Assembly: GCF_001999945.1 (NCBI RefSeq)
Contig: NZ_CP019650.1
Location: 1,178,001 to 1,242,000, forward strand
Reading direction: 5' to 3'
DNA length: 64,000 nt
DNA from: Microbulbifer agarilyticus
GTDB taxonomy: Bacteria > Pseudomonadota > Gammaproteobacteria > Pseudomonadales > Cellvibrionaceae
A program made the position numbers and the translations under genes. Numbering within the stretch: the first letter of the stretch is position 1; every line of letters begins with the position of its first letter. Below the pieces are notes generated by a model. The model saw only the letters and a list, made by a program, of their open reading frames with translations, did no database searches and had not been told where the DNA came from. This document shows, piece after piece, positions 1 to 64,000 of the stretch.

Positions 1-1077
1 GCGCAGCAGGCGCGCGCACAATATACCCTAGCCGATGGTGGTCCTGATCAGGAAGCGCGTGCAGCTACCGTCGATGCCGCAACCGAGATACTGGAAACTG
101 GAGAGTACCGCTCCTTCCACCACAGTGTTCGGTTCAAGAGCTTGCGCCCAAGTACCCAGTACATTTATCGCGTTGGTGACGGGCAGGTGTGGTCTGAATG
201 GATGCAATTTCGCACCGCCAGTACCGAGGCCGAGCCCTTTGGTTTTATCTATTTTGGTGATGCTCAGAACGATCTGAAATCACGCTGGTCGCGTGTCGCG
301 CGCCAGGCGTACACCGGTATGCCAAAGGCAGATTTTATTTTGCACGCCGGTGATCTGGTGAACAAACCGGAGAATGATCAGGAATGGGGACAGTGGTTTT
401 ACGCAGCCGGTTGGATTAATGGTTCCACCCCCTCCATAGCGACGCCGGGCAACCACGAATATAAGGATGACAAACTCGCCAAGCAGTGGCGACCGCACTT
501 CACCTTGCCAGAAAACGGCCCCGATAATGCGCTCCTAGCGGAGTCGGTGTATTTTCTCGACTACCAAGGTACCCGGTTTATATCCCTCAATAGCCAGTCC
601 CTGAGTGTTGATTCCGAGGAAACCGCGTTGCAACAGCGGGACTGGCTCGAACGGGTGTTGAGTGACAACCCCAATCACTGGACGGTGATTTTCCATCATC
701 ACCCGATGATGCCGGCAACCAAACGGCGCACACCCCATGAGGGGTTAAACGAATACTTCAAACCATTGTACGAAAAGTTCAATGTGGATCTGGTTCTTCA
801 AGGGCATGACCACAGCTATGCCCGTGGCGAAAACCTGTCCTCAGGCGGCACATGGCTGGGGCAGCAGAGCCCGGTGTATGTGGTGTCGGTAAGCGGGCCA
901 AAAATGTACGACGGTGGCGCTTCCTGGCCGAAGGTGGCGGGGAGGGACCTGCAACTCTATCAATTGATCGAAGTAGACCAGAACCGTATTCGCTATCGTT
1001 CTTACCGCGCGGATGGAGTGCTGTTCGATCAGTTTGTACTTGAAAAAGATGACAAGGGGCGTAGGCGGGTAGAGTAA
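1..1077 (+). CDS. Purple-acid-phosphatase-like metallophosphoesterase, 5' end missing
   Basis: The frame is open from the first base and ends in TAA at 1075-1077, so the start lies outside the window. The visible part begins with a fibronectin-like segment (LRPSTQYIYRVGDG), as in the N-terminal domain of purple acid phosphatases. The calcineurin-like metallophosphoesterase core follows, with motifs in the expected order: FGDAQND, HAGDLVN, GNHEY, FHHHP and GHDHSYAR. These carry the Asp, Asn and His ligands of a two-metal centre. The family hydrolyses phosphomonoesters, usually outside the cytoplasm; the substrate cannot be read from sequence. An internal ATG at 142 would remove the first domain and is unlikely to be the real start. 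The gene converges on dnaE2 with a 43-bp gap. Confidence 0.85.
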   Translation, partial: AQQARAQYTLADGGPDQEARAATVDAATEILETGEYRSFHHSVRFKSLRPSTQYIYRVGDGQVWSEWMQFRTASTEAEPFGFIYFGDAQNDLKSRWSRVARQAYTGMPKADFILHAGDLVNKPENDQEWGQWFYAAGWINGSTPSIATPGNHEYKDDKLAKQWRPHFTLPENGPDNALLAESVYFLDYQGTRFISLNSQSLSVDSEETALQQRDWLERVLSDNPNHWTVIFHHHPMMPATKRRTPHEGLNEYFKPLYEKFNVDLVLQGHDHSYARGENLSSGGTWLGQQSPVYVVSVSGPKMYDGGASWPKVAGRDLQLYQLIEVDQNRIRYRSYRADGVLFDQFVLEKDDKGRRRVE

Positions 1078-1120
1078 TAGGTGATTCTCGAGAGGTCCCT
1101 TTATTTTTATCGATGTTTTA

Positions 1121-4100
1121 TTAGTGAAAACTCCGCACGTGCTGTATTTCTTTCCAGGCCAGACAGTCGAGCCTTTTTCCAATCAGATGGATGACCGAGA
1201 GTTGTTGGGTCTCGGCGTCCCGGCTGATCTGTAGATTGCCTTCAATCAATAGCATCTTGCCGCGCAGGATCTCCTTGCGATAACGCTCCTGTACCTGCTT
1301 CCATAGCACCACATTGATTACCCCGGTCTCGTCCTCCAGTGTGAGGAACAGTACCCCTGCGGCGCTACCCGGGCGCTGGCGGCAGGTGACCAGGCCGAGC
1401 ACCTTGATTCTTTCACCATCTCTGAGCGCATCCAGATCGCAGGCGCGGGCCAGGTTGTCAAAGCGGCGTTGCTTGCGCAATAAGGAAATCGGATGCTCGC
1501 GCAGAGTCAGGCCGGTGGTTTGATAATCGCTGTAGATATTGTCCGATTGGCTGGTTTCCGGCTGGTGTTGTGGCGGTGCGGTATGCTCCAACTGACTGTT
1601 TAATGCCTGCCAGGTACTGTGGAAACGGTTTTCCGAAATACTGTAGAAGCAGTTGGCGTGCGCCAAAACGGCGCTCTGCGCGCGAGGGATATCCACCCGC
1701 TGGGCAAAGTCCTGCTGTGATTGAAAGTCGCCTTCCAGCCTTTCGGTCTCAATGGCTTCGGCGGTTTCCTCGGCCAGTCCTTTTACCAACCGTAGGCCAA
1801 GGCGAATGGCTGGTAAAGAATGTTTTTCCAACGACAGGCTGTGATGCCATCCACTGTGGTTCACATCCAGTGGCAGTATTTTTACATTGTGACGTTGAGC
1901 GTCGTACACCAGCTGGGCGGGGGCATAAAAGCCCATCGGCTGGCTGTTCAGCAGGCTACTGTAAAAGGCCGCGGGGTGGTGGCATTTAATCCACGCGGAG
2001 AAATAGGCGAGCAGGGCAAAGCTGGCGGAGTGGGATTCCGGAAACCCGTAGGAGCCAAACCCCTTCATTTGCTCAAATAATTGCTCTGCCAGACTATGCT
2101 GGTAACCATTGGCGAGCATGCCGTCGATCAGCTTTTCGCGGAACTGCATCAGGTTGCCGTTTTTTCCCCAGCTGGCCATGGCCCGGCGCAGAGCATCTGC
2201 CTGGCCGCCGCTGAAACCTGCGGCAACCATGGACAGTTTGATGACCTGTTCCTGAAAAATGGGTACTCCCAGGGTGCGCTCCAGCACCGGGCGCAAGTTC
2301 TCATGTGGATAAGTGATGGGTTCCAGCTTCTGTTTGCGGCGCAAATACGGGTGCACCATGCCGCCCTGGATCGGTCCCGGGCGCACGATGGCGATCTCGA
2401 TAACCAGTTCGTAAAAACGGCGCGGTTGCAGGCGCGGTAACATACTCATCTGCGCGCGGGACTCAATCTGAAAAACACCCACCGTGTCTGCCCGGCACAT
2501 CATGTCGTACACCGCCGGATCGTCCGCGGGAATATCCTGCAGCCGCATCCGGCGTCCATACAGCGCCATATAGTTGAGTGCCTTGCGCAGGGCGGTGAGC
2601 ATACCGAGGGCGAGGATATCGACTTTCATCAGCTTCAGGTCTTCAATGTCCTCCTTGTCCCACTGCACGATGGTGCGGTCTTCCATGGCCGCGTTTTCAA
2701 TAGGCACCAGCTGGCTGAGCGGTAGCTCGGTAATCACAAACCCACCTACGTGTTGTGACAGGTGACGCGGGAAGCCATAAATCTGTTCCAGCAGCTTGGG
2801 CAGCATGCGCCCGGCGACGCTGTTGGGTGCAATGCCTACTTTTTTTAACTGATCGGGGAAGTCCTCCAGCTTGTCCCACCAGCTGCGTTCGGCCTGTAGT
2901 TGTTCAATGATTGCGGCGCCGAGTCCCAGCGCCTTGCCGAGGTCACGCAGGGCGCTTTTGAAGCGGTAAGTAATTTTGGTGGCTGCCAGCCCGGCGCGCT
3001 CACGACCGTATTTCTGGTAGATGTACTGGATAATCTCCTCGCGCCGTTCATGCTCGAAATCCACATCGATATCCGGTGGTTCGTTACGCTCACGGGAAAT
3101 GAATCTCTCGAACAGCAAGCCGATTTTGTGTGGGTCAATTTCCGTAATAAACAGGCAGTAGCACACCACCGAGTTGGCCGCAGAGCCACGCCCTTGATAG
3201 AGAATATGCTGCTTGCGCGCATACTGGACGATGTCGTAAATAGTGAGGAAGTAGTGCTCGTATTTCAGCTCCGCAATCAGTGCGAGCTCGATTTCAATTT
3301 GCTGGCGTATATGCGCTGCAGGCCCTTGAGGCCAGCGGATCGGAATACCGGTTTCCACCAATTCCCGCAAGTATTCACCGGCAGTTTTATTCTTCGCGAT
3401 CACCTCCGCGGGATACTGGTATTGCAGTTCACTCAGGCTAAAGGTGCACTGCTCAGCAATGCGCAGGGTATTGTCAATCGCACTCTGTGGATAAAGTGCC
3501 GCGATTTCTGGCAGGCTGCGCAGGTAGCGTTCGGCATTCTGTTGCAGGCGATAGCCCAACTGATCCAGAGTGCAGTTATGATAATTTGCGTTCAGTACAT
3601 CCTGCAGGGGTTTGCGGCTGCGGTTGTGCATCAGGACCGCATTAGTGGCCACCAGCGGGAGCTGTTCGGATTTGGCAAAGGCAATCAGCGCCTGCAAACG
3701 CTGGTTTTCGCCGGGCAGTAAATGGTGATGCAGTGCAATATATAGGCGTTCGCCAAAATGCTGTTTCAGTTCCCCGGGAATATTGAGTGGTACTTTTTCT
3801 TGTGTACGTTGTTGCGTAGCTTGTGGCGGAAGCCACAGGCACAGGGCGTGTTGGCATTGTTGGATGATGTCCGCGAGGAAAGTCTGGTACTGGCCTTTCT
3901 CCGCACGTAGGCGCGAGCTGGAAATCAACTGGCAAATTTCACTATAGGCCAACCTGTTCGGGGCCAGTAACACCAGTTGCTGGTGCTCTTCCTGCAGGCG
4001 AAACAGGCTGCCGCAAATTAACTGGAACGGACGCTCGTGCTGTTCAGCAAGATTTTTCAGTTCAGAGTAGGCGCGTACCACGCCCGCCATGGAGCACTCG

Positions 4101-4219
4101 TCGGTAATCGCCAGCGCACGATAGCCGAGCTTGTACGCGGTCGCCACCAGCTCCTGTGGATGAGAGGCGCCCTGTAGAAAGGAGAAATTACTCTGACAGA
4201 AAAGTTCGGCGTACTGCAT
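1121..4219 (-). CDS. dnaE2: Error-prone DNA polymerase DnaE2 (ImuC)
   Basis: This is a second DNA polymerase III alpha subunit of 1032 residues, the usual DnaE2 length. The N-terminal PHP domain begins with NFSFLQGASHPQELV. The polymerase acidic motif PPDIDVDFEHERRE is at about residues 381-394. An OB-fold follows near residue 930 (VLGLVTCRQRPGSAAGVLF), and the protein ends in HVRSFH, as DnaE2 proteins often do. It is the catalytic subunit of the ImuA-ImuB-DnaE2 translesion polymerase that produces damage-induced mutations. It is the last gene of a leftward operon, 35 bp after imuB. The ATG at 4217-4219 fits family N-termini, although no strong ribosome site is visible. Expression should follow the LexA box ahead of imuA. 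Confidence 0.96.
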   Translation of the reverse strand: MQYAELFCQSNFSFLQGASHPQELVATAYKLGYRALAITDECSMAGVVRAYSELKNLAEQHERPFQLICGSLFRLQEEHQQLVLLAPNRLAYSEICQLISSSRLRAEKGQYQTFLADIIQQCQHALCLWLPPQATQQRTQEKVPLNIPGELKQHFGERLYIALHHHLLPGENQRLQALIAFAKSEQLPLVATNAVLMHNRSRKPLQDVLNANYHNCTLDQLGYRLQQNAERYLRSLPEIAALYPQSAIDNTLRIAEQCTFSLSELQYQYPAEVIAKNKTAGEYLRELVETGIPIRWPQGPAAHIRQQIEIELALIAELKYEHYFLTIYDIVQYARKQHILYQGRGSAANSVVCYCLFITEIDPHKIGLLFERFISRERNEPPDIDVDFEHERREEIIQYIYQKYGRERAGLAATKITYRFKSALRDLGKALGLGAAIIEQLQAERSWWDKLEDFPDQLKKVGIAPNSVAGRMLPKLLEQIYGFPRHLSQHVGGFVITELPLSQLVPIENAAMEDRTIVQWDKEDIEDLKLMKVDILALGMLTALRKALNYMALYGRRMRLQDIPADDPAVYDMMCRADTVGVFQIESRAQMSMLPRLQPRRFYELVIEIAIVRPGPIQGGMVHPYLRRKQKLEPITYPHENLRPVLERTLGVPIFQEQVIKLSMVAAGFSGGQADALRRAMASWGKNGNLMQFREKLIDGMLANGYQHSLAEQLFEQMKGFGSYGFPESHSASFALLAYFSAWIKCHHPAAFYSSLLNSQPMGFYAPAQLVYDAQRHNVKILPLDVNHSGWHHSLSLEKHSLPAIRLGLRLVKGLAEETAEAIETERLEGDFQSQQDFAQRVDIPRAQSAVLAHANCFYSISENRFHSTWQALNSQLEHTAPPQHQPETSQSDNIYSDYQTTGLTLREHPISLLRKQRRFDNLARACDLDALRDGERIKVLGLVTCRQRPGSAAGVLFLTLEDETGVINVVLWKQVQERYRKEILRGKMLLIEGNLQISRDAETQQLSVIHLIGKRLDCLAWKEIQHVRSFH

Positions 4220-4254
4220 ACCGATACGTGTCCGCTATGGTCTTACCGGCTTGC

Positions 4255-5760
4255 TCAGGAATAAACCCCGTGCAGAAACCAGCTTTCTGAGGTCAGGTCC
4301 TGGAAGACCCAGTAGAGGCTGCCGTGGCTGCCACGGGCGATGTAATAGTCGCGAGCGTGGCGGCGCTGTTGCCACCAGTAGCCATCGATACGTTCCGGGC
4401 CCTGTAGTAAATGCAGCTCGCCATCGTAAAACAGTTTGTGATCGCGCTGCTGGATACGGTCCGGCCTTGGCAGCAACCAGTTGGGGCGGGGCGCCCGGAC
4501 CGGGGTGAGGTGATGACCCTTGGCCTTGCTCTGCAAGGTGAGGCTGTCGGCATTTTGCCAGGCCTGCTCCGGCAGATAGCTCTCTTTGAGGGTGACACCG
4601 GAGAGTGCCTGATGCCCAAGGCGCGCCTTGAGCTTATCGATGAGCTGGTAACTTTCGTTGAGCTTGCTGCCTTCGTCGAAGAAGTCTTCGCGCAGGTTCT
4701 GGTTTTCAATAGGTTGCAGCTGCTGGCATTTGAGCGTCAATGCCTGCACCGGTTCTTTCAATTCCACCCGTTCAAACTGCAGCTTGGTCAGTGCGATCAG
4801 GCGTTGTGGGTCGAGCAGTGGGCGGGATACCTCCACATTGACCTGCTGCTGGCCGCGGCTGCCGTAATCCAGCACCCAGCAAAGTTGCTGGCTGTATAGT
4901 TGGCGGCGCTGCAGTTGCCGGCAGAGCTCACGTATCAGGCGGCCGGCGGGGAAGAGCAGTTGCTCGCTGTTATCCAGTGGGCTGGGGAAAAACAGCTCGT
5001 TGTGAAACTCCGCCGGCGGTTCAAAACTGGGCACCGGGTCTGGGCGGGTGCCGTTCAGTTGCGCCAGGTAGCTGATGAAGTTGCGCCCGAAGCGGCTGCC
5101 CACTTCCGACAGCGGAATGGCCAGCAACTGGCTGACCCGCTTGATACCCGAGGCATACAATTTGGCTATGGCCTTGTGGTTGCAGTCGAGCAATTTACTG
5201 GGTGCGAAACTGATCCACTGGCGCCACTGCTGTGGGGTCGGGGCGTGTTTGGTTTCCACCAACCACTGGCGGTGTTCGGGCAGCTGACTCAACAAGTGCG
5301 CCGCACTGGGACTGTGCCCCAGGCCCATAAAGTGGCTTATGCGCATTTTGCGCAGCTCTTTGCCTAACTGTTGCAGCAGTGGACGCAGGCCCTGATGTGC
5401 CTTGAGGCAGCCACTGATTTCCAGGTACAGGCAGGCAAAATGGTTATCCGGCTGGTTGTGTTCCCGCTCGGCGCTGCGCGGGGAGACCACCGGGGTAAAA
5501 CTGTAGGCCCATTGCGCCAATTGCTGTAGTAGTTGTTCTTCCCGCTCCGCATCCCGCTCCAGTAGTTGCAAGTCTGCACAGTAAGCACAGGCGGTAGCAA
5601 TGCTGAGCCCGGGTTCCACATTCTGTTTATTGGCAGCCTGGTTGGCCTCAATAATCAAACTGCTCTGAGCCACTGCCAGGGGTGTGCTGTCCCCGGCACG
5701 GTGTGCACGAGTCAGTGCTTCAAGGGGAAGCTTGGGGAGCTGGATACAAAGCCAGAGCAT
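4255..5760 (-). CDS. imuB: ImuB, Y-family-polymerase-like mutasome hub
   Basis: The 501-residue protein starts MLWLCIQLPKLPLEAL. Active Y-family polymerases have acidic metal ligands here; ImuB proteins have lost them and act as a scaffold linking DnaE2, ImuA and the beta clamp. The middle retains the little-finger and helix-hairpin-helix-like region (LYASGIKRVSQLLAIPLSEVGSRFG is split around residue 200). The C-terminus (RIDGYWWQQRRHARDYY, then GSLYWVFQDL) is typical of bacterial ImuB. The frame is open up to 5985, but the ATG at 5758-5760 is preceded by AGAGGAA and gives the family N-terminus, so I chose it. It lies 32 bp after imuA and 35 bp before dnaE2. Confidence 0.93.
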   Translation of the reverse strand: MLWLCIQLPKLPLEALTRAHRAGDSTPLAVAQSSLIIEANQAANKQNVEPGLSIATACAYCADLQLLERDAEREEQLLQQLAQWAYSFTPVVSPRSAEREHNQPDNHFACLYLEISGCLKAHQGLRPLLQQLGKELRKMRISHFMGLGHSPSAAHLLSQLPEHRQWLVETKHAPTPQQWRQWISFAPSKLLDCNHKAIAKLYASGIKRVSQLLAIPLSEVGSRFGRNFISYLAQLNGTRPDPVPSFEPPAEFHNELFFPSPLDNSEQLLFPAGRLIRELCRQLQRRQLYSQQLCWVLDYGSRGQQQVNVEVSRPLLDPQRLIALTKLQFERVELKEPVQALTLKCQQLQPIENQNLREDFFDEGSKLNESYQLIDKLKARLGHQALSGVTLKESYLPEQAWQNADSLTLQSKAKGHHLTPVRAPRPNWLLPRPDRIQQRDHKLFYDGELHLLQGPERIDGYWWQQRRHARDYYIARGSHGSLYWVFQDLTSESWFLHGVYS

Positions 5761-5792
5761 GAGTGGTTCCTCTTTGTCCTCAGGTGGGGCGA

Positions 5793-6548
5793 TCAGTGCA
5801 GTGGCTGATCGTGGCGCACCAGATCCGGGTTGCGCGCCAGATGCACACGCTGGCCGGACTTGCCGCTTAGCTGTTTGAACAGGTGCAGCGCCAGTTGCTC
5901 GCCATCGCTCTTCAGTTGCAGGCGCAGGGCCGCCGGCGACGGTGTTTTTACACAGGAGCCGGGGCGGAAGTGGAAATGCAGGCAATCGCCATCGCGGGCG
6001 GCGACTTGCAGGCGACGCAGGTCTTTATCTGCCGGGGTTTCCTTGCCTTGCCACTGGATCAGCGCACCGCAGGCACCGGATTGCAGGGACTGTTCTGCTG
6101 CCCACAGCTGGTCCCGCTGGCCCCGGGGGTGCAGAACCAACAGCTTCTCCAGCTGTACTCCCGCCTGCACCAGCGCCGGAGCGTAGGGAATCAGCGGTGG
6201 GTTCACCAGGATCACCATCTGCCCCTGGCGGGTGAGCTCGGCCAAAGTTGGTAGGATCAGCGACATCTCACCGATACCCGCCTTGTCGATCAGTAGTTCG
6301 GTGGAGGCGGCGCGCGGCCAGCCGTGCCCAGTGAGCAGCGCATCCAGCCCGCGGTAGCCGGTACTGATACCGGTGCGGCTGCGGCCCTGGCCACTGGCCA
6401 GTTGCCAGATGTCCGGGCGCGTCAGCAACTGCTGCAATGGCTGGGCCTGCTCTTGCCCTGGGGGTAGAGGCTCGTTGTTGGCCTGTTCAGCTAACTGCTT
6501 GTTTTGCAAAAAGTTTTCGGCGCTGTTCACGATTGGCTCGCTCCACAC
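5793..6548 (-). CDS. imuA: ImuA, RecA/SulA-like mutasome protein
   Basis: The 251-residue protein has the ImuA/SulA-like RecA fold: a family block TGYRGLDALLTGHGWPRAA at about residues 62-80, then ELLIDKAGIGEMSLILPTL in place of a Walker A loop, and a strand MVILVNPPLIPYAPAL. Known ImuA proteins interact with RecA and ImuB and are needed for mutasome function. The likely start is a GTG at 6546-6548, only 21 nt downstream of a perfect LexA box, so this is the first gene of the SOS operon imuA-imuB-dnaE2. The start codon is less certain than the gene, because no clear Shine-Dalgarno sequence precedes it. Confidence 0.92.
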   Translation of the reverse strand: MWSEPIVNSAENFLQNKQLAEQANNEPLPPGQEQAQPLQQLLTRPDIWQLASGQGRSRTGISTGYRGLDALLTGHGWPRAASTELLIDKAGIGEMSLILPTLAELTRQGQMVILVNPPLIPYAPALVQAGVQLEKLLVLHPRGQRDQLWAAEQSLQSGACGALIQWQGKETPADKDLRRLQVAARDGDCLHFHFRPGSCVKTPSPAALRLQLKSDGEQLALHLFKQLSGKSGQRVHLARNPDLVRHDQPLH

Positions 6549-6569
6549 GGGTGGTCTGTCAGTGTTTAA

Positions 6570-6585
6570 CTGTATGTGTATACAG
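6570..6585. promoter_or_regulatory. LexA (SOS) box of the imuA-imuB-dnaE2 operon
   Basis: CTGTATGTGTATACAG matches the gammaproteobacterial LexA consensus CTGT-N8-ACAG exactly. It sits just upstream of imuA, so repression by LexA and induction by DNA damage are expected. It is 140 bp from dcd on the other strand, so control of dcd is possible but less likely. Confidence 0.92.
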
Positions 6586-6725
6586 TTGTTACTGGCAATT
6601 TATACAGTACTCATCCAGTATCGGCAAGAGCGTACCGAATTCACTGGCACTTTTTTGAACAGGGTAAAACCGCTATGATTCGGCCTCTTTAATGACCGCC
6701 AGATATGAACAAGTGAGGGGACAGG

Positions 6726-7295
6726 GTGAGTATCAAATCCGATAAGTGGATTCGTCGTATGGCTGAAAATGAGGGCATGATCGAGCCCTTCGAGCCGGGC
6801 CAGGTGCGCCACGGGGCCTCCGGCGACCGCCTGATCTCTTACGGCACCTCGAGCTACGGCTACGATGTACGCTGTGCCAGTGAGTTCAAGATCTTCACCA
6901 ACGTGCACTCCGCCACCGTGGACCCCAAGGCCTTTGATGAAGACAGCTTCGTCGACGTCGAGGGTGAATACTGTGTGATCCCGCCCAATTCCTTCGCGCT
7001 GGCGCGTACCGTAGAGTACTTCCGCATCCCACGCTCGGTATTGACCGTGTGCCTGGGCAAGTCCACCTATGCGCGCTGCGGCATTATTGTGAACGTGACC
7101 CCGCTGGAACCCGAGTGGGAAGGGCACGTAACTCTGGAATTCTCCAACACCACCAACCTGCCGGCGAAGATCTACGCTAATGAAGGCGTGGCGCAGATGC
7201 TGTTCTTCGAGTCTGATGAAATCTGCGATGTTTCCTACAAGGATCGCGGTGGTAAATACCAGGGCCAGCGCGGCGTAACCCTGCCGAAGACCTGA
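6726..7295 (+). CDS. dcd: dCTP deaminase
   Basis: The 189-residue protein begins [19 protein letters not shown], as bacterial Dcd does. The active-site region contains [11 protein letters not shown] and [15 protein letters not shown], including the Glu used for deamination. The C-terminus ([15 protein letters not shown]) is the nucleotide-covering lid of the family. The enzyme converts dCTP to dUTP, feeding dTMP synthesis in the cytoplasm. The start is a GTG at 6726 behind GAGGGG. The next gene begins 12 bp after the stop, so the two are probably co-transcribed. Confidence 0.95.
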
Positions 7296-7307
7296 TTCGA
7301 CTGAAGA

Positions 7308-8504
7308 ATGACAGACCTCCCCACCCAGGCCGATGTACTGATCATCGGCGCCGGCGCCGCCGGCCTGATGTGTGCCTCGGTGGCGGGCAAGCGTGGCCGC
7401 AGCGTATTGGTGCTGGACCACGCCAATAAAGTCGGCAAGAAAATCCTGATGTCCGGCGGCGGCCGCTGCAACTTCACCAACCTGTACACGGCGCCAGACA
7501 ACTTCTACAGCGAAAACCCGCACTTCTGTAAATCCGCACTGGCCCGCTATACCCAGTGGGACTTCATCGCGCTGGTGGAAAAGCACGGTATTCCCTACCA
7601 CGAGAAAACCCTCGGCCAGCTGTTCTGCGATAACAAGTCCCGGGATATTGTCGACCTGCTGTTGGCAGAGTGCCGCGAAGCCAAAGCGCAGATCCGTACC
7701 CGCTGCGATATCCAGCGAATCGAACCCCTCGAGCCACAGGGCTTTGCCGTGCACACCTCCTTGGGCAAGGTGCTTTGTACCTCGCTCGTGATTGCCACCG
7801 GTGGCCTGTCTATTCCCACCATGGGTGCTACTGGCTATGGCTACGAGGTGGCACGCCAGTTTGGCCACAATATTATTCCTACCCGTGCCGCACTAGTGCC
7901 CTTTACCCTGAATCAGCGCGCGTTAAACCGGCAACAGGAGTTACCGGGTACATCACTCGCAGTAACCGCCAGTTGTGCACAGGGTGCCTTTCAGGAACAG
8001 ATGTTGTTTACCCACAAGGGGTTGAGTGGCCCAGCCGTACTCCAGGTTTCCAGCCACTGGAAAGAGGGTATGCCGGTAACCTTTGATTTGGCTCCGGGAC
8101 TGGATTTGTCAGATTGGCTGGCTGAGCAACGCAGCAACAAGCCGGAGACCTCCCTGCATACAGCACTGGCGGAACTGTGGAGTAAAAAACTAGTGCAGTT
8201 TTTCCTGCACAGAAACGGCCTGCAAACGAAGCCACTCAAGCAATACACCGATAGCGAACTGCGCACGGTGGCAGAAAAGCTGCAAATTTGGACGCTAACA
8301 CCAGAAGGTACAGAAGGGTACCGTACTGCAGAAGTCACCCTCGGTGGTGTAGATACCAATGAAGTGTCATCCCGCAGTATGGAAAGCATGAAGCAGCCGG
8401 GGTTGTATTTTATTGGGGAAGTGCTGGATGTAACTGGCTGGCTCGGTGGGTTTAACTTCCAATGGGCCTGGGCTTCCGCACACGCCGCAGGTGGTTTGGT
8501 TTAA
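7308..8504 (+). CDS. HI0933/YhiN-family FAD-dependent oxidoreductase
   Basis: This is a 398-residue flavoprotein. The N-terminal dinucleotide-binding motif is VLIIGAGAAGLMCAS, followed by the family signature KKILMSGGGRCNFTN. A second nucleotide-contact segment reads LVIATGGLSIPTMGATG, and the C-terminus has the FAD-closing block GEVLDVTGWLGGFNFQWAW. The family (YhiN-like, HI0933-like) is widespread, but its substrate is not established, so no pathway is assigned. It begins 12 bp after dcd and is the last ordinary gene before the cassette array. Confidence 0.9.
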   Translation: MTDLPTQADVLIIGAGAAGLMCASVAGKRGRSVLVLDHANKVGKKILMSGGGRCNFTNLYTAPDNFYSENPHFCKSALARYTQWDFIALVEKHGIPYHEKTLGQLFCDNKSRDIVDLLLAECREAKAQIRTRCDIQRIEPLEPQGFAVHTSLGKVLCTSLVIATGGLSIPTMGATGYGYEVARQFGHNIIPTRAALVPFTLNQRALNRQQELPGTSLAVTASCAQGAFQEQMLFTHKGLSGPAVLQVSSHWKEGMPVTFDLAPGLDLSDWLAEQRSNKPETSLHTALAELWSKKLVQFFLHRNGLQTKPLKQYTDSELRTVAEKLQIWTLTPEGTEGYRTAEVTLGGVDTNEVSSRSMESMKQPGLYFIGEVLDVTGWLGGFNFQWAWASAHAAGGLV

Positions 8505-9221
8505 CCGCCTGTTTTCGCAAAATAATAAGGCCTGAAATTGCGCCCGAATAGCCCGAAATAATAAGCCGTGGCTTACATCCAAAGAAAAACTTCTCTAAGT
8601 TATTGATTTTCTTAGGCGAATAATGTGTTCAAGAGCCCTCTGTAGGAAAAGGCGACTGAAGCCAATGGCTCGCTATTTCCGCTTATGATTTAATCAGTGC
8701 TCTATAAGTTGTTGTAAATGGTGGTATTTTCTTTGACGCCAGTATGGCTGGCTCCAGAAATAGTAGCCAAAAATATATAAAGCCTTAGGCTTATGAATAA
8801 ACTGTTAGATTTGGTCGGGGGCGGAGTACTTGGCCTTTTAATGATAAAGTATTTTTCGAGCTGTATGTAAATACAGTATGGAAATAATAACTAAACATAT
8901 ACAGTGGTATTTATTCTAAAAGGAAGATGACGATCAAAAATTTTTCGTGTTACCGTGAAGCGCTGCTTCCGCACGCAAGCACGAGTGGTTGCGGACGTAA
9001 GCCTCTCTTCACGGCAAGGAATTTTGTCGCATCTACTATCCCTTTCAGTAGAAACTCCACTTTCATACCGTTCGTTAAGTTCTGCTTAAGCAGAGGCAAG
9101 TAGGGCCGGAGATGACGATAAACGAATACAGTTCGCTCCGGCTAAAATCTAACAAGTCGCCGAACGATACCCTGCGAAAAGCGCAGGGATCGTTGGCTGA
9201 TCTTTAAATGTCAGATCAAGA
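8505..9221. other. Non-coding leader region of the cassette array, rich in inverted repeats
   Basis: No convincing gene is present. 8505-8860 is AT-rich and shows nothing recognisable. From 8861 there is a LexA-type box, then several strong inverted repeats: CCGTGAAG/CTTCACGG at 8953-8960 and 9007-9014 with an inner TCCGCA/TGCGGA pair; a perfect 14-bp palindrome at 9081-9094; GCCGGAG/CTCCGGC at about 9104-9143; a near-perfect long hairpin at about 9161-9197; and TGATCT/AGATCA just before the first cassette gene. An ATG frame at 8927-9103 could encode 58 residues but has no recognisable features. By position this could be the attI/leader region; GTTGGCT at 9192-9198 is the only core-like heptamer and is imperfect. 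Confidence 0.5.
8861..8876. promoter_or_regulatory. Orphan LexA box upstream of the cassette array
   Basis: CTGTATGTAAATACAG is a perfect CTGT-N8-ACAG site, sharing its first half with the imuA operon box. No SOS gene follows it. In many integrons the integrase promoter carries a LexA box beside attI. Here the box stands about 360 bp before the first cassette gene but no integrase gene remains, so it may be a relic of that promoter. Alternatively it controls the unrecognised 58-codon frame at 8927-9103. Confidence 0.75.
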
Positions 9222-9440
9222 ATGAAGCAAATTAAAGGAAATCGAGTAAAGGAGTATTTGGAGGCTAACTGTGTTGAGCTTGCTACGGATGAATCTGGGT
9301 GGGAGTCACTCTACCAAGATAAATCAACCAAGGAGCTATGGATTCGCACATTTCCCGATTCACACCTTCATGGCGGTGGCCTACCTTTACTCACACTGCT
9401 CTCTGAGTCAGAGGCTAAAGCAAAGTTTAAGACACTATGA
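9222..9440 (+). CDS. Imm27-like immunity protein (cassette gene)
   Basis: The 72-residue soluble protein resembles the Imm27 immunity family as I know it: NRVKEYLEANCVELATDESG, then WESLYQDKSTKELWIRTFPD, SHLHGGGLPLLTLL, and a final SEAKAKF helix. The Trp/Leu-Tyr, Pro-Asp and HGGG.P positions are the diagnostic ones. Family members neutralise polymorphic toxins from neighbouring cells. No toxin gene lies next to it, so it would be an orphan immunity gene carried on a cassette. The ATG at 9222 has only a weak upstream AAG. Its stop is 10 bp before the first attC. The assignment is by eye and should be checked against the Imm27 profile. Confidence 0.75.
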   Translation: MKQIKGNRVKEYLEANCVELATDESGWESLYQDKSTKELWIRTFPDSHLHGGGLPLLTLLSESEAKAKFKTL

Positions 9441-9450
9441 GAGCTAAACA

Positions 9451-9523
9451 TTTAACAAGCAAAGGCACCACCGCCCTTCGGGCTGGACGCGCTAACGCGC
9501 GCCGCTGCTTTGGGCGTTATAGG
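9451..9523 (+). repeat. attC site 1 (short type)
   Basis: The site starts TTTAACAAGCAAAGGC and ends GCTGCTTTGGGCGTTATAG, with complementary outer arms (GCAAAG/CTTTG) and a GC-rich centre. It is about 73 bp and closes the Imm27-like cassette. It lacks the long inner sequence shared by most later sites, so this cassette probably came from another source. Confidence 0.8.
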
Positions 9524-9805
9524 TGCCGATCAGTATTTTTTAGTTTTTCGAAGTTGTTCAAAATCCAGTGCTCAAAATGGCATCCAATATTGAGCTGTTT
9601 AGGCTGGTTGCTATTCATTCAAGTTCGTTCCTAGAGTGTTCGTTCGAGATCAGTAGAAGTTGGCAGTCCGGGTAATCTTTTGGAGTGCCTATAAGATAAA
9701 AAATGGTTGGGGAAAGTGCGATATTCTTTCCCCATAAATTTCGGGCAGTGGCCAGCCAAGTAGTGGCTGGCAAAGTGCTAGTAGCTGTTTCAGAGTGCGG
9801 CCGCA
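9524..9805 (+). other. Cassette body with no intact gene
   Basis: Between attC 1 and attC 2 there is no convincing reading frame. One forward frame gives MASNIELFRLVAIHSSSFLE and onward from 9577, stops at about 9673, is stopped again at about 9697, then restarts at 9703 with MVGESAIFFPHKFRAVASQV and runs into attC 2. Because both pieces are in the same frame, this may be a decayed gene broken by stop codons. The alternative is a non-coding cassette. A 63-codon frame exists on the minus strand but looks like a shadow. Confidence 0.45.
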
Positions 9806-9948
9806 ATAACGAGGCCAGGCAGTAAAGCTCCGGGCCTGCGGCCCTCCGCGGGACAGCTTACCTTGTGCACCTTTTGCGCAGGTCGCTACGCTCCCATTTT
9901 TGCGCAAAACGCGCACAAGGTAAGCTGCCCCTGCTGGCGGCGTTATGG
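9806..9948 (+). repeat. attC site 2 (long type)
   Basis: The site runs from ATAACGAGGCCAGGCAG to CCCCTGCTGGCGGCGTTATG, about 143 bp. Complementary segments include GGACAGCTTACCTTGTGC with GCACAAGGTAAGCTGCCCC, so the single strand can fold into a long hairpin. This is the clearest copy of the host-type attC family seen again in sites 4, 5, 7 and 8. Confidence 0.88.
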
Positions 9949-9960
9949 AAGATACCAATA

Positions 9961-10335
9961 ATGAAGATACTGATAATTATTTTTTCGACGCTCGCAGCTG
10001 CATGTAGTGGTATAACATTCAGTACAAATTTAGGCCCGTATGCTGAAAATAGGGTGAAAGGTACTGTTGTAAAAGAGTACTCGCCCACTCAAATTGCTAA
10101 GTATGATGCCGTGATGCTGGGCTTTGTCGAAGCTTCATATTGTCAAGAGCGTATAGATCAACCAAAACCGAACAAGCGTGGATTGGTAAAAGATCTAAAA
10201 GTAAGGACACACAGTTTGGGCGGTAATGGTGTCGTTGTAGAGGCTTGCAGTAAAGTAGCAAGCGGAATGTGCAATCAGTACATGGAGTGCCGTGGTGTTG
10301 CTTACTCCGTTCCTCAGCGACAGAGTAAGCCATAA
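9961..10335 (+). CDS. RcsF-like outer-membrane lipoprotein (cassette gene)
   Basis: The 124-residue precursor begins MKILIIIFSTLAAACSG, a lipoprotein signal with the acylated Cys in LAAAC. The mature part has four cysteines (ASYCQ, EACSK, GMCNQ, MECRG) spaced 35, 8 and 6 residues apart. As I recall, E. coli RcsF has four disulfide-forming cysteines spaced 35, 9 and 6, and its C-terminal region reads similarly. RcsF senses envelope stress and activates the Rcs phosphorelay; whether this homologue signals is unknown. The frame is open back to 9865 through attC 2, but the ATG at 9961 gives the signal peptide. The stop codon lies within the start of attC 3, which is common for cassette genes. Confidence 0.75.
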   Translation: MKILIIIFSTLAAACSGITFSTNLGPYAENRVKGTVVKEYSPTQIAKYDAVMLGFVEASYCQERIDQPKPNKRGLVKDLKVRTHSLGGNGVVVEACSKVASGMCNQYMECRGVAYSVPQRQSKP

Positions 10336-10448
10336 CAAAGCGCTGCAGGTGACGGCTTACTTTCTACACTTTATTGTGCTGTCGCTTCGCTCCCATTCTC
10401 GTCCAAAAAAGTGCACAAAGTAAGCCGCCCCAGAGCGCGGCGTTATAT
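10331..10448 (+). repeat. attC site 3
   Basis: The site runs from CATAACAAAGCGCTG to GAGCGCGGCGTTATATG, about 118 bp. Its paired arms are GACGGCTTACTTT... with ...AAAGTAAGCCGCC. It is a diverged member of the long attC family and contains the stop codon of the RcsF-like gene. Confidence 0.85.
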
Positions 10449-10490
10449 GGCTAACCTAATTTCGTAATTTTTAGAACCATTTGAATAACG

Positions 10491-10697
10491 ATGAATATGA
10501 ATTTGGCATTCTTTCCATACTGGTTTCTCTTTGCATCAGTGCTTCCCGCGGTGCTTGCATTTTGGGTGGCGCGTAAGCAAGGTCGTTCTTCAGTAGCGTG
10601 CGCATTGGTGGCGCTTGTACTCGGCCTAAGTTGGGCTGGCGGCTGGCTGTACCTGGCTGTTCTCACCCTTTTGTCACCGAAGTCGGCTGAGACCTAG
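10491..10697 (+). CDS. Small two-helix membrane protein (cassette gene)
   Basis: The 68-residue protein MNMNLAFFPYWFLFASVLPA... has two predicted membrane segments (about residues 8-25 and 35-60), separated by a short basic loop VARKQGRSS. I do not recognise a family. It lies between attC 3 and the split attC 4 with its stop about 3 bp before the next site, as expected for a cassette gene. No strong ribosome site is visible. Confidence 0.6.
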   Translation: MNMNLAFFPYWFLFASVLPAVLAFWVARKQGRSSVACALVALVLGLSWAGGWLYLAVLTLLSPKSAET

Positions 10698-10700
10698 GGC

Positions 10701-10726
10701 ATATAACAAACACGGGCAGTAAAGCT
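10701..10726 (+). repeat. Left part of attC site 4, split by an insertion sequence
   Basis: ATATAACAAACACGGGCAGT followed by AAAGCT matches the first 26 bases of the long attC family. The matching remainder begins at 12063. Joining 10726 to 12066 restores GGCAGTAAAGCTCCGG, as in attC 2, with GCT present on both sides as a target-site duplication. Confidence 0.85.
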
Positions 10727-10780
10727 GGAACCTAACCCGCTTTTGCACACACCTCCACCTAACTGGTATGGAGGTGTCTT

Positions 10781-11110
10781 ATGGCACGAAGAAAGCACTA
10801 CAATCGTTACGACGACGATTTTAAAGCAACAGCGGTTTCGCTAACCGATATCCCTGGTGTGCTAGCCAAACATGTGGCTGAAGCTCTCGATATCCATGAA
10901 GTGATGCTTTATCGTTGGCGCATGGAGATACGACGGGGGCAGATCATGGCTAAGAAGAAAAACATACACATAGATCCAGAGATAAAGTCGGAGCTGAAAC
11001 GTCTCAGGAAGTTGGAGCGGGAGCATAACCTGCTTCAGGAAGAGCATTCCCTTTTAAAAAAAGCCATCCAATTCTCTTTGCAACAAAAAGGGAAATCTTC
11101 GAGTTCATAG
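10781..11110 (+). CDS. IS3-family transposase OrfA
   Basis: The 109-residue protein begins MARRKHYNRYDDDFKATAVS, an N-terminal helix-turn-helix that recognises the IS ends (IPGVLAKHVAEALDIHEVMLYRW). A leucine-zipper-like coiled coil (LKRLRKLEREHNLLQEEHSLL) follows. Seven A residues at 11056-11062 near its end form a slippery sequence. A -1 shift there would fuse OrfA to OrfB into the full transposase, the usual IS3 arrangement. OrfA alone normally limits transposition. Confidence 0.88.
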   Translation: MARRKHYNRYDDDFKATAVSLTDIPGVLAKHVAEALDIHEVMLYRWRMEIRRGQIMAKKKNIHIDPEIKSELKRLRKLEREHNLLQEEHSLLKKAIQFSLQQKGKSSSS

Positions 11111-11949
11111 ATCAAAATCGAGAGACACATAGTATCGCCATGATGTGTCGTATCTATGGCGTCACCCGAGAAGGTTACAACTCCTGGCGTCGACGTGGTG
11201 TATGTCAACGTCGTCAAGAAGATAGTGAGTTGTTTGTACATATAAGATCGATTTTTAACCGGCATGATGGCTGCTACGGCAGTCCCAAGATCACCCAAGA
11301 GCTTAAAAAGAAGGGTATTAACGTTGGTCAAAAGCGGGTGGCTAGGATAATGCGAAATCATGGTCTCAGGGCCGTAAAATCGAGGATCTACACAGCTAGG
11401 CCAGGCACCTACAGGCATGTTTAAGGAATCACGTGCAAGATAGAGGGCATCAAACTGACGCGACCGAACCAGCTGTGGGTGGGCGATGTCACCTATATAA
11501 AGCTCAGAGATGGCAGTTGGCAGTACTTATCGGTAGTCATGGATCGCTACAGTAGGAGGGTTGTCTCTTGGTCCCTGAGTGATCGAAGGGATGTCTCTCT
11601 GACACTAGCTAGTATCGATAGGGCGGTGCGCAACCGCGGGCATCAGTCGGAGCTGATCTTCCACTCTGACCGAGGCAGCGAGTACTTGTCGGGGCAATAT
11701 CGGGAGCGACTGCGTCGATATGGGATCTGCCAGAGTATGAATCGAGTAAAGAACATGAATGACAATGCATTCATTGAGTCATTCTTTCATCAATTTAAAA
11801 CAGAGCGTATTAAGCGCCAGGTATTCGACTCAGCACGACAGTTAAGATCGACAGTGACTGAATATATGCGCTACTACAACAATCAGAGATTACATTCTGC
11901 TATCGGGTATTTATCACCTCGAGAATTCGAGTGTAAAATCAGATGCTAA
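11062..11949 (+). pseudogene. IS3-family transposase OrfB, interrupted by a stop codon
   Basis: Translated in the frame entered after the -1 shift, this reads EFIDQNRETHSIAMMCRIYG, then an HTH_21-like region (HDGCYGSPKITQELKKKGIN), then the DDE integrase core. The catalytic residues are visible: D in VGDVTYIK, D in HSDRGSEY and E in NAFIESFFH. A TAA at 11422-11424 falls in frame after TYRHV, between the HTH and the catalytic core. The sequence beyond it (GITCKIEGIKLTRPNQLW) continues the family pattern. So this is a single nonsense mutation, and the catalytic part is not made unless the stop is read through. Confidence 0.85.
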
Positions 11950-11966
11950 CAACTAGGTGTGTGCAA

Positions 11967-12062
11967 AAGCGGGTTAAGTCCCAAGCGGGTTAAGTCCCAA
12001 GCGGGTTAAGTCCCAAGCGGGTTAAGTCCCAAGCGGGTTAAGTCCCAAGCGGGTTAAGTCCC
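11967..12062 (+). repeat. Six tandem copies of a 16-bp IS-end unit
   Basis: AAGCGGGTTAAGTCCC is repeated six times without change over 96 bp. The unit is the outermost 16 bases of the right inverted repeat of the IS. The first copy is part of the true IS end; the other five are an expansion. The last copy abuts the GCT duplication and the rest of attC 4. Confidence 0.95.
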
Positions 12063-12183
12063 GCTCCGGCCCTTCGGGCCTCCGCGGGACGGCTTACCTT
12101 ATGCACGTTTTGCGCGGTCGCTTCGCTCCCATTGTTGCGCAAATCGCGCATAAGGTAATCCGCCCCTGCCGTGGGCGTTAAGC
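12063..12183 (+). repeat. Right part of attC site 4
   Basis: It starts GCTCCGGCCCTTCGGGCC, passes through GGGACGGCTTACCTTATGC, and ends GTGGGCGTTAAGC. GTTAAGC fits the attC core consensus GTTRRRY exactly. Together with 10701-10726 it forms a complete long-type site. Confidence 0.87.
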
Positions 12184-12188
12184 ATAAG

Positions 12189-12590
12189 ATGAAACCGACC
12201 CCCTTTTACATGTGGAGTGCAGTCTTTTATTCTTTCTCTATTTCTGTGCTCGTAGCGTATCCCACCGCAGCGATTAATGTTAACCCGGGATCATCGCCGA
12301 GCAATGGACTATGGTTAGGATTTACTCTACTACTAGGGCTTTTACTCGTAATTTACAGTGCAATACCCAAGAGAAAGTCAATTTTTACTGCAAATTGGCT
12401 GGTGCTCCCTATTTTAGCTGCCGTATTTTATTCCATTTGTAAGTTTGTAAACCCACAAGCGGTAACTGAAAATGCTGGAGCACTATTACTCTTTTCAATA
12501 TTTACATTTGGTGGACCGTTGTGGCTGCCTGTAATTTGTTGGTTTGTACATCTATTCGCATGTATTGCCGCCGGGGAATCAGATACTTAA
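12189..12590 (+). CDS. Cassette-encoded multi-pass membrane protein
   Basis: The 133-residue protein MKPTPFYMWSAVFYSFSISV... has four hydrophobic segments, at about residues 8-27, 41-60, 72-92 and 103-126. No family is recognised. The frame is open from a GTG inside attC 4 at 12171, but the ATG at 12189 lies just after the recombination core and is the natural cassette start. The stop overlaps the beginning of attC 5. Confidence 0.65.
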   Translation: MKPTPFYMWSAVFYSFSISVLVAYPTAAINVNPGSSPSNGLWLGFTLLLGLLLVIYSAIPKRKSIFTANWLVLPILAAVFYSICKFVNPQAVTENAGALLLFSIFTFGGPLWLPVICWFVHLFACIAAGESDT

Positions 12591-12727
12591 CAAGGCCAGG
12601 CAAAATACTCCGGGCCTTCGGCCCTCCGCGGGACAGCTTACCTTGTGCGCCATTAGCGCAGGTCGCTCTGCTCCCATTTTGGCGCAAAATCGTTGCAAGT
12701 TGAGTAGTCCCTGCCGCCGCGTTATAC
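12586..12727 (+). repeat. attC site 5 (long type)
   Basis: The site runs from CTTAACAAGGCCAGGCA to CTGCCGCCGCGTTATAC, about 142 bp, with the same inner sequence as attC 2. The right arm has drifted (GCAAGTTGAGTAGTCCC in place of GGTAAGCTGCCCC), so the stem is weaker. Confidence 0.85.
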
Positions 12728-12743
12728 ATTCAAGGAGAGATAA

Positions 12744-13148
12744 TTGAAAAGCCTAGTTATTGGATTGGCGATCGGTATTGCCATAGCGTATTTGGGTGTG
12801 TATTTCACTGGCTTCTCCGCAGCGATTGCGGTTCCACAAGAATTGACTAAAGTACTATCTGGTAAAATTTTTCTAATCTGGGAGATTGCAGTAACGCAAT
12901 TCCTAGGTTATGGAGTCATCGCGTTTCTACTTGTATTTTTCTCCATAAAAATTTTACAGCTCAGTCCATGGGTTACTGCAATAGCGTCATTATTTTCGTG
13001 TGAAGCATTGTTATTTGCTACATATACAAGTCAATACACTATTTATTTTCCGCATTTCATTGTGCTTGTTGGTTGTGGGACTCTTGCTGCTTTTATGGCC
13101 AGCCGCAAGAAACATGCACAACAAGCGCAAGCAAAATGCACGCCCTGA
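12744..13148 (+). CDS. Cassette-encoded membrane protein with TTG start
   Basis: The 134-residue protein has about four membrane segments: residues 4-28, 45-70, 75-95 and 100-120. It ends in a basic tail, ASRKKHAQQAQAKC. The start is TTG at 12744 with a strong AAGGAG 6-7 nt upstream, and lies 17 bp after the attC 5 core. I do not recognise a family. The region just after it (13120-13192) may be a degenerate attC, but this is weak. Confidence 0.65.
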   Translation: MKSLVIGLAIGIAIAYLGVYFTGFSAAIAVPQELTKVLSGKIFLIWEIAVTQFLGYGVIAFLLVFFSIKILQLSPWVTAIASLFSCEALLFATYTSQYTIYFPHFIVLVGCGTLAAFMASRKKHAQQAQAKCTP

Positions 13149-13204
13149 GGGTCTTCGTGCGATACCCAACGCTATTGCGTACATTAGTTGATCATATTGC
13201 TCAG

Positions 13205-13537
13205 ATGAAATACGCGTATCTAATTGTTTTGTGTATGCCTTTGGTTCTATCTGGGTGTACGATTGTTGGTCTGATCATCGGTCAGAAAAATAACAAAGAA
13301 AGAAATAAGGATAAATCTGTTTTCGATGCTAAAACATATGATTATTCTAATGTTAAGGTTGGTTTCGAGACTGATAAAAAGATCGTAAAAGCAATCCTCG
13401 AATCAACTGGTAGAAAGGATGATGAGGGTGGGGTAGGCGATAGAAATGTCCCGATACACTGTAAGCCTCCTTTAGTACAAGTTTGTTCTGTTAAGGAAAA
13501 TTTATGCATCTGCATAAAGGATAGTCAGTTCAATTAG
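13205..13537 (+). CDS. Putative cassette-encoded lipoprotein
   Basis: The 110-residue precursor MKYAYLIVLCMPLVLSGCTI has a clear lipobox (LSGC). The mature domain is hydrophilic, with a cysteine cluster near the end (PIHCKPPLVQVCS, LCICIKDS). The family is not recognised. The frame is open upstream to 13073, but the ATG at 13205 gives the signal sequence. A decayed attC begins at its stop codon. It may share a cassette with the preceding gene. Confidence 0.6.
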   Translation: MKYAYLIVLCMPLVLSGCTIVGLIIGQKNNKERNKDKSVFDAKTYDYSNVKVGFETDKKIVKAILESTGRKDDEGGVGDRNVPIHCKPPLVQVCSVKENLCICIKDSQFN

Positions 13538-13600
13538 CAAGGTCAGGTAACTTTCTCCCGACCTGCGGCTCTCCTCTGGACAGTCTTCGGGATCGTCGTC
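13534..13600 (+). repeat. Degenerate attC site 6 (left half only)
   Basis: ATTAGCAAGGTCAGGTAAC followed by CCCGACCTGCGGCTCTCC and TCTGGACAG aligns with the left half of attC 5. After about 13583 the similarity ends and no GCGTTA-type core is seen. The site is therefore truncated and unlikely to recombine. Confidence 0.6.
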
Positions 13601-13668
13601 AGTGCCCGCCGTTGACCCGCGGCGGACACTCATCAAATTTAGAATTAAGAGAATCTTATGGTGACTTC

Positions 13669-13785
13669 ATGGAATATGCAGCTTTCGTGTTCGGAATACT
13701 AGGCCTGGTTGCATTTGTACGAGTTGAAAAATTGGTAAAGACATTGAAAGAGCAAGGTCTCTTGGATCGAGACTACAAAGAATAG
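13669..13785 (+). CDS. Small 38-residue protein with one membrane helix
   Basis: MEYAAFVFGILGLVAFVRVE is followed by KLVKTLKEQGLLDRDYKE and a stop. It has one N-terminal membrane helix and a charged amphipathic tail. This pattern resembles small proteins I have seen annotated as hypothetical in other gammaproteobacteria, so it is probably real despite its size. No strong ribosome site is visible. Confidence 0.55.
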   Translation: MEYAAFVFGILGLVAFVRVEKLVKTLKEQGLLDRDYKE

Positions 13786-14216
13786 TGATGTCATCTAATT
13801 TGAAATAGGGCAGACGTAAAGCGAGTTTATTGTCTGCTGGTGACTTGTGGAAAATCCCGAATTTTTTCTTGATGAAGAAAGTGTACGCGTAATGGGTGTC
13901 GGAGCATGTTGCCCTAGAGCAAGGCCGGGAGATTTTTTGTGGGACTTCGGTGCTAATTGTTTTCCCTTGGTTCGAAAATATTTTCATTGTTTCAAGCATC
14001 AGATTTTTTGTGGCGTAAAAATATCGTGTTGCTGAAATATTCTATGTTTTGGCGTTGGTACGTGTAATAGTATTCATTATTAAGCTGGTAGTTATGTTGG
14101 GTCCTGACGGAATAGCTGTCAAGATTACTCCACCGATTGGGTTATATCTTTGGGCGCATTCCTCGGTAGTTCAATTTTGGGTTATTGTGTCCCGGCGCTG
14201 GAGTGATAAAGAACAT
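13786..14216 (+). other. Cassette-array stretch without a confident gene
   Basis: This stretch is AT-rich. The only forward frame of note is 14094-14222 (42 codons, MLGPDGIAVKITPPIGLYLW...), whose stop lies inside attC 7. The frame is open upstream to about 14030 with hydrophobic codons, so it could be the end of a decayed membrane-protein gene. No ribosome site or family match supports it. Confidence 0.35.
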
Positions 14217-14359
14217 GCTTAACACAATCGTGCAACGAGGCTGCGGGCCTCTTGCCTTCGCAAGGCAACTGACCTTGTGCACCTTTCGCCGGGTCACGTT
14301 GGTCTTATTTTTTCGCGAAAGGTGCACGAGATTAGCTGTCGTTGCTAGCAGCGTTATTT
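14217..14359 (+). repeat. attC site 7 (long type)
   Basis: The site runs from GCTTAACACAATCGTGC to TTGCTAGCAGCGTTATTT. The inner arms GACCTTGTGCACCTTTCGC and GCGAAAGGTGCACGAGATTA are complementary over most of their length. It is a diverged member of the long family. Confidence 0.8.
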
Positions 14360-14392
14360 TTCAGGTCAAAAGAGTTGCAAAGGAATGATTGA

Positions 14393-14614
14393 ATGTACGG
14401 ATACATAAATCTAAAAAGTAAAAATTTGAATCCACTATTAGCCTTCGTAAAGATAATCCACGCTGTTTCGATTGCGCTATTCGTGCTAATACCGTTAAGC
14501 GTTATACCTGCGACTTTTGCTGGTATTAGCCAAATATATGTGCTGTCATTTTTGGTTTATCCATTTTGGGGTTATTTACTAGCTGGAATTCTCGCCGTTC
14601 TCATCGCATTTTAA
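14393..14614 (+). CDS. Small cassette-encoded membrane protein
   Basis: The 73-residue protein has a polar start (MYGYINLKSKNLN) and two long hydrophobic segments, about residues 15-45 and 48-72. AAAGGA lies at a suitable distance before the ATG at 14393. It starts about 34 bp after the attC 7 core. No family is recognised. Confidence 0.6.
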   Translation: MYGYINLKSKNLNPLLAFVKIIHAVSIALFVLIPLSVIPATFAGISQIYVLSFLVYPFWGYLLAGILAVLIAF

Positions 14615-14665
14615 GAAAGCTATAGAGTTCGTACCGAGCGTATGATACGCCCCGAAGTGAGTCCA

Positions 14666-14808
14666 ACTAACATTCACAGGCAATGAACCCTTGGCCCTTT
14701 GTGCATCCATGGGGCGTCTTAAATTGTGCACCTTTTGCATAGGTCGCCATGCTCCCATTTTCGTACAAAGTACGCACAACGTAGGCAGTCCCTACCGGCA
14801 GTATTGTG
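14666..14808 (+). repeat. Degenerate attC site 8
   Basis: The site starts ACTAACATTCACAGGCAAT and keeps the family landmarks TTGTGCACCTTTTGCATAG, GGTCGCCATGCTCCCATTTT and CCCTACCGGCAG. The final core is GTATTGTG instead of GTTAT, so the recombination triplet GTT is lost. It is probably inactive. Confidence 0.7.
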
Positions 14809-14833
14809 TATCCATGCTTATCAAGGAATAAGA

Positions 14834-15115
14834 ATGAAAAGATTAGCTGCTATTTACCCATTTTTATTGTGCGTCTTCATCGGCTCGGTGAGTGCCCAAA
14901 CACAGATGCCGCCGCCTCCCAGTGCTGGCCCGAATATGAAAATGCTAGTTCCTATGCTCAAGGCTCAGCTAGAAGCACTCAGTAGCCCTGAGCTTCTTGA
15001 AGCTCAATCAAAATATTATAGAGAATTGTATTTATCCCTGAAGAAGCAAGGGTTCACTGACGAGCAGGCTATGCAGCTACTAGTGGCCTTGGCATCATCA
15101 GGGAATTCTAAGTAA
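14834..15115 (+). CDS. Small secreted protein (cassette gene)
   Basis: The 93-residue precursor has a signal peptide, MKRLAAIYPFLLCVFIGSVS, with likely cleavage after SVSA. A Pro-rich stretch (MPPPPSAGP) follows, then an amphipathic helical region (LKAQLEALSSPELLEAQSKY, GFTDEQAMQLLVALA). AAGGAATAAG precedes the ATG. The frame is open upstream to 14726 through the decayed attC, but the signal peptide fixes the start. Function unknown. Confidence 0.65.
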   Translation: MKRLAAIYPFLLCVFIGSVSAQTQMPPPPSAGPNMKMLVPMLKAQLEALSSPELLEAQSKYYRELYLSLKKQGFTDEQAMQLLVALASSGNSK

Positions 15116-15190
15116 GCGCCACAGCGCCACATAGCAAGTGTAGGAAATGGATCTCCGCCTCTTCGGGCCTCCAGGGGCGCGTTACAATTA
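15110..15190 (+). repeat. Probable short attC site 9
   Basis: TAAGCGCCACAGCGCC at the left and CCAGGGGCGCGTTACAA at the right can pair (GCGCC/GGCGC). The site is about 80 bp and ends in GCGTTAC just before the PsiE-like gene. It lacks the inner sequence of the long family, so it is either a different type or a deletion derivative. Confidence 0.55.
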
Positions 15191-15205
15191 GGAAACATTT
15201 TTTAA

Positions 15206-15646
15206 ATGAGTAAAAGCATCGATAAAGCTGTTTCTTTGATTGATACCATAAAAAAATGGATGTCTTTTTTGGTTCTTGTTCTGATGACAATTGTGGTAAG
15301 TATCTCAGTAGTGGAGCTAGGTATAATTCTATACTTTGATATATTTGATCCATCAGATGATATTCTCTTCCTTGAAATAGATGAGTTATTTCGAATTTTT
15401 GGTTTCTTTTTTATTATTCTCATAGGTTTTGAGCTGATAGAAACTATAGAGATGTATTTTAAGAAAAACGTCATTCATGCCGAGGTCGTTCTTCTCGTTG
15501 CAGTAATTGCAGTCTCGCGAAAAGTAATCCTTCTGGATCTGGAAAAGTATGATCCCTTAGCTGTGATAGGGCTAGGTATAGTTATTGTCGCTCTGGGAGC
15601 TTGTTACTATCTCATAAAGCTGAACTCTAGAAGTGAAAATACATAA
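15206..15646 (+). CDS. PsiE-family membrane protein (last cassette-type gene)
   Basis: The 146-residue protein has four membrane segments and the conserved PsiE block: ELFRIFGFFFIILIGFELIE, then HAEVVLLVAVIAVSRKVI, then LEKYDPLAVIGLG. The family is named from phosphate-starvation-inducible PsiE of E. coli; its molecular role is not established. It begins about 16 bp after a probable attC core. No clear attC follows, so it may be the last cassette or a gene fixed at the array edge. Confidence 0.8.
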   Translation: MSKSIDKAVSLIDTIKKWMSFLVLVLMTIVVSISVVELGIILYFDIFDPSDDILFLEIDELFRIFGFFFIILIGFELIETIEMYFKKNVIHAEVVLLVAVIAVSRKVILLDLEKYDPLAVIGLGIVIVALGACYYLIKLNSRSENT

Positions 15647-15802
15647 GAGCGCAATCAAGTGTGTCCACATCGTGTCCGGCCCCGCACAAGGCGCCAATCT
15701 ATAGCCAATTTTATTGAAATCCGGCCTGATAAGGCACCAGCGTGTCTCGCTGATAAGTAATGGATTGCATGCATCAATTAATACGAATGATGAATGTGAG
15801 TG

Positions 15803-16348
15803 ATGACTGAAAAAGAGAAGATGCTAGCGGGATTGCCTTACGATGCATGGGACGAGACTCTGTTAAGTGAGCGCATGGCTGCCAAGTCGATCTGCCATAG
15901 GTTTAATACTTACGATCCAACTAAATTAAATGAGCGAATGGCATTGTTGTCAGATTTTTTGACGATGAAAGGAAGTGCGCACATAGAGCCCAATTTTTAT
16001 TGTGACTATGGTTACAATATTCGATTAGGGAATAATTTTTACTCAAATCACAACCTAACCATTTTGGATGTATGTACGGTAGATATTGGAGACAATGTTC
16101 TTCTAGGTCCCCAGGTTATGATTTCTACCGCTACACATCCAATTGATGCCCTTGAACGTAGTACAACAGAATACGGAAAGCCCATTTCAATCGGAAGTGA
16201 TGTTTGGATTGGAGGGAATGTTTCAATTCTCCCAGGTGTTTCTATAGGTAGTAATTGTGTGATAGGTGCTGGTAGTGTTGTGAATAAGAATATTCCAGCT
16301 AATTGTGTAGCTGTAGGCAGCCCCTGTAAAGTTGTTAAGTCAGTTTAA
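15803..16348 (+). CDS. Maltose/galactoside O-acetyltransferase-like enzyme
   Basis: The 181-residue protein begins MTEKEKMLAGLPYDAWDETL, matching the Mac domain of maltose acetyltransferases. It ends in a left-handed beta-helix of hexapeptide repeats (IGDNVLLGPQVMI, IGSDVWIGGNVSILPGVSIG, VAVGSPCKVVK). The catalytic His is in STATHPID. The family transfers acetyl groups from acetyl-CoA to sugars. An adjacent GTG at 15800 is an alternative start. The gene is AT-rich like the cassettes but has no attC next to it, so recent acquisition is possible. A bidirectional terminator follows. Confidence 0.85.
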   Translation: MTEKEKMLAGLPYDAWDETLLSERMAAKSICHRFNTYDPTKLNERMALLSDFLTMKGSAHIEPNFYCDYGYNIRLGNNFYSNHNLTILDVCTVDIGDNVLLGPQVMISTATHPIDALERSTTEYGKPISIGSDVWIGGNVSILPGVSIGSNCVIGAGSVVNKNIPANCVAVGSPCKVVKSV

Positions 16349-16417
16349 CTAGCGCATAAAAGATATATCTTTATTCTCGAACGATGTTTTGCCCAAGAGC
16401 ATGCTCGGTAATGGGGT

Positions 16418-16451
16418 AAAAAAATAGCCCGCAAATTGCGGGCTTTTTTTA
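16418..16451. terminator. Bidirectional intrinsic terminator
   Basis: AGCCCGC and GCGGGCT form a stem (16426-16432 with 16438-16444) flanked by an A run on the left and a T run on the right. It can serve both the acetyltransferase and the converging peptidase gene. Confidence 0.88.
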
Positions 16452-16468
16452 GAGGATTTACTAGTCAG

Positions 16469-18457
16469 TTACATGCTTTCACTTTCACCATGATTTTCAC
16501 TGAGTGGCAAGTGTTCATTTAGGAAGCTTACATAAGCTTCCGACGCAGTGATGCGATTCACCTTCTTGCGGAAGCCGTGGCCCTCATCCGGGAACAGCAC
16601 ATACTCGACCGGTACATTATTTTTGCGAATAGCCTCGACCATTTCGTCGCTTTCAACCTGCAAAACACGCGGGTCGTTTGCGCCTTGTACTACCAAGACA
16701 GGATTATCGATTTTGTCGGCATGAAACAGTGGGGAAATGCGGCGATGGCGCTCGGCATCTGTTGCCGGATCACCCATTTCGTCATGCAGCGCTTTCTTGA
16801 ACGATTCCCACCAGGGCGGGATACTCTGTAAGGTGCGTTCCCAATTAGTGACGCCGAAAATATTAATCCCCGCTTCAAATTCATCGGTGAACGCCATGGC
16901 TGCCATCGTCAGGTAACCACCGTAGCTGCCACCAATGACCGCGATCTTGTCCTGATCTACCCAGTCCAGGGACTGCAGGTACTTCTTGCCGTAGACAATA
17001 TCCTGCAAATCATCTTCCCCGTGCTTTTTATCATCCAGGTGGAAAAAGGTCTTGCCGTATCCGGATGAGCCTCGGTTGTTTACTGCAAACAGGGCGTAGC
17101 CTTGATTAACCAGGTGTTGCTTGGCGGCGCTGTAGCCCGTACGGGACTGGCCACCGGGGCCACCGTGAATCCAGATCAGCGCTGGGGCTTTATTCTCGGC
17201 ACTGGCTCCCTGCGGTTTGTACAGAAGGCCGGGAATTTCAAGCTCATCAAAACTCGGGAAGCGCACCACATCACTGGCAACTAGGTTTTGCTCGCTGATT
17301 TCCGGGTTAAGGGTATCTGTCAGCCGGCGTACCTTGTCTGCACCAAACTCATAGCTATACAGGTTTGAGGGTGCAGTATCGGAGTTCACATAGAACACCA
17401 TGGACTTGCCATCATTGGCAAAGTTCACACCGCGCAGATCCCCGGCGGGTAGATTCGGCAGGGCCAGGGCCTTACCTGAGCGCTGGTCGACAATGTCCAG
17501 TTTGGTCTGGGCATCTTCATTGGTACCGATTACGCGGAAATTGCCATCTTTGGAGTAGTAAACGAAGGATACATCCCAATCTGCGCTGAACAGGGGAGAG
17601 CGCTTTCCGGTAGCAATATCGTAAGTCCATGCCTGGCGATACTCGGTAGCTTCATTGGTGCCATACACCAGCTTGCTGCTGTCTGGAGTAAACGTATAGG
17701 CAGAATGCTCTACGTTGCCTTCATGCGGAGTGATATGTACTGCAGTTTTCTCTTCCGATTGCAGGTCTACCAGAAAGAGGTCAGAGTCCGCATTGCTGTT
17801 CGCCTTCGTCATGACCAGCCAACGTCCATCGCGGCTCACTGTATCCAGATTCAGTGTATCGGTATTCTCGAATACGCGGGCTCGCTCGTACCCGTCTGTG
17901 GAATAGGCATAGAGATCGAACGCGCGCTCGTCTCGCTCGTTCGTTGCAACATAGAACTGCTTATCGTCCTGATGCCAGCCGAAAAACTGGGCTTTGAGCT
18001 TGTCACCGGGTGTCAGATCTTTCGCTTCGCCGCTTTTCTCCAGAACATACAGGTGGTTCAGCTCATTACCGCCCTGGTCCGCGGTGTATAGAATTCGCTC
18101 ATCTAGTGGAAACCAGCTCACACCGTAAATCGTGTCCTTGTCAGACTGCGTTAGTGCCACGGGTGCCGATCCATCTAAAGGATAGCGGTAAGTGTTGAAT
18201 ACTCCGGACGCATCGCTGCTTACCAATACCGCAGAGTTGTCATGGTTGATAGATGAGCCGAACACCGTGGTGGTTTGGAAAAATTGCTCTGCGGAGTAGC
18301 GCTCAAAAGCGGTGGCAGGCTCGGTGGTATCTGCAGCAGCGGTGGACTCAGCAACTCCGGACTCTACATTGCTGGTGGCGCCAGACTGATCTGGGGTACA
18401 GGCCTGGAGGCAAAACAACAACGCTCCAAGGGATATGGCATTAAGGGTTGTTTTCAT
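16469..18457 (-). CDS. S9-family prolyl oligopeptidase-like lipoprotein
   Basis: The 662-residue precursor begins MKTTLNAISLGALLFCLQAC, a lipoprotein signal (LQAC). An N-terminal WD40-like beta-propeller (LDERILYTADQGG, DGRWLVMTK) covers roughly residues 60-380. A C-terminal alpha/beta-hydrolase domain carries the nucleophile motif GGSYGGY, with Asp in GANDPRV and His in DEGHGF completing the triad. Such enzymes cleave short peptides; this one should act in the periplasm, attached to a membrane. A start 14 codons upstream (18499) is possible, but the ATG at 18457 gives the signal peptide. Confidence 0.9.
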   Translation of the reverse strand: MKTTLNAISLGALLFCLQACTPDQSGATSNVESGVAESTAAADTTEPATAFERYSAEQFFQTTTVFGSSINHDNSAVLVSSDASGVFNTYRYPLDGSAPVALTQSDKDTIYGVSWFPLDERILYTADQGGNELNHLYVLEKSGEAKDLTPGDKLKAQFFGWHQDDKQFYVATNERDERAFDLYAYSTDGYERARVFENTDTLNLDTVSRDGRWLVMTKANSNADSDLFLVDLQSEEKTAVHITPHEGNVEHSAYTFTPDSSKLVYGTNEATEYRQAWTYDIATGKRSPLFSADWDVSFVYYSKDGNFRVIGTNEDAQTKLDIVDQRSGKALALPNLPAGDLRGVNFANDGKSMVFYVNSDTAPSNLYSYEFGADKVRRLTDTLNPEISEQNLVASDVVRFPSFDELEIPGLLYKPQGASAENKAPALIWIHGGPGGQSRTGYSAAKQHLVNQGYALFAVNNRGSSGYGKTFFHLDDKKHGEDDLQDIVYGKKYLQSLDWVDQDKIAVIGGSYGGYLTMAAMAFTDEFEAGINIFGVTNWERTLQSIPPWWESFKKALHDEMGDPATDAERHRRISPLFHADKIDNPVLVVQGANDPRVLQVESDEMVEAIRKNNVPVEYVLFPDEGHGFRKKVNRITASEAYVSFLNEHLPLSENHGESESM

Positions 18458-19051
18458 TGTGAAGCTCGGTGGATTGAAGTAAGTCACTAAGACTAACAAA
18501 CAAGTGTTTGGAAAGTGTGATGGCCCTCACAAAGGGTTGGCGGTATCGATTGGGTCAAGAGACATGAGTATTCTTCACAGCAAATTACGCTATGTATCCC
18601 GTTGCGAGTCTTGCAGAGTTTCTTTTAAGAGGATGCTTGAAATTTAGTACTGCTATTTTTCGGGGAGGTTTAAATGCCCTGCCACTCCTATTGGCAGAGC
18701 TTAGTTTGTCGCCCAATCTTTATTTCCTTTCCTGTTGCTCGTGTCTTTTCCCGCCAGCACTACCCGCATAGATGGCAATAAGTCACAGGTTTTCTTTTTT
18801 TGGTCGAAAAGTCCGCCATCAAATCGATTTCATCCCCTTTTTCCTCTTGCAGTAATGACACGTGCACACGTATAAAAAAAGATATATTGATATGTAGATA
18901 TGTTGTTATATCAATATATTTTAATATTGATTGTATCGCCCGTCATTCTGCTGCTCCGTTAACACAGGAACTTAATCGTCTCCCTTAACCCAGGGTGGCA
19001 AAGGCTTGATATGGCGTCATAAAAATAATCAGCAGTCTCCAGGAGAATATT
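18458..19051. other. Divergent intergenic region with an AT-rich palindrome
   Basis: The 594 bp between divergently transcribed genes should hold both promoters. The one distinct structure is a perfect 12-bp inverted repeat at 18882-18919. A forward 62-codon frame at 18800-18988 has no features of a gene. AGGAGAATATT before 19052 is the ribosome site of the hydrolase. Confidence 0.5.
18882..18919. repeat. AT-rich inverted repeat
   Basis: ATATATTGATAT (18882-18893) and ATATCAATATAT (18908-18919) are perfect complements separated by 14 bp. It lies about 130 bp upstream of the alpha/beta hydrolase start. It could be an operator for a dimeric regulator or a hairpin; there is no adjacent T run. 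Confidence 0.55.
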
Positions 19052-19801
19052 GTGATTTTGACCAAATTGATCAGAGGTTTTGTATTCGCGAGTGTTTTGT
19101 TTTCTTTCCATCAGGTGGCGGTAGCCGATGCCCAAAGTGAAGTGGATACTGCGATGACTTCATCGCCGTCCGTTGCGGTGTTTCAGAAGCGCAACTTTGT
19201 GGGCGTTTCCCTGTTCTTTGGTTTTGAACCGGTTGCCCCGATTTCAAACCGCGGCGTGATCGTCTATCCCGGTGCGTTCCAAGACCCACGCGCCTACGCG
19301 CCGATAGCCCGTCATTTTGCTGACCAGGGGTACTACGCTGCGGTCGTTACCCCACCATTTAACTTCGGCTTCCTTGGTACCCACTACGGTACCTATGTGA
19401 AGAATCACTGGAGGAACGATGTTGCGGATTGGGTTGTGGCTGGGCATTCGCTGGGCGGTACAGTGGCTGCTCTATGGGTAGACAACAATCGAGCACCCTC
19501 AGACGGTATTGCCGGATTGGTCCTGCTCGCTGCGTATCCAGACGCTTTGACCAACCTGTCTGATATACAAATTCCAGTTACTTCAATCTGGGGCAGCGTG
19601 GATGGTCTCACTACTGAAAGCGATATTGAGGGCAGTAAGGACCAGCTGCCGGCCAATACCAACTATGTACGTATTGAAGGTGGTAACCATACACAGTTCT
19701 ATTACTCCGATACCCTGCAGAATAATGACAACCCTGCGCAAATCCCTCGAGAGGAACAGCAGCTGATCGTCGAGCGAGAAATAGCCGCGATGCTGCACTA
19801 A
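19052..19801 (+). CDS. Exported alpha/beta hydrolase
   Basis: The 249-residue protein has an N-terminal signal peptide ending near HQVAVADA. A compact alpha/beta-hydrolase core follows: VIVYPGAFQDPRAYAPIA near the oxyanion strand, the nucleophile elbow GHSLGG at about residue 133, Asp in WGSVDGL, and His in EGGNHTQF. The start is a GTG with AGGAG at good spacing. The substrate is unknown; the fold suits esters or lactones. It stands alone with its own terminator. Confidence 0.8.
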   Translation: MILTKLIRGFVFASVLFSFHQVAVADAQSEVDTAMTSSPSVAVFQKRNFVGVSLFFGFEPVAPISNRGVIVYPGAFQDPRAYAPIARHFADQGYYAAVVTPPFNFGFLGTHYGTYVKNHWRNDVADWVVAGHSLGGTVAALWVDNNRAPSDGIAGLVLLAAYPDALTNLSDIQIPVTSIWGSVDGLTTESDIEGSKDQLPANTNYVRIEGGNHTQFYYSDTLQNNDNPAQIPREEQQLIVEREIAAMLH

Positions 19802-19820
19802 ACCCCAGATAGAGACGATA

Positions 19821-19850
19821 AAAAAACCGGTGCCATGCACCGGTTTTTTT
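19821..19850 (+). terminator. Intrinsic terminator after the alpha/beta hydrolase
   Basis: AAAAAACCGGTGC-CAT-GCACCGGTTTTTTT is a long perfect stem with a T run on both strands. It may also stop transcription arriving leftward, but selO ends to its right, so it could serve both genes. Confidence 0.92.
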
Positions 19851-19928
19851 ATGGAACTGTATGTACCGCCATAACCTATTAGTTAGTAGCTGCGATCTGA
19901 TCAAAAAGCTATGCCCCGATGATCCGCT

Positions 19929-21632
19929 TCAAGATGAACAGCTGTAGTGCGAAACGCCACCCGAATTAAAGTATTCCTTCGGTCTGAGGCGGTAGTATTT
20001 TACTTCCATTTCTTTTGACTGCTCATCATAGGGGCGGCTCAGGACTTCCTGAAGTTCCTCAATGAGCGAGTAATCACCTTGGGTGGCTTGTTGATAAGCT
20101 GGGACGATTAGCCATTCTCGCCACGCATATTTGGGGTTGACCTGCTGCATCTTCTTGGCCGTCGCCGAAAGGTCACTGCCGGTCTTCACCAGTTCGTGCC
20201 AGCGGCCTAACCAGGATTGCCATTGCTCATCGAGTTCTGATGACGTTTCGAAATAAAAGCTCGTTTTCAGTGCAGATACATTCTCCGGCATATGTGACAG
20301 TTCGCGAAAGAACATTGTGTAGTCCACTTCCGAATGGCTCATGAGCTTTACCAGCTCCTCAAATAGCGCGTGATCGAATTCCCGCAGTCCAAGCTTTTCT
20401 GCCCACATGTCTTGCATCTGCGTTTGCATGACGTTTTGGAAGCCGCGGCGTATTTCGTCGAGTTTTTCTAGCGCCTCTTGATTATCTTCGAGCAATGGCC
20501 GAATTGCCGACCAGAACATATGGAAGTTCGCCTCGGCTGCCGTCGGTTGATTGAAAAATGAAAAATGATGACCACCACCGGTCCAAGGCTGAAATTGTGG
20601 ATCGAAAACTTCACAAAACCCAAAGGGGCCATAGTCGAGAGTAAAACCACCAGCGGCGCAGTTGTCGCTATTGAAGTTTCCCTGACAGTAGCCAACGCGA
20701 ACCCAGTTGGCGACCAAGCGCGTAAGGCGCTCCCGGAATAGCTGTGCCAGCTCGATCAATTTATCGGAAAATGCAAGCTCGGAGTCAATCTCATCTTTGT
20801 ATTCTCGTTCGATAACATGCTGAACGATCATATGCAGCTCTTCGAGTGCTTGATTGTGTGCATTACTGCGCACGCGCCGCGCGAATAGCTCTATTTGGCC
20901 GACGCGTAAAAAGGAGGGGGCTACGCGCGTGGTAATTGCGACCGGATTTTCCGTAATAATATCTGGGTCAAACGAGTGGGATTCTGGTGAATACCAGGGG
21001 CGTGCTACCGTTTCAGTCTTGGATACGTAGAGTGTTAATGACCGCGAGGTTGGTACACCCAGCGCGTGCATATACTCCTGGGCTAAAAACTCTCGCACGC
21101 TGGAACGCAAAACTGCACGTCCATCGGCACCGCGGCAATAAGGTGTTGGACCGCCACCTTTTAACTGCATTTCCCAGCGTTGGCCGTTGAAAACACCTTC
21201 GAAGATTGAAATTGCGCGGCCGTCGCCATAACCGTTGCCGGTACCAAATGGGCACTGTTGAGTGTATTCCGTGCCGTAAATAGAAAGTGCGTAACCTGTT
21301 GCCCAGCCCACATGGCGCATGGGGGGCTTGGCTACTGAAACATCACCGGAGAATAGTTGGCTGAATGCTTTGTCTTGTGCAAGCTCGTCGCTTAATCCAA
21401 GGGTGCGAAAGAGTGTCTTGCTGTGGATAACATATTCCGGCCGAACAATGGGCGTGGGAGTTACCGGCACAAAATGGCCAGAGAATACTTGGCGGGAACG
21501 ATGGTCATCGCCATCGGTTGTGGCATCGGGGTCGGCATGTAAGCTATCCATCAATGAGTAATCTGCCAACTGTGTAAATTCATCAAAGCTTGTTACACGG
21601 GAGTTGGCTGGTGAATTGGACGACTGTGCCAT
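19929..21632 (-). CDS. selO: SelO-type protein adenylyltransferase (YdiU)
   Basis: The 567-residue protein has the SelO/UPF0061 pseudokinase core: FSGDVSV and [20 protein letters not shown] (about residues 91-121), then [20 protein letters not shown], then [41 protein letters not shown] carries the metal-binding Asn and Asp. SelO transfers AMP to Ser, Thr or Tyr of target proteins and has been linked to redox homeostasis. Many bacterial homologues are about 480-550 residues, so this is slightly long. The upstream gene on the same strand is aspartoacylase, 54 bp away. Confidence 0.93.
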
Positions 21633-21686
21633 TACTGGAGATGCCTAATTGCAGATAACTAACGAAAAGATTTGGGATTTATCGGC

Positions 21687-22586
21687 TTAATTTACGTCAT
21701 TCAGTGTGATATCGACTTCTCGCATAAAGCTCAGACCAATGTGCTGATCGTAATACGCGGCTTCATTAATAAACGCACCGTATACGGTGGTATCTCCTTG
21801 ATAGGGAATCGTTTCACCAGCGAGGGTAATAAACAGAGGGTCGCCCGGATTAATCGGGTGATAGTCCTTGTCCTGCAAATTGGGGTGAACCATAGCAGTT
21901 ATTTCACCAGTGGAATCTTCAGGTAGCCGGATCTTTTCAATAAACTGATAACCGCTCATCTGTCTTGGCAGATCGAGCGTGCCACCCGCATTCACTTTCT
22001 CCAGATAATCCAGCGCATGCATTACTGCGGTGCGGGTTTCCGAATAGACCTGATAATTCAGCAGGCCCTGAGCGACCGGTCCAGCTTCAATAAGAAAACC
22101 ATTGAAACGCCCAACAGATGTCAGGAAGTTGTCTTCCAGGCGGTCGCTCGGATGAAAAAACAGCGTGGCGTGGGGCATCTTTTGCTTAATGTAAAAGGCC
22201 ATACCTACCACGAATGGATCACTGGTGTTGAATACCAGTGACATGCCCATATTTGCCGTTGTGGTATGCAGGTCGATGACAAAATCGACTCTAGGATCTT
22301 CCTTGGGACCTAGCAGTGTATTCAATGCTTTAGCACGCTGCTGCTCACAGCCGTCTAGTTCCGGATTGTTGAGGTCCTGGATATTGAATTGGCGGTTCAG
22401 GTCCTGATCAATATAGCGTCTGACCTGTTGATTGGCGCTGGGGTTGGTCAGGTGCAGTTCGGTCGCAAAACTATCTCGTTGTACTTCCTCAGGGCAGGAT
22501 GACCAGTGTTTAATCAGATACACGCCGGTTAATTCGTTGCCGTGTGTACCGCCGGTAATGGCGACCTGCTTAATTGCGTTCTTCAT
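21687..22586 (-). CDS. Aspartoacylase / succinylglutamate desuccinylase-family hydrolase
   Basis: The 299-residue protein begins MKNAIKQVAITGGTHGNELT. The zinc ligands are His and Glu in GGTHGNE (residues about 12-18) and His in VIDLHTTTANMG. The substrate-binding Arg-Asn pair is in DLNRQF, and the catalytic Glu is in FLIEAGPV. Aspartoacylases release acetate from N-acetyl-aspartate or related N-acyl amino acids. The length and motif order fit the aspartoacylase branch better than AstE. It is followed after 54 bp by selO and may share its transcript. Confidence 0.88.
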   Translation of the reverse strand: MKNAIKQVAITGGTHGNELTGVYLIKHWSSCPEEVQRDSFATELHLTNPSANQQVRRYIDQDLNRQFNIQDLNNPELDGCEQQRAKALNTLLGPKEDPRVDFVIDLHTTTANMGMSLVFNTSDPFVVGMAFYIKQKMPHATLFFHPSDRLEDNFLTSVGRFNGFLIEAGPVAQGLLNYQVYSETRTAVMHALDYLEKVNAGGTLDLPRQMSGYQFIEKIRLPEDSTGEITAMVHPNLQDKDYHPINPGDPLFITLAGETIPYQGDTTVYGAFINEAAYYDQHIGLSFMREVDITLNDVN

Positions 22587-22801
22587 AGGAAATCTGCACC
22601 AGATCCATTATAGAGGAGGGCATGCCACTCTATTTGCACGTTGTTAGTCGAAAGCAACTCAGAGTCTAACATTCGGGATGTCTCGTTGCCCAACGGGTCA
22701 ACGATAGCGAGAGGTACTCTTCGACGGTTTTCAGGCTGATAGTGATGTGTAGATCTTGGATTGAGTGAATATGGAGGGGGAATAGGCCGAATATGTTGAG
22801 A

Positions 22802-22849
22802 AACCGGCTACTTTGATATCTCCTGAAATTTTCAGAAAAGTAGCCGGTT
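22802..22849 (-). terminator. Hairpin at the end of the nar operon
   Basis: AACCGGCTACTTT and AAAGTAGCCGGTT are perfect complements 13 bp long, separated by about 22 nt. It begins 9 bp after the narK stop codon. The T run on the leftward strand is short, so it may act with a factor or as an mRNA-stabilising stem. Confidence 0.7.
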
Positions 22850-22857
22850 GGAGTCCG

Positions 22858-25602
22858 CTAGCCCTTGTTCTTGTTGTGCTCAATCTCGTACAGCATACCG
22901 CGACGAGAAGAGTAGAAGTGCCAGGTGAGGAACAGGCAGATTACGTAAAAAATCAGGAATGCCCAGAGCGCAGCCATAGGGCCACCGGTCATATTGATGG
23001 AGGTGCCGTAGGCTTTGGGGATAAAGAAGGCACCGTAGGCGGCGATGGCACTGGTAAAGGCAATAATCGCCGCGCTCTCACGATCTACCTGTTTGTTTAG
23101 GTCTTCTCCTTTCAATTGTGGCATTAGCCTCGGAATTTCTTTGCCCATGATCACCGGAATCATCTGGAAGGTAGATGCATTACCGATACCAGTGAGGAAG
23201 AACAGGGCAATGAAGCAGCCGAAGAAGCCCCAGAAGGCACCGGACATTTCATTGTTGTTGAGGAAGTAGATTACCCCGAGGGTAGCCACAATCATCAGTG
23301 CGAAGGTCCAGAAAGTTACCCGTGCACCACCATACTTATCCGCTAGCCAGCCGCTACCGGCACGGCTCAACGCGCCAACAAATGGGCCGAGGAATACCAG
23401 GTGCAGGGTATTCACATCCGGGAATTCGAGTTTGGCCAGTAGCGGGAAGCCGGCGGAATAGCCGATAAAGCTACCGAAAGTACCGGTGTACAGAATACAC
23501 ATCAGCCAGTTGTGCTTGCGTTTGAAGATGATGGCCTGGTCGCTGAAGCTGGAGCGGGCATCGGCAATATCATTCATGCCCACCCAGGCGGCGATGGTCG
23601 ACAGGATAATCATCGGCACCCAGATAAACCCGGCATTCTGCATCCATACCTTGGTGCCTTCACTGGTGGACTGCGGCTCGCCGCCGAGCACGCCAAACAC
23701 GCTGATGGTAATCACAATCGGCACCAGGAACTGCATCAACGATACACCGAGGTTACCAAGCCCCGCATTCAGTGCCAGCGCGTTACCTTTCTCCTTGTCT
23801 GGGAAGAAGAAGGCGATGTTCGCCATGGATGAAGCAAAGTTACCGCCACCGAAGCCACAAAGCAGCGCCAGGATCAGGAAGATAAGGAAGGGGGTGTCGG
23901 GGTTCTGTACCGCATAGCCCATACCAATGGCGGGGAGTAACAGCGATGCTGTGGATAATGTTGTCCACAATCGCCCGCCAAAGATCGGCACCATAAAGCT
24001 GTAAAATATACGCAGCGTGGCGCCGGAAAGCCCCGGCAGCGCGGCCAGCCAGAATAGTTGCGAAGACGTGAAGTTAAACCCGATCGCGGGGAGTTTGGCG
24101 ACGACTACAGACCAAACCATCCACACCGCGAATGCCAGCAGCAGGGCGGGGATGGATATCCACAGATTGCGCCGGGCGATGGCGCGCCCCTTGGTTTCCC
24201 AGAACTCTTCGTCGTCTGGGTGCCATTCCTTGAGCACCGTTTCCTTCATGGTACTTTCCCCTTTGTTGAGCAGTTCCTGTGCCTTCTGCTCGGTTACTGC
24301 GGTGGATACTCGTTCACTATCGGTTTCTGTCCGGAATTCTGTTTCGTGTGCGCTGTGGTGATCCTCGGCCTGAATCGCGAGGTGCATCCAGATCAGCGAG
24401 AACACGACGATGGCAAACAGAATCGCAAAGCAACTGGTATAGATGCCCGTAAGATCCAATGCCATACCAAAAATTATAGGGAGGATAAATCCACCCAGCC
24501 CGCCAATCATGCCAACCAGCCCGCCAACGGAGCCCACATGGTGGGGGTAATACACGGGGATATGCTTGAAAACGGCGGCCTTACCCAAGCTCATAAAGAA
24601 GCCGAGAATGAATAGGGTGACCACAAACGGCCACAATCCCATTTCTGTGGAGAAGGTGAGTGGGCCATTTTTGGTCTGGATGATGTACTGGGTCGGCGGG
24701 TACGACAGCATAAACAGCAGAAACAGCGAAAACCCGAAGGTCCAGTACATAACCGACCGCGCTCCATAGCGATCGGACAGGTGCCCGCCATAGGCGCGAA
24801 ACAGCGATGCGGAGAGGGAGAAGGCCGCGGCACACATGCCAGCGGTTTTCAGGTCCACCTTGTAAACGTCGATCAGGTAGTGCGGCATCCACAGTGCCAG
24901 CGCAACAAAGCCGCCAAATACAAAGAAGTAATACAGCGAGAAGCGCCACACCCGAATATCTTCGAGCGGCTCAAATTGCTCTGTAAGCGAGATTGGTTTG
25001 GTACCCGCAGCTCTTCGTGCCACCAGTTGTGGCTCATCTTTGGCGAAAAGGTAAAAAATCACCGCCATCAGGGCGAGTGCGCCGGCCCAAACATACGCTA
25101 CTGCATGCCAGCCAAAGGCAACCAGAATGAAAGGCGCTAGAAATTTTGTGACCGCCGCACCCACATTACCCGCACCGAAGATGCCCAGTGCCGTGCCCTG
25201 GCGTTCTGCCTCAAACCAGCTCGAAACATAGGTAACGCCAATAATAAAGGAGCCACCTGCCAAGCCGATAAACAGAGCTGCGAGCAGGTACATCGGGTAA
25301 GTGGAGGCCACGGCGAGCAGGCAGGTGGCGATTGCCGTGAGCAGCATTTGTATGGAAAACACCAAACGGCCGCCATAACGCTCGGTCCATACACCGAGGA
25401 TCAACCGGGTCAGCGAGCCGGTGAGAATGGGTGTGGCGATGAGAATGCCTAGCTGGGATTCGCTGAGTTGCAACTCTTCCTGGATGGCAATACCGATGAT
25501 CGAGAAGATTGTCCACACCGCAAAACAGACGGTGAAGGCGATCGTACTCAGCGCGAGCGCGCGATTCTGATCAGACTTTGAGACGGCAGACGGGGCATCC
25601 AT
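22858..25602 (-). CDS. narK: NarK double-domain nitrate/nitrite transporter
   Basis: The 914-residue protein contains two complete major-facilitator domains. The first (about 1-430) starts NRALALSTIAFTVCFAVWTI and has FIGLAGGSFIIGVTYVSSWF, typical of NarK1 proton-linked nitrate import. A charged linker (about 430-480) leads to the second domain (NLWISIPALLLAFAVWMVWS, CGFGGGNFASSMANIAFFFP), typical of NarK2 nitrate/nitrite exchange. Fused NarK1-NarK2 proteins are known in other denitrifiers. It is the last gene of the nar operon, downstream of a small membrane protein, and would supply nitrate to NarGHI and remove nitrite. Confidence 0.93.
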   Translation of the reverse strand: MDAPSAVSKSDQNRALALSTIAFTVCFAVWTIFSIIGIAIQEELQLSESQLGILIATPILTGSLTRLILGVWTERYGGRLVFSIQMLLTAIATCLLAVASTYPMYLLAALFIGLAGGSFIIGVTYVSSWFEAERQGTALGIFGAGNVGAAVTKFLAPFILVAFGWHAVAYVWAGALALMAVIFYLFAKDEPQLVARRAAGTKPISLTEQFEPLEDIRVWRFSLYYFFVFGGFVALALWMPHYLIDVYKVDLKTAGMCAAAFSLSASLFRAYGGHLSDRYGARSVMYWTFGFSLFLLFMLSYPPTQYIIQTKNGPLTFSTEMGLWPFVVTLFILGFFMSLGKAAVFKHIPVYYPHHVGSVGGLVGMIGGLGGFILPIIFGMALDLTGIYTSCFAILFAIVVFSLIWMHLAIQAEDHHSAHETEFRTETDSERVSTAVTEQKAQELLNKGESTMKETVLKEWHPDDEEFWETKGRAIARRNLWISIPALLLAFAVWMVWSVVVAKLPAIGFNFTSSQLFWLAALPGLSGATLRIFYSFMVPIFGGRLWTTLSTASLLLPAIGMGYAVQNPDTPFLIFLILALLCGFGGGNFASSMANIAFFFPDKEKGNALALNAGLGNLGVSLMQFLVPIVITISVFGVLGGEPQSTSEGTKVWMQNAGFIWVPMIILSTIAAWVGMNDIADARSSFSDQAIIFKRKHNWLMCILYTGTFGSFIGYSAGFPLLAKLEFPDVNTLHLVFLGPFVGALSRAGSGWLADKYGGARVTFWTFALMIVATLGVIYFLNNNEMSGAFWGFFGCFIALFFLTGIGNASTFQMIPVIMGKEIPRLMPQLKGEDLNKQVDRESAAIIAFTSAIAAYGAFFIPKAYGTSINMTGGPMAALWAFLIFYVICLFLTWHFYSSRRGMLYEIEHNKNKG

Positions 25603-25667
25603 GGTAAGTTTTCCCTGCGTTAACCAGCCAGTTCAATAGGCTTACACGATATTGCTGTCTAAGACTG

Positions 25668-25874
25668 TTATGCGATAAAGATAAAGAGTGAAATCAATAC
25701 GCAAATGATCGCGACCACAATCCATATCACGGGCCACTCGCGTCCTTCCTTACCTGTGGATGAGATGGTCTCCATGGGGTCTCGTCCCTGCTGGTCTGGC
25801 CCGTAGGTCTCGTCGGTTTTTGCTCTCAGGTCCGGATTGAGATCGGAATCTTTCGGTGGTTTGCGATCACTCAT
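25668..25874 (-). CDS. Small single-pass membrane protein in the nar operon
   Basis: The 68-residue protein has a hydrophilic N-terminal two-thirds (MSDRKPPKDSDLNPDLRAKT...) and one C-terminal membrane helix (WPVIWIVVAIICVLISLFIF). Its ATG overlaps the 3' end of the upstream ppiC-like gene by 8 bp, indicating translational coupling. I do not recognise a family. Position suggests an accessory role with nitrate reductase or NarK, but nothing in the sequence shows this. Confidence 0.75.
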   Translation of the reverse strand: MSDRKPPKDSDLNPDLRAKTDETYGPDQQGRDPMETISSTGKEGREWPVIWIVVAIICVLISLFIFIA

Positions 25875-26820
25875 GTTCTGTACTCACATTGGTAACAGCG
25901 TCCGCTGCAGAATCAATTTCCACACCTTCGATATCGGCCCTTTGGGCCAATCCGGCAATGTAGTGGGAGGCGGAATTCACCCAGGCACGGGCTTCCAGCA
26001 TGTCGAGAATCTTTTCCCGCGCCATATCGAAAGGTAAGGTCCGCCCATCTATCTTTCGATGGAGGCGAATCAGGTGCCAGCCGAAGCGGCTGCGCACGGG
26101 TTTACGGTTTAGGGTTCCCTCTGCCAGGGTCTCCAGCACATCGTGCAGTGCCGGCTCCAGTTCGCCACGGCGAATTTGTCCGAGCGAGCCGCCCTGGTGG
26201 GCGGTGGGGCAACCGGAATATTGTTCGGCAGCTTCGGAAAATGCCTGCGCATCATCACCTAGCTGCTCAATGAGGCTGCGTGCTGACTGTTCGGCCTCCT
26301 GCCAGGCTGATTCGCTTTGCTCATTCGGTTCAATCAGGATATGCGCCGCTTCAAACAGGTCAGGGGTGCGGAAGCGATGGGTTTGCGTATCGTAATAGCG
26401 GCGACACTCTTCTTCGCGTACTTTTTCCGGTGTTAGTACCTGCTCCAGCAGTGTGCGCACCCGGGTGTCATCATCGGTTTGCGCGGCGATATTACGATCG
26501 TTGGCTTCTTGTAACAGCAGTGTTTTGATTACCAGTGCGCGAGCGGCCGCTTGCCAAGCGTCTTCGGCGCTCTCGGCGCGGTGATGCTGCATTTCCCGCG
26601 AGATGACATCCTCGCCGATCGACACTCCATTCACCGTAACCTCGCCGAATGAAAATGTGGGCAACGGCTCACTGGCACCGGTGGCGCAACCGCAACCACC
26701 AGTCTCACAGGCTGATGGCATTTGTGGTTCTGGATGTGCATCGGTGACATCCACTGCCGGGATCTCTACCGCCGGGATTTCCACATACTGTACGGCGCTG
26801 TCTTTGTTATCACTGCTCAT
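25867..26820 (-). CDS. PpiC-type peptidyl-prolyl isomerase of the nar operon
   Basis: The 317-residue protein has a parvulin rotamase domain at about residues 155-265 (FEAAHILIEPNEQSESAWQE, QYSGCPTAHQGGSLGQI, RSRFGWHLIRLHRK). The N-terminal region of about 60 residues is unusual, with the Cys-rich sequence CETGGCGCATGASEP, perhaps a metal or Fe-S contact. A NifM/SurA-like helical part lies between. No signal peptide is visible, so it is probably cytoplasmic and assists folding of NarG or NarH. Parvulin genes next to narGHJI are known in pseudomonads. It starts 14 bp after narI. Confidence 0.85.
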   Translation of the reverse strand: MSSDNKDSAVQYVEIPAVEIPAVDVTDAHPEPQMPSACETGGCGCATGASEPLPTFSFGEVTVNGVSIGEDVISREMQHHRAESAEDAWQAAARALVIKTLLLQEANDRNIAAQTDDDTRVRTLLEQVLTPEKVREEECRRYYDTQTHRFRTPDLFEAAHILIEPNEQSESAWQEAEQSARSLIEQLGDDAQAFSEAAEQYSGCPTAHQGGSLGQIRRGELEPALHDVLETLAEGTLNRKPVRSRFGWHLIRLHRKIDGRTLPFDMAREKILDMLEARAWVNSASHYIAGLAQRADIEGVEIDSAADAVTNVSTEHE

Positions 26821-26834
26821 AGAATGCTACTTGC

Positions 26835-27587
26835 TTAGGATTCTCTGGAGGGGACGGAGGATGGTGCCGAGCTTGGCGGCGGGGTGTTGGTCCTGCGCGC
26901 GAGCCGCCGCGAGCGCACGATCTGGTAGCCCGGGCGCAACACGTAGGCGAAAGGTGCGCTGAACACATGCACCAGGCGCGTGAACGGCGTGATAGCCAGC
27001 AGGGTCAACCCGAGAATGATGTGCAGCTTGTACACCAGGTGCGCATCGATAATCAGGTTTGCCGCATCGGGATTGAAGGTAATGACACCCTGTGCCCAGC
27101 CCATAAACAGCACCATGGCGCTGCCGTCCATATGGTCAATGGTCCAGAAAATGGTGGCGATCCCCAGTAGTAACTGTAACCACAGGAACAGCAGTACCAG
27201 AATATCGCCCTTAGATGAACTTTTGCGAATGCGCGGATAGTACAAGCGGCGGTGCAGGAGCAGGGTGCAACCGATAAAGCCCAGGATACCGGCGATACCG
27301 CCCACGCTGAGTGCCATCCATTGTTTGAAGCTGTGGCTGATACCCAGCGCGTCGAACACACCGATCGGGGTGAGCAAGCCAACAAAATGACCGAACAGCA
27401 GCACGAGGATGCCAAGGTGGAAAAGGTTGGAGCCCCACATCATCTGCTTGCGACGCAGAAATTGGGACGACTGGGATCGCCAACCATACTGCCCCTTATC
27501 GAAGCGGATGATACTGCCGAGTATCATGATCGTCAGGGCGACGTAGGGGTACCAGCCGAATAACAGATAATTGATAAAGTCGTGCAT
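26835..27587 (-). CDS. narI: Respiratory nitrate reductase gamma subunit NarI
   Basis: The 250-residue cytochrome b subunit begins MHDFINYLLFGWYPYVALTI and has five membrane segments. Likely haem ligand histidines are in LFHLGILVLLFGHFVG and HLVYKLHIILGLTLLAITPF; these hold the two b haems that pass quinol electrons to NarH. A C-terminal tail of about 25 residues (TNTPPPSSAPSSVPSRES) exceeds the usual length of about 225-230. It lies 22 bp after narJ and 14 bp before the isomerase gene. Confidence 0.95.
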   Translation of the reverse strand: MHDFINYLLFGWYPYVALTIMILGSIIRFDKGQYGWRSQSSQFLRRKQMMWGSNLFHLGILVLLFGHFVGLLTPIGVFDALGISHSFKQWMALSVGGIAGILGFIGCTLLLHRRLYYPRIRKSSSKGDILVLLFLWLQLLLGIATIFWTIDHMDGSAMVLFMGWAQGVITFNPDAANLIIDAHLVYKLHIILGLTLLAITPFTRLVHVFSAPFAYVLRPGYQIVRSRRLARRTNTPPPSSAPSSVPSRES

Positions 27588-27609
27588 GACTATGCCTCGT
27601 CTACCTTTT

Positions 27610-28302
27610 TCAGGTGTCGCTGGAAGACATGATTAATTTACCGGCCGCCTTCAGGCGTTCGACAATCTTGTTCACTGGTTTGTGCGGTTGGGAAGCCATA
27701 AACGTCACTTGCTCTTCCTCCCAAACCTCATCAATTGAAGTCTTCTCTGAAGCCTTGGCACGCTCTACCAGTTCGCGCACCGCTTCCGGGTCGGGTTTTT
27801 CCTGTGCAAGTGTGAGTAGCGCGTCGAAGATTCCGGCGTACTCTGAATCGCGCTCTTCGAGTCGCTCCTTCAGGGCCGCGAATACATGGGATGGCTGGGA
27901 TAGCCAGTCGCGGGCCTCGTCGATCTTCAGGCAGGAGGTAAACTCGAGAAACATGGGGATAAAGTCTGGAAGTTCATCCCGTTCGATATAGAAGCCGCGT
28001 TCTACATATTCCTCACCCAGGTCGAGCATAGCCTGGCCACGATCACGGCTTTCACCGTGAATGTGCTCAAAGAAGTGAAGAGACAAGGCACGGGAGTTGT
28101 CGAATAACTCGGAGTAGTTCATCTGCAGTTCGAGTACCGAAAGCACCTCAAAGTTATGCATCAACCGTTGCAGCTTGGCCAGGATTTCTGGCTTCAAAAA
28201 ACCCTCGGTTTCCAGTGCTTCGCGTACTTCGGCAAAGTGCGCCTTGAGCGATTCGCTTGGGTAGTCCAGCAGTAGCGCCAGAGCGCGTAGTGTGCGTGTC
28301 AT
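27610..28302 (-). CDS. narJ: Nitrate reductase assembly chaperone NarJ
   Basis: The 230-residue helical protein of the TorD/NarJ group begins MTRTLRALALLLDYPSESLK. It has the family block LSLHFFEHIHGESRDRGQAM and, later, LPDFIPMFLEFTSCL. NarJ binds the NarG N-terminus and holds NarGH until the molybdenum cofactor is inserted and the complex reaches NarI. The start codon overlaps the narH stop by one base, so the two are translationally coupled. Confidence 0.94.
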   Translation of the reverse strand: MTRTLRALALLLDYPSESLKAHFAEVREALETEGFLKPEILAKLQRLMHNFEVLSVLELQMNYSELFDNSRALSLHFFEHIHGESRDRGQAMLDLGEEYVERGFYIERDELPDFIPMFLEFTSCLKIDEARDWLSQPSHVFAALKERLEERDSEYAGIFDALLTLAQEKPDPEAVRELVERAKASEKTSIDEVWEEEQVTFMASQPHKPVNKIVERLKAAGKLIMSSSDT

Positions 28303-29831
28303 CAGGGAGAATCCGTAAAAGGTTTGCGCGGCATTTTCTTGGGGCCACCAAATACATCTTTGTTTTTGGTGCGCCCGTTGTGTGGCTCGGTAAAGCCGAA
28401 ACCGATATTGCCGCGAAGGTGATAGGTGTTTTCGTTTTTCTCCCGATGATTGGTCGGGATTACATAACGGTCTTCATAGGCGGCCAGCGCCATATACCGA
28501 TACATCTCCTCGATGGTTTGTACATCGAGGCCCACGCTCTCGGGGATTGAGCTGTCGGTAACGCCGTCGACGCTCTTGGCTCGCATATAGGCTCGCATGG
28601 CGAGCATGCGTTCGAGCGCAGTGGCAACTGGCACCTCGTCGCCGGCGGTGAGCATGTTGGCGAGATAACGCATGGGAATCCGCAGGGACTTCACATCCGG
28701 CATGCCATTGTTGGTGGAGATCTTGCCGGCCTCTGCTGCGGACTGGATGGGGGAGAGCGGTGGGATATACCAGACCATGGGTAGGGTGCGGTATTCCGGA
28801 TGTAGCGGGAAGGCGACATCCCACTCCATGGCCATTTTGTAGACCGGTGATTTTTTTGCCGCCTCCAGCCACGCTTCCGGCACTTCGTCTCTGCGCGCCT
28901 GGGCGCGCACTTCTGGATCGTTGGGGTCGAGGAAGATCGAACGTTGAGCCTCATACAGGTCTTTCTCATTTTCGACCGCCGCGGCTTCCTCGATACGGTC
29001 GGCGTCATACAGCATGACGCCCAGGTAACGGATGCGCCCCACACAGGTTTCGGAGCAGACGGTGGGCATACCGGCTTCGATACGCGGGTAGCAGAAGATG
29101 CACTTCTCCGATTTACCGGAGGACCAGTTGTAATAAATCTTCTTGTAGGGACAGCCGGAAACGCACATACGCCAACCGCGACATTTGTCTTGGTCGATCA
29201 GCACAATGCCGTCTTCTTCCCTTTTGTAGATGGCACCGGAAGGGCAGGAGGCCACACAGGATGGGTTGAGGCAGTGTTCGCACAGACGTGGCAGGTACAT
29301 GAGAAAGGTCTGTTCGAACTGACCGTAGATTTCTTTCTCGATACCGGAGAAGTTGTAATCCACTGAGCGCTTGCTGAATTCGCCGCTCAGGTCGTCTTCC
29401 CAGTTGCCGCTCCACTCGATCTTGGTGAGTGCCTGGCCGGTAACCATGGAACGCGGTTTGGCCGAGGGCTGGGCTTGCAGTTCCGGTGCCTTCTGCAGCC
29501 ATTCGTACTCGAAGGTATAGGGCTCGTAGAAATCATCAATTTCCGGTAGGTCCGGGTTGGCGAAGATGTTCGCAAGGATGCGCCATTTGGAGCCAGCCTT
29601 GGGCTGGAGCTTGCCGTTCTTCTTGCGGATCCAGCCGCCTTTCCAGCGCTCCTGGTTTTCCCAGTCCTTGGGGTAGCCAATGCCGGGTTTGGATTCAACG
29701 TTGTTGAACCAGGCGTACTCAACGCCCTCGCGGCTGGTCCATACATTTTTACAGGTAATGGAACAGGTGTGACACCCAATGCATTTGTCGAGGTTCAACA
29801 CCATCCCGATCTGCGCGCGGACTTTCATCAC
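28302..29831 (-). CDS. narH: Respiratory nitrate reductase beta subunit NarH
   Basis: The 509-residue iron-sulfur subunit has the first cluster motif DKCIGCHTCSITC at residues 15-27. Three further motifs lie at about 183-270: CEHCLNPSCVASCPSG, DKCRGWRMCVSGCPY and CIFCYPRIEAGMPTVCSETC. The Trp in RGWRMC replaces one Cys and marks the [3Fe-4S] cluster. It carries electrons from NarI to NarG on the cytoplasmic face. It lies 99 bp after narG, a larger gap than others in the operon. Confidence 0.96.
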   Translation of the reverse strand: MMKVRAQIGMVLNLDKCIGCHTCSITCKNVWTSREGVEYAWFNNVESKPGIGYPKDWENQERWKGGWIRKKNGKLQPKAGSKWRILANIFANPDLPEIDDFYEPYTFEYEWLQKAPELQAQPSAKPRSMVTGQALTKIEWSGNWEDDLSGEFSKRSVDYNFSGIEKEIYGQFEQTFLMYLPRLCEHCLNPSCVASCPSGAIYKREEDGIVLIDQDKCRGWRMCVSGCPYKKIYYNWSSGKSEKCIFCYPRIEAGMPTVCSETCVGRIRYLGVMLYDADRIEEAAAVENEKDLYEAQRSIFLDPNDPEVRAQARRDEVPEAWLEAAKKSPVYKMAMEWDVAFPLHPEYRTLPMVWYIPPLSPIQSAAEAGKISTNNGMPDVKSLRIPMRYLANMLTAGDEVPVATALERMLAMRAYMRAKSVDGVTDSSIPESVGLDVQTIEEMYRYMALAAYEDRYVIPTNHREKNENTYHLRGNIGFGFTEPHNGRTKNKDVFGGPKKMPRKPFTDSP

Positions 29832-29930
29832 AATTCCCTGTGCTGCTTCGGCGTTAATCCGAAAAATTTACTGCCTGTATGCACCAGCGTTTTATTGGTG
29901 CGAATACTGCGATTTTCTGACGGTGATTTG

Positions 29931-32900
29931 TCAGGTGTGTACTTCCTTGTCGAACCAGTTGACTTCGTTCATCTTGCGAACGACGACGAACTGATCGCGG
30001 TTGGCACCGACGGTACCGTAGTAATTGAACCCATAGGCGAGCTGGCTGTAGCCGCCGATCATATGGGTAGGTTTCACGTTGATACGTGTCACCGAGTTGT
30101 GGATACCACCGCGCTGGTTAGTGATTTCCGAGCCCACAGTATTCACGATCTTTTCCTGTGCGTGGTACATGATGGCGGTGCCCGCCATTATTCGCTGCGA
30201 GACCACTGCACGCGCAGTGAGGGCGCCGTTGATATTGAAGGCTTCGATCCAGTCGTTGTCTTCAATACCCGCCTGCTTCGCATCCACTTCACTAATCCAT
30301 ACCACCGGCCCACCGCGATTCAGGCTCAGCAGGATCAGGTTTTCCGTGTAGGTGGAATGGATGCCCCACTTCTGGTGCGGGGTGAGAATGTTCAGCTGGA
30401 TCTCCGGGTTGCCATTGGGGATCTTGCCGAGTACCTGTTTCACTGAGCGGGTATCGATGGGCGGGCGCCAGGTTACGAAGCCCTCGCCGAACGCGCGCAT
30501 CCACAGGTGATCCTGATACAGGTGCTGGCGGCCGGTGATGGTGCGCCACGGGATCAACTCGTGCACATTAGTCCAGTTCGAGGTGTAGGACACGTGCTCG
30601 CTCTCGATGCCGGACCATGTGGGTGAGGAGATAATTTTGCGCGGCTGCGATACCACGTCGCGGAAGCGAATCTTCTCCTCTTCCTTACCTTCCGCTAGGT
30701 GGCCGTGGTCGCGGCCGGTGGCTTTACCCAGTGCTTCCCAGGCTTTTACTGCGACCTCACCGTTGGTTTCCGGCGCGAGCATCAGGATGGCTTCACAGGC
30801 CTGAATATCGGTTTCGATTTTGGGACGCCCGGCACAGTCACCGTCTTGATGGGTACCGTTCAGGCTGGCGAGGTTTTTGACTTCGGTTTCGGTGTTCCAG
30901 TTAAGTCCCTTGCCGCCATTACCTTTTTCCTCAAGCGCCGGGCCGAGGGAAATAAAACGCTGGTAGGTTGCCGGGTAATCCCGCTCCACCACTGCGACCG
31001 AGGCCATGGTCTTTCCGGGCACAGGCTCGCACTCACCGCGCTTCCAGTCTTTCGGTTCGTAGGGCTGGGCGATTTCGCCGGGAGCATCGTGCTGAATCGG
31101 TGTCAGCACCAAATCCTTTTCTACACCGAGAACTTCCGGGCACACTTCGGAGAATTTTTTCGCGATGGTTTTGAAAATTTCCCAGTCGCTGCGGCATTCC
31201 CAGACCGGATCGACTGCCGCGGTTAATGGGTGGATGAAGGGGTGCATGTCCGAGGTATTCAGGTCATGCTTTTCATACCAGGTGGCGGTGGGCAAGACGA
31301 TGTCGCAGTAGAGGCTGGTGGTGGACATGCGGAAGTCGATGTTGACCATCAAATCCAGTTTGCCCTGGGGCGCCTCATCGTGCCAGACGACTTCAGACGG
31401 GCGCTTGATCGGGTTGCTGTCTTCCGTGCCCACCACGCCGTGCTGTGAACCGACAAAGTGCTTGAGGAAATACTCATGGCCCTTGCCGCTGGCACCCAGC
31501 ACATTCGAGCGCCAGAAGAACATGTTGCGCGGCCAGTTATCCGGGTTATCCGGGTCTTCACAGGCAAACTTCAGCGCACCGGACTTCAGCATTTCCGGCA
31601 CAGCACTGTCCGGGTTTGTATCGGACTCGAAGATCGTTTTCGCAACCTGCAGTGGGTTCTGCTGCAATTGTGGTGCAGATGGCAGCCAACCCATGCGCTC
31701 CGCGCGCACGTTGTAGTCGATCATCGCGTGATCCCAGTCGCCCTCCGGGGCGGTGGGGGAGAGGATGTCCGACACGGTCATGGAGTCGTAGCGCCACTGA
31801 TCGGTGTGGGCATAGAAGAACGAGGTTCCATTCATATGCCGCGGCGGGCGGGTCCAGTCGAGTCCGAAGGCGACGGGCAGCCAGCCGGTCTGCGGGCGTA
31901 GCTTTTCCTGCCCCACGTAGTGCGCCCAACCACCACCAGACTTACCGCAGCAACCGCACATCACCAGTAGCGCAATAATGCCGCGGTAATTCATGTCCAT
32001 GTGGTACCAGTGGTTCAGCCCTGCACCGACGATCACCATGGAACGGCCTTCAGTCTGCTCGGCGTTACCGGCAAACTCACGGGCAACCTGAATGATGGCA
32101 TCGCGCTTCACACCACACACAGTTTCCGCCCAGGCAGGCGTGAAGGGCACATCGTCATCAAAACTAGTGGCGACGTTGTCACCGCCGTAGCCACGGTCGA
32201 CACCGTAGTTGGCCATAAACAGGTCGAAGGTGGAGGCTACGCGGCAGCTGCCATCCTTTAGCTCTAGTGTGGCCACCGGTACATTGCGTTCGAGTACATC
32301 ATCGTGATTGGTGGCGACAAAGGTTTCCGGAGCGTCGCTGCCAAAGTAGGGGAAGGAGACCGCCTCGCGGCTTTCCGCGATGTCTTCAAGACTCAGGCGC
32401 AATTTGGTATCGCGCCCCTGGCCGTCTCTTTCTTCCAGGTTCCACTTGCCCTGTTCGCCCCAGCGGAAGCCGACGGAGCCGGCGGGGCACACAATGTCGC
32501 CACTGTTTTCGTCGTAGGCGACGGGCTTCCAATCCGGATTGTTGGATTCACCGAGTGCGTCGGTGAAGTCTGCTGCGCGCAATAAGCGATCCGGAACTAG
32601 CTTCCCGTCTCGCTCAACCAGTTTTACCAGGAAGGGGAGGTCAGAATAGCGCCGCGCGTAATCGATGAAATAGGGTACCTGGCGTTTAACGTAGAACTCG
32701 GTAAGCACCACATGCCCGAGCGCTAACGCCAGCGCCGCGTCGGTGCCCTGTTTGGGGTGCAGCCACAGGTCGGCGAACTTGCAGGCCTCGCTGTAGTCCG
32801 GCGAGACCACGACGCTCTTGGTGCCCTTATAGCGCACCTCGCTGTAGAAGTGTGCATCGGGTGAGCGCGTCTGTGGAATGTTGGATCCCCACACCAGCAG

Positions 32901-33644
32901 ATAGTTGGAGTTATACCAATCGGCACTCTCCGGGACGTCGGTCTGTTCGCCCCAGGTCTGGGGGGAGGAGGGAGGAAGGTCACAATACCAGTCGTAAAAG
33001 CTGAGCAGGGTGCCGCCAATCAGTGACAGATAGCGGCCGCCTGCGGCGTAAGACACCATGGACATGGCGGGGATGGGGGAGAAACCCACAACCCGGTCGG
33101 GGCCGTGCTTATGTACGGTATAGGCATTTGCCGCGGCGACAATCTCCGCCACTTCATCCCAGCCAATACGCACAAAGCCGCCACGACCGCGGCGCGACAC
33201 CCAGCTTTCGCGCGTGGGAGCATCTTCGACAATGGAGCGCCAGGCTTCTACCGGCGACTTACTGACCCGGGCAGCACGCCAGGCTTCCACCAGCCTGCCG
33301 CGCACCAGTGGATAGCGCACGCGGGTACCGGAGTACAGGTACCAGCTGTAACTGGCACCGCGCGGGCAGCCGCGCGGCTCATGGTTGGGAAGGTCGGGAC
33401 GGGTGCGCGGGTAGTCGGTCTGCTGGGTTTCCCAGGTAACGATGCCGCCCTTTACGTAGATTTTCCAGGAACAGGAGCCGGTACAGTTCACGCCATGGGT
33501 GGAGCGCACGATCTTGTCGGCGGCCCAGCGCTTGCGATAGGCATCTTCCCAGTCCCGTGGATCTTCAGTGGTGATGCCGTGGCCGGCGGAGAATTTTTCT
33601 GTTTTTTTGCGAAAGAACGTGAGACGGTCGAGAAATTGACTCAT
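29931..33644 (-). CDS. narG: Respiratory nitrate reductase alpha subunit NarG
   Basis: The 1237-residue catalytic subunit starts MSQFLDRLTFFRKKTEKFSA, close to E. coli NarG. It has the FS0 cluster motif HGVNCTGSCSWKIYVKGG, with His as the unusual first ligand, and the NarG block PRTRPDLPNHEPRGCPRGAS. Molybdopterin-binding segments follow (YNSNYLLVWGSNIPQTRSPD, and later NIDFRMSTTSLYCDIVLPTA). It reduces nitrate to nitrite on the cytoplasmic side during anaerobic respiration. The frame extends to a TTG at 33689, but the ATG at 33644 matches the family. It heads the operon narGHJI-ppi-small protein-narK. Confidence 0.97.
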   Translation of the reverse strand: MSQFLDRLTFFRKKTEKFSAGHGITTEDPRDWEDAYRKRWAADKIVRSTHGVNCTGSCSWKIYVKGGIVTWETQQTDYPRTRPDLPNHEPRGCPRGASYSWYLYSGTRVRYPLVRGRLVEAWRAARVSKSPVEAWRSIVEDAPTRESWVSRRGRGGFVRIGWDEVAEIVAAANAYTVHKHGPDRVVGFSPIPAMSMVSYAAGGRYLSLIGGTLLSFYDWYCDLPPSSPQTWGEQTDVPESADWYNSNYLLVWGSNIPQTRSPDAHFYSEVRYKGTKSVVVSPDYSEACKFADLWLHPKQGTDAALALALGHVVLTEFYVKRQVPYFIDYARRYSDLPFLVKLVERDGKLVPDRLLRAADFTDALGESNNPDWKPVAYDENSGDIVCPAGSVGFRWGEQGKWNLEERDGQGRDTKLRLSLEDIAESREAVSFPYFGSDAPETFVATNHDDVLERNVPVATLELKDGSCRVASTFDLFMANYGVDRGYGGDNVATSFDDDVPFTPAWAETVCGVKRDAIIQVAREFAGNAEQTEGRSMVIVGAGLNHWYHMDMNYRGIIALLVMCGCCGKSGGGWAHYVGQEKLRPQTGWLPVAFGLDWTRPPRHMNGTSFFYAHTDQWRYDSMTVSDILSPTAPEGDWDHAMIDYNVRAERMGWLPSAPQLQQNPLQVAKTIFESDTNPDSAVPEMLKSGALKFACEDPDNPDNWPRNMFFWRSNVLGASGKGHEYFLKHFVGSQHGVVGTEDSNPIKRPSEVVWHDEAPQGKLDLMVNIDFRMSTTSLYCDIVLPTATWYEKHDLNTSDMHPFIHPLTAAVDPVWECRSDWEIFKTIAKKFSEVCPEVLGVEKDLVLTPIQHDAPGEIAQPYEPKDWKRGECEPVPGKTMASVAVVERDYPATYQRFISLGPALEEKGNGGKGLNWNTETEVKNLASLNGTHQDGDCAGRPKIETDIQACEAILMLAPETNGEVAVKAWEALGKATGRDHGHLAEGKEEEKIRFRDVVSQPRKIISSPTWSGIESEHVSYTSNWTNVHELIPWRTITGRQHLYQDHLWMRAFGEGFVTWRPPIDTRSVKQVLGKIPNGNPEIQLNILTPHQKWGIHSTYTENLILLSLNRGGPVVWISEVDAKQAGIEDNDWIEAFNINGALTARAVVSQRIMAGTAIMYHAQEKIVNTVGSEITNQRGGIHNSVTRINVKPTHMIGGYSQLAYGFNYYGTVGANRDQFVVVRKMNEVNWFDKEVHT

Positions 33645-33961
33645 CGGCGGCGCCCATCCATGGCTTTTACATCGGGTGATACGCTTCAAACTAGGCGCGA
33701 CTTATAGCCCCGTCAAACCGGTTTGCCCGGTAAGTTGGACTTAAATTCGCCAATTCCTTCTATCGGTAGAAATTGGTGCGTTTTGCATTTATTTGGGTGT
33801 TTTTCTGGAGTTCCTCGTAAGCTGAGTGGGGATATTTACAATGGGATTCCGTTAACGCAGCGCGTTGTATATCCTGCATAGAAAGAAAACATGCGCCGTG
33901 TGGCGCAAAATCATCCGAATAGAGATATTTTGCGTAGCAAGATATTAAAGAAGCACTTCAA
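33645..33961. other. Divergent promoter region between narG and a small gene
   Basis: About 317 bp that must contain the nar operon promoter. I looked for an FNR/ANR site of the form TTGAT-N4-ATCAA and did not find a convincing one. No other structured element is evident. Confidence 0.4.
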
Positions 33962-34159
33962 GTGGAGAAAATGGTGGGAGATGTCATCCAATTCAAGCGG
34001 AAGACGGCTTGGGAAAAGCATAAGGGCAGTAGCTTATGTCGTGACGGATTTCACAAATGGAAGGTGGTGGCCGAGCGAAAATTTGATGTAAAGCAAGGAA
34101 AGCTGGTCACGGAATCACGCTGTCAACGGTGCGGAAAAGTAAAAAACGAGTTGCTGTAA
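33962..34159 (+). CDS. Small zinc-ribbon-like protein
   Basis: The 65-residue protein has the core VIQFKRKTAWEKHKGSSLCR, then DGFHKWKVVAERKFDVKQGK and SRCQRCGKVKNELL. The pattern C...H...CxxC suggests one zinc site. Similar small proteins that read HKGKTLCR.GFHKW and end in CxRCGKxKNEL occur in pseudomonads, to my recollection, with unknown function. The start is GTG at 33962 or ATG at 33971; the first two or three residues are uncertain. A strong terminator follows. Confidence 0.78.
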   Translation: MEKMVGDVIQFKRKTAWEKHKGSSLCRDGFHKWKVVAERKFDVKQGKLVTESRCQRCGKVKNELL

Positions 34160-34188
34160 CTTTTTAGAGTTTCTTTGGAATTGATTGT

Positions 34189-34214
34189 GAACCGGCTAAT
34201 TAGCCGGTTTTTTA
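34189..34214 (+). terminator. Intrinsic terminator after the zinc-ribbon-like gene
   Basis: AACCGGCT-AATT-AGCCGGTT is a perfect stem followed by TTTTTATT. Confidence 0.9.
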
Positions 34215-34396
34215 TTGGTTGTCCGGAATAACTGTTTTCTATCCCGCTTTACCTCATCGGGGCGTTTACTCGCTTTGTTCAGTGACATATTGAACCCGGT
34301 TTATCCGAGCGACAAGTTCTTGAACGGTTACTCGGATAACGTGTTTTAGCCGTTAAATCACAAATAACAATAGTAATGAAACGGAGCGACTATCTG

Positions 34397-36226
34397 ATGA
34401 AGAATGAAAATGGGTGTGCATTTCCTGTAGGAAAAGCACGTAAAAGCATGCTTTTGGCCGCGCTGGCGCTGATGTCCAGTAGCGTCTTTGCGGTTGAACC
34501 ACTGTCTGTTAATGGTAACCAAGTATTGATTGGTGGCCAGCAAGGTAGTGTGGCAGGCAACAGTTTCTTCTGGAGTAACAATGGCTGGGGGGGCGAGAAG
34601 TTTTATAACCCAAGTACCGTCAGCTGGTTGAAGTCCGATTGGAAGTCCGGCGTGGTACGTGCTGCCATGGGCGTGGAAGATCCGGGCGGCTACTTTGATG
34701 ATCCTGCAGGGAACGAAGCTAAAGTTCGTGCCATTGTAGATGCAGCCATTGCCAACGACATGTACGTGATTATCGATTGGCACTCCCATTACGCGAATGA
34801 ACATGACTGGAGTCAGGCGGTCAATTTCTTCTCGCGCATGGCCGCCGATTATGGTCATACCAACAATGTTATTTACGAGATTTTTAACGAGCCGAAGCAG
34901 GTCTCTTGGTCCAGTGGCGTTAAGCCATACGCAGAATCCGTTATCTCATCAATCCGTTCAATTGACCCGGACAACCTGATTATTGTCGGCACCCCGAACT
35001 GGTCTCAAGACGTGGATGACGCTTCCTTTGACCCCATCCAGGGCCACGTCAACATTGCCTACGGCCTGCACTTCTACTCCGGTTCCCACGGCCAATGGTT
35101 ACGTGACAAGGCGCAGACCGCGTTGAATAACGGTATCGCGTTGTTTGTGACCGAGTGGGGCACCGTCAATGCCGATGGTAACGGCGGTGTTAACTACGGT
35201 GAGACCGATGCGTGGATGGAATTTCTTAAGAACAACAATATCAGTCATGCCAACTGGTCGATCAACGATAAGTCCGAAGGTGCCTCTGCACTGGTACCAG
35301 GTGCAAGTACCACTGGCAGCTGGGATTCCGCCCAGTTGACGGCATCGGGCAACAAGGTCCGCGACATTATTCTCAACTGGGGTGGCGCCGCAGGAGGCGG
35401 TGATGACTGCGATTCTGCAACTGCGGTGAATGTACCCGGACGCATCGAAGCCGAAGCGTTTTGTGGCGCCGATGGGATACAAACCGAAGCCACCAGCGAT
35501 ACCGGCGGGGGTGAAAACGTTGGCTATATCGATATCGACGATTGGATGGCCTATCGCATCAATGTTCCGGCGGCAGGTGATTACGAAATTTCTTATCGTG
35601 TAGCGGCCAATGGTGCAGGTGGTGTATTGCAGTTTGAAGGTAAAGGTGGTTCACCGGTATATGGTCAGCTTGACATACCCAACACCGGGGATTGGCAGTC
35701 TTGGACAACAATATCTCAAACTGTAAGTCTGCCGGCAGGTGATCAGCAGGTAGCGGTCGCCGCAGTAGGCCCAGGCTGGAATATCAACTGGCTGGATATT
35801 AAGTCTGTTGGCCCCAATCCAGACCCCGATCCAAAACCCGGTGAAACCATTCTCATCGAGGCGGAGAACTACAGCTTCATGGGTGGTGTGGAAGTGGAGT
35901 CCACCTCCGATGTAGGCGGTGGCCAGAATGTAGGCTATCTCGATGACGGTGACTGGATGGCATACCACGGTGTAAACGTACCGAGTGCTGGCAACTACCG
36001 CGTGGAGTTCCGGGTAGCCTCTCAGGGCGGCGGCCAGCTGAGCTTCGAACGAGCGGGCGGCAGTCCGGTATACGGCACCCTGAACGTGCCCGCCACCGGT
36101 GATTGGCAGAACTGGACCACGATAAGCATGGATGTTTATCTGGACGCAGGTTCTCAGGACTTTGGTATCGGCGTACCGACTGGTGGCTGGAACCTGAACT
36201 GGTTTAGTTTGACCAAGCTCGATTGA
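34397..36226 (+). CDS. Secreted GH5 endoglucanase with two CBM6 domains
   Basis: The 609-residue precursor has a signal peptide ending SSSVFA. The GH5 domain (about residues 35-330) carries the acid/base Glu at about 165 in VIYEIFNEPK and the nucleophile Glu at about 253 in LFVTEWGT; the layout fits the GH5_2 endo-beta-1,4-glucanase type. Two CBM6 modules follow, at about 350-470 (IEAEAFCGADGIQTEATSD, WNINWLDI) and 485-609 (IEAENYSFMGGVEVESTSD, WNLNWFSL), joined by a PNPDPDPKP linker. CBM6 binds beta-glucans or xylan. An in-frame ATG at 34376 exists, but the ATG at 34397 has GGAG upstream. A terminator follows. It shares its enzyme type with the gene at 43817. Confidence 0.9.
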   Translation: MKNENGCAFPVGKARKSMLLAALALMSSSVFAVEPLSVNGNQVLIGGQQGSVAGNSFFWSNNGWGGEKFYNPSTVSWLKSDWKSGVVRAAMGVEDPGGYFDDPAGNEAKVRAIVDAAIANDMYVIIDWHSHYANEHDWSQAVNFFSRMAADYGHTNNVIYEIFNEPKQVSWSSGVKPYAESVISSIRSIDPDNLIIVGTPNWSQDVDDASFDPIQGHVNIAYGLHFYSGSHGQWLRDKAQTALNNGIALFVTEWGTVNADGNGGVNYGETDAWMEFLKNNNISHANWSINDKSEGASALVPGASTTGSWDSAQLTASGNKVRDIILNWGGAAGGGDDCDSATAVNVPGRIEAEAFCGADGIQTEATSDTGGGENVGYIDIDDWMAYRINVPAAGDYEISYRVAANGAGGVLQFEGKGGSPVYGQLDIPNTGDWQSWTTISQTVSLPAGDQQVAVAAVGPGWNINWLDIKSVGPNPDPDPKPGETILIEAENYSFMGGVEVESTSDVGGGQNVGYLDDGDWMAYHGVNVPSAGNYRVEFRVASQGGGQLSFERAGGSPVYGTLNVPATGDWQNWTTISMDVYLDAGSQDFGIGVPTGGWNLNWFSLTKLD

Positions 36227-36291
36227 TTCTTGATTTTCTAGGCGGCTTAACGATTGCCGCTATAGGGGATCGCGGATATCCATACCATATG

Positions 36292-36317
36292 AAAAGCCCG
36301 CGCTAGCGCGGGCTTTT
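36292..36317 (+). terminator. Intrinsic terminator after the first GH5 gene
   Basis: AAAAGCCCGCGC-TA-GCGCGGGCTTTTT is a long GC-rich stem with a T run; A residues on the other side make it potentially bidirectional. Confidence 0.92.
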
Positions 36318-36524
36318 TGTACTTATACACCTGCCTGCACGTTATCGCTTTTGACTTTGTGCTTTCCTAAACTCAGTGGATAAGTCCAAATCTGCGCGTT
36401 CGGCTGGCGTCAGGTCATGCGAACCCGTACGAAATTAAGAAAACTCTCTTATTGATACGACGCTCCCCAAGAATCTCCGTATTTTTCACTCCCTCAATAA
36501 TGAACAAATTCGATGGTGAGAATA

Positions 36525-39368
36525 ATGAAGAAGAACGGAAGAGCATCGCTAACGGTGCTGACCCTGTCCGCGCTGGCATTTGCCAGCTTGTCACTGGCGG
36601 AGGAGGTTAGTGTCCTCACTACCCAAGGCGACCGAGGCAAACTGCTACATGAACAGGTTCTTGACCTCCCGTTTACCCAGCCCGCCGCCACAAACGGGTT
36701 TGCGATTGAAATTGACCCTTCGCAAACGTTTCAATCCGTAACTGGCCTCGGCTATGCACTCACGCAAGCCAGTGCAGCGGCCATCCTTTTGCTACCAGAA
36801 GCCGAACAGAATGCGTTTCTAAACGAGATGTTCCATCCGCAGGTGGGAAACAACGTTTCCATGGTGCGAATCAGCATCGGCGCATCCGATCTCTCTACAT
36901 CTCTGTACACCTATAGTGACGAAACCCGCAGCCAGGAAAACTTTATTCCGGATCCGGGTAAGACCTACTACATCGACATGCCCGCCCACGGCGTGCGCCT
37001 GGGTGCCAGTGGCTCTAACGAAGATCCTTACACAGCACCTGACTCACCGCACGGGCCGGACTTCGAGTGGAAATTTGTCCCTGCGGGCGATGGATTGTTC
37101 TTTATTGATCGCGCTGCCGGTGGCAGCGTGCCTCGGTTGCGCACCGACGATACCAATATGGCGGATATGCAGGAAACTTCCTCTGACGGCTGGTGGGAAA
37201 AATGGGAGCTGACACCCGGCGAAGGGCATGGCGCTTACTTCCTATCATTGCCGCTAAAAGGCTTCGGAAATCACGACCGGCTGCATATCGATGACAATCT
37301 TCTGGTTCGCATGGTAGATAACGACCAATCTGCCGGCACCTGGGAATCCTTTACCTTTACCGAAGTAGGCAGCGACCGCAGTTTCTCTATGCAGGGGCCT
37401 GACACGCTGACCTTGCTCCCTGTGCTAAAGAAAATCCTCGCCATAAATCCAGAGATCAAAGTCCTCGCCACGCCGTGGACTGCACCATTGTGGATGAAAA
37501 CCAACAATGACTGGGTCGGCGGGGCGCTCAAGTCCGAGCACTACGCCGATTTGGCTAACTATTTTGTGCAATATATTCAGGCCATGGCTGCTGAGGGTAT
37601 TACGATCTGGGGGATGACGCCGCAAAACGAGCCAGAAAACCCTTGGAATGAACCCAGTATGCTGATGAATGCCGAGCAGCAGTACGACCTGATAGAAAAC
37701 TATGTCGGCCCGGCATTGCAGCAAGCCGGTCTTGGACATATCAAATTACTCGGCTTTGATCACAATCTCGACCACCCGGAGTTTCCCATCCGCGTAGCCC
37801 AGAGCCAGTACATTGATGGTTCCGCGTTCCACCTGTACGCGGGTGAAATAAGTACCATGAGTGATGTTTATCACGCGAGTGGTAAAGACGTTTACTTTAC
37901 CGAGCAATGGACAGGCAGGCCCGAAGACGATACGCCCGCGGGATGGGCTGCGGCGTTTGATGGCGACCTCGCCTGGCATATGGAAACGGTGGTAATGGGT
38001 TCCCTACGGAACTATGCGCGCACAGTACTCGAATGGAACCTCGTAACCTCACCGCCTACCACCCCAACCGGTTGTACTGCGTGCCTGGGCGCGATCACCG
38101 TAGAAGAGGGTGGGCAGGGGCTTACGCGTCATGTGTCTTACTACATTATTTCGCAACTCTCCCGCTTTATGCAGCCTGGTGCGCGCCGAGTTGCGTCCAC
38201 AGACTTCTCTGAAAGCATCGTAAACGTTGCGCTGAAAAATCCAGATGGCACTTTGGTGGCTCTGGTGTACAACAAGTCGAATAGCGATCAGATGGTTTCG
38301 GTTGCATGGGAGGACTCGGCGTTCGAGCATACTATCGCTCCGCGTACCGCGGTAACCTTTCGCTGGCAGTCAGATGTGCCGGTGGCGGATGAGGACGGGG
38401 ACACCGTGCCGGACCGGCTCGACCAGTGCCCGGGCACTCCCACAGGTGTAGAAGTAGACAGCCTAGGCTGTCCCGTTCCCGGCGATGATGACGAAGATGG
38501 CGTGAGTAACGATGTCGATTTGTGTCCGCAAACACCGCTCGACGCACCGGTGGATGGTGACGGTTGTTCGCTGTTGGATGATGACAACGACGGGGTGCGC
38601 AACCCCTTCGACGCCTGTCCGCAGACCGTCGGCTCTGCAAAAAACAGTGGCTGCCCAATTGAAAGTGATTCCGTGCGTATTCAGGCAGAACACTGGCGCG
38701 AGGCCGGGGAGGTTCAAATTGAGCCAACGTCCGACATCGATGGTGGAGACAATGTGGGCTGGATTGACGCCGGAGATTGGATGACCTACAGCATCCACTT
38801 GCCAGCCAGCAATACAGGTCGCTATGAGGTGAGCTATCGTGTGGCGTCCGCGAGTAACGGCGGGGGTTTAACGCTGGAGCAACCCGGAGGCTCCGTGGAA
38901 TACGGAACCCTCAATTTCAGCGCTACGGGAGGCTGGCAGAATTGGGCCACCGTATCTCATACAGTTTCCCTACCGGCAAATACCTCAGAACTTGCGATTG
39001 CTGCCATAAGCGGCGGATGGAATATCAACTGGTTTGAAATTAAACCGGTTACAGATTCCAGTTGCAACAACGATCCAAGTTGTCTGGATGACGACAACGA
39101 TGGTGTTGTTAATGCAGCAGATCAGTGCACTGCAACGGCACCCGGTGTCACTGTCGACAGCAAAGGATGTACAGTGACTACCAACCAGTGTGATGGCATT
39201 ACCGCTTATCCGTACTGGCTTCACGCCGATTATGCGGGCGGTCCCAACACCCACCTTCTTGGCGGAGATCAAATGACCTATCAGGGAAATTTATATCAGG
39301 CGAACTGGTACACCAATAGCGAGCCTGGAAGTGATAACTCCTGGACACTGATTGGTAGCTGCCAGTAG
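36525..39368 (+). CDS. Secreted GH30 enzyme with an inserted domain, TSP3, CBM6 and CBM5/12
   Basis: The 947-residue precursor has a signal peptide ending SLSLA. The GH30 core has SVTGLGYALTQASAAAILLL, MVRISIGASDLSTSLYTYSD, the acid/base Glu at about 369 in TPQNEPEN and the nucleophile Glu at about 460 in VYFTEQWTG. Between the IGASD strand and the next barrel element lies an extra block of about 140 residues (139-282). C-terminal to the enzyme come Asp-rich TSP3-like calcium repeats (about 625-705), a CBM6, a second short TSP3 and a CBM5/12 ending [10 protein letters not shown]30 of this type hydrolyses beta-1,6- or beta-1,3-glucans or glucosylceramides; the substrate is unproven. GGTGAG precedes this ATG; a start four codons upstream is possible. 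Confidence 0.87.
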   Translation: MKKNGRASLTVLTLSALAFASLSLAEEVSVLTTQGDRGKLLHEQVLDLPFTQPAATNGFAIEIDPSQTFQSVTGLGYALTQASAAAILLLPEAEQNAFLNEMFHPQVGNNVSMVRISIGASDLSTSLYTYSDETRSQENFIPDPGKTYYIDMPAHGVRLGASGSNEDPYTAPDSPHGPDFEWKFVPAGDGLFFIDRAAGGSVPRLRTDDTNMADMQETSSDGWWEKWELTPGEGHGAYFLSLPLKGFGNHDRLHIDDNLLVRMVDNDQSAGTWESFTFTEVGSDRSFSMQGPDTLTLLPVLKKILAINPEIKVLATPWTAPLWMKTNNDWVGGALKSEHYADLANYFVQYIQAMAAEGITIWGMTPQNEPENPWNEPSMLMNAEQQYDLIENYVGPALQQAGLGHIKLLGFDHNLDHPEFPIRVAQSQYIDGSAFHLYAGEISTMSDVYHASGKDVYFTEQWTGRPEDDTPAGWAAAFDGDLAWHMETVVMGSLRNYARTVLEWNLVTSPPTTPTGCTACLGAITVEEGGQGLTRHVSYYIISQLSRFMQPGARRVASTDFSESIVNVALKNPDGTLVALVYNKSNSDQMVSVAWEDSAFEHTIAPRTAVTFRWQSDVPVADEDGDTVPDRLDQCPGTPTGVEVDSLGCPVPGDDDEDGVSNDVDLCPQTPLDAPVDGDGCSLLDDDNDGVRNPFDACPQTVGSAKNSGCPIESDSVRIQAEHWREAGEVQIEPTSDIDGGDNVGWIDAGDWMTYSIHLPASNTGRYEVSYRVASASNGGGLTLEQPGGSVEYGTLNFSATGGWQNWATVSHTVSLPANTSELAIAAISGGWNINWFEIKPVTDSSCNNDPSCLDDDNDGVVNAADQCTATAPGVTVDSKGCTVTTNQCDGITAYPYWLHADYAGGPNTHLLGGDQMTYQGNLYQANWYTNSEPGSDNSWTLIGSCQ

Positions 39369-39376
39369 ATAAAGAT

Positions 39377-39396
39377 GGGCCGCATAGCGGCCCTTC
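39377..39396 (+). terminator. Probable terminator after the GH30 gene
   Basis: GGGCCGC-ATA-GCGGCCC stem right after the stop codon. The following bases (TTCGTATTA) are only partly T-rich, so efficiency is uncertain. The GH5 gene at 43817 has a near-copy of this stem. Confidence 0.7.
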
Positions 39397-39529
39397 GTAT
39401 TACAGTACAGAAACCGGCACTTAAGGGCGTAGTGTCTGACCTCGGTGATTATTATCGGTCGAATTGTAGTTGTAGTGGGATGGGCTGGATTAATGGAATA
39501 GTATTCAGAGCATCGAATCTTCGCGGAAC

Positions 39530-41650
39530 TTAGGGTTGCAAAGCAGTTACTTTTAGTAAAATACCGGGATGGTCTGATGGGGCGGCGTCAATACTTTTTC
39601 CGCTGCCTTTAACGTCTCGTGCAAAGCCGCAGTCAATACCATCTCCATAAAGAAGCGACAAGTCTGTACTGGAAGCGAGTGCCTGGGTTGTCGCACTATC
39701 GCAGGCTGTATTGAAATCGCCCACCACCAGTAGCGGGATTCCGCGTAAGTGCGGAGAGGTTGCAGCGGCGGTGGTTTCTCGACTATTGGCGCGACGCACC
39801 CGTTCGCTTTCGTGATCCCAGTGTACGTCAATCAGGCCGAAACGATCGACACCACGTCGAACGACAACCAATTCACCTGTGCGTACTGCGTTTGGTCCAT
39901 CAGTCATATCAAAGCGTTCATTGTGCTCGAATTCCAGCCCCCTACAGCGGTTGGCAAAAACTTGATAGCGGCGCACCCAACAGTTTCCCAAAGCGCTGGC
40001 CAGAGCTTCTGCACGTCGGTAATCGGTGGGCAGGCCTTGAATCTGCCAATCTTCGACACCTTCCTGCACAGCCAGCAGATCTACATTGTGGTCGGTAACG
40101 AGCTGCGCATACCTGGTCGCGGCCGCCGGCATAGTGCCATGACCGTAAATATTCAGGGATAGAACCGCGAGGGGCTCGGCATCATTGCGTGATTTCTCAG
40201 GGTTTTGGTTATCGTGTACCTCTTTGGGTAACTCTTCAGGTAATTCGAATAATGAATTTTCCTCAAAGCGTGGGATGTGCCAGTAATCGCTTTTTGTATC
40301 TATCGAGCCTCCCAGTTCGTCTTTAACTACTCGATCTACGATACTCACGCCCACCCGCGCCATGTCAGAAAAGGTATCTTTACCGCTATTGGCAAACCCG
40401 CCACGGGTACGATGAATGTCGAATTCATCAGATAGTGGGCCAAACCACTCAGTGAGCTTTTCATGTCCGTAGATAAAACCCAGTAATCCGCCCCAGGTGG
40501 CGGCCGGGTTGTCGGAATCCCAACCCATTAACACCGCTAACTTTACGGTTTTTCGGTAGTCTCCTTCACCGTAGAACAGGCTGATTAAGCTTGCGCCGAA
40601 ATTGATGCCGGCGGCGAAGCAGCCGTTGCAATAGAGGTTACGTGTACTGAGGTCGTAACCAGCTTCGCCGTTGATTTGATATTTTTTATGCAGGCTATCG
40701 CGCACTGTTTCCCAGGGTACCTTTTGTTGGTACTGCTCTTGTACGAAGTCGTACATATCTGCATTGTAGCTTCCCGGCGGGAGCTGCTGGCGCGCACGTT
40801 CGGCGATGGCGAAGAGTTGTGGCTTAACCGGGCGCGTCGAATCGATGCCCGAAGCGAGAGCATGCATCACAACATAGAATTCGGCCGCCCAGGCGGCATT
40901 TTCACGTCCGGTGGTGCGGATGGGAAGGTGGGCCATGGCGAGGGCAATGTCCGGCCTTCCGGGCGCAAACAGGCCGAATATCTCCGTGGTCAGCTGCGCA
41001 TCAATCATGTCGAAGTGGGGGTTGTGGTTGGGTTCGCTGGTCTCCGGTGGCAGTAGAGATTGCTCACGCATTAAGTCGTGTGCCCGTTGGTTGGATACCC
41101 AGAGAAAGTTTTCCGCTTTCCCATCGGCAGTGGTGAAAGGGGTGTTTTCGTCCGAATAGATATGCGTGAGCCAGCCGTCGCGAATTTGCTCGGGGGTGAG
41201 CATTGTAGTCTGGTGTTGATCCAGTAGGTGCTGATATATGTATTCGATATCGGTGTCGTCATCCGCTCCCCACACTTCCCCAGGCCGGCGCAGAACCCAG
41301 TCGATGGTTGCGGACAAGTCACTGGGCACACCTTGCCCCCAAATACTGGGCTGATCTGGTTTTCCCCAGTCGTCCCGGGTGTAGAAGACACCGTGCGGGC
41401 CCGGGCCACCGATTTTGTCCATTTCAGTGACTAGCCCCGTCCAGTTGGCAAGACTTTGTCCCAACCAGAAGCCGCGTAGTTTGTTCTGGTACTGCGTACG
41501 CGTGAGCGGAAGAATCCCGTACGTGGTGACACTTATCGCCGGAGTAGCGGCGAAAGACGATGCTCCACTAAGGCTGCTGACCAAAACTAGAATTCCGGTC
41601 GTATAGGCTGTCGCTGCGCAGATTTTTTGGAAAAGTGGGTTTTGTGCCAT
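39530..41650 (-). CDS. Secreted ADP-ribosylglycohydrolase-like / EEP-domain fusion protein
   Basis: The 706-residue precursor has an N-terminal hydrophobic signal ending SSFAATP. Residues about 45-440 look like an ADP-ribosylglycohydrolase fold: YQNKLRGFWLGQSLANWTG, the metal motif ADDDTDIEY, and VLMGWDSDNPAATWGGLLGF. Residues about 490-705 look like an endonuclease/exonuclease/phosphatase domain: AVLSLNIYGHGTM, LAVQEG, VVGDFNTACD and the final SDHPGILL. I have not seen this combination described. Secretion and the glucanase neighbours suggest an N- or O-glycoside target rather than ADP-ribosyl protein, but this is inference. GGAG precedes the ATG at 41650; a TTG lies two codons upstream. The C-terminal domain is compact and may lack parts. 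Confidence 0.8.
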   Translation of the reverse strand: MAQNPLFQKICAATAYTTGILVLVSSLSGASSFAATPAISVTTYGILPLTRTQYQNKLRGFWLGQSLANWTGLVTEMDKIGGPGPHGVFYTRDDWGKPDQPSIWGQGVPSDLSATIDWVLRRPGEVWGADDDTDIEYIYQHLLDQHQTTMLTPEQIRDGWLTHIYSDENTPFTTADGKAENFLWVSNQRAHDLMREQSLLPPETSEPNHNPHFDMIDAQLTTEIFGLFAPGRPDIALAMAHLPIRTTGRENAAWAAEFYVVMHALASGIDSTRPVKPQLFAIAERARQQLPPGSYNADMYDFVQEQYQQKVPWETVRDSLHKKYQINGEAGYDLSTRNLYCNGCFAAGINFGASLISLFYGEGDYRKTVKLAVLMGWDSDNPAATWGGLLGFIYGHEKLTEWFGPLSDEFDIHRTRGGFANSGKDTFSDMARVGVSIVDRVVKDELGGSIDTKSDYWHIPRFEENSLFELPEELPKEVHDNQNPEKSRNDAEPLAVLSLNIYGHGTMPAAATRYAQLVTDHNVDLLAVQEGVEDWQIQGLPTDYRRAEALASALGNCWVRRYQVFANRCRGLEFEHNERFDMTDGPNAVRTGELVVVRRGVDRFGLIDVHWDHESERVRRANSRETTAAATSPHLRGIPLLVVGDFNTACDSATTQALASSTDLSLLYGDGIDCGFARDVKGSGKSIDAAPSDHPGILLKVTALQP

Positions 41651-41692
41651 TGCCAAACTCCATAAGGCTTTAGATCTTTGAATGCCTTTTAA

Positions 41693-41716
41693 TTCCCGGG
41701 CGTGGATGCCCGGGAA
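41693..41716. other. Perfect hairpin between the amidohydrolase and the fusion gene
   Basis: TTCCCGGGC-GTGGAT-GCCCGGGAA forms a 9-bp stem in the 81-bp gap between two leftward genes. There is no T run on the leftward strand, so it may be a weak terminator, a processing stem or a partial read-through point. Confidence 0.65.
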
Positions 41717-41731
41717 AAGAGTTTATTTAGT

Positions 41732-43384
41732 TCAATCGGCTTTCGTGTAAACGCGCTCGCCTTCAACCCAGGTTTCGGCAACTTCTACCTGCCAAATATC
41801 TTCCGGGGCAATCGCAAATATATTTTTCTCCAGTAGGATAAAGTCCGCGAACTTCCCCGGTTCCAGATTGCCGATCAGGTTTTCCTGGTGGCTTGCATAG
41901 GCTGCATCCAGGGTGAATGCCCGTAACGCTTCAGTGAGTGTCATGGCTTGCTCTGGCCGCCAACCGCCTTGCGGCGTATCGGCACGATCTTGCCGGGTAA
42001 CCGCGGCATGGAGCCCAAACAACGGGTTGGCGGGCTCCACCGGGAAGTCGGACCCTCCCGCGATCTTGGTGCCTTGTTCTAGAAAGGTGCGCCATGCGTA
42101 GGCGCCTTCGAGGCGTTCTTCACCCAGTCGGTCACCAGCCATGTTTTTGTCGCTGGTAGCGTGGGTGGGCTGCATTGAGGCGATCAGGCCGAGCGATGGG
42201 AATCGTGGTATATCGTTTTTCAGCATGACCTGAGCATGCTCAACCCTGTGGCGGTACGGTTTCTGGTTGTTGTCTTTGTGCAGGGTGTACAAATGGTTGA
42301 GTACAATGTGATTGGCACGATCGCCAATGGCATGTACGTTGACCTGGAAGTCGTGCTCGGTTGCAAGCCGTAGTAGCGAGAGGATTTTATCTTCCGGGTG
42401 GAGCAGGAGGCCGCGTTCATCGGGCTTGTCCTGATACGGGGCGAGTAGCGCTGCGCCATGGCTGCCAAGTGCTCCGTCGGCCGAGAGTTTGATGCTGCGC
42501 ACGTAGAGTCGCTGGTCGGGCGCGCCGATGGAGCCGGCTTTGAGGAGTGTTGTGAGGTTTTCATCCTCGATGGCAATCATTGGGTAAATGCGCAGTGGAA
42601 TGGCACCCTCGGCGGCGAGTTCACGGTAGGCCTGCAGGGTATTACTGTCCACCCCGGCGTCGTGAATACCGGTCAGGCCCAGTGACAGGGCGCTTTTGAA
42701 TGCGGCCTTTAACGAGGCTTTATCCTGTTGCAGCCCCGCTTGAGGAATGGCGCGCTCCAGTAGCAGCATGGCATTGTCTATCAGGATCCCGCTCGGCTCA
42801 CCCAATCGGTCTTTGATGATCTCACCACCCTCCGGATTTTCCGTTTCTCGGTCGATGCCGGCGAGCCGCAAGGCGGCAGAGTTGGCCCAACCTGCGTGAC
42901 CATCAACCCGGCGTAGCCAGACGGGATTGGGGATGTCGAGCTTGTCGAGTGCAGACTTTGTGGGGAATCGCTTGCCAGACCAGAGTACTTGGTTCCAGCC
43001 GCGCCCCAAAATCCATTCGTTCGCAGCTTTATCTTTGGCAAATGTTCTTGTGGCGCCGAGGGTTTCTTCCAGGGAAAGATCCCTTACATCTAATTCCTGC
43101 CTTAGTCGTCCGAGTGCGAGGACGTGACCATGTGCATCTATTAGCCCAGGCAATAGTGTCCTGCCTCCAGCATCCCGTGCGTTTGATCCGGGGAATTTTT
43201 CCTTCAAATCTGCCAGTTTGCCGGTTGCCAAGATCTTGCCATCGTCAAAGATCAGCGCCTCAAATGACTCAAGGCCATCAGATGTCGTGTGATAGCCAGC
43301 AATATTGTGGATAAGCGTAGCGGCCTGGATGTTGCTACATGCCAGAGCAAGAATGGCTATGAGGAGCGTGCGGGTGAAGTGCAT
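41732..43384 (-). CDS. Exported YtcJ-type metal-dependent amidohydrolase
   Basis: The 550-residue precursor begins MHFTRTLLIAILALACSNIQ; either a lipobox (LALAC) or cleavage after IQA is possible. The amidohydrolase-3 fold is shown by LLPGLIDAHGHVLALG (metal His pair), the YtcJ segment GRGWNQVLWSGKRFPTKSAL, His in NVHAIGDRAN and HRVEHAQV, and Asp in IAGGSDFPVEPANPLFGLHA. The family hydrolyses C-N bonds of unidentified small amides. It lies 81 bp upstream of the fusion gene and may be co-transcribed with it. The link to glucan use is by position only. Confidence 0.88.
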   Translation of the reverse strand: MHFTRTLLIAILALACSNIQAATLIHNIAGYHTTSDGLESFEALIFDDGKILATGKLADLKEKFPGSNARDAGGRTLLPGLIDAHGHVLALGRLRQELDVRDLSLEETLGATRTFAKDKAANEWILGRGWNQVLWSGKRFPTKSALDKLDIPNPVWLRRVDGHAGWANSAALRLAGIDRETENPEGGEIIKDRLGEPSGILIDNAMLLLERAIPQAGLQQDKASLKAAFKSALSLGLTGIHDAGVDSNTLQAYRELAAEGAIPLRIYPMIAIEDENLTTLLKAGSIGAPDQRLYVRSIKLSADGALGSHGAALLAPYQDKPDERGLLLHPEDKILSLLRLATEHDFQVNVHAIGDRANHIVLNHLYTLHKDNNQKPYRHRVEHAQVMLKNDIPRFPSLGLIASMQPTHATSDKNMAGDRLGEERLEGAYAWRTFLEQGTKIAGGSDFPVEPANPLFGLHAAVTRQDRADTPQGGWRPEQAMTLTEALRAFTLDAAYASHQENLIGNLEPGKFADFILLEKNIFAIAPEDIWQVEVAETWVEGERVYTKAD

Positions 43385-43816
43385 CGGGAGTCCACCTGTA
43401 TTTGATTATTATGTATTTGCTACCTTTATACGTCTTTTTGCAGCCTTGTGGAATGACATTGTAGTGGGATGACATCTGACACAGGTTATCTGAGGATAGG
43501 GGCGGCTGACTATAGTTACGCGGTGTTTAGGACGAGGAGAGAGCACCTGGAACTCCTTCTTCTCTGTTACCACTGGCGAGTTTTTCGCTAAAAAATTTTA
43601 TCTATGTATTAATCCGCTTTATCGATTTTTTTTATTTCTTTTCTTTTGGTCGTGTATAGAGACAAAAAGTCTTTTTCCGTACTGACTCCTTTTCGATATG
43701 GTTCTTGTGTACCAGTTTTCGTCCCAGGTTCGTTTAATACTGGTTTTGGTACGACTTTTGGTTTCTTCGTCTCTAGATTTTGCTCTCCCAACAATAACTC
43801 TTAGATGGTGAGAATA
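43385..43816. other. Divergent promoter region with a direct repeat
   Basis: About 432 bp between the leftward amidohydrolase and rightward GH5 gene. GGAATGACAT at 43450-43459 is repeated as GGGATGACAT at 43466-43475, 16 bp apart, which puts both on nearly the same helix face region for a tandem-binding regulator. Near the GH5 gene, GTACCAGT and ACTGGTTTTGGTAC (about 43710-43750) form an imperfect inverted pair. The last bases before the start (GGTGAGAATA) repeat those before the GH30 gene. Confidence 0.45.
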
Positions 43817-45952
43817 ATGAATCAAAAAAGTAGACGTAGGTCCATTCTCGGTCGGGCCGGAAAAAAAGTCGCCGCAGTGTGTTCGGTGCTTGGTCTTATG
43901 GTCGCAGCGAGTGGTGCGGCGGCAGTAGAACCATTGCGTGTGGAAGGCAATAAGGTATTGGTGGGGGGGCAGGTAAAGAGCCTTGAAGGTATTTCCCTGT
44001 TTTGGAGTAATAACAACTGGGGCGGAGAGAAGTACTACACCGCCGCTGAAGTAGCTCGCATCAAGAATGAATTTGGTGCAAACATTGTCCGTGCGGCCAT
44101 TGGTCACGGTGAGCCCGGTGGCGTGCAGGATGATTGGGCTTCGAATATGCAGCGCCTGGATACCGTCGTACAGGCCGCGATCGATAACGATATGTATGTA
44201 ATTGTGGATTATCACAGTCATATCGCTCATACGAATCCCGGGGCTGCGGAAGATTTTTTCCGAGCGGTAGCACAGAAGTGGGGCCAGCACGACAACGTTA
44301 TCTACGAAATCTACAACGAGCCCAAGCACGTTGATTGGCACTCCACACTGAAGCCTTACGCGGAGCAAGTTGGCAATACCATCCGCTCTATCGACCCGGA
44401 CAACCTGATTATTATGGGGACACCTAAGTGGTCCCAGGATGTCGATATTGCCTCAACCAACCCGGCCAATGTTTCGAACCTGGCCTACACCATCCATTTC
44501 TACGCGAATACCCACAGAGCCGAATTGCGGGCCAAAGCGCAGGCGGCCCTGAATAACGGCATTGCTTTGTTTGCCACTGAATGGGGCATGGTGAATGCTA
44601 ACGGGGCGGGTCCGGTTAATCGGGATGAAACATGGGCGTGGATCGACTTCTTGCGTAGTAACGGCATTAGTCATGCCGCCTGGGCCTACAACGATAAAGA
44701 CTTTAATCACCTGGGCGAAGAAGAATCCAGCTCATTCTTCTGGTCCGATGGTACTTTGAAAGAATCCGGGTATTTCATCAAGGAGATTCTTGGTGGCCGT
44801 GAGCCAACCGAAACCATCATTGATGGTCCTTGTGATGTGGGTGGCAACGGTACCCAGATTGAAGCAGAGAGCTTCTGCCAGGCAAAAGGTGTTGAATTCG
44901 AAACCACCAGTGATTTTGGTGGCGGCGAGAATGCCGGCTGGATTGACAATGGCGATTGGCTGACCTTTGACGTGAATTTGCCACAGGCAGGCACCGCAAC
45001 CGTTACCTACCGCGTTGCTTCCGGCGTGGACGGTGGCCGCATTAAGCTGGAGCAGGGTGGTGGTGAGAACACCTATGGTGTTGTCGATGTACCAAATACC
45101 GGTGACTGGCAGGGCTGGATGGATATCTCCCATCAGGTACAGCTTCCGGCGGGTCAGCAGATCCTAGGTGTTGTCGCTGAAGTTGGCGGCTGGAACCTGA
45201 ACTGGTTGCGAGTTGATGTCGAGCCGTGCACTACAGACTGCAATCCTGGTGGAGAAGTTGTACGTGTTGAAGCGGAAAACTGGCGTGATGCAGGCGACGT
45301 CCAAGTAGAGGCAACTACCGACGTCGGTGGTGGTCAGAATGTGGGCTGGATCGATGCCGGTGACTGGATGACTTATAACGTTACCCTGCCTGCAAGCAGC
45401 ACCGGTAACTACGAGGTGAGCTATCGCGTGGCCTCTGAAAGTGGCGGCAGCCTGAAGCTGGAGCAGCCGGGTGGTTCTGTGGAGTACGGCGGCGTAAGCT
45501 TTGGAGGCACCGGAGGTTGGCAGAGCTGGACCACAGTTTCTCACACCGTTAGTCTGCCTGCTGGCACCACCGAACTCGCTATCGCTGCGGTCACTGGTGG
45601 TTGGAATATCAACTGGATTGAGATCAAGGCGGTCGGAGACTCCGGGTGCAACAATGATCCCAGCTGTCTGGATGACGACAACGACGGTGTAGTGAATTCT
45701 GCGGACCAGTGTCCGGCCACTCAACCCGGTGTGACGGTCGATAGCAGTGGCTGTGCTGTCACCACGGGTCAGTGTAGCGGTGTGACTGAGTACCCGAACT
45801 GGCTGCATGCGGACTATGACGGTGGTCCCAATACCCATTTGCTGGGCGGCGACCAAATGACCTATCAAGGCAATCTGTATCAGGCCAACTGGTACACCAA
45901 TAGCGTGCCGGGTAGCGACAATACCTGGACTCTGATTGGTAGCTGTCAGTAA
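43817..45952 (+). CDS. Secreted GH5 endoglucanase with two CBM6, TSP3 and CBM5/12
   Basis: The 711-residue precursor has a signal peptide ending ASGAAA. The GH5 domain (about 40-325) has the acid/base Glu at about 168 in [10 protein letters not shown] and the nucleophile Glu at about 255 in LFATEWGM. Two CBM6 modules follow (about 340-470 and 485-610), the second with [21 protein letters not shown] short TSP3 ([18 protein letters not shown]) and a CBM5/12 ([20 protein letters not shown] to WTLIGSC) end the protein. The last about 210 residues are nearly identical in order and sequence to those of the GH30 protein. GGTGAG lies ahead of this ATG; another ATG is four codons upstream. The calcium-binding TSP3 likely acts as a spacer. 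Confidence 0.91.
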
Positions 45953-45962
45953 TGACTGCAAT

Positions 45963-45985
45963 GGGCCGCATTGCGGCCCCTTTTT
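45963..45985 (+). terminator. Intrinsic terminator after the second GH5 gene
   Basis: GGGCCGC-ATT-GCGGCCC followed by CTTTTTG. Confidence 0.88.
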
Positions 45986-46162
45986 GTTTCCCCTCCCTCC
46001 TGCTCCCCCTCCCAAACTTTCCCTGTTGTCTCCAATTCTTACCACCTTGTCGAAAACCTGAAAACCATTGATTGGGGCGTGTTACAACCTCTTACGTGTG
46101 GATCAATCGGCTTATGGGCACCTTTGTGCCCGTCGCATTAATAACATTCTTGGGGTACTTAA

Positions 46163-47437
46163 ATGGCAGCTATCGGACCAGATATAGGGCAGGCTAGCAT
46201 TAGTCGTGTCGATGAAGGGGCATCAAACCAGCAGTTTGCGTTGATTGCGTTGACGTCACTGTTTTTTATGTGGGGTTTCATTACTTGTCTGAATGACATT
46301 CTGATTCCGCACTTAAAAGGGGTCTTTGACCTTAGCTATACCCAGGCGATGCTGGTTCAGTTTTGTTTCTTTGGGGCCTATTTCCTTGTGTCTTTACCCG
46401 CAGGTAGGCTGGTAGAGCGAGTCGGCTATCAAAATGGTATTGTCATTGGGTTGGGGATCGCGGTCATTGGTTGTGCCCTGTTTATCCCGGCTGCGCGCAT
46501 TCAGGTGTACAGTCTGTTTTTGTTCGCGTTGTTTGTATTGGCGGCGGGTATTACCGTATTGCAGGTATCCGCTAACCCGTATGTTACGGCTCTTGGTGCA
46601 GAAGAAACTGCTGCAAGCCGACTAACGCTCACCCAGGCTTTCAACTCACTCGGTACCACTGTGGCACCGTTCTTCGGCACCGCGTTAATCCTTTCGGTTG
46701 CTGGTGTTGCCGCTTCGGATATTTCAGGTGTCGAGGGCGCATCGGCAGTAGAGCTACCCTATATGATCCTGGCTGCGAGCCTGGCCGTGTTGGCGTTTAC
46801 CTTTCGCTTTCTGAAACTCCCTAAGATTGAGAGCCATATGGGCGCAGATCAGGCCGCCGAGAAGGTTGGTCGCTGGGAAGCGTTAAAGCATCGCCATCTT
46901 GCGCTGGGTGTTGTGGCGATCTTTTTGTATGTGGGCGCCGAAGTGTCTATTGGTAGCTTCCTGGTTAACTTCCTGTCCGAGAGCAATATTGCCGGCATTA
47001 CCGAGCATGAGGCAGGCTTCTACGTATCTCTCTTCTGGGGTGGTGCGATGGTTGGGCGCTTTATCGGGGCCGCGGTGATGCAATATGTCTCCGCGGGTAA
47101 AGTACTTGCTGTATGTTCTATCGGGGCAGTGATTCTGTTGCTGCTGACGATTTTTGGTTCGGGTCAGCTGGCAATGTGGAGCGTACTTTCTATTGGCCTG
47201 TGTAACTCGGTAATGTTCCCGGCTATTTTCAGCCTTGCGTTGGCGCGTTTGGGGCCGTTGACCAGTCAGGGTTCTGGCTTCCTGTGCCTGGCGATTGTCG
47301 GTGGTGCGCTGGTACCGCTCGCACAGGGTGCACTGGCGGATAGTATTGGCATCCAGATGGCGTTTGCGCTACCTATCATCTGCTATGTGTATATTATGTA
47401 CTATGGAATAAAAGGACACTTTGTTCGCGAAGCATAG
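46163..47437 (+). CDS. gluP: GluP/FucP-type sugar:proton symporter 1
   Basis: The 424-residue, 12-helix major-facilitator protein belongs to the FHS group. It has [20 protein letters not shown] in helix 1 (the Asn-Asp pair is typical of FucP/GluP), [20 protein letters not shown], and [19 protein letters not shown] with [19 protein letters not shown]. Members import glucose, galactose or fucose with protons. It stands alone after the glucanase genes with its own promoter and is followed by a terminator shared with the LytTR regulator. The precise sugar is not deducible; glucose would fit the context. Confidence 0.88.
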
Positions 47438-47461
47438 CTTTCGAGCCTGAGGTAAGCTAAA

Positions 47462-47489
47462 AATGCCCGGATCATCCGGGCATTTTTTT
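47462..47489. terminator. Bidirectional terminator between gluP and the LytTR regulator
   Basis: AATGCCCGGAT-C-ATCCGGGCATT with A residues to the left and a seven-T run to the right, placed between converging genes. Confidence 0.9.
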
Positions 47490-47493
47490 AAGT

Positions 47494-48318
47494 TCAAATA
47501 GCGGCTGTGGTTTGATTGTGCTCCAAATATTCTTTAATTGACTGCCGATAATTTCGGCTGACCTTGACCTTTTCGGCGCTTCTTAGGGTGAGTAAAAACT
47601 CGCCCTTGGTCAGAACCTGAATCTCTTGAATGTAGTTTAGGTTTACCAGAGTTGATCGGTGTACACGTTTGAAGGTGTTGGGACACAATTGCTGTTGCAA
47701 CTCTTTCAGTGTGCTCCGCATGATGTGGGTTTCACCTTTGGTGTGTACACACATATAGTCGCCAGCGGCATCAATCCATTCTATGTCCGACTGATTTGCC
47801 AGAATGATCCGGCCTCCGTCTTTGATCGCCAGTTTGCCAGGGGAATCAGCGGCGGCTGTTTCTCCCGCCTCCGGTGATGAATGAGTGGCAAGGGAGGTTA
47901 GCAAGCGTCCTTTTTCATCGGCCTGATTATACTGACCTTGTTGTCCTTGCTGGCGCAGTCGTGCTCGAGCGCGGTCAACTGCTAGGGCAAGCCGCTCCGG
48001 CTCCATGGGCTTCAATACATAGTCTACTGCGTTTACATCGAAAGCTTCGACAGCATAGTGATCGTATGCGGTCGCGAAGACTACTTGAGGAATAATGTCG
48101 CCCTGTAGCCTTCCAATCACATCAAACCCATTCATGCCGGGCATCTGTATATCCAGAAATAGTAAGTCAGGTAAATGGGTAGCGACCGCGTTGAGTGCTT
48201 CACGACCGTTGCGGCATGTAGCGATTACCTCTATTTCAGGTATATCCCCCAGCAGTGATTGCAGCAGCTGTAGAGCCAGGGGTTCATCATCCACCAATAC
48301 CGCTTTCAGTGGGGCCAT
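47494..48318 (-). CDS. LytTR-family response regulator
   Basis: The 274-residue protein has an N-terminal receiver domain (VLVDDEPLALQLLQ; phospho-acceptor Asp in LLFLDIQMPGMNGFD; switch residues in FATAYD; Lys in YVLKPM). A Gln-rich linker follows, and then a LytTR DNA-binding domain (DYMCVHTKGETHIMRSTLKE, FKRVHRSTLVNLNYI). LytTR regulators bind pairs of direct repeats. The start overlaps the end of the kinase gene, so the pair forms an operon. It lies between two GluP-like permease genes, so sugar-linked control of these or the glucanases is plausible. Confidence 0.92.
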   Translation of the reverse strand: MAPLKAVLVDDEPLALQLLQSLLGDIPEIEVIATCRNGREALNAVATHLPDLLFLDIQMPGMNGFDVIGRLQGDIIPQVVFATAYDHYAVEAFDVNAVDYVLKPMEPERLALAVDRARARLRQQGQQGQYNQADEKGRLLTSLATHSSPEAGETAAADSPGKLAIKDGGRIILANQSDIEWIDAAGDYMCVHTKGETHIMRSTLKELQQQLCPNTFKRVHRSTLVNLNYIQEIQVLTKGEFLLTLRSAEKVKVSRNYRQSIKEYLEHNQTTAAI

Positions 48319-49481
48319 GGGCTTACCTCCTGTTGTGTTTCCCTGACAGTCTCGCTGGGTAGATTCAGTGTAACGATGAGCCCACCGGAAGGCTTTTGGG
48401 ATTGGGTAAAATGAAAATCATTGCCATAGAGCGTCGTCAGGCGCTCGTGTACGTTTGATAGGCCAACACCGGTCGATTCCGGGTCTGGCCCGGCCACGGA
48501 TACATCTCCACTACTTGTGCCTGTGTCACACATCTCTATATGCAATCGGCCCTGATCGATTTTCGCGCGTATTTCAATAGTTCCGCCAGTTACGCTCTGT
48601 GCAATCGCGTATTTGATGGCATTCTCTGCGATGGGTTGCAGTAGCATACTGGGCACCAGACTCTTCGAAGCACCCTTTTCAATGTCAACCTCTACGCGGA
48701 GCCGGTCCGCGAAGCGAGTCCGTTCAATGTCAAGGTACAACTGCACGGCTTTGATTTCTTCTTCTAGAGAGACTTTTTTCAGTGGCGCCTCTGTGAGAGA
48801 GAGGCGTAAGAACTGACTCAGGCGAAGCACCATATCTTGGGCTTGCTTCTCCTGCTTAATGCGAATCAGTGCGTTGATGGAATTGAGGGTATTGAAGAGA
48901 AAATGAGGGTTCAGCTGGTAGCGCAGCATCTTCAATTGCGCTTCCTTGGCAATGGATTCCGCCTGGACACGCTTTAGTTGCTCCTGTTCGTGAATGGCCG
49001 CAACCTTTAGTACAACCTTGTGCTCATCTTGCAATAGTAGGAAATATTTTACCCCGCAATAAAGGGCGCTCCAGAACAAAAAAGTGAACAGGGATGCGTA
49101 ATACCATCCCCCAAACTCTGGCCAGAGTGAGTGGTCACCTAGCAGGAGCTGGTTGGTTTCCATGCGAACCATGGTCCAAATACCCGCGATAACCGCGATC
49201 GCAAGCAGGTAGACAAAGGTACGCAGTGCAATAGGTGTATACCAGGCAACATCGAAAATAGGCTTCAGGAATAGGGAAAGTAAGACTCCGATTGCGCATT
49301 GAAATAACGTATTGAATGGCTCGGACGCAGCTCCAATATCGGAGGAGCTCCATGCACTCACAGATAAAAAGGTAATGACAAGAATGCCGGACCAGCTCAC
49401 CAATTGAAGCTTGATAAACCAGTGTTGCGACTGAGTCGCCGAAGGCTCAGAGGATGTTTTCCTGGGGTCGAGAGAGGTCAT
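48306..49481 (-). CDS. LytS-like membrane sensor histidine kinase
   Basis: The protein is 391 residues from the ATG at 49481; a GTG at 49550 would add 23. Four membrane segments (about residues 24-170) have no large external domain. A coiled coil leads to the His_kinase core, with the phospho-acceptor His in RYQLNPHFLFNTLNSINALI. The ATPase shows N in PIAENAIKYA and G boxes in STGVGLSNVHERL. It should phosphorylate the LytTR regulator whose gene overlaps its 3' end. The lack of an external domain suggests it senses through its membrane part or a partner such as a sugar permease. Confidence 0.9.
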   Translation of the reverse strand: MTSLDPRKTSSEPSATQSQHWFIKLQLVSWSGILVITFLSVSAWSSSDIGAASEPFNTLFQCAIGVLLSLFLKPIFDVAWYTPIALRTFVYLLAIAVIAGIWTMVRMETNQLLLGDHSLWPEFGGWYYASLFTFLFWSALYCGVKYFLLLQDEHKVVLKVAAIHEQEQLKRVQAESIAKEAQLKMLRYQLNPHFLFNTLNSINALIRIKQEKQAQDMVLRLSQFLRLSLTEAPLKKVSLEEEIKAVQLYLDIERTRFADRLRVEVDIEKGASKSLVPSMLLQPIAENAIKYAIAQSVTGGTIEIRAKIDQGRLHIEMCDTGTSSGDVSVAGPDPESTGVGLSNVHERLTTLYGNDFHFTQSQKPSGGLIVTLNLPSETVRETQQEVSPWPH

Positions 49482-49835
49482 CTTATTGTCAATTATTGCA
49501 TCATCGATAGTCACCGATCCCACAACTTCGGTACTTCGAAAAGAATACACATTTATAGAGGGGCGGGCTATTCTTTAGCTCTGTGATATGTCCACCTTGT
49601 CTTACTTTTGGGGCGCCCTGCCGGAAAGAGCTTACTTGTGCTTTTTGCAATTTCCACTTTATCGTATTTTTGGTCCTGTCGGGCGTATGGGGGGGCTGTT
49701 GAAACCACTTTGGCAACTGGGTGTGTTAGCTTCAATTACACCAATTCCATACCTCACAGGGTGTTTTTGGCACAGTGGAAGTAAGTCTGGAAAGGATGCC
49801 GTTTTCGACCTGTTTGCTAATTTTGCGGAAAGTAC
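49482..49835. other. Divergent promoter region of the kinase and the second permease
   Basis: About 354 bp. It includes an alternative in-frame GTG for the kinase at 49550. A forward 83-codon frame (49588-49839) overlaps the permease start and looks non-coding. GCGGAAAG before 49836 is the permease ribosome site. No operator was recognised. Confidence 0.4.
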
Positions 49836-51140
49836 ATGAATGAGTTAGTGCCTGAGCGTGCCAGTGGCGCAGCGACAGAGGTAGGCACCTATACCGTGGG
49901 TAAGCGTACGGGACTGTTTGTTCTGACAGTGCTGTTTTTTGTCTGGGGCTTTATTACCAGCCTGAATGACATTCTGGTGCCGCATTTAAAGAGTGCGTTT
50001 GACCTGAGTTATACCAAAGCAATTTTGGTGCAGTTCAGTTTTTTTGCGGCATACTTTCTGGTATCCGTGCCGGCCGGCATGTTAATTCGCCGGGTCGGAT
50101 ATCAGCTAGGCATTGTGCTCGGCTTATTGATCGCCTGTGCTGGCTGTTTATTGTTTATTCCTGCCGCCCGTATGCATGTTTACATGATGTTCCTATTGGG
50201 GTTGTTTGTGCTGGCAAGTGGCATTGCTATTTTGCAGGTTTCCGCCAACCCTTATGTCATTGCTTTGGGGCGCCCAGAAAGCGCTCCTAGTCGGCTGAAT
50301 TTGACCCAGGCATTCAATTCGCTGGGGACATCACTGGCGCCCATTTTTGGTGCGCTCGTCATATTCTCCGCGAGTGCCGGTGTTGTACATTTTTCGTCAG
50401 TGCAAACTACACTCAATTACCCTGCCAGTGAGGCTGCTTCGGTCGAGCTACCCTATTTTTGGCTCGCGGTCGTACTGCTCGCCCTCGTAGCGTTCTTTTC
50501 CTGGGTTAGCCTTCCAACAATTAAAGAGGAAGGCGAGGCGCGAGAAGAGACAACACACCGGATCGTTGGGTTCTTCGAGTTTCTTCTGTTTCCACGGTTG
50601 GCCCTGGGTGCGGTGGCCATATTCTTTTATGTGGGCGCGGAGGTGGCGATTGGTAGTTTTCTCGTTAGCTATGTAACTGAGAAATCCGTTGGCGATATGG
50701 GAGTGAGCGAGGCTGCCCGCTATGTGTCGCTCTATTGGGCCGGCGCGATGATTGGGCGCTTTATTGGGGCAGGATTACTGAATTTTGTACGCTCAGGAGC
50801 ATTGCTTGCGATTTGTGGCTTTAGTGCGGTAGTGCTGATTTCGCTATCGATTACTTCCGAGGGGGACCTGGCTGTGTGGACAATCGTAGCGGTTGGTCTG
50901 TGCAATTCGATTATGTTCCCTACTATCTTTAGTCTTGCACTGGGTGGGCTTCGTCAGTTCACTAGTCAGGGGTCTGGTGTCTTGTGCATGGCTATTGTTG
51001 GCGGCGCGATTGTGCCTCTCTTTCAGGGAGTTGCTGCTGATAGTGCGGGCATTCGACTTTCTTTTGTTGTCCCGTTAATTTGCTACTGTTATATCGTCTA
51101 CTACGGTGCATTTTCGCCATTTCTGCGCAATAAAAAGTAA
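49836..51140 (+). CDS. GluP/FucP-type sugar:proton symporter 2
   Basis: The 434-residue, 12-helix protein is a close paralogue of the permease at 46163. It shares [54 protein letters not shown] and [19 protein letters not shown], and a similar C-terminus. The N-terminus is 10 residues longer, and the loop after helix 6 differs (TIKEEGEAREETTHRIVG). It is followed by the GH3 beta-glucosidase gene, so the pair may handle glucan-derived glucose or disaccharide. The two permease genes bracket the LytS/LytTR pair. Confidence 0.88.
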   Translation: MNELVPERASGAATEVGTYTVGKRTGLFVLTVLFFVWGFITSLNDILVPHLKSAFDLSYTKAILVQFSFFAAYFLVSVPAGMLIRRVGYQLGIVLGLLIACAGCLLFIPAARMHVYMMFLLGLFVLASGIAILQVSANPYVIALGRPESAPSRLNLTQAFNSLGTSLAPIFGALVIFSASAGVVHFSSVQTTLNYPASEAASVELPYFWLAVVLLALVAFFSWVSLPTIKEEGEAREETTHRIVGFFEFLLFPRLALGAVAIFFYVGAEVAIGSFLVSYVTEKSVGDMGVSEAARYVSLYWAGAMIGRFIGAGLLNFVRSGALLAICGFSAVVLISLSITSEGDLAVWTIVAVGLCNSIMFPTIFSLALGGLRQFTSQGSGVLCMAIVGGAIVPLFQGVAADSAGIRLSFVVPLICYCYIVYYGAFSPFLRNKK

Positions 51141-51504
51141 CCGGCTCTATATTTTCTCTTTGTTCGTTCATTGTGTGCCGAGTATTTAATCAGGTACCTT
51201 TACCTTGATTTTCTCCTATTTGGAATATGCCGTCCGAATCGTCCCTTACTGAGACCGTCTTGTCGAGAACAACATTTCGTTCGACTTTTGCATGGTAGAT
51301 TTAATTTTGAACCGAACAGCATGGTGGTTCGCCTGTAAAGCATCTCTCTTGGTCAAGAAGACCGTTGTGCTTTCGATGTTTTTTCTCGTCGAAATTGTGG
51401 CCGGTTGCATTTGCTCCGGCTTTTTTTATGCCTAGCTAGTAAAGGCTCTTTGGTATAGATGAAGAAATATTGATGAGAGATGCCCAAAAAAATGGAGATA
51501 ATTT
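51141..51504 (+). other. Intergenic region with a terminator-like hairpin before the GH3 gene
   Basis: The 364 bp contain AAAGCA/TGCTTT arms (about 51339-51375) enclosing GGTC/GACC, then a hairpin with a T run at 51400-51427, then 77 bp to the GH3 start. This could be the end of a small RNA, a transcription attenuator, or the permease terminator placed far downstream. A 47-codon frame (51292-51435) spans the hairpin and is unlikely to be a gene. Confidence 0.5.
51400..51427 (+). terminator. Intrinsic terminator upstream of the GH3 gene
   Basis: GCCGG (51400-51404) and CCGGC (51416-51420) form a short GC-only stem followed immediately by seven T residues. Confidence 0.75.
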
Positions 51505-53337
51505 ATGAAGTGGATTTCTTGCCTGAGCGCAGTTGCTACGTTACTTGTGAGTAGCAGTAGTATTGCTGCACAGGACGTTGAAAAGCGGGTTTCAGCGCTC
51601 ATTGAACGTATGTCGTTAGCTGAAAAAATAGGACAAATGACCCAGGCAGAGCGGTCTCATGCAAGTCCGAAAGATGTGAAAGACTACTTTATCGGGTCCA
51701 TTCTCAATGGTGGCGGTTCTGTACCCGGCGAAAATGAGAGAAGCGATTGGGTTGGGATGATCAGCGACTATCAGGATGCCGCGCGGTCAACCCGACTTGG
51801 TATTCCCATTTTGTATGGCACTGATGCAGTTCATGGCCACAGCAATGTAAAGAATGCGACGATTTTTCCTCATAACGTTGGTCTGGGTGCGACGCGTAAT
51901 CCAGAACTGGCGTATTCCATCGGTCTGGCTACCGCAAAAGAAGTCGCTGCCACGGGTATCCACTGGACATTCGCTCCGACCCTGTGTGTCGCCCGCGATG
52001 ATCGTTGGGGGCGCGCCTATGAGTGCTTTGGTGAGGAGCCTTCCCTGGTCGCAGAGTTTGCTGAGCCCTTCGTAAAAGGTTTGCAAGGGGATACATTGAA
52101 CGGCAACACTATTGGCGAAAACCGTGTAATTGCGACGGCGAAACATTGGGTAGCTGATGGCGGCACCACCTATGGAACCGGTGATGAGGGTTATGCGATC
52201 GACCGTGGCGATACGCAGCTGACGGATGAAGAATTGCAGCGACTGCATATTTCTCCCTACCTGCCAGCTTTGTCGTCGGATGTAGGCTCGGTAATGGTTT
52301 CCTACAGTAGTGTGAATGGGAAAAAAATGCATGAACACAAGGGATTGGTGAGCGATCTCCTCAAAGACGAGCTGGGATTTGTTGGTTTTACAATTTCCGA
52401 TTGGTCTGCATTGGGCGAAATTCCAGCAGAAACAAATCGTGAGCGAGTGGTCCGCTCCATTAACGCCGGCCTTGATATGATCATGGAACCAGAGAAATGG
52501 CAGGAATTTATCACCGACCTGACTGCGGCAGTAAAGGCTGGTGAAGTACCGATGGAGCGCATTGACGAGGCAGTGAGACGTATTCTTCTGGTTAAGGCAA
52601 GTTCAGGACTGCTCGAAAATCCGGTATCACCTTTGGCACTCAGTGCACAGGGCGATAGTGTCCTCGGCAATGATGAGCACCGTGCGCTCGCACGCCAGGC
52701 GGTACGTGAGTCAATGGTGTTGCTGAAGAACGAAAAGTCGCTGCTACCAATTGAGAAAAAGTCCAAAATATTTGTTGCCGGCGTACATGCCAACGATATT
52801 GGTTTCCAGTCAGGCGGGTGGACGCTTGAGTGGCAGGGTAAATCAGGAATTGATACGCAGGGCACGACGATTCTTGAAGGTATCCAGGCAGCGGTATCCA
52901 CGGTTACCTACAGTGAAGATGGCAAAGGCGTCGAAGGCCATGATGTGGCGATTGTTGTGGTCGGCGAAGACCCATACGCGGAAGGTTGGGGAGACTATCG
53001 TCCGGCGCCATGTGAAAAATGTAAGCCAATGAGCCTATCAGCTGAACAGCGTCAGTTGCTGGATCGTGTGACCGATAGTGGCGTACCGACGGTTGTCGTG
53101 ATTGTTTCCGGTCGTCCATTAATGGTTTCCGACCAGATATCCGATTGGCAATCTGTTGTTGCCGCATGGCTCCCTGGTACCGAGGGCGCTGGTGTGGCCG
53201 ATGTACTGTTTGGCGAATATGCGCCAACCGGAAAGTTGCCGGTGACCTGGCCACGTAATCTGGCTCAGATCCCGATCAACTTTGGTGATGAGGATTATGA
53301 TCCGCTGTTTCCTTATGGATTCGGTCTGAGTTATTAA
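51505..53337 (+). CDS. Exported GH3 beta-glucosidase / exo-glucanase
   Basis: The 610-residue precursor has a signal peptide ending SSSIAA. The GH3 N-terminal barrel shows MSLAEKIGQMTQAERSHASP, GTDAVHGHSNVKNATIFPHN, ATAKHWVADGGTTYG and the nucleophile Asp at about residue 298 in VGFTISDWSAL. The C-terminal alpha/beta sandwich (about 390-605) has REAVRESMVLLKNE-type sequence and ends PYGFGLSY, where many GH3 enzymes continue into a fibronectin domain. This one stops, so it is the two-domain form like plant exo-glucanases. It removes glucose from glucan oligomers, probably in the periplasm. GGAG lies before the ATG. Confidence 0.92.
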   Translation: MKWISCLSAVATLLVSSSSIAAQDVEKRVSALIERMSLAEKIGQMTQAERSHASPKDVKDYFIGSILNGGGSVPGENERSDWVGMISDYQDAARSTRLGIPILYGTDAVHGHSNVKNATIFPHNVGLGATRNPELAYSIGLATAKEVAATGIHWTFAPTLCVARDDRWGRAYECFGEEPSLVAEFAEPFVKGLQGDTLNGNTIGENRVIATAKHWVADGGTTYGTGDEGYAIDRGDTQLTDEELQRLHISPYLPALSSDVGSVMVSYSSVNGKKMHEHKGLVSDLLKDELGFVGFTISDWSALGEIPAETNRERVVRSINAGLDMIMEPEKWQEFITDLTAAVKAGEVPMERIDEAVRRILLVKASSGLLENPVSPLALSAQGDSVLGNDEHRALARQAVRESMVLLKNEKSLLPIEKKSKIFVAGVHANDIGFQSGGWTLEWQGKSGIDTQGTTILEGIQAAVSTVTYSEDGKGVEGHDVAIVVVGEDPYAEGWGDYRPAPCEKCKPMSLSAEQRQLLDRVTDSGVPTVVVIVSGRPLMVSDQISDWQSVVAAWLPGTEGAGVADVLFGEYAPTGKLPVTWPRNLAQIPINFGDEDYDPLFPYGFGLSY

Positions 53338-53348
53338 TGATGTGAAAT

Positions 53349-53378
53349 AAAAGGCGGGGTTCGAGCCCCGCTTTTTAT
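53349..53378. terminator. Bidirectional terminator between the GH3 gene and the halogenase operon
   Basis: AAAAGGCGGGG-TTCGAG-CCCCGCTTTTT, with A residues to the left and a T run to the right, between two converging transcripts. Confidence 0.88.
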
Positions 53379-53394
53379 TGTATGCTACCGGTGA

Positions 53395-54900
53395 TTATTT
53401 AACCTTGCAGTAGCGGTCGAGATACTCCCCGTGGGACGGCATGGCACCCACAACATATTGAATCCCGTCTCGAATCTCTTGCAGTCTTTCCTTGACAAAT
53501 GACGCGTCCATTTTGCTCGTTAATGGGTGACAAGACTCCGTGCGAATTCCTTGTCCATGCATCACAGCAAGCCAACTGGGTACACTGAACAGTTCGTCAT
53601 CTTCGCGAAATATATTGCCCGCTTGCTGGTAGCTTGTCAGCTTGCGTGCAAGGTGAGGGGGTGCCTCCATTGCGGCGAGTGCGCGCCAGAAGGGCTCTGG
53701 CCGGCGGTTGGCTCGGTAGTGCAAGATAAGAAAATCACGGATTCGCTGATATTCCAAGATAGTACGCTCATTAAAAATGCGGCGTTTATCTTCTTCAAAG
53801 TTTTGGCTGGGATAGAGCGCTATCAGTTTTTGAATCGCACTTTGAATTAGGTGAATACTGGTGCTCTCGAGAGGCTCCAGAAATCCGGCGGAAAGCCCAA
53901 TCGCAATACAGTTTTTTTCCCAGAAGGACTCTAGATGTCCGGTGGTAAATTTTAGTTGGCGCGGATTTCCCTCCGCAACGCCATCCAGATTTTCGAGCAA
54001 TGTCGCGGTCGCCTCATCATCACTGATGTAATCGTTGCAGTAGACATAGCCGTTGCCATTTCGGTGCTGCAGTGGGATGCGCCATTGCCAGCCCGCTGAG
54101 CGCGCAGTGGAGCGCGTGAACGGCTCCGGTGCACTGCTGCGTTCGCAGGCGACTGCTACTGCTCGGTTGCATGGTAGCCAGCTGCTCCAATCGACAAATT
54201 TTGTTCCAAGGGCTTGCCGAATTAACAGGGAACGAAAACCTGAGCAGTCGATGAATAGATCGCCATGAATTCGCTCACCCGACGTCAGCCGGACACTTTC
54301 GATGTAGCCTGATTCGGGATTTTTCTGGCTGTCCTCAATCACTCCTTCAATGCGCTCGACGCCAAGGTCTTCTGAGAATTTACGCAAGAATTGTGCATAG
54401 AGACCTGCGTCGAACTGAAACGCATATGTTAATGCATCAAACGGCGCGTCGGGCATGGGTTGCATTCTGGTGAACTTGCCGGCGAATGCAGATTGGGCAG
54501 CCAATGAGTATTCTTCGAGATCGGGTGAGTTGCTCTGGTTGTAGGACTGTAGCCACCAGTGTTGGAAATCTATGCTGTTGATACCTCGGCCATAAGTACC
54601 GAACGGATGGAAGTACCGATCACCTTCAGCACCCCAACCCACAAAATCGATCCCTAGCTTGAAGGTGCCTTTGGTCTCGGCCATAAACTGGTTTTCGTCT
54701 ATACCCAGCATTTTGTTGAAGGTGATGAGGCTTGGGATGCTTGCTTCGCCCACTCCTACGGTGCCAATAGACTCAGACTCGATCAATTGAATCTTGCTGT
54801 CGGTCCCTTGGGTAACTTTGGCGAGAGCGGCGGCGGTCATCCAGCCCGCAGTACCACCACCGACAATAACGACGCGTTTTACGGGGGAGGGAGTAGTCAC
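53395..54900 (-). CDS. Flavin-dependent tryptophan-halogenase-family protein A
   Basis: The 501-residue protein has the flavin-binding motif VVIVGGGTAGWMTAAALAKV at residues 9-28. TFKLGIDFVGW includes a Lys at the position of the catalytic Lys79 of PrnA-type halogenases. The halogenase signature WQWRIPLQHR is at about residue 270, and the block GLSAGFLEPLESTSIHLIQS follows. Family members chlorinate or brominate aromatic rings using reduced flavin. Many marine homologues sit beside TonB receptors and have no known substrate, so the reaction here is open. A GTG start overlaps the preceding gene by four bases (GTGA), so expression is coupled. Confidence 0.88.
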   Translation of the reverse strand: MTTPSPVKRVVIVGGGTAGWMTAAALAKVTQGTDSKIQLIESESIGTVGVGEASIPSLITFNKMLGIDENQFMAETKGTFKLGIDFVGWGAEGDRYFHPFGTYGRGINSIDFQHWWLQSYNQSNSPDLEEYSLAAQSAFAGKFTRMQPMPDAPFDALTYAFQFDAGLYAQFLRKFSEDLGVERIEGVIEDSQKNPESGYIESVRLTSGERIHGDLFIDCSGFRSLLIRQALGTKFVDWSSWLPCNRAVAVACERSSAPEPFTRSTARSAGWQWRIPLQHRNGNGYVYCNDYISDDEATATLLENLDGVAEGNPRQLKFTTGHLESFWEKNCIAIGLSAGFLEPLESTSIHLIQSAIQKLIALYPSQNFEEDKRRIFNERTILEYQRIRDFLILHYRANRRPEPFWRALAAMEAPPHLARKLTSYQQAGNIFREDDELFSVPSWLAVMHGQGIRTESCHPLTSKMDASFVKERLQEIRDGIQYVVGAMPSHGEYLDRYCKVK

Positions 54901-56300
54901 AAGCGCGCTCCTCTATTAGTGGTTTTCGGCAGCGTTGCAAGGTAGTCAGTATACGCAGGAGCTCTTTGCGCGGCCTCTTGATAGTGTGGCCACAAGGCGT
55001 TGAGCCAGTTTGCATAATCTTTATCGTTTCCGGGCTCGGGAATACTGCCTTTGCGCGGCCTAATACCCGCAAAAGTGGGCAGTATTTGCCAGAGAGATTT
55101 GCCCACAACTTCGTGATCAGTTTGCGGAGTTTGACCGCAGGCGCGTAGTAGTGCCAAACGGTGCCTATTCGTGCGGGTAAGGAAACCTGTCTGTCCTGCG
55201 AGCCAGTTGCATAGATTCTGCAGGTCGTTCACTTCATCGCGATAAAGAGCAGATTCAAGGTTGAACTGTTTCTGTTGGAGTTGCCAGCCTTGGGTCTCGT
55301 TAAGAAGTGGTAGGAGCTGTTGGAGCTGGAACTGGGTCACGGCTAACGGATTCGTACTGTAACCGGGATCCGCCCAGGCTGGGCCCATGGCAAGTATATT
55401 TTGCACCCATGCATTCTGAAATTGTGGCTGTAGCTCTGCCTGGATCTCGTACTCGAACCGCTGACCACGTACTTTGAGTTGCCAGGATGTCCGTTCAAGA
55501 TGTAATTGTGCAAAGGTTTTACGACCGGCTTCTTTCGCTCCAGGGATCTGTGATGCATTGATCTGGCGATATATGGGAATACCGGGGCAGGGCTGGTAGT
55601 GCTGGTCCCCATGCCGATGGTCGTCGGCCAACTGGTGCATCAATTGGCCGTCACAGTCGACGATCAGGTCGCTTGTTAGAATACGACCGTCTTCCAGTTG
55701 CAGCGAGTTGGTACGTGTGTTGTCAGCTTCCCGAAAGAGCTGAACGTTTTGTTCGATGACGTTGAGCCGGCGGGCGTCGGCTATTTGGGACAGGAATTCG
55801 CAATACTCTTTACTGGAGCACTGTAGGCCAGCTTGGGTGGTTTGATAGACATCGGCGCTGTTGCGGTCTGCGAGTAGGTAACGACCTTTCTGAGCCATCA
55901 GACAGGCAATATTAAACCGGCTCGCTTCGATCTTCATTCCGAGCCGGTGTGATCGTTGCCACCACAGAAAAAATGCTTGTCGGTGGTGTTCGAATCCGTA
56001 GCCGCCACTTGCCAGCCACAATGGCTCATGCATATAGGAGCTTCCCGGTGATGTTACCGCGCATGCCAGTAATATGTCTGCCATATCCGCAGTGATGAAC
56101 TCGACCGGGTCAATCCCAATGTTGCCGTGCGCCAGAGCCATATCCTCGGTGAGAATAAGGGGAGTATTGCGTGAATTGTGAGGCGCTGCCAGGGTGACGT
56201 TACATGCCTGCGTGGGTAGTTGCTGTGTCAGGAATAGGAGTGTGTACCAGGCGCTCGGATTGTTGCCTACTACGGTTATGTTCAGTGGATTACTTTTCAT
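54897..56300 (-). CDS. Diverged halogenase-family protein B lacking key motifs
   Basis: The 467-residue protein has a family-like N-terminus, NITVVGNNPSAWYTLLFLTQ, where GGGTAG is replaced by GNNPSA. LFLTQQLP and ILTEDMALAHGNIGIDPVEF align with the neighbours. The catalytic Lys motif is replaced (FFLWWQRSHRLGMKIEASRF), and no WxWxIP sequence is seen. The frame is intact, overlaps both neighbours by four bases and shows no decay. It is therefore probably a non-halogenating partner or a subunit of A and C rather than a pseudogene. Its function is not known. Confidence 0.78.
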   Translation of the reverse strand: MKSNPLNITVVGNNPSAWYTLLFLTQQLPTQACNVTLAAPHNSRNTPLILTEDMALAHGNIGIDPVEFITADMADILLACAVTSPGSSYMHEPLWLASGGYGFEHHRQAFFLWWQRSHRLGMKIEASRFNIACLMAQKGRYLLADRNSADVYQTTQAGLQCSSKEYCEFLSQIADARRLNVIEQNVQLFREADNTRTNSLQLEDGRILTSDLIVDCDGQLMHQLADDHRHGDQHYQPCPGIPIYRQINASQIPGAKEAGRKTFAQLHLERTSWQLKVRGQRFEYEIQAELQPQFQNAWVQNILAMGPAWADPGYSTNPLAVTQFQLQQLLPLLNETQGWQLQQKQFNLESALYRDEVNDLQNLCNWLAGQTGFLTRTNRHRLALLRACGQTPQTDHEVVGKSLWQILPTFAGIRPRKGSIPEPGNDKDYANWLNALWPHYQEAAQRAPAYTDYLATLPKTTNRGARL

Positions 56301-57844
56301 TTACCCACACTCCGGTAGAGACTCATGGAAGTGGAAGGTACTCTCGTAGGGCGAGGGCCACATTGGCGGTCGACAACATCGCTGTGTAGGGGCATATCCG
56401 ATGTGGCGCGGCGTACTAGTGCCGCGTAGTTTTTCAGGAGTGCTGCGAGTTCATCACTCTCGATTGTGTCTGCCCGGGGGGAGTATTGCTTCGGCGAGAT
56501 ACGTTGCCCCTGGTAAACCGCCAGCCAACTCGGTTCCAAAAAGAGCCCATTCTTATAGTCCGCTATATGGCCGCTTTGCCGATACAGCGCCATTTTGTTC
56601 TGTAGGGATCCAGGAAGCTCCATGTCCCGGCAATAACGCCAGAACGGGCTGTCATCGCGCTCTGTGGCGCAATAATGGAGGATAAGAAAATCCCGAATAC
56701 GTTCGTATTCCAGGGCCATCTGCCGGTTGAATTCGTTGCGTTGCGGACGTTGGCTGGCAACGTGATTAGCGGGCAGCAGGCCAATAAATTTGGTGATGGC
56801 GATTTGAATCAGGTAGATACTGGTACTTTCCAGTGGTTCGAGGAAGCCGCTAGAAAGCCCAACAGCGAGGCAGTTTTTTCGCCAGGATTCCTGCCTGCGC
56901 CCGGCCTGGAACCTCAGCTGGCGCGGCTCGTTCGTCGCAGCACCGGGGAGGCCCTGCATCAATAGGTTTTGCGCCTCGTCATCTTGCATATAGCGCTGTG
57001 CATAGACGATGCCGTTACCCATTCGGTGCTGCAACGGAATTTGCCAGCGCCAGCCTGCGGTATGGGCCTCGGCGCGGGTATAAGGTCTCAGCTCGCCTGC
57101 GGGGGCTTCAGAAGGCACGGCGATAGCGCTATCACAGGGGAGCCAGTGGCTCCAGTCGATAAACGGCGAACCCAGTTCCTGGCCGATTAGTAGAGAGCGG
57201 AAACCGCTGCAGTCGACAAAAAAGTCTCCCGCAAGGCTCTGACCATTTTCTAGGTGTAATGCAGCAATATTGCCATCTGCATGATGCTCCACGCGATCGA
57301 CCTTACCCTCTATTCGCTTGACCCCGAGATCACAGGCAAACTTTCGTAAGTAACGTGCATATAGGCCGGCGTCAATATGAAATGCATAGGAGTAAGTAGC
57401 GAGGATAGATCTAAGGTCTTCGCTGGGAAATTCAAAGCGATTCTTGAGCGCAGCGATTACGGGCAATGAGTAATTGTCCAGCGCTTCTGCGTTGTCGTTA
57501 GCACGCGCTTTTAACCATAAGTGATGGAATGGAATACCGTTAAGGCCTCGGCCGTACTCGCCGAATGGGTGAATGTAGGAGTCGCCTTGCCTTGCCCAGT
57601 TGGCGAACTCAATACCTAATTTGTAAGTGGCCTGGGTTTCACGTACGAATACGTTTTCGTCGATACCCAGCAATTCATTGAATGAGCGCAGGTGGGGGAG
57701 CGTTGCTTCGCCCACTCCGACAGTGCCAATTTGATCCGACTCTATGAGGGTGACTTCGATACCCCTCGGGAGTACGAAGCGCGCCATGGCCGCTGCGGCC
57801 ATCCAGCCGGCAGTGCCACCACCGAGTATTATTATTTTTTTCAT
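56297..57844 (-). CDS. Flavin-dependent tryptophan-halogenase-family protein C
   Basis: The 515-residue protein has the flavin motif IIILGGGTAGWMAAAAMARF, TYKLGIEFANW with the Lys of the active site, the signature WRWQIPLQHRMGNG, and AVGLSSGFLEPLESTSIYLI. It is closely related to protein A. Its stop overlaps the start of protein B by four bases (ATGA). It follows the TonB receptor after a 76-bp gap that contains a strong hairpin. Confidence 0.88.
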   Translation of the reverse strand: MKKIIILGGGTAGWMAAAAMARFVLPRGIEVTLIESDQIGTVGVGEATLPHLRSFNELLGIDENVFVRETQATYKLGIEFANWARQGDSYIHPFGEYGRGLNGIPFHHLWLKARANDNAEALDNYSLPVIAALKNRFEFPSEDLRSILATYSYAFHIDAGLYARYLRKFACDLGVKRIEGKVDRVEHHADGNIAALHLENGQSLAGDFFVDCSGFRSLLIGQELGSPFIDWSHWLPCDSAIAVPSEAPAGELRPYTRAEAHTAGWRWQIPLQHRMGNGIVYAQRYMQDDEAQNLLMQGLPGAATNEPRQLRFQAGRRQESWRKNCLAVGLSSGFLEPLESTSIYLIQIAITKFIGLLPANHVASQRPQRNEFNRQMALEYERIRDFLILHYCATERDDSPFWRYCRDMELPGSLQNKMALYRQSGHIADYKNGLFLEPSWLAVYQGQRISPKQYSPRADTIESDELAALLKNYAALVRRATSDMPLHSDVVDRQCGPRPTRVPSTSMSLYRSVGK

Positions 57845-57873
57845 TCGGTTCTTTTGATAACTGCTTATACGGT

Positions 57874-57917
57874 CTCTGATATCCGGAGGAGGGTATTCCC
57901 ACCTCCGGATATCAGAG
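57874..57917 (-). other. Perfect 16-bp-stem hairpin between the TonB receptor and halogenase genes
   Basis: CTCTGATATCCGGAGG (57874-57889) and its exact complement (57902-57917) enclose a 12-nt loop, three bases after the receptor stop codon. There is no T run on the leftward strand. It probably protects the receptor mRNA or limits read-through, making far more receptor than downstream enzymes. Confidence 0.85.
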
Positions 57918-57920
57918 TGA

Positions 57921-60827
57921 TTAGAAGTTTATGCGTACGACAGCAGCGATTCTCCTGTCATTGATAAACCATGAACGGTCCAGCTTCTGCCCTTCTTCAT
58001 TTACCTGCATGCGTGTATTGGTAACTTGGTCGAGAATGTTGGTCGCTTCCAGTCCAATTTTCATGTTGTCATTGACGTTATAGAACACAGAACCATCCAG
58101 CTGTCCGCCCTCACCATTGTAAATCGGTAGTTTGGTGATTACATCGCGGGTAGTCAGCAAATATTCCGAACGCCAGTTCCAAGCCAGTCGTGCGGAAATG
58201 TCTTCGTATTCGTACAAGCCTACCAAGTTGTAGGTATGCTCGGACATACCCGCAAGAGGTAGGCTGTCAAATGCTACTTCTACATTGCCGCCTTCTTGCG
58301 AGTCAAGGTTTTGGTTTGGAATACTCTTGCTGTCCACATAGGTATAGTTTGCCTGAAGGCCCAAGCCGCTCCATGCCCCCGGTAAAGTATCAAAGAACTG
58401 CTGATAGGCAAGCTCCAACCCTGTGACCTGCCCGTCGCCGAAGTTTACGGGTCCTTCGACTTCGACCACGCGAGTAACCCCGTTATTGGTTATTTCACGT
58501 GGGAAGGTGCCGCTGGTGAAGAAGTCGGAAATATCCTTGTGGAATAGGGTTCCGGAGAGTGCACCGACATCGCTGAAATACCATTCGAGCGCAAGGTCGA
58601 AATTATTTGCTTGCATTGGCTTGAGGCGTGAGTTGCCGGTTCCTGCGCGATAGTCGCTTACAAAACCTTCATCGTCGACACCATCGTTGTCGGTATCACG
58701 CCCTTCGATGATTGCATATACACCGAGATAGCTTCTCAGCATACCCATATCCGGGAATGCGACCGCTTTTGACGCACCAAATCGAACCAATAAATCGTCT
58801 TGCAATTCGTACTTCAAATTTAGGCTGGGAAGGACGAATTGATTATCCACTTCATCGGAGAACGCAGTAGATGCACCGTTAAAGAATGCGATATCGTCAG
58901 CGGGTAGTGGCAGACGATCGTCAAGGTAATCAAATGATGAACCACCGGTCGTTTCATAACTTAAGTCAACATAGCGCAGACCGATGTTACCGCTTAAAGA
59001 GTCGTCTTCATTGGCGAACTCTGTCATTACGTAGCCGGCGAATCGGTCTTCGGTAATGGGGTTGATCTCATCTGGGAGAAATGGGCCCTCTGCTAGGCCA
59101 TCACGATCGGCGATGGTTTGGAAGCCAAATGTGTCGCCGAGCTGCGAGCGGAAATTGGAGAAGTTTTCAACGAGATCTGTGCCGGGGACGAGTAGGTTGC
59201 CACCGGAAATACCCGTTGTTTTGTTACGGAAGAAGTCATTAAAACTAATGCTACCGTATTCTGGAGCGGAGTAGGTATCGGTGCCTGGTAGTCCATCCCA
59301 AGGGTTAGTGTCGTAAACTCCGTTGAAGTACTTTTGGCCTCCCGCCCAATCTTCAGACAGGACGCCCCAGTTATAGGTTGACCAACGTGTGGTTTGCTCT
59401 CGCTGGGATGACCGCAATCCGCTCTTCACGCTACGGAACCAACCGTTGTCCAGCTGGTATTCGACATCCAAGGCGAAGGCTGCTTCCTTACCCTCGCTGT
59501 CTTCTTGGTGATCCATGGCCGCACGATAGAAGTAGTTTGCCGGGTCGCTAAAGTACTCCTCACTAGATTGAGAGGAACTCGACGGTGCAGCGAAGGCGAT
59601 ATCTGGGGTGCTACCGCTGAAATTTGCATATACGTCAGCGATAGTATTACCAAAAACGGAAAGGTCCGTTACAAGTGTACTAGCGTCGACATATTGTGCA
59701 TCGAAGATAACTTGAAGGCGGTCTGTGGGGTTCAATTCCAGATTCAGAGAGAAATCTTCTACCAGAGTTTCTTGCTGGAACTGACGAGTATAACTGTTGT
59801 AGCGGTCCGCGCCCTCGAGGGTGCCGCTTATAAAACGTACGTCGTTGTAGTCGCTATCCGCACTTGGTGTACCTACGGTATCGTCGGATTGGAAAGCATG
59901 CTCTAGCCATGACTGCGTCGCGTTAGAGCGTACATACTCCGCAGTGAACAGTTTGCTACCGTCATTGTCCGCCCATTGGAACACCATGCTGCCGCCGGAA
60001 CGTTCGCGGTCCTGGTCAACCTGGCGAGCACCAATATTGATTGGAACCCAGCGTTCGCCGACACCATCGATATCGAGTAGGTTTGGAACACCCTGTTGGA
60101 TGGAGTTGTTACTGACCTCCAGTTTGGAGTTGGCTGCACTTACCAGAAAGCCAAATTCACCCGCTTCCGTTTCCCAGGTGTTGCTGTACAGACCTGAGAA
60201 ATCCGGCGTTGCAGAGTCGCGCATATCGGTGTAATTCACCGCGGTGTTGAAAGCAATCTTCTGTCCGTCACTATCAAATGGTTTACGGGTTTCCAAATTG
60301 ATGGTGCCGGCAATACCGCCCTCGATCATGTCGGCGGTTTGGTTCTTGTATACAATCACCGCGCCCATCAGTTCTGGCGGCACATCTTGGAAGTTTAGGC
60401 CGCTGCCGTTGTTTGCTGAGAAGCTGTCGCGACCGTTAAATTCACTACGGCTCTGCACCATACCACGCAGGGTTGCGCCGCTACCTTCGATGGAGAAATG
60501 ATCAGGATCTTCTGCGGCGGCAAAACGTTCGATGGAGACGCCGGGAACCCGCTGCAGGGCTTCCAGAACGCTTTTATCGGGCAGTGCATTGATATCAGAG
60601 GCAGAAATCGCATCGGCAATTGTGGAAGCATCACGCTTCATGTCCTGCGCATTCATTAGGGAGCCTCGGACCCCCTGGACGACGACTTCTTCCAGTGCCT
60701 CAACACTGGTTTTTTGTTCCTCTGCATACGCCCCGGTACTAGCGGCTGCGACGCAGATTGCGAGCAAACTGCGTTTAAAAACGGTGTTGGATGTGGTTGT
60801 ATCCGGATTGGACCCTGTCATACTCAT
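57921..60827 (-). CDS. TonB-dependent outer-membrane receptor
   Basis: The 968-residue precursor has a signal peptide ending STGAYA. A TonB-box-like EEVVVQG and a plug domain follow, with ISASDINALPDKSVLEALQR and VPGVSIERFAAAEDPDHFSI. NQTADMIEGGIAGTINLETR closes the plug. The beta-barrel ends in IAAVVRINF with a terminal Phe. This length and plug style fit the carbohydrate-type receptors of marine Proteobacteria, but the ligand is not shown. Three starts are close together; the ATG at 60827 has AGAGG at the best spacing. It leads the operon with three halogenase-family genes and diverges from an AraC regulator. Confidence 0.92.
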   Translation of the reverse strand: MSMTGSNPDTTTSNTVFKRSLLAICVAAASTGAYAEEQKTSVEALEEVVVQGVRGSLMNAQDMKRDASTIADAISASDINALPDKSVLEALQRVPGVSIERFAAAEDPDHFSIEGSGATLRGMVQSRSEFNGRDSFSANNGSGLNFQDVPPELMGAVIVYKNQTADMIEGGIAGTINLETRKPFDSDGQKIAFNTAVNYTDMRDSATPDFSGLYSNTWETEAGEFGFLVSAANSKLEVSNNSIQQGVPNLLDIDGVGERWVPINIGARQVDQDRERSGGSMVFQWADNDGSKLFTAEYVRSNATQSWLEHAFQSDDTVGTPSADSDYNDVRFISGTLEGADRYNSYTRQFQQETLVEDFSLNLELNPTDRLQVIFDAQYVDASTLVTDLSVFGNTIADVYANFSGSTPDIAFAAPSSSSQSSEEYFSDPANYFYRAAMDHQEDSEGKEAAFALDVEYQLDNGWFRSVKSGLRSSQREQTTRWSTYNWGVLSEDWAGGQKYFNGVYDTNPWDGLPGTDTYSAPEYGSISFNDFFRNKTTGISGGNLLVPGTDLVENFSNFRSQLGDTFGFQTIADRDGLAEGPFLPDEINPITEDRFAGYVMTEFANEDDSLSGNIGLRYVDLSYETTGGSSFDYLDDRLPLPADDIAFFNGASTAFSDEVDNQFVLPSLNLKYELQDDLLVRFGASKAVAFPDMGMLRSYLGVYAIIEGRDTDNDGVDDEGFVSDYRAGTGNSRLKPMQANNFDLALEWYFSDVGALSGTLFHKDISDFFTSGTFPREITNNGVTRVVEVEGPVNFGDGQVTGLELAYQQFFDTLPGAWSGLGLQANYTYVDSKSIPNQNLDSQEGGNVEVAFDSLPLAGMSEHTYNLVGLYEYEDISARLAWNWRSEYLLTTRDVITKLPIYNGEGGQLDGSVFYNVNDNMKIGLEATNILDQVTNTRMQVNEEGQKLDRSWFINDRRIAAVVRINF

Positions 60828-61096
60828 CACTTGCCTCTTATTTTGTCGATATTTTAGGCGCGCGCGTTATTGCTTACTTTATAACGTCGGTGCAAAACGA
60901 CCAATCAGTACCCGTATTTTTCTGAGGCGGCGCACAATCTAATTGGTACAGTATTTCTAACATGCCGTGAGAACCGACTTGCCGGGTTGCGACGAGAAGG
61001 ATCGATTTAGCGTTGGTGTGGCCGTTAAACGGGTATATCTGGTTATAAAACAAAGATAATGTTGCGAGACGACCGGGATCTAGGGCGGAGTAAACG

Positions 61097-62302
61097 ATGA
61101 AATTAGTTCTGTTTAATGCACATGACATAGTGCTTTTTTTGACAGTTTACTTGTGCCTATTGTTCGCCTTGATTGCCGCGATCGGCCGTCGTAGCTATGG
61201 ATGGGGAAACGTATGGCTAGGGGCATTCCTGCTTTCACAGGCATTGGTTGCACTGCATGTATTGGCTCTGTGGGGAGAGGCGTTTCACGTTTGGGTGGTG
61301 GCGCATGCTCCATGGGTATTCGCGGCTTCTGAGGCCTCTCTATGGATAGAGGGCCCACTATTACTACTCTATACCCGGAGTGTACTTTTTACCCAGGCCG
61401 GCTTTCGCCGTAAAGATTTGACCCTATTGTTCCCTCTGGGGTTGTACGCGATTTTCTATTTTGGCGCGTTTTTCTATTACGGTGTGAGTGAGGGGTCCCC
61501 GGTGCTTCAATTCTTGCGTTCGGATTCCGTTCAGTTCTATGAGCACTGCCGGAATCTGACACGGGCTGGGTTTGGCGTTTGGGCTTTTTGGACCATCAAA
61601 AGCTACGAGCCACGGATGTCCAATGTCTATTCCAATGTGGATCATCTTAGCTATCGGTGGTTAAAAGTCCTAGTGTTTGGGTTCATTGCGCTGAGACTGT
61701 GGAATATTTTGTACCTCAGTATTTATACGAGCTTCAACTTCGTGCTGGGCGAGGGTGCTATTCAGAAGAGTGATCTGGATGGTGTGGGAATAGCGTCCAA
61801 TTATGGACAGCTACTTCTGATATCAGGGCTACTGTACTACGGTTTTGGCGTCGCCAATGGTGTACAAAAAGTTACTCAGGAGGTGTTGGACGAAGTCGCT
61901 GACCCTAAGGTGGGTGGCGGAAATGCAGATGAGCGAGCCCCCTATACGCAAGAGCAGATTCGGCGCGTCACTCGGTATATGGAATCGTCTCGCCCGTATC
62001 TGAATAGCAACCTAAAACTGGAAGATCTGGCGAGCCAGGTTTCGCTTTCGCCTAAGTTGCTGTCTAACCTAATTAACCGCGAATTCGAGTGCAATTTTTT
62101 TGAGTTTATCAATCGCTACAGAATTTCTGAGGTAAAGCAGTTTCTGGCGGACCCCGCATTACAGGACCAGTCTGTCATGGACCTTGCGATGCGTGCAGGT
62201 TACAACAGTAAAACAACCTTTAACCGGCTGTTCAAAATAGATACAGGGATGACGCCAACGCAATATCGAAAAATGGAGCCTCTATCCGAGGTTGCTTCCT
62301 GA
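61097..62302 (+). CDS. Membrane-anchored AraC-family regulator
   Basis: The 401-residue protein has six or seven hydrophobic segments in its first 250 residues (VLFLTVYLCLLFALIAAIG, GNVWLGAFLLSQALVALHVL and others). A cytoplasmic AraC helix-turn-helix pair follows at about 285-395 (LKLEDLASQVSLSPKLLSNL, RISEVKQFLADP, VMDLAMRAGYNSKTTFNRLF). A membrane sensor joined to AraC would let an envelope signal reach DNA directly. It is divergent from the TonB receptor across 269 bp, so that operon is the natural target. GGAG precedes the ATG. Confidence 0.88.
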   Translation: MKLVLFNAHDIVLFLTVYLCLLFALIAAIGRRSYGWGNVWLGAFLLSQALVALHVLALWGEAFHVWVVAHAPWVFAASEASLWIEGPLLLLYTRSVLFTQAGFRRKDLTLLFPLGLYAIFYFGAFFYYGVSEGSPVLQFLRSDSVQFYEHCRNLTRAGFGVWAFWTIKSYEPRMSNVYSNVDHLSYRWLKVLVFGFIALRLWNILYLSIYTSFNFVLGEGAIQKSDLDGVGIASNYGQLLLISGLLYYGFGVANGVQKVTQEVLDEVADPKVGGGNADERAPYTQEQIRRVTRYMESSRPYLNSNLKLEDLASQVSLSPKLLSNLINREFECNFFEFINRYRISEVKQFLADPALQDQSVMDLAMRAGYNSKTTFNRLFKIDTGMTPTQYRKMEPLSEVAS

Positions 62303-62481
62303 GTCACGACAATCCAGGGCTGGATAGGTAAGCGCTCACTACCCAATGGTGTGATTTTTGAGCCCGGCCTCAACAAAATAGGTCCCAACTTCCGATTTAC
62401 CTAGTCTTGGTACGCACTTTCTAGGCTTTTTCACTAGATTGCCCCGACTATTCTAAAAAAAGAACCGTCGAGGCGATTAGG

Positions 62482-62670
62482 ATGATGAAAGGTATTCGCG
62501 GGCGTTGGCTCAAAACTCAGTCACGGTCTGTTCGGGTCGCGGTAGATGTTGCTGCTGTACTGTGCACAATGGCGGTCTTATTGGGTGCGGTAACTGCCGA
62601 AGCGGCAATGGTAGCGTCAGTAAACACGCCCCTCTTTGAAACTGTTGAGCCGGGTATCGGTCAGCCCTAG
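62482..62670 (+). CDS. Possible small exported or membrane protein
   Basis: A 62-codon frame, MMKGIRGRWLKTQSRSVRVA..., has a basic N-terminus and a hydrophobic stretch VDVAAVLCTMAVLLGAVTAE AAM written here split, resembling a signal peptide. GAGG lies eight bases before the ATG. No family is recognised. Sequence around it (62303-62481 and 62671-62996) shows no other gene or clear structure. Confidence 0.35.
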   Translation: MMKGIRGRWLKTQSRSVRVAVDVAAVLCTMAVLLGAVTAEAAMVASVNTPLFETVEPGIGQP

Positions 62671-62996
62671 TTTAGCGAAGTTCTGACTTCCAGAATTCAG
62701 GTTTATGTGGCCTGCCGGCAGATAAGCATCATTCATTGCACACCATTGCACGCGAGTCCCTCAGTGCCGCGCCTCGGACCGTGCTTATGTGCCCTATCTC
62801 CCTTGTCTCAATATTGTCCCGCCTTAGCGTAATCTTTCCCCGCCTAGCTATGCGTCAATGGGCGCTCACATTACAGTCCTGTTAGACATTGTGTAGCGCA
62901 ACTTGCGATGAGCAAAACCGCCTTTTTCGGGTGGATAAAGTTTGACCGCAAATTGTGTTGATTGGCGTTTCCAGCTTTTGAATGTGTAATAGCTCG

Positions 62997-64000
62997 ATGA
63001 AAAAAAATACAGCACGCAGTTTACTTATTGGAGCTGTGGTAATTGCCCTGGTTAGCGTTGTAAGCGTCGTAGTGTCCGCAAAAGACAGCGATGGCGATGG
63101 CCTGAAGGACCCCCGTGACAACTGCCCATATGAAGCAAACGCAAGTCAGGCGGACATGGATGGTGATGGGCAGGGGGACATATGTGATATCGACATCGAT
63201 GGCGATGGTTTTATCAATGAGCATGAGATTATTGCCGAGACAGACCCCGAGGATGCTGGGTCGAAGCCGGATCTCCATGCGGATGATGACCGCGACGGTA
63301 TTCAAAATAAAGATGACCGTTGCCCAGCGTCGCCCATTGGTCGGAGTGTTGACGCCCGTGGCTGTGCAGTGGCCGGCGTCACCGAGATGTTGGATGACTA
63401 TAGTGATGAAATTACCCTAAACGCGCCCCATACCGAGCCAATGATTCCCAAGTGGGGGTTTGGTTACATGCAGTCAGGGTGGGGTGAAGAAGATTTTGGC
63501 TACGACAGCCAGGAAGGGTTTCTGGACCATGCCCGCGCATTGAGAGGTATCGAAAATCGCTACGGAAATCACCGCTACCCCTCAGATATCATGGTTCTGG
63601 ACATGTATTGGACCGGCAAGGAATGGAGCTGGCCTGGAAATATGACGTGGGACTTGAACAATTTCCCCGACCCTGAAGGTTTGATCGACTCGCTTCACGA
63701 AATGAATTTCAAACTCATGATGAACTATCACGAGGGCGGATTCGGGGAAGAGTGGTTGGCGCAGCTCCAGCGTGATCTTGATTACGGCCTGGATATTGTC
63801 TGGCTGGATTTTTGGCGAGCCGATTCCCAGTATGAAAAGCGCGTATGGGAGCTGTTGCGCAATCATCACGGAGAAGACAAACGCATCATGTTTATGGCCC
63901 GCCACTACGCGCGGCCGAATCATCACAATCAGGAATCGATTTTAGGTGGTGACTATATGCGTACACCTAATGAGGAATTTTTGGAAAAAGCCATGCCCGT
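62997..64000 (+). CDS. GH31 glycoside hydrolase with N-terminal TSP3 repeats, 3' end missing
   Basis: The frame is open from the ATG at 62997 through the window edge (334 codons seen). A signal peptide (MKKNTARSLLIGAVVIALVS...VVSA) is followed by Asp-rich TSP3 calcium repeats (SDGDGLKDPRDNCPYEANAS, DDDRDGIQNKDDRCP). The GH31 domain starts near residue 145 (PKWGFGYMQSGWGEEDFGYD), with DMYWTGKEWSWPGNMTWDLN, FPDPEGLI and the probable nucleophile Asp in IVWLDFWRAD. GH31 enzymes act on alpha-glucosides or alpha-xylosides. TSP3 at the N-terminus is uncommon; the same repeat type links modules in the GH5 and GH30 proteins. No good ribosome site is seen. Confidence 0.88.
   Translation, partial: MKKNTARSLLIGAVVIALVSVVSVVVSAKDSDGDGLKDPRDNCPYEANASQADMDGDGQGDICDIDIDGDGFINEHEIIAETDPEDAGSKPDLHADDDRDGIQNKDDRCPASPIGRSVDARGCAVAGVTEMLDDYSDEITLNAPHTEPMIPKWGFGYMQSGWGEEDFGYDSQEGFLDHARALRGIENRYGNHRYPSDIMVLDMYWTGKEWSWPGNMTWDLNNFPDPEGLIDSLHEMNFKLMMNYHEGGFGEEWLAQLQRDLDYGLDIVWLDFWRADSQYEKRVWELLRNHHGEDKRIMFMARHYARPNHHNQESILGGDYMRTPNEEFLEKAMP

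Follow-up and report, generated by a model that had tools for sequence, protein, structure and literature searches.

A single gene in the 64,000-nt stretch of Microbulbifer DNA analysed here (the window) encodes a protein in which an ADP-ribosylglycohydrolase-like (ADPRGH) domain is joined to a compact EEP domain, and this gene lies within a TonB-type beta-glucan utilisation locus. The explanation that accounts best for these observations, to which we assign a probability of roughly 0.4, is that the protein may be a secreted two-headed accessory enzyme that would remove a phosphorylated, probably ribosyl-like, substituent from beta-glucan in two steps. The gene and its parts are:

39530..41650, minus strand: fused gene, 706 aa, ADP-ribosylglycohydrolase-like plus EEP; a single ORF with Pfam matches
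41534..41650, minus strand: N-terminal export signal region, approximately residues 1-39, without lipobox; assigned by eye
40256..41533, minus strand: ADP-ribosylglycohydrolase-like domain, residues 40-465; PF03747, E 3.2e-24
40175..40255, minus strand: linker, residues 466-492, 27 aa; fast-evolving by dN/dS
39533..40174, minus strand: compact EEP domain (PF03372), residues 493-706; invariant residues, AlphaFold2 model and EEP fold

The start codon is an ATG preceded by GGAG. Numbered from an upstream TTG, the Pfam matches cover residues 63-401 (ADP_ribosyl_GH, E 3.2e-24) and residues 499-672 (Exo_endo_phos, E 8.2e-7), and both scores exceed the curated Pfam cut-offs (for PF03747, 86.5 bits against 26.2). 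Together with the kept catalytic residues, these matches bear out the ADP-ribosylglycohydrolase-like and EEP-like identities proposed in an earlier sequence-only reading of this DNA, and its prediction that the protein is secreted also holds, as judged by eye from the putative N-terminal export signal. A lipobox pattern was found in 8 of 19 stand-alone ADPRGH relatives, as compared to none of the four fused copies identified. These relatives, which share 49-60% identity with the window protein (19-row alignment, from which L024 was omitted for its short ORF), stop approximately where the linker of the fusion starts. The full-length model of the fusion is poor (mean pLDDT 58.6), and the 50 matches listed by a fold search with this model were all EEP proteins.

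The sequence-only reading had allowed for a junction created by a frameshift between two genes. No frameshift was found: four of the 48 Microbulbifer genomes searched carry the fusion in one uninterrupted frame. When the ADPRGH domain alone was used as query, 4 of the 48 genomes were matched, all four with fused copies; the same four genomes also carry the EEP domain and no unfused ADPRGH copy was found among the 48. Pairwise dN/dS values for the four copies were 0.06-0.15 for the ADPRGH domain, 0.09-0.18 for the EEP domain and 0.17-1.51 for the linker, with dS near saturation in pairs involving G404. Both domains are under purifying selection and, with the frame intact in four genomes, a frameshift or assembly artefact is therefore ruled out. 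The search of other genomes for the same fusion, which had been proposed as a check, found it in this genus only. With the full-length query, no fused match was found in 100 family, 293 order and 369 class genomes or in 295 genomes of the Pseudoalteromonas family, in searches that score only the top candidates of a loose first pass and may thus miss some copies; a broad occurrence of the fusion was not seen in any of these sets.

In the ADPRGH domain, residues E76, D131, D132, D378 and D380, which we take to be the metal ligands, are invariant across eight diverse sequences, and the fusion carries the acidic metal-site pattern of PF03747 (E, DD, DxD). The Thr that follows the second DxD in Lmo0067 (DTDT) is absent here, with Asn381 at this position in what is a weak alignment (E 0.99). 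Since position 381 is N or C in four other PF03747 proteins compared, the missing Thr does not exclude membership in the wider family. No match at E <= 0.01 was found between the ADPRGH profile and the PDB. The profile matched one locus in viral contigs (L077), and 14 plasmid records were found to contain relatives of the ADPRGH part only.

Stand-alone ADPRGH relatives are found in several genomic settings, for which neighbouring genes were hand-picked for annotation; frequencies are given below only for the shared clusters of six loci with adjacent ADPRGH and EEP genes. One relative (L020) lies in a GH3, GH16 and TonB receptor locus with gene clusters common to its sister loci, another (G956) is found in a GH9 and GH5/CBM2 cellulase setting, and further loci include LPMO, GH51, GH43 and GH97 genes. 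One locus has Rbs-type importers (L062), and ribose-type settings include a Colwellia MAG in which the ADPRGH gene occurs with a LacI regulator, a PfkB kinase, an Rbs-type ABC importer and a nucleoside hydrolase, and two Bacteroidota plasmids (P. distasonis and Flammeovirga) with ribokinase and GRP transporter genes, the P. distasonis locus also including a nucleoside hydrolase. In the Colwellia MAG (L109, 119-10207), two different ADPRGH genes flank the ribose-type operon, with the nucleoside hydrolase after it. Some stand-alone ADPRGH genes have a gene of another phosphoesterase family a few kb away at most, namely Metallophos (L020, 12316-14361), Phosphodiest (L060, 9110-10819) or PhoX (L063, 956-2395). 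Some relatives are located in non-sugar loci, and PMC10434189 places an ADPRGH gene in a Prevotella hemin locus, yet another unlike context.

In the EEP domain, N500, E530, H610, D612, H613, D645, N647, D673, D693 and H694 are invariant across 15 sequences, as are four Cys residues (557, 569, 650 and 674). The EEP catalytic set (N, E, H, DxN, D, DH) presumably corresponds to N500, E530, H610, D645, N647, D673, D693 and H694. The profile match lies above the PF03372 cut-off, and the AlphaFold2 model of this domain (mean pLDDT 88.5) has the EEP fold. The confident model and the invariant catalytic residues thus support the prediction that the C-terminal domain is a true EEP enzyme, and argue against the possibility, raised earlier, that it is unrelated to this family. 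EEP-family matches of the profile in the PDB were limited to four bacterial proteins, one of which is named as a sugar phosphatase, and the nearest solved relatives include the mannosyl-6-phosphatase Bt3783 (PDB 4c1r). The Bt3783-type match (E 2e-5 to 8e-5) extends over only about 60 residues, the fold Z score of this type exceeds that of the best Tdp2 chain by only 0.5-1.7, and nuclease-type EEPs have fold scores nearly as high as those of the sugar-phosphatase type. Matches of the profile to ubiquitin in the PDB were rejected as a repeat artefact over a stretch of approximately 25 residues.

At E <= 1e-5 the EEP profile matched only the genome under study among 369 class and 200 phylum genomes, a single-sequence search matched 6 of 144 family genomes, and no relatives were found in viral contigs; six loci lie in named genomes. 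In three genomes the EEP domain is found as the C-terminal module of other proteins, with the architectures GH16 plus CBM6, CBM56 plus two CBM6, and three CBM6, which as a group appear to be a CBM-linked phosphoesterase type:

L072, 1-1854: CBM/GH16-linked EEP protein
L018, 6289-8178: CBM/GH16-linked EEP protein
L075, 6570-8633: CBM/GH16-linked EEP protein, the one with three CBM6

The last of these genes adjoins GH16, GH5 and GH30-relative genes, and in the same genome the ADPRGH gene comes after GH9 and GH5 cellulase genes.

The glucan setting that had been proposed for the fusion gene holds as well, with GH5, GH30 and GH3 genes as neighbours:

34376..36226, plus strand: GH5, cellulase-like, with two CBM6; nearest relatives of the catalytic domain are cellulases
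36513..39368, plus strand: GH30 related to the endo-beta-1,6-glucanase BT3312, with CBM6 and CBM5/12
41732..43384, minus strand: amidohydrolase (PF07969) with a signal-like N-terminus by eye, 81 bp upstream of the fusion gene
43805..45952, plus strand: GH5, cellulase-like, with two CBM6 and CBM5/12
46163..47437, plus strand: GluP-type sugar transporter (TIGR01272 above cut-off)
49836..51140, plus strand: second GluP-type sugar transporter (TIGR01272 above cut-off)
51505..53337, plus strand: GH3
53395..57844, minus strand: three tryptophan-halogenase family genes
57921..60830, minus strand: TonB-dependent receptor
61097..62302, plus strand: AraC-type regulator

A TonB receptor, several glycoside hydrolases, a sugar transporter and a regulator are hence found together, as in TonB-type polysaccharide utilisation loci. 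The closest match of the GH30 protein is BT3312 (PDB 5ngk, E 3.9e-70); its score against NCBIfam NF053856 (335 bits) is so far under the cut-off of 700 that a beta-1,6-glucan specificity is tentative. An additional stretch of approximately 150 aa without Pfam match was observed within its catalytic region (approximately residues 130-285). Among the other fused copies, those in G080 and G389 share adjoining genes with the window, including the amidohydrolase; this neighbour is not present in G404, where GH9, GH30, GH31 and GH5 genes surround the fusion. The amidohydrolase gene is in the same apparent operon as the fusion gene, and amidohydrolases are also found near ADPRGH genes in L064 and L066. 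Elsewhere in the window, positions 8500-16400 are gene-poor, with small ORFs, an apparent IS3-type transposase ORF (11479-11949) and three 132-nt repeats (at 9816, 12596 and 14677). The second and third copies are 73% and 70% identical to the copy at 9816, which holds an inverted repeat, and the copies at 9816 and 12596 have a GTTA-type end. Assigned by eye, this stretch resembles either a small cassette array or a set of small genes spaced by repeats.

The coupling of EEP and ADPRGH is well supported by other genomes. Among 295 genomes from the family of Pseudoalteromonas sp. NBT06-2 (Pseudoalteromonas/Colwellia type), eight encode the EEP domain; all eight also have a close ADPRGH, as compared to 26 of the 287 EEP-free genomes (Fisher p 1.4e-8, or 1.1e-6 after the previously known EEP carriers G955 and G956 were dropped, kinship being ignored in both values). 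In this count, 5 of 39 matched genomes with weak ADPRGH matches (< 80 bits) were scored as being without a close ADPRGH. In six of the eight genomes the two genes lie within approximately 3.1 kb of each other, with gaps between matches of 154 bp (G1124), 317 bp (G1190), 1021 bp (G1031), 1140 bp (G1202), 2353 bp (G1162) and 3125 bp (G1062); in G955 and G956 they are on separate contigs. In four of the six pairs (G1124, G1190, G1202 and G1162), the EEP gene follows the ADPRGH gene on the same strand, which is the order of the fusion. Outside these adjacent pairs, G032 has both genes far apart. Overall, 15 genomes with the EEP were identified and 13 of these have a close ADPRGH, the exceptions being Bermanella, in which there is no ADPRGH, and G021, which has a distant copy only.

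The neighbours of the six adjacent pairs were called by shared clusters with Pfam-scanned representatives. GH5 genes are found at five of the six loci (not G1124), and the GH5 protein encoded at 43805..45952 is 54% identical over its length to that of the G1190 locus and 57% identical to that of the G1162 locus (714 aligned positions). GH3 genes are present at four loci (G1190, G1202, G1162 and G1031), members of the tryptophan-halogenase family of the window at three (G1202, G1162 and G1031) and TonB receptors at three (G1190, G1202 and G1162), and AraC-type regulators also occur around the pairs. Gene absences mean little for G1031 and G1062, whose contigs are short. The G1162 locus has an alginate-lyase-family gene between ADPRGH and EEP, and an MGH1-like glycoside hydrolase is encoded nearby in G1202. 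In four genomes (G1202, G1162, G1031 and G1062) a PF00756-type esterase gene separates ADPRGH from EEP, and in a fifth, Colwellia, such a gene lies beside the EEP gene (L105, L106, L107, L108 and L110, with two members Pfam-scanned and the rest assigned by cluster); this esterase may remove esters from the same substrate.

The six adjacent pairs form a single clade in both the ADPRGH tree and the EEP tree, which indicates one ancestral linkage; this EEP tree did not include the Colwellia EEP sequence, which was part of the later clade test. The fused ADPRGHs form a clade separate from the adjacent ADPRGHs, and a tree in which both were forced together was rejected (p-AU 2e-69, 30 sequences) in a test for which three long-branch sequences had been dropped and the group had been defined with knowledge of the first tree. 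EEP and ADPRGH were therefore coupled in two or more lineages, unless one of the partners was exchanged.

From the two enzyme families and the locus context, we infer both the chemistry of the two heads and the nature of their substrate. As an accessory enzyme exported into the setting of a TonB-type locus, the protein would use its EEP head, presumably a metal-dependent phosphoesterase, to remove a phosphate or cut a phosphodiester on the glucan. The ADPRGH head, with its intact acidic metal site, would then release a furanosyl unit, probably a ribosyl-like one, from the same glycan by cleavage of its glycosidic bond. Once this substituent was stripped, the neighbouring GH5, GH30 and GH3 enzymes could degrade the bared backbone, and the products would be taken up by way of TonB and GluP. 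In some other marine Gammaproteobacteria, the two enzymes united in the fusion are encoded by separate, neighbouring genes. A phosphorylated or nucleotide-linked sugar polymer was one of the targets suggested by the sequence-only reading for a glycohydrolase plus a phosphodiesterase. This suggestion now appears to be the best fit and is partly supported, because EEP is fused to CBM56, CBM6 and GH16 elsewhere, because other loci have EEP and ADPRGH as neighbours in the company of GH5 and GH3, and because ADPRGH relatives occur in ribose-type operons. Extracellular DNA, also suggested at that time, is disfavoured by the glucan-binding partners of EEP in three genomes and by the small set of bacterial PDB matches with its sugar phosphatase. 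A bolder proposal is that marine or microbial beta-glucans bear a phospho-ribosyl-like (or ADP-ribose-like) decoration not described so far, and that Gammaproteobacteria of at least two lineages assembled a dedicated pair of ADPRGH and EEP to strip it, which became fused in Microbulbifer; this is speculative and on balance unlikely.

Several other explanations were considered. The protein could dismantle ADP-ribose, NAD(P) or nucleotides from dead cells, with EEP opening the pyrophosphate or removing phosphate, ADPRGH freeing ribose and the glucan locus being a mere biomass-feeding setting. This is rather unlikely, given that three genomes have EEP joined to glucan-binding modules and to GH16, that EEP accompanies GH5 genes at five of the six adjacent-pair loci, and that the 14 of 15 main genes of 34376-62302 that were Pfam-scanned (all but 47494-48318) included neither a ribokinase nor an Rbs-type importer nor a nucleoside hydrolase. 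It could also be that two independent activities were joined by chance and share no substrate, consistent with the 26 EEP-free genomes that have ADPRGH alone and with Bermanella, which has EEP only; this is improbable, as the two enzymes are linked in two lineages whose ADPRGHs belong to different clades and as 13 of 15 EEP-bearing genomes have a close ADPRGH.

A role in fungal wall digestion is suggested by the similarity of the neighbouring GH30 to BT3312 and of the EEP domain to Bt3783, and by the GPI cross-links through which, according to PMC5481569, mannoproteins are attached to beta-1,6-glucan: EEP would cut the phosphodiesters in these bridges, or attack mannosyl phosphates, next to the GH30 enzyme. 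However, no GH92 or GH76 enzymes for fungal alpha-mannan were found in the genome, a relative of the window GH30 was matched only at L112 (identical to L075) among L103-L112, some of which are short contigs, there is no obvious job for ADPRGH, and a Saccharophagus GH30_3 enzyme acts on laminarin too, according to the same paper (PMC5481569). This explanation is accordingly hardly likely. It is very improbable that the protein serves as a secreted nuclease, or as an effector that targets ADP-ribosylated proteins or DNA, as the same glucan-binding fusion partners and PDB matches that disfavour extracellular DNA weigh against it.

If the two-step removal of a substituent from beta-glucan is correct, a secreted ADPRGH subfamily would be reassigned, beta-glucan digestion would gain a phosphoesterase activity, and a phosphorylated sugar substituent would be indicated on an abundant marine carbon pool. 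Two families that owe their names to ADP-ribosylation and to nucleases here resemble a module of paired enzymes for carbohydrate processing. Their pairing is a hint that natural glucans may bear a decoration of phosphate and sugar, and the fused protein offers a single-gene reagent with which to search for this substrate.

Each of the two domain families is already known singly, as are TonB-type glucan loci. In the open-licence papers searched, no earlier account was found of the fusion, the ADPRGH/EEP gene pair or the CBM/GH16-linked EEP proteins: searches for ADP-ribosylglycohydrolase with polysaccharide utilization or secreted glycoside hydrolase and for mannosyl-6-phosphatase or Bt3783 returned nothing, and broader searches had nothing on ADPRGH and EEP pairing among the matches listed.

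Among known systems, Bt3783 reportedly has a role in the use of yeast mannan. This enzyme (4c1r) and 3mpr, 3g6s and 3l1w are 18-20% identical to the window EEP domain, their chains are longer (252-271 residues compared to 214) and, unlike these proteins, the EEP group of the window has four invariant Cys residues. The rus system of Bacteroides was reportedly described as a ribose-scavenging system by Glowacki et al. in 2020. The rus-like loci on the P. distasonis and Flammeovirga plasmids encode an ADPRGH of the same Pfam family as that of the window (23-25% identity to the window domain), a ribokinase and a GRP transporter, and in P. distasonis a nucleoside hydrolase as well, with no EEP annotated in the stretches compared; the rus-like combination of ribokinase and nucleoside hydrolase is absent from the 14 of 15 main window genes scanned. 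BT3312 is, according to PMC5481569, the endo-beta-1,6-glucanase of a fungal-glucan PUL. This Bacteroides beta-1,6-glucan PUL (with BT3312, a GH30_3 enzyme, and GH3) resembles the window locus in its GH30 relative, GH3 and TonB-type uptake, and the window locus additionally has GH5s, CBM6 and CBM5/12 modules, halogenases and the ADPRGH-EEP fusion. Finally, the Cnuibacter protein WP_085021867, encoded near sugar ABC-uptake genes, also has an ADPRGH domain joined to other modules; its partners are the carbohydrate-binding modules CBM4_9 and CBM6/35, whereas the partner in the window protein is an EEP enzyme.
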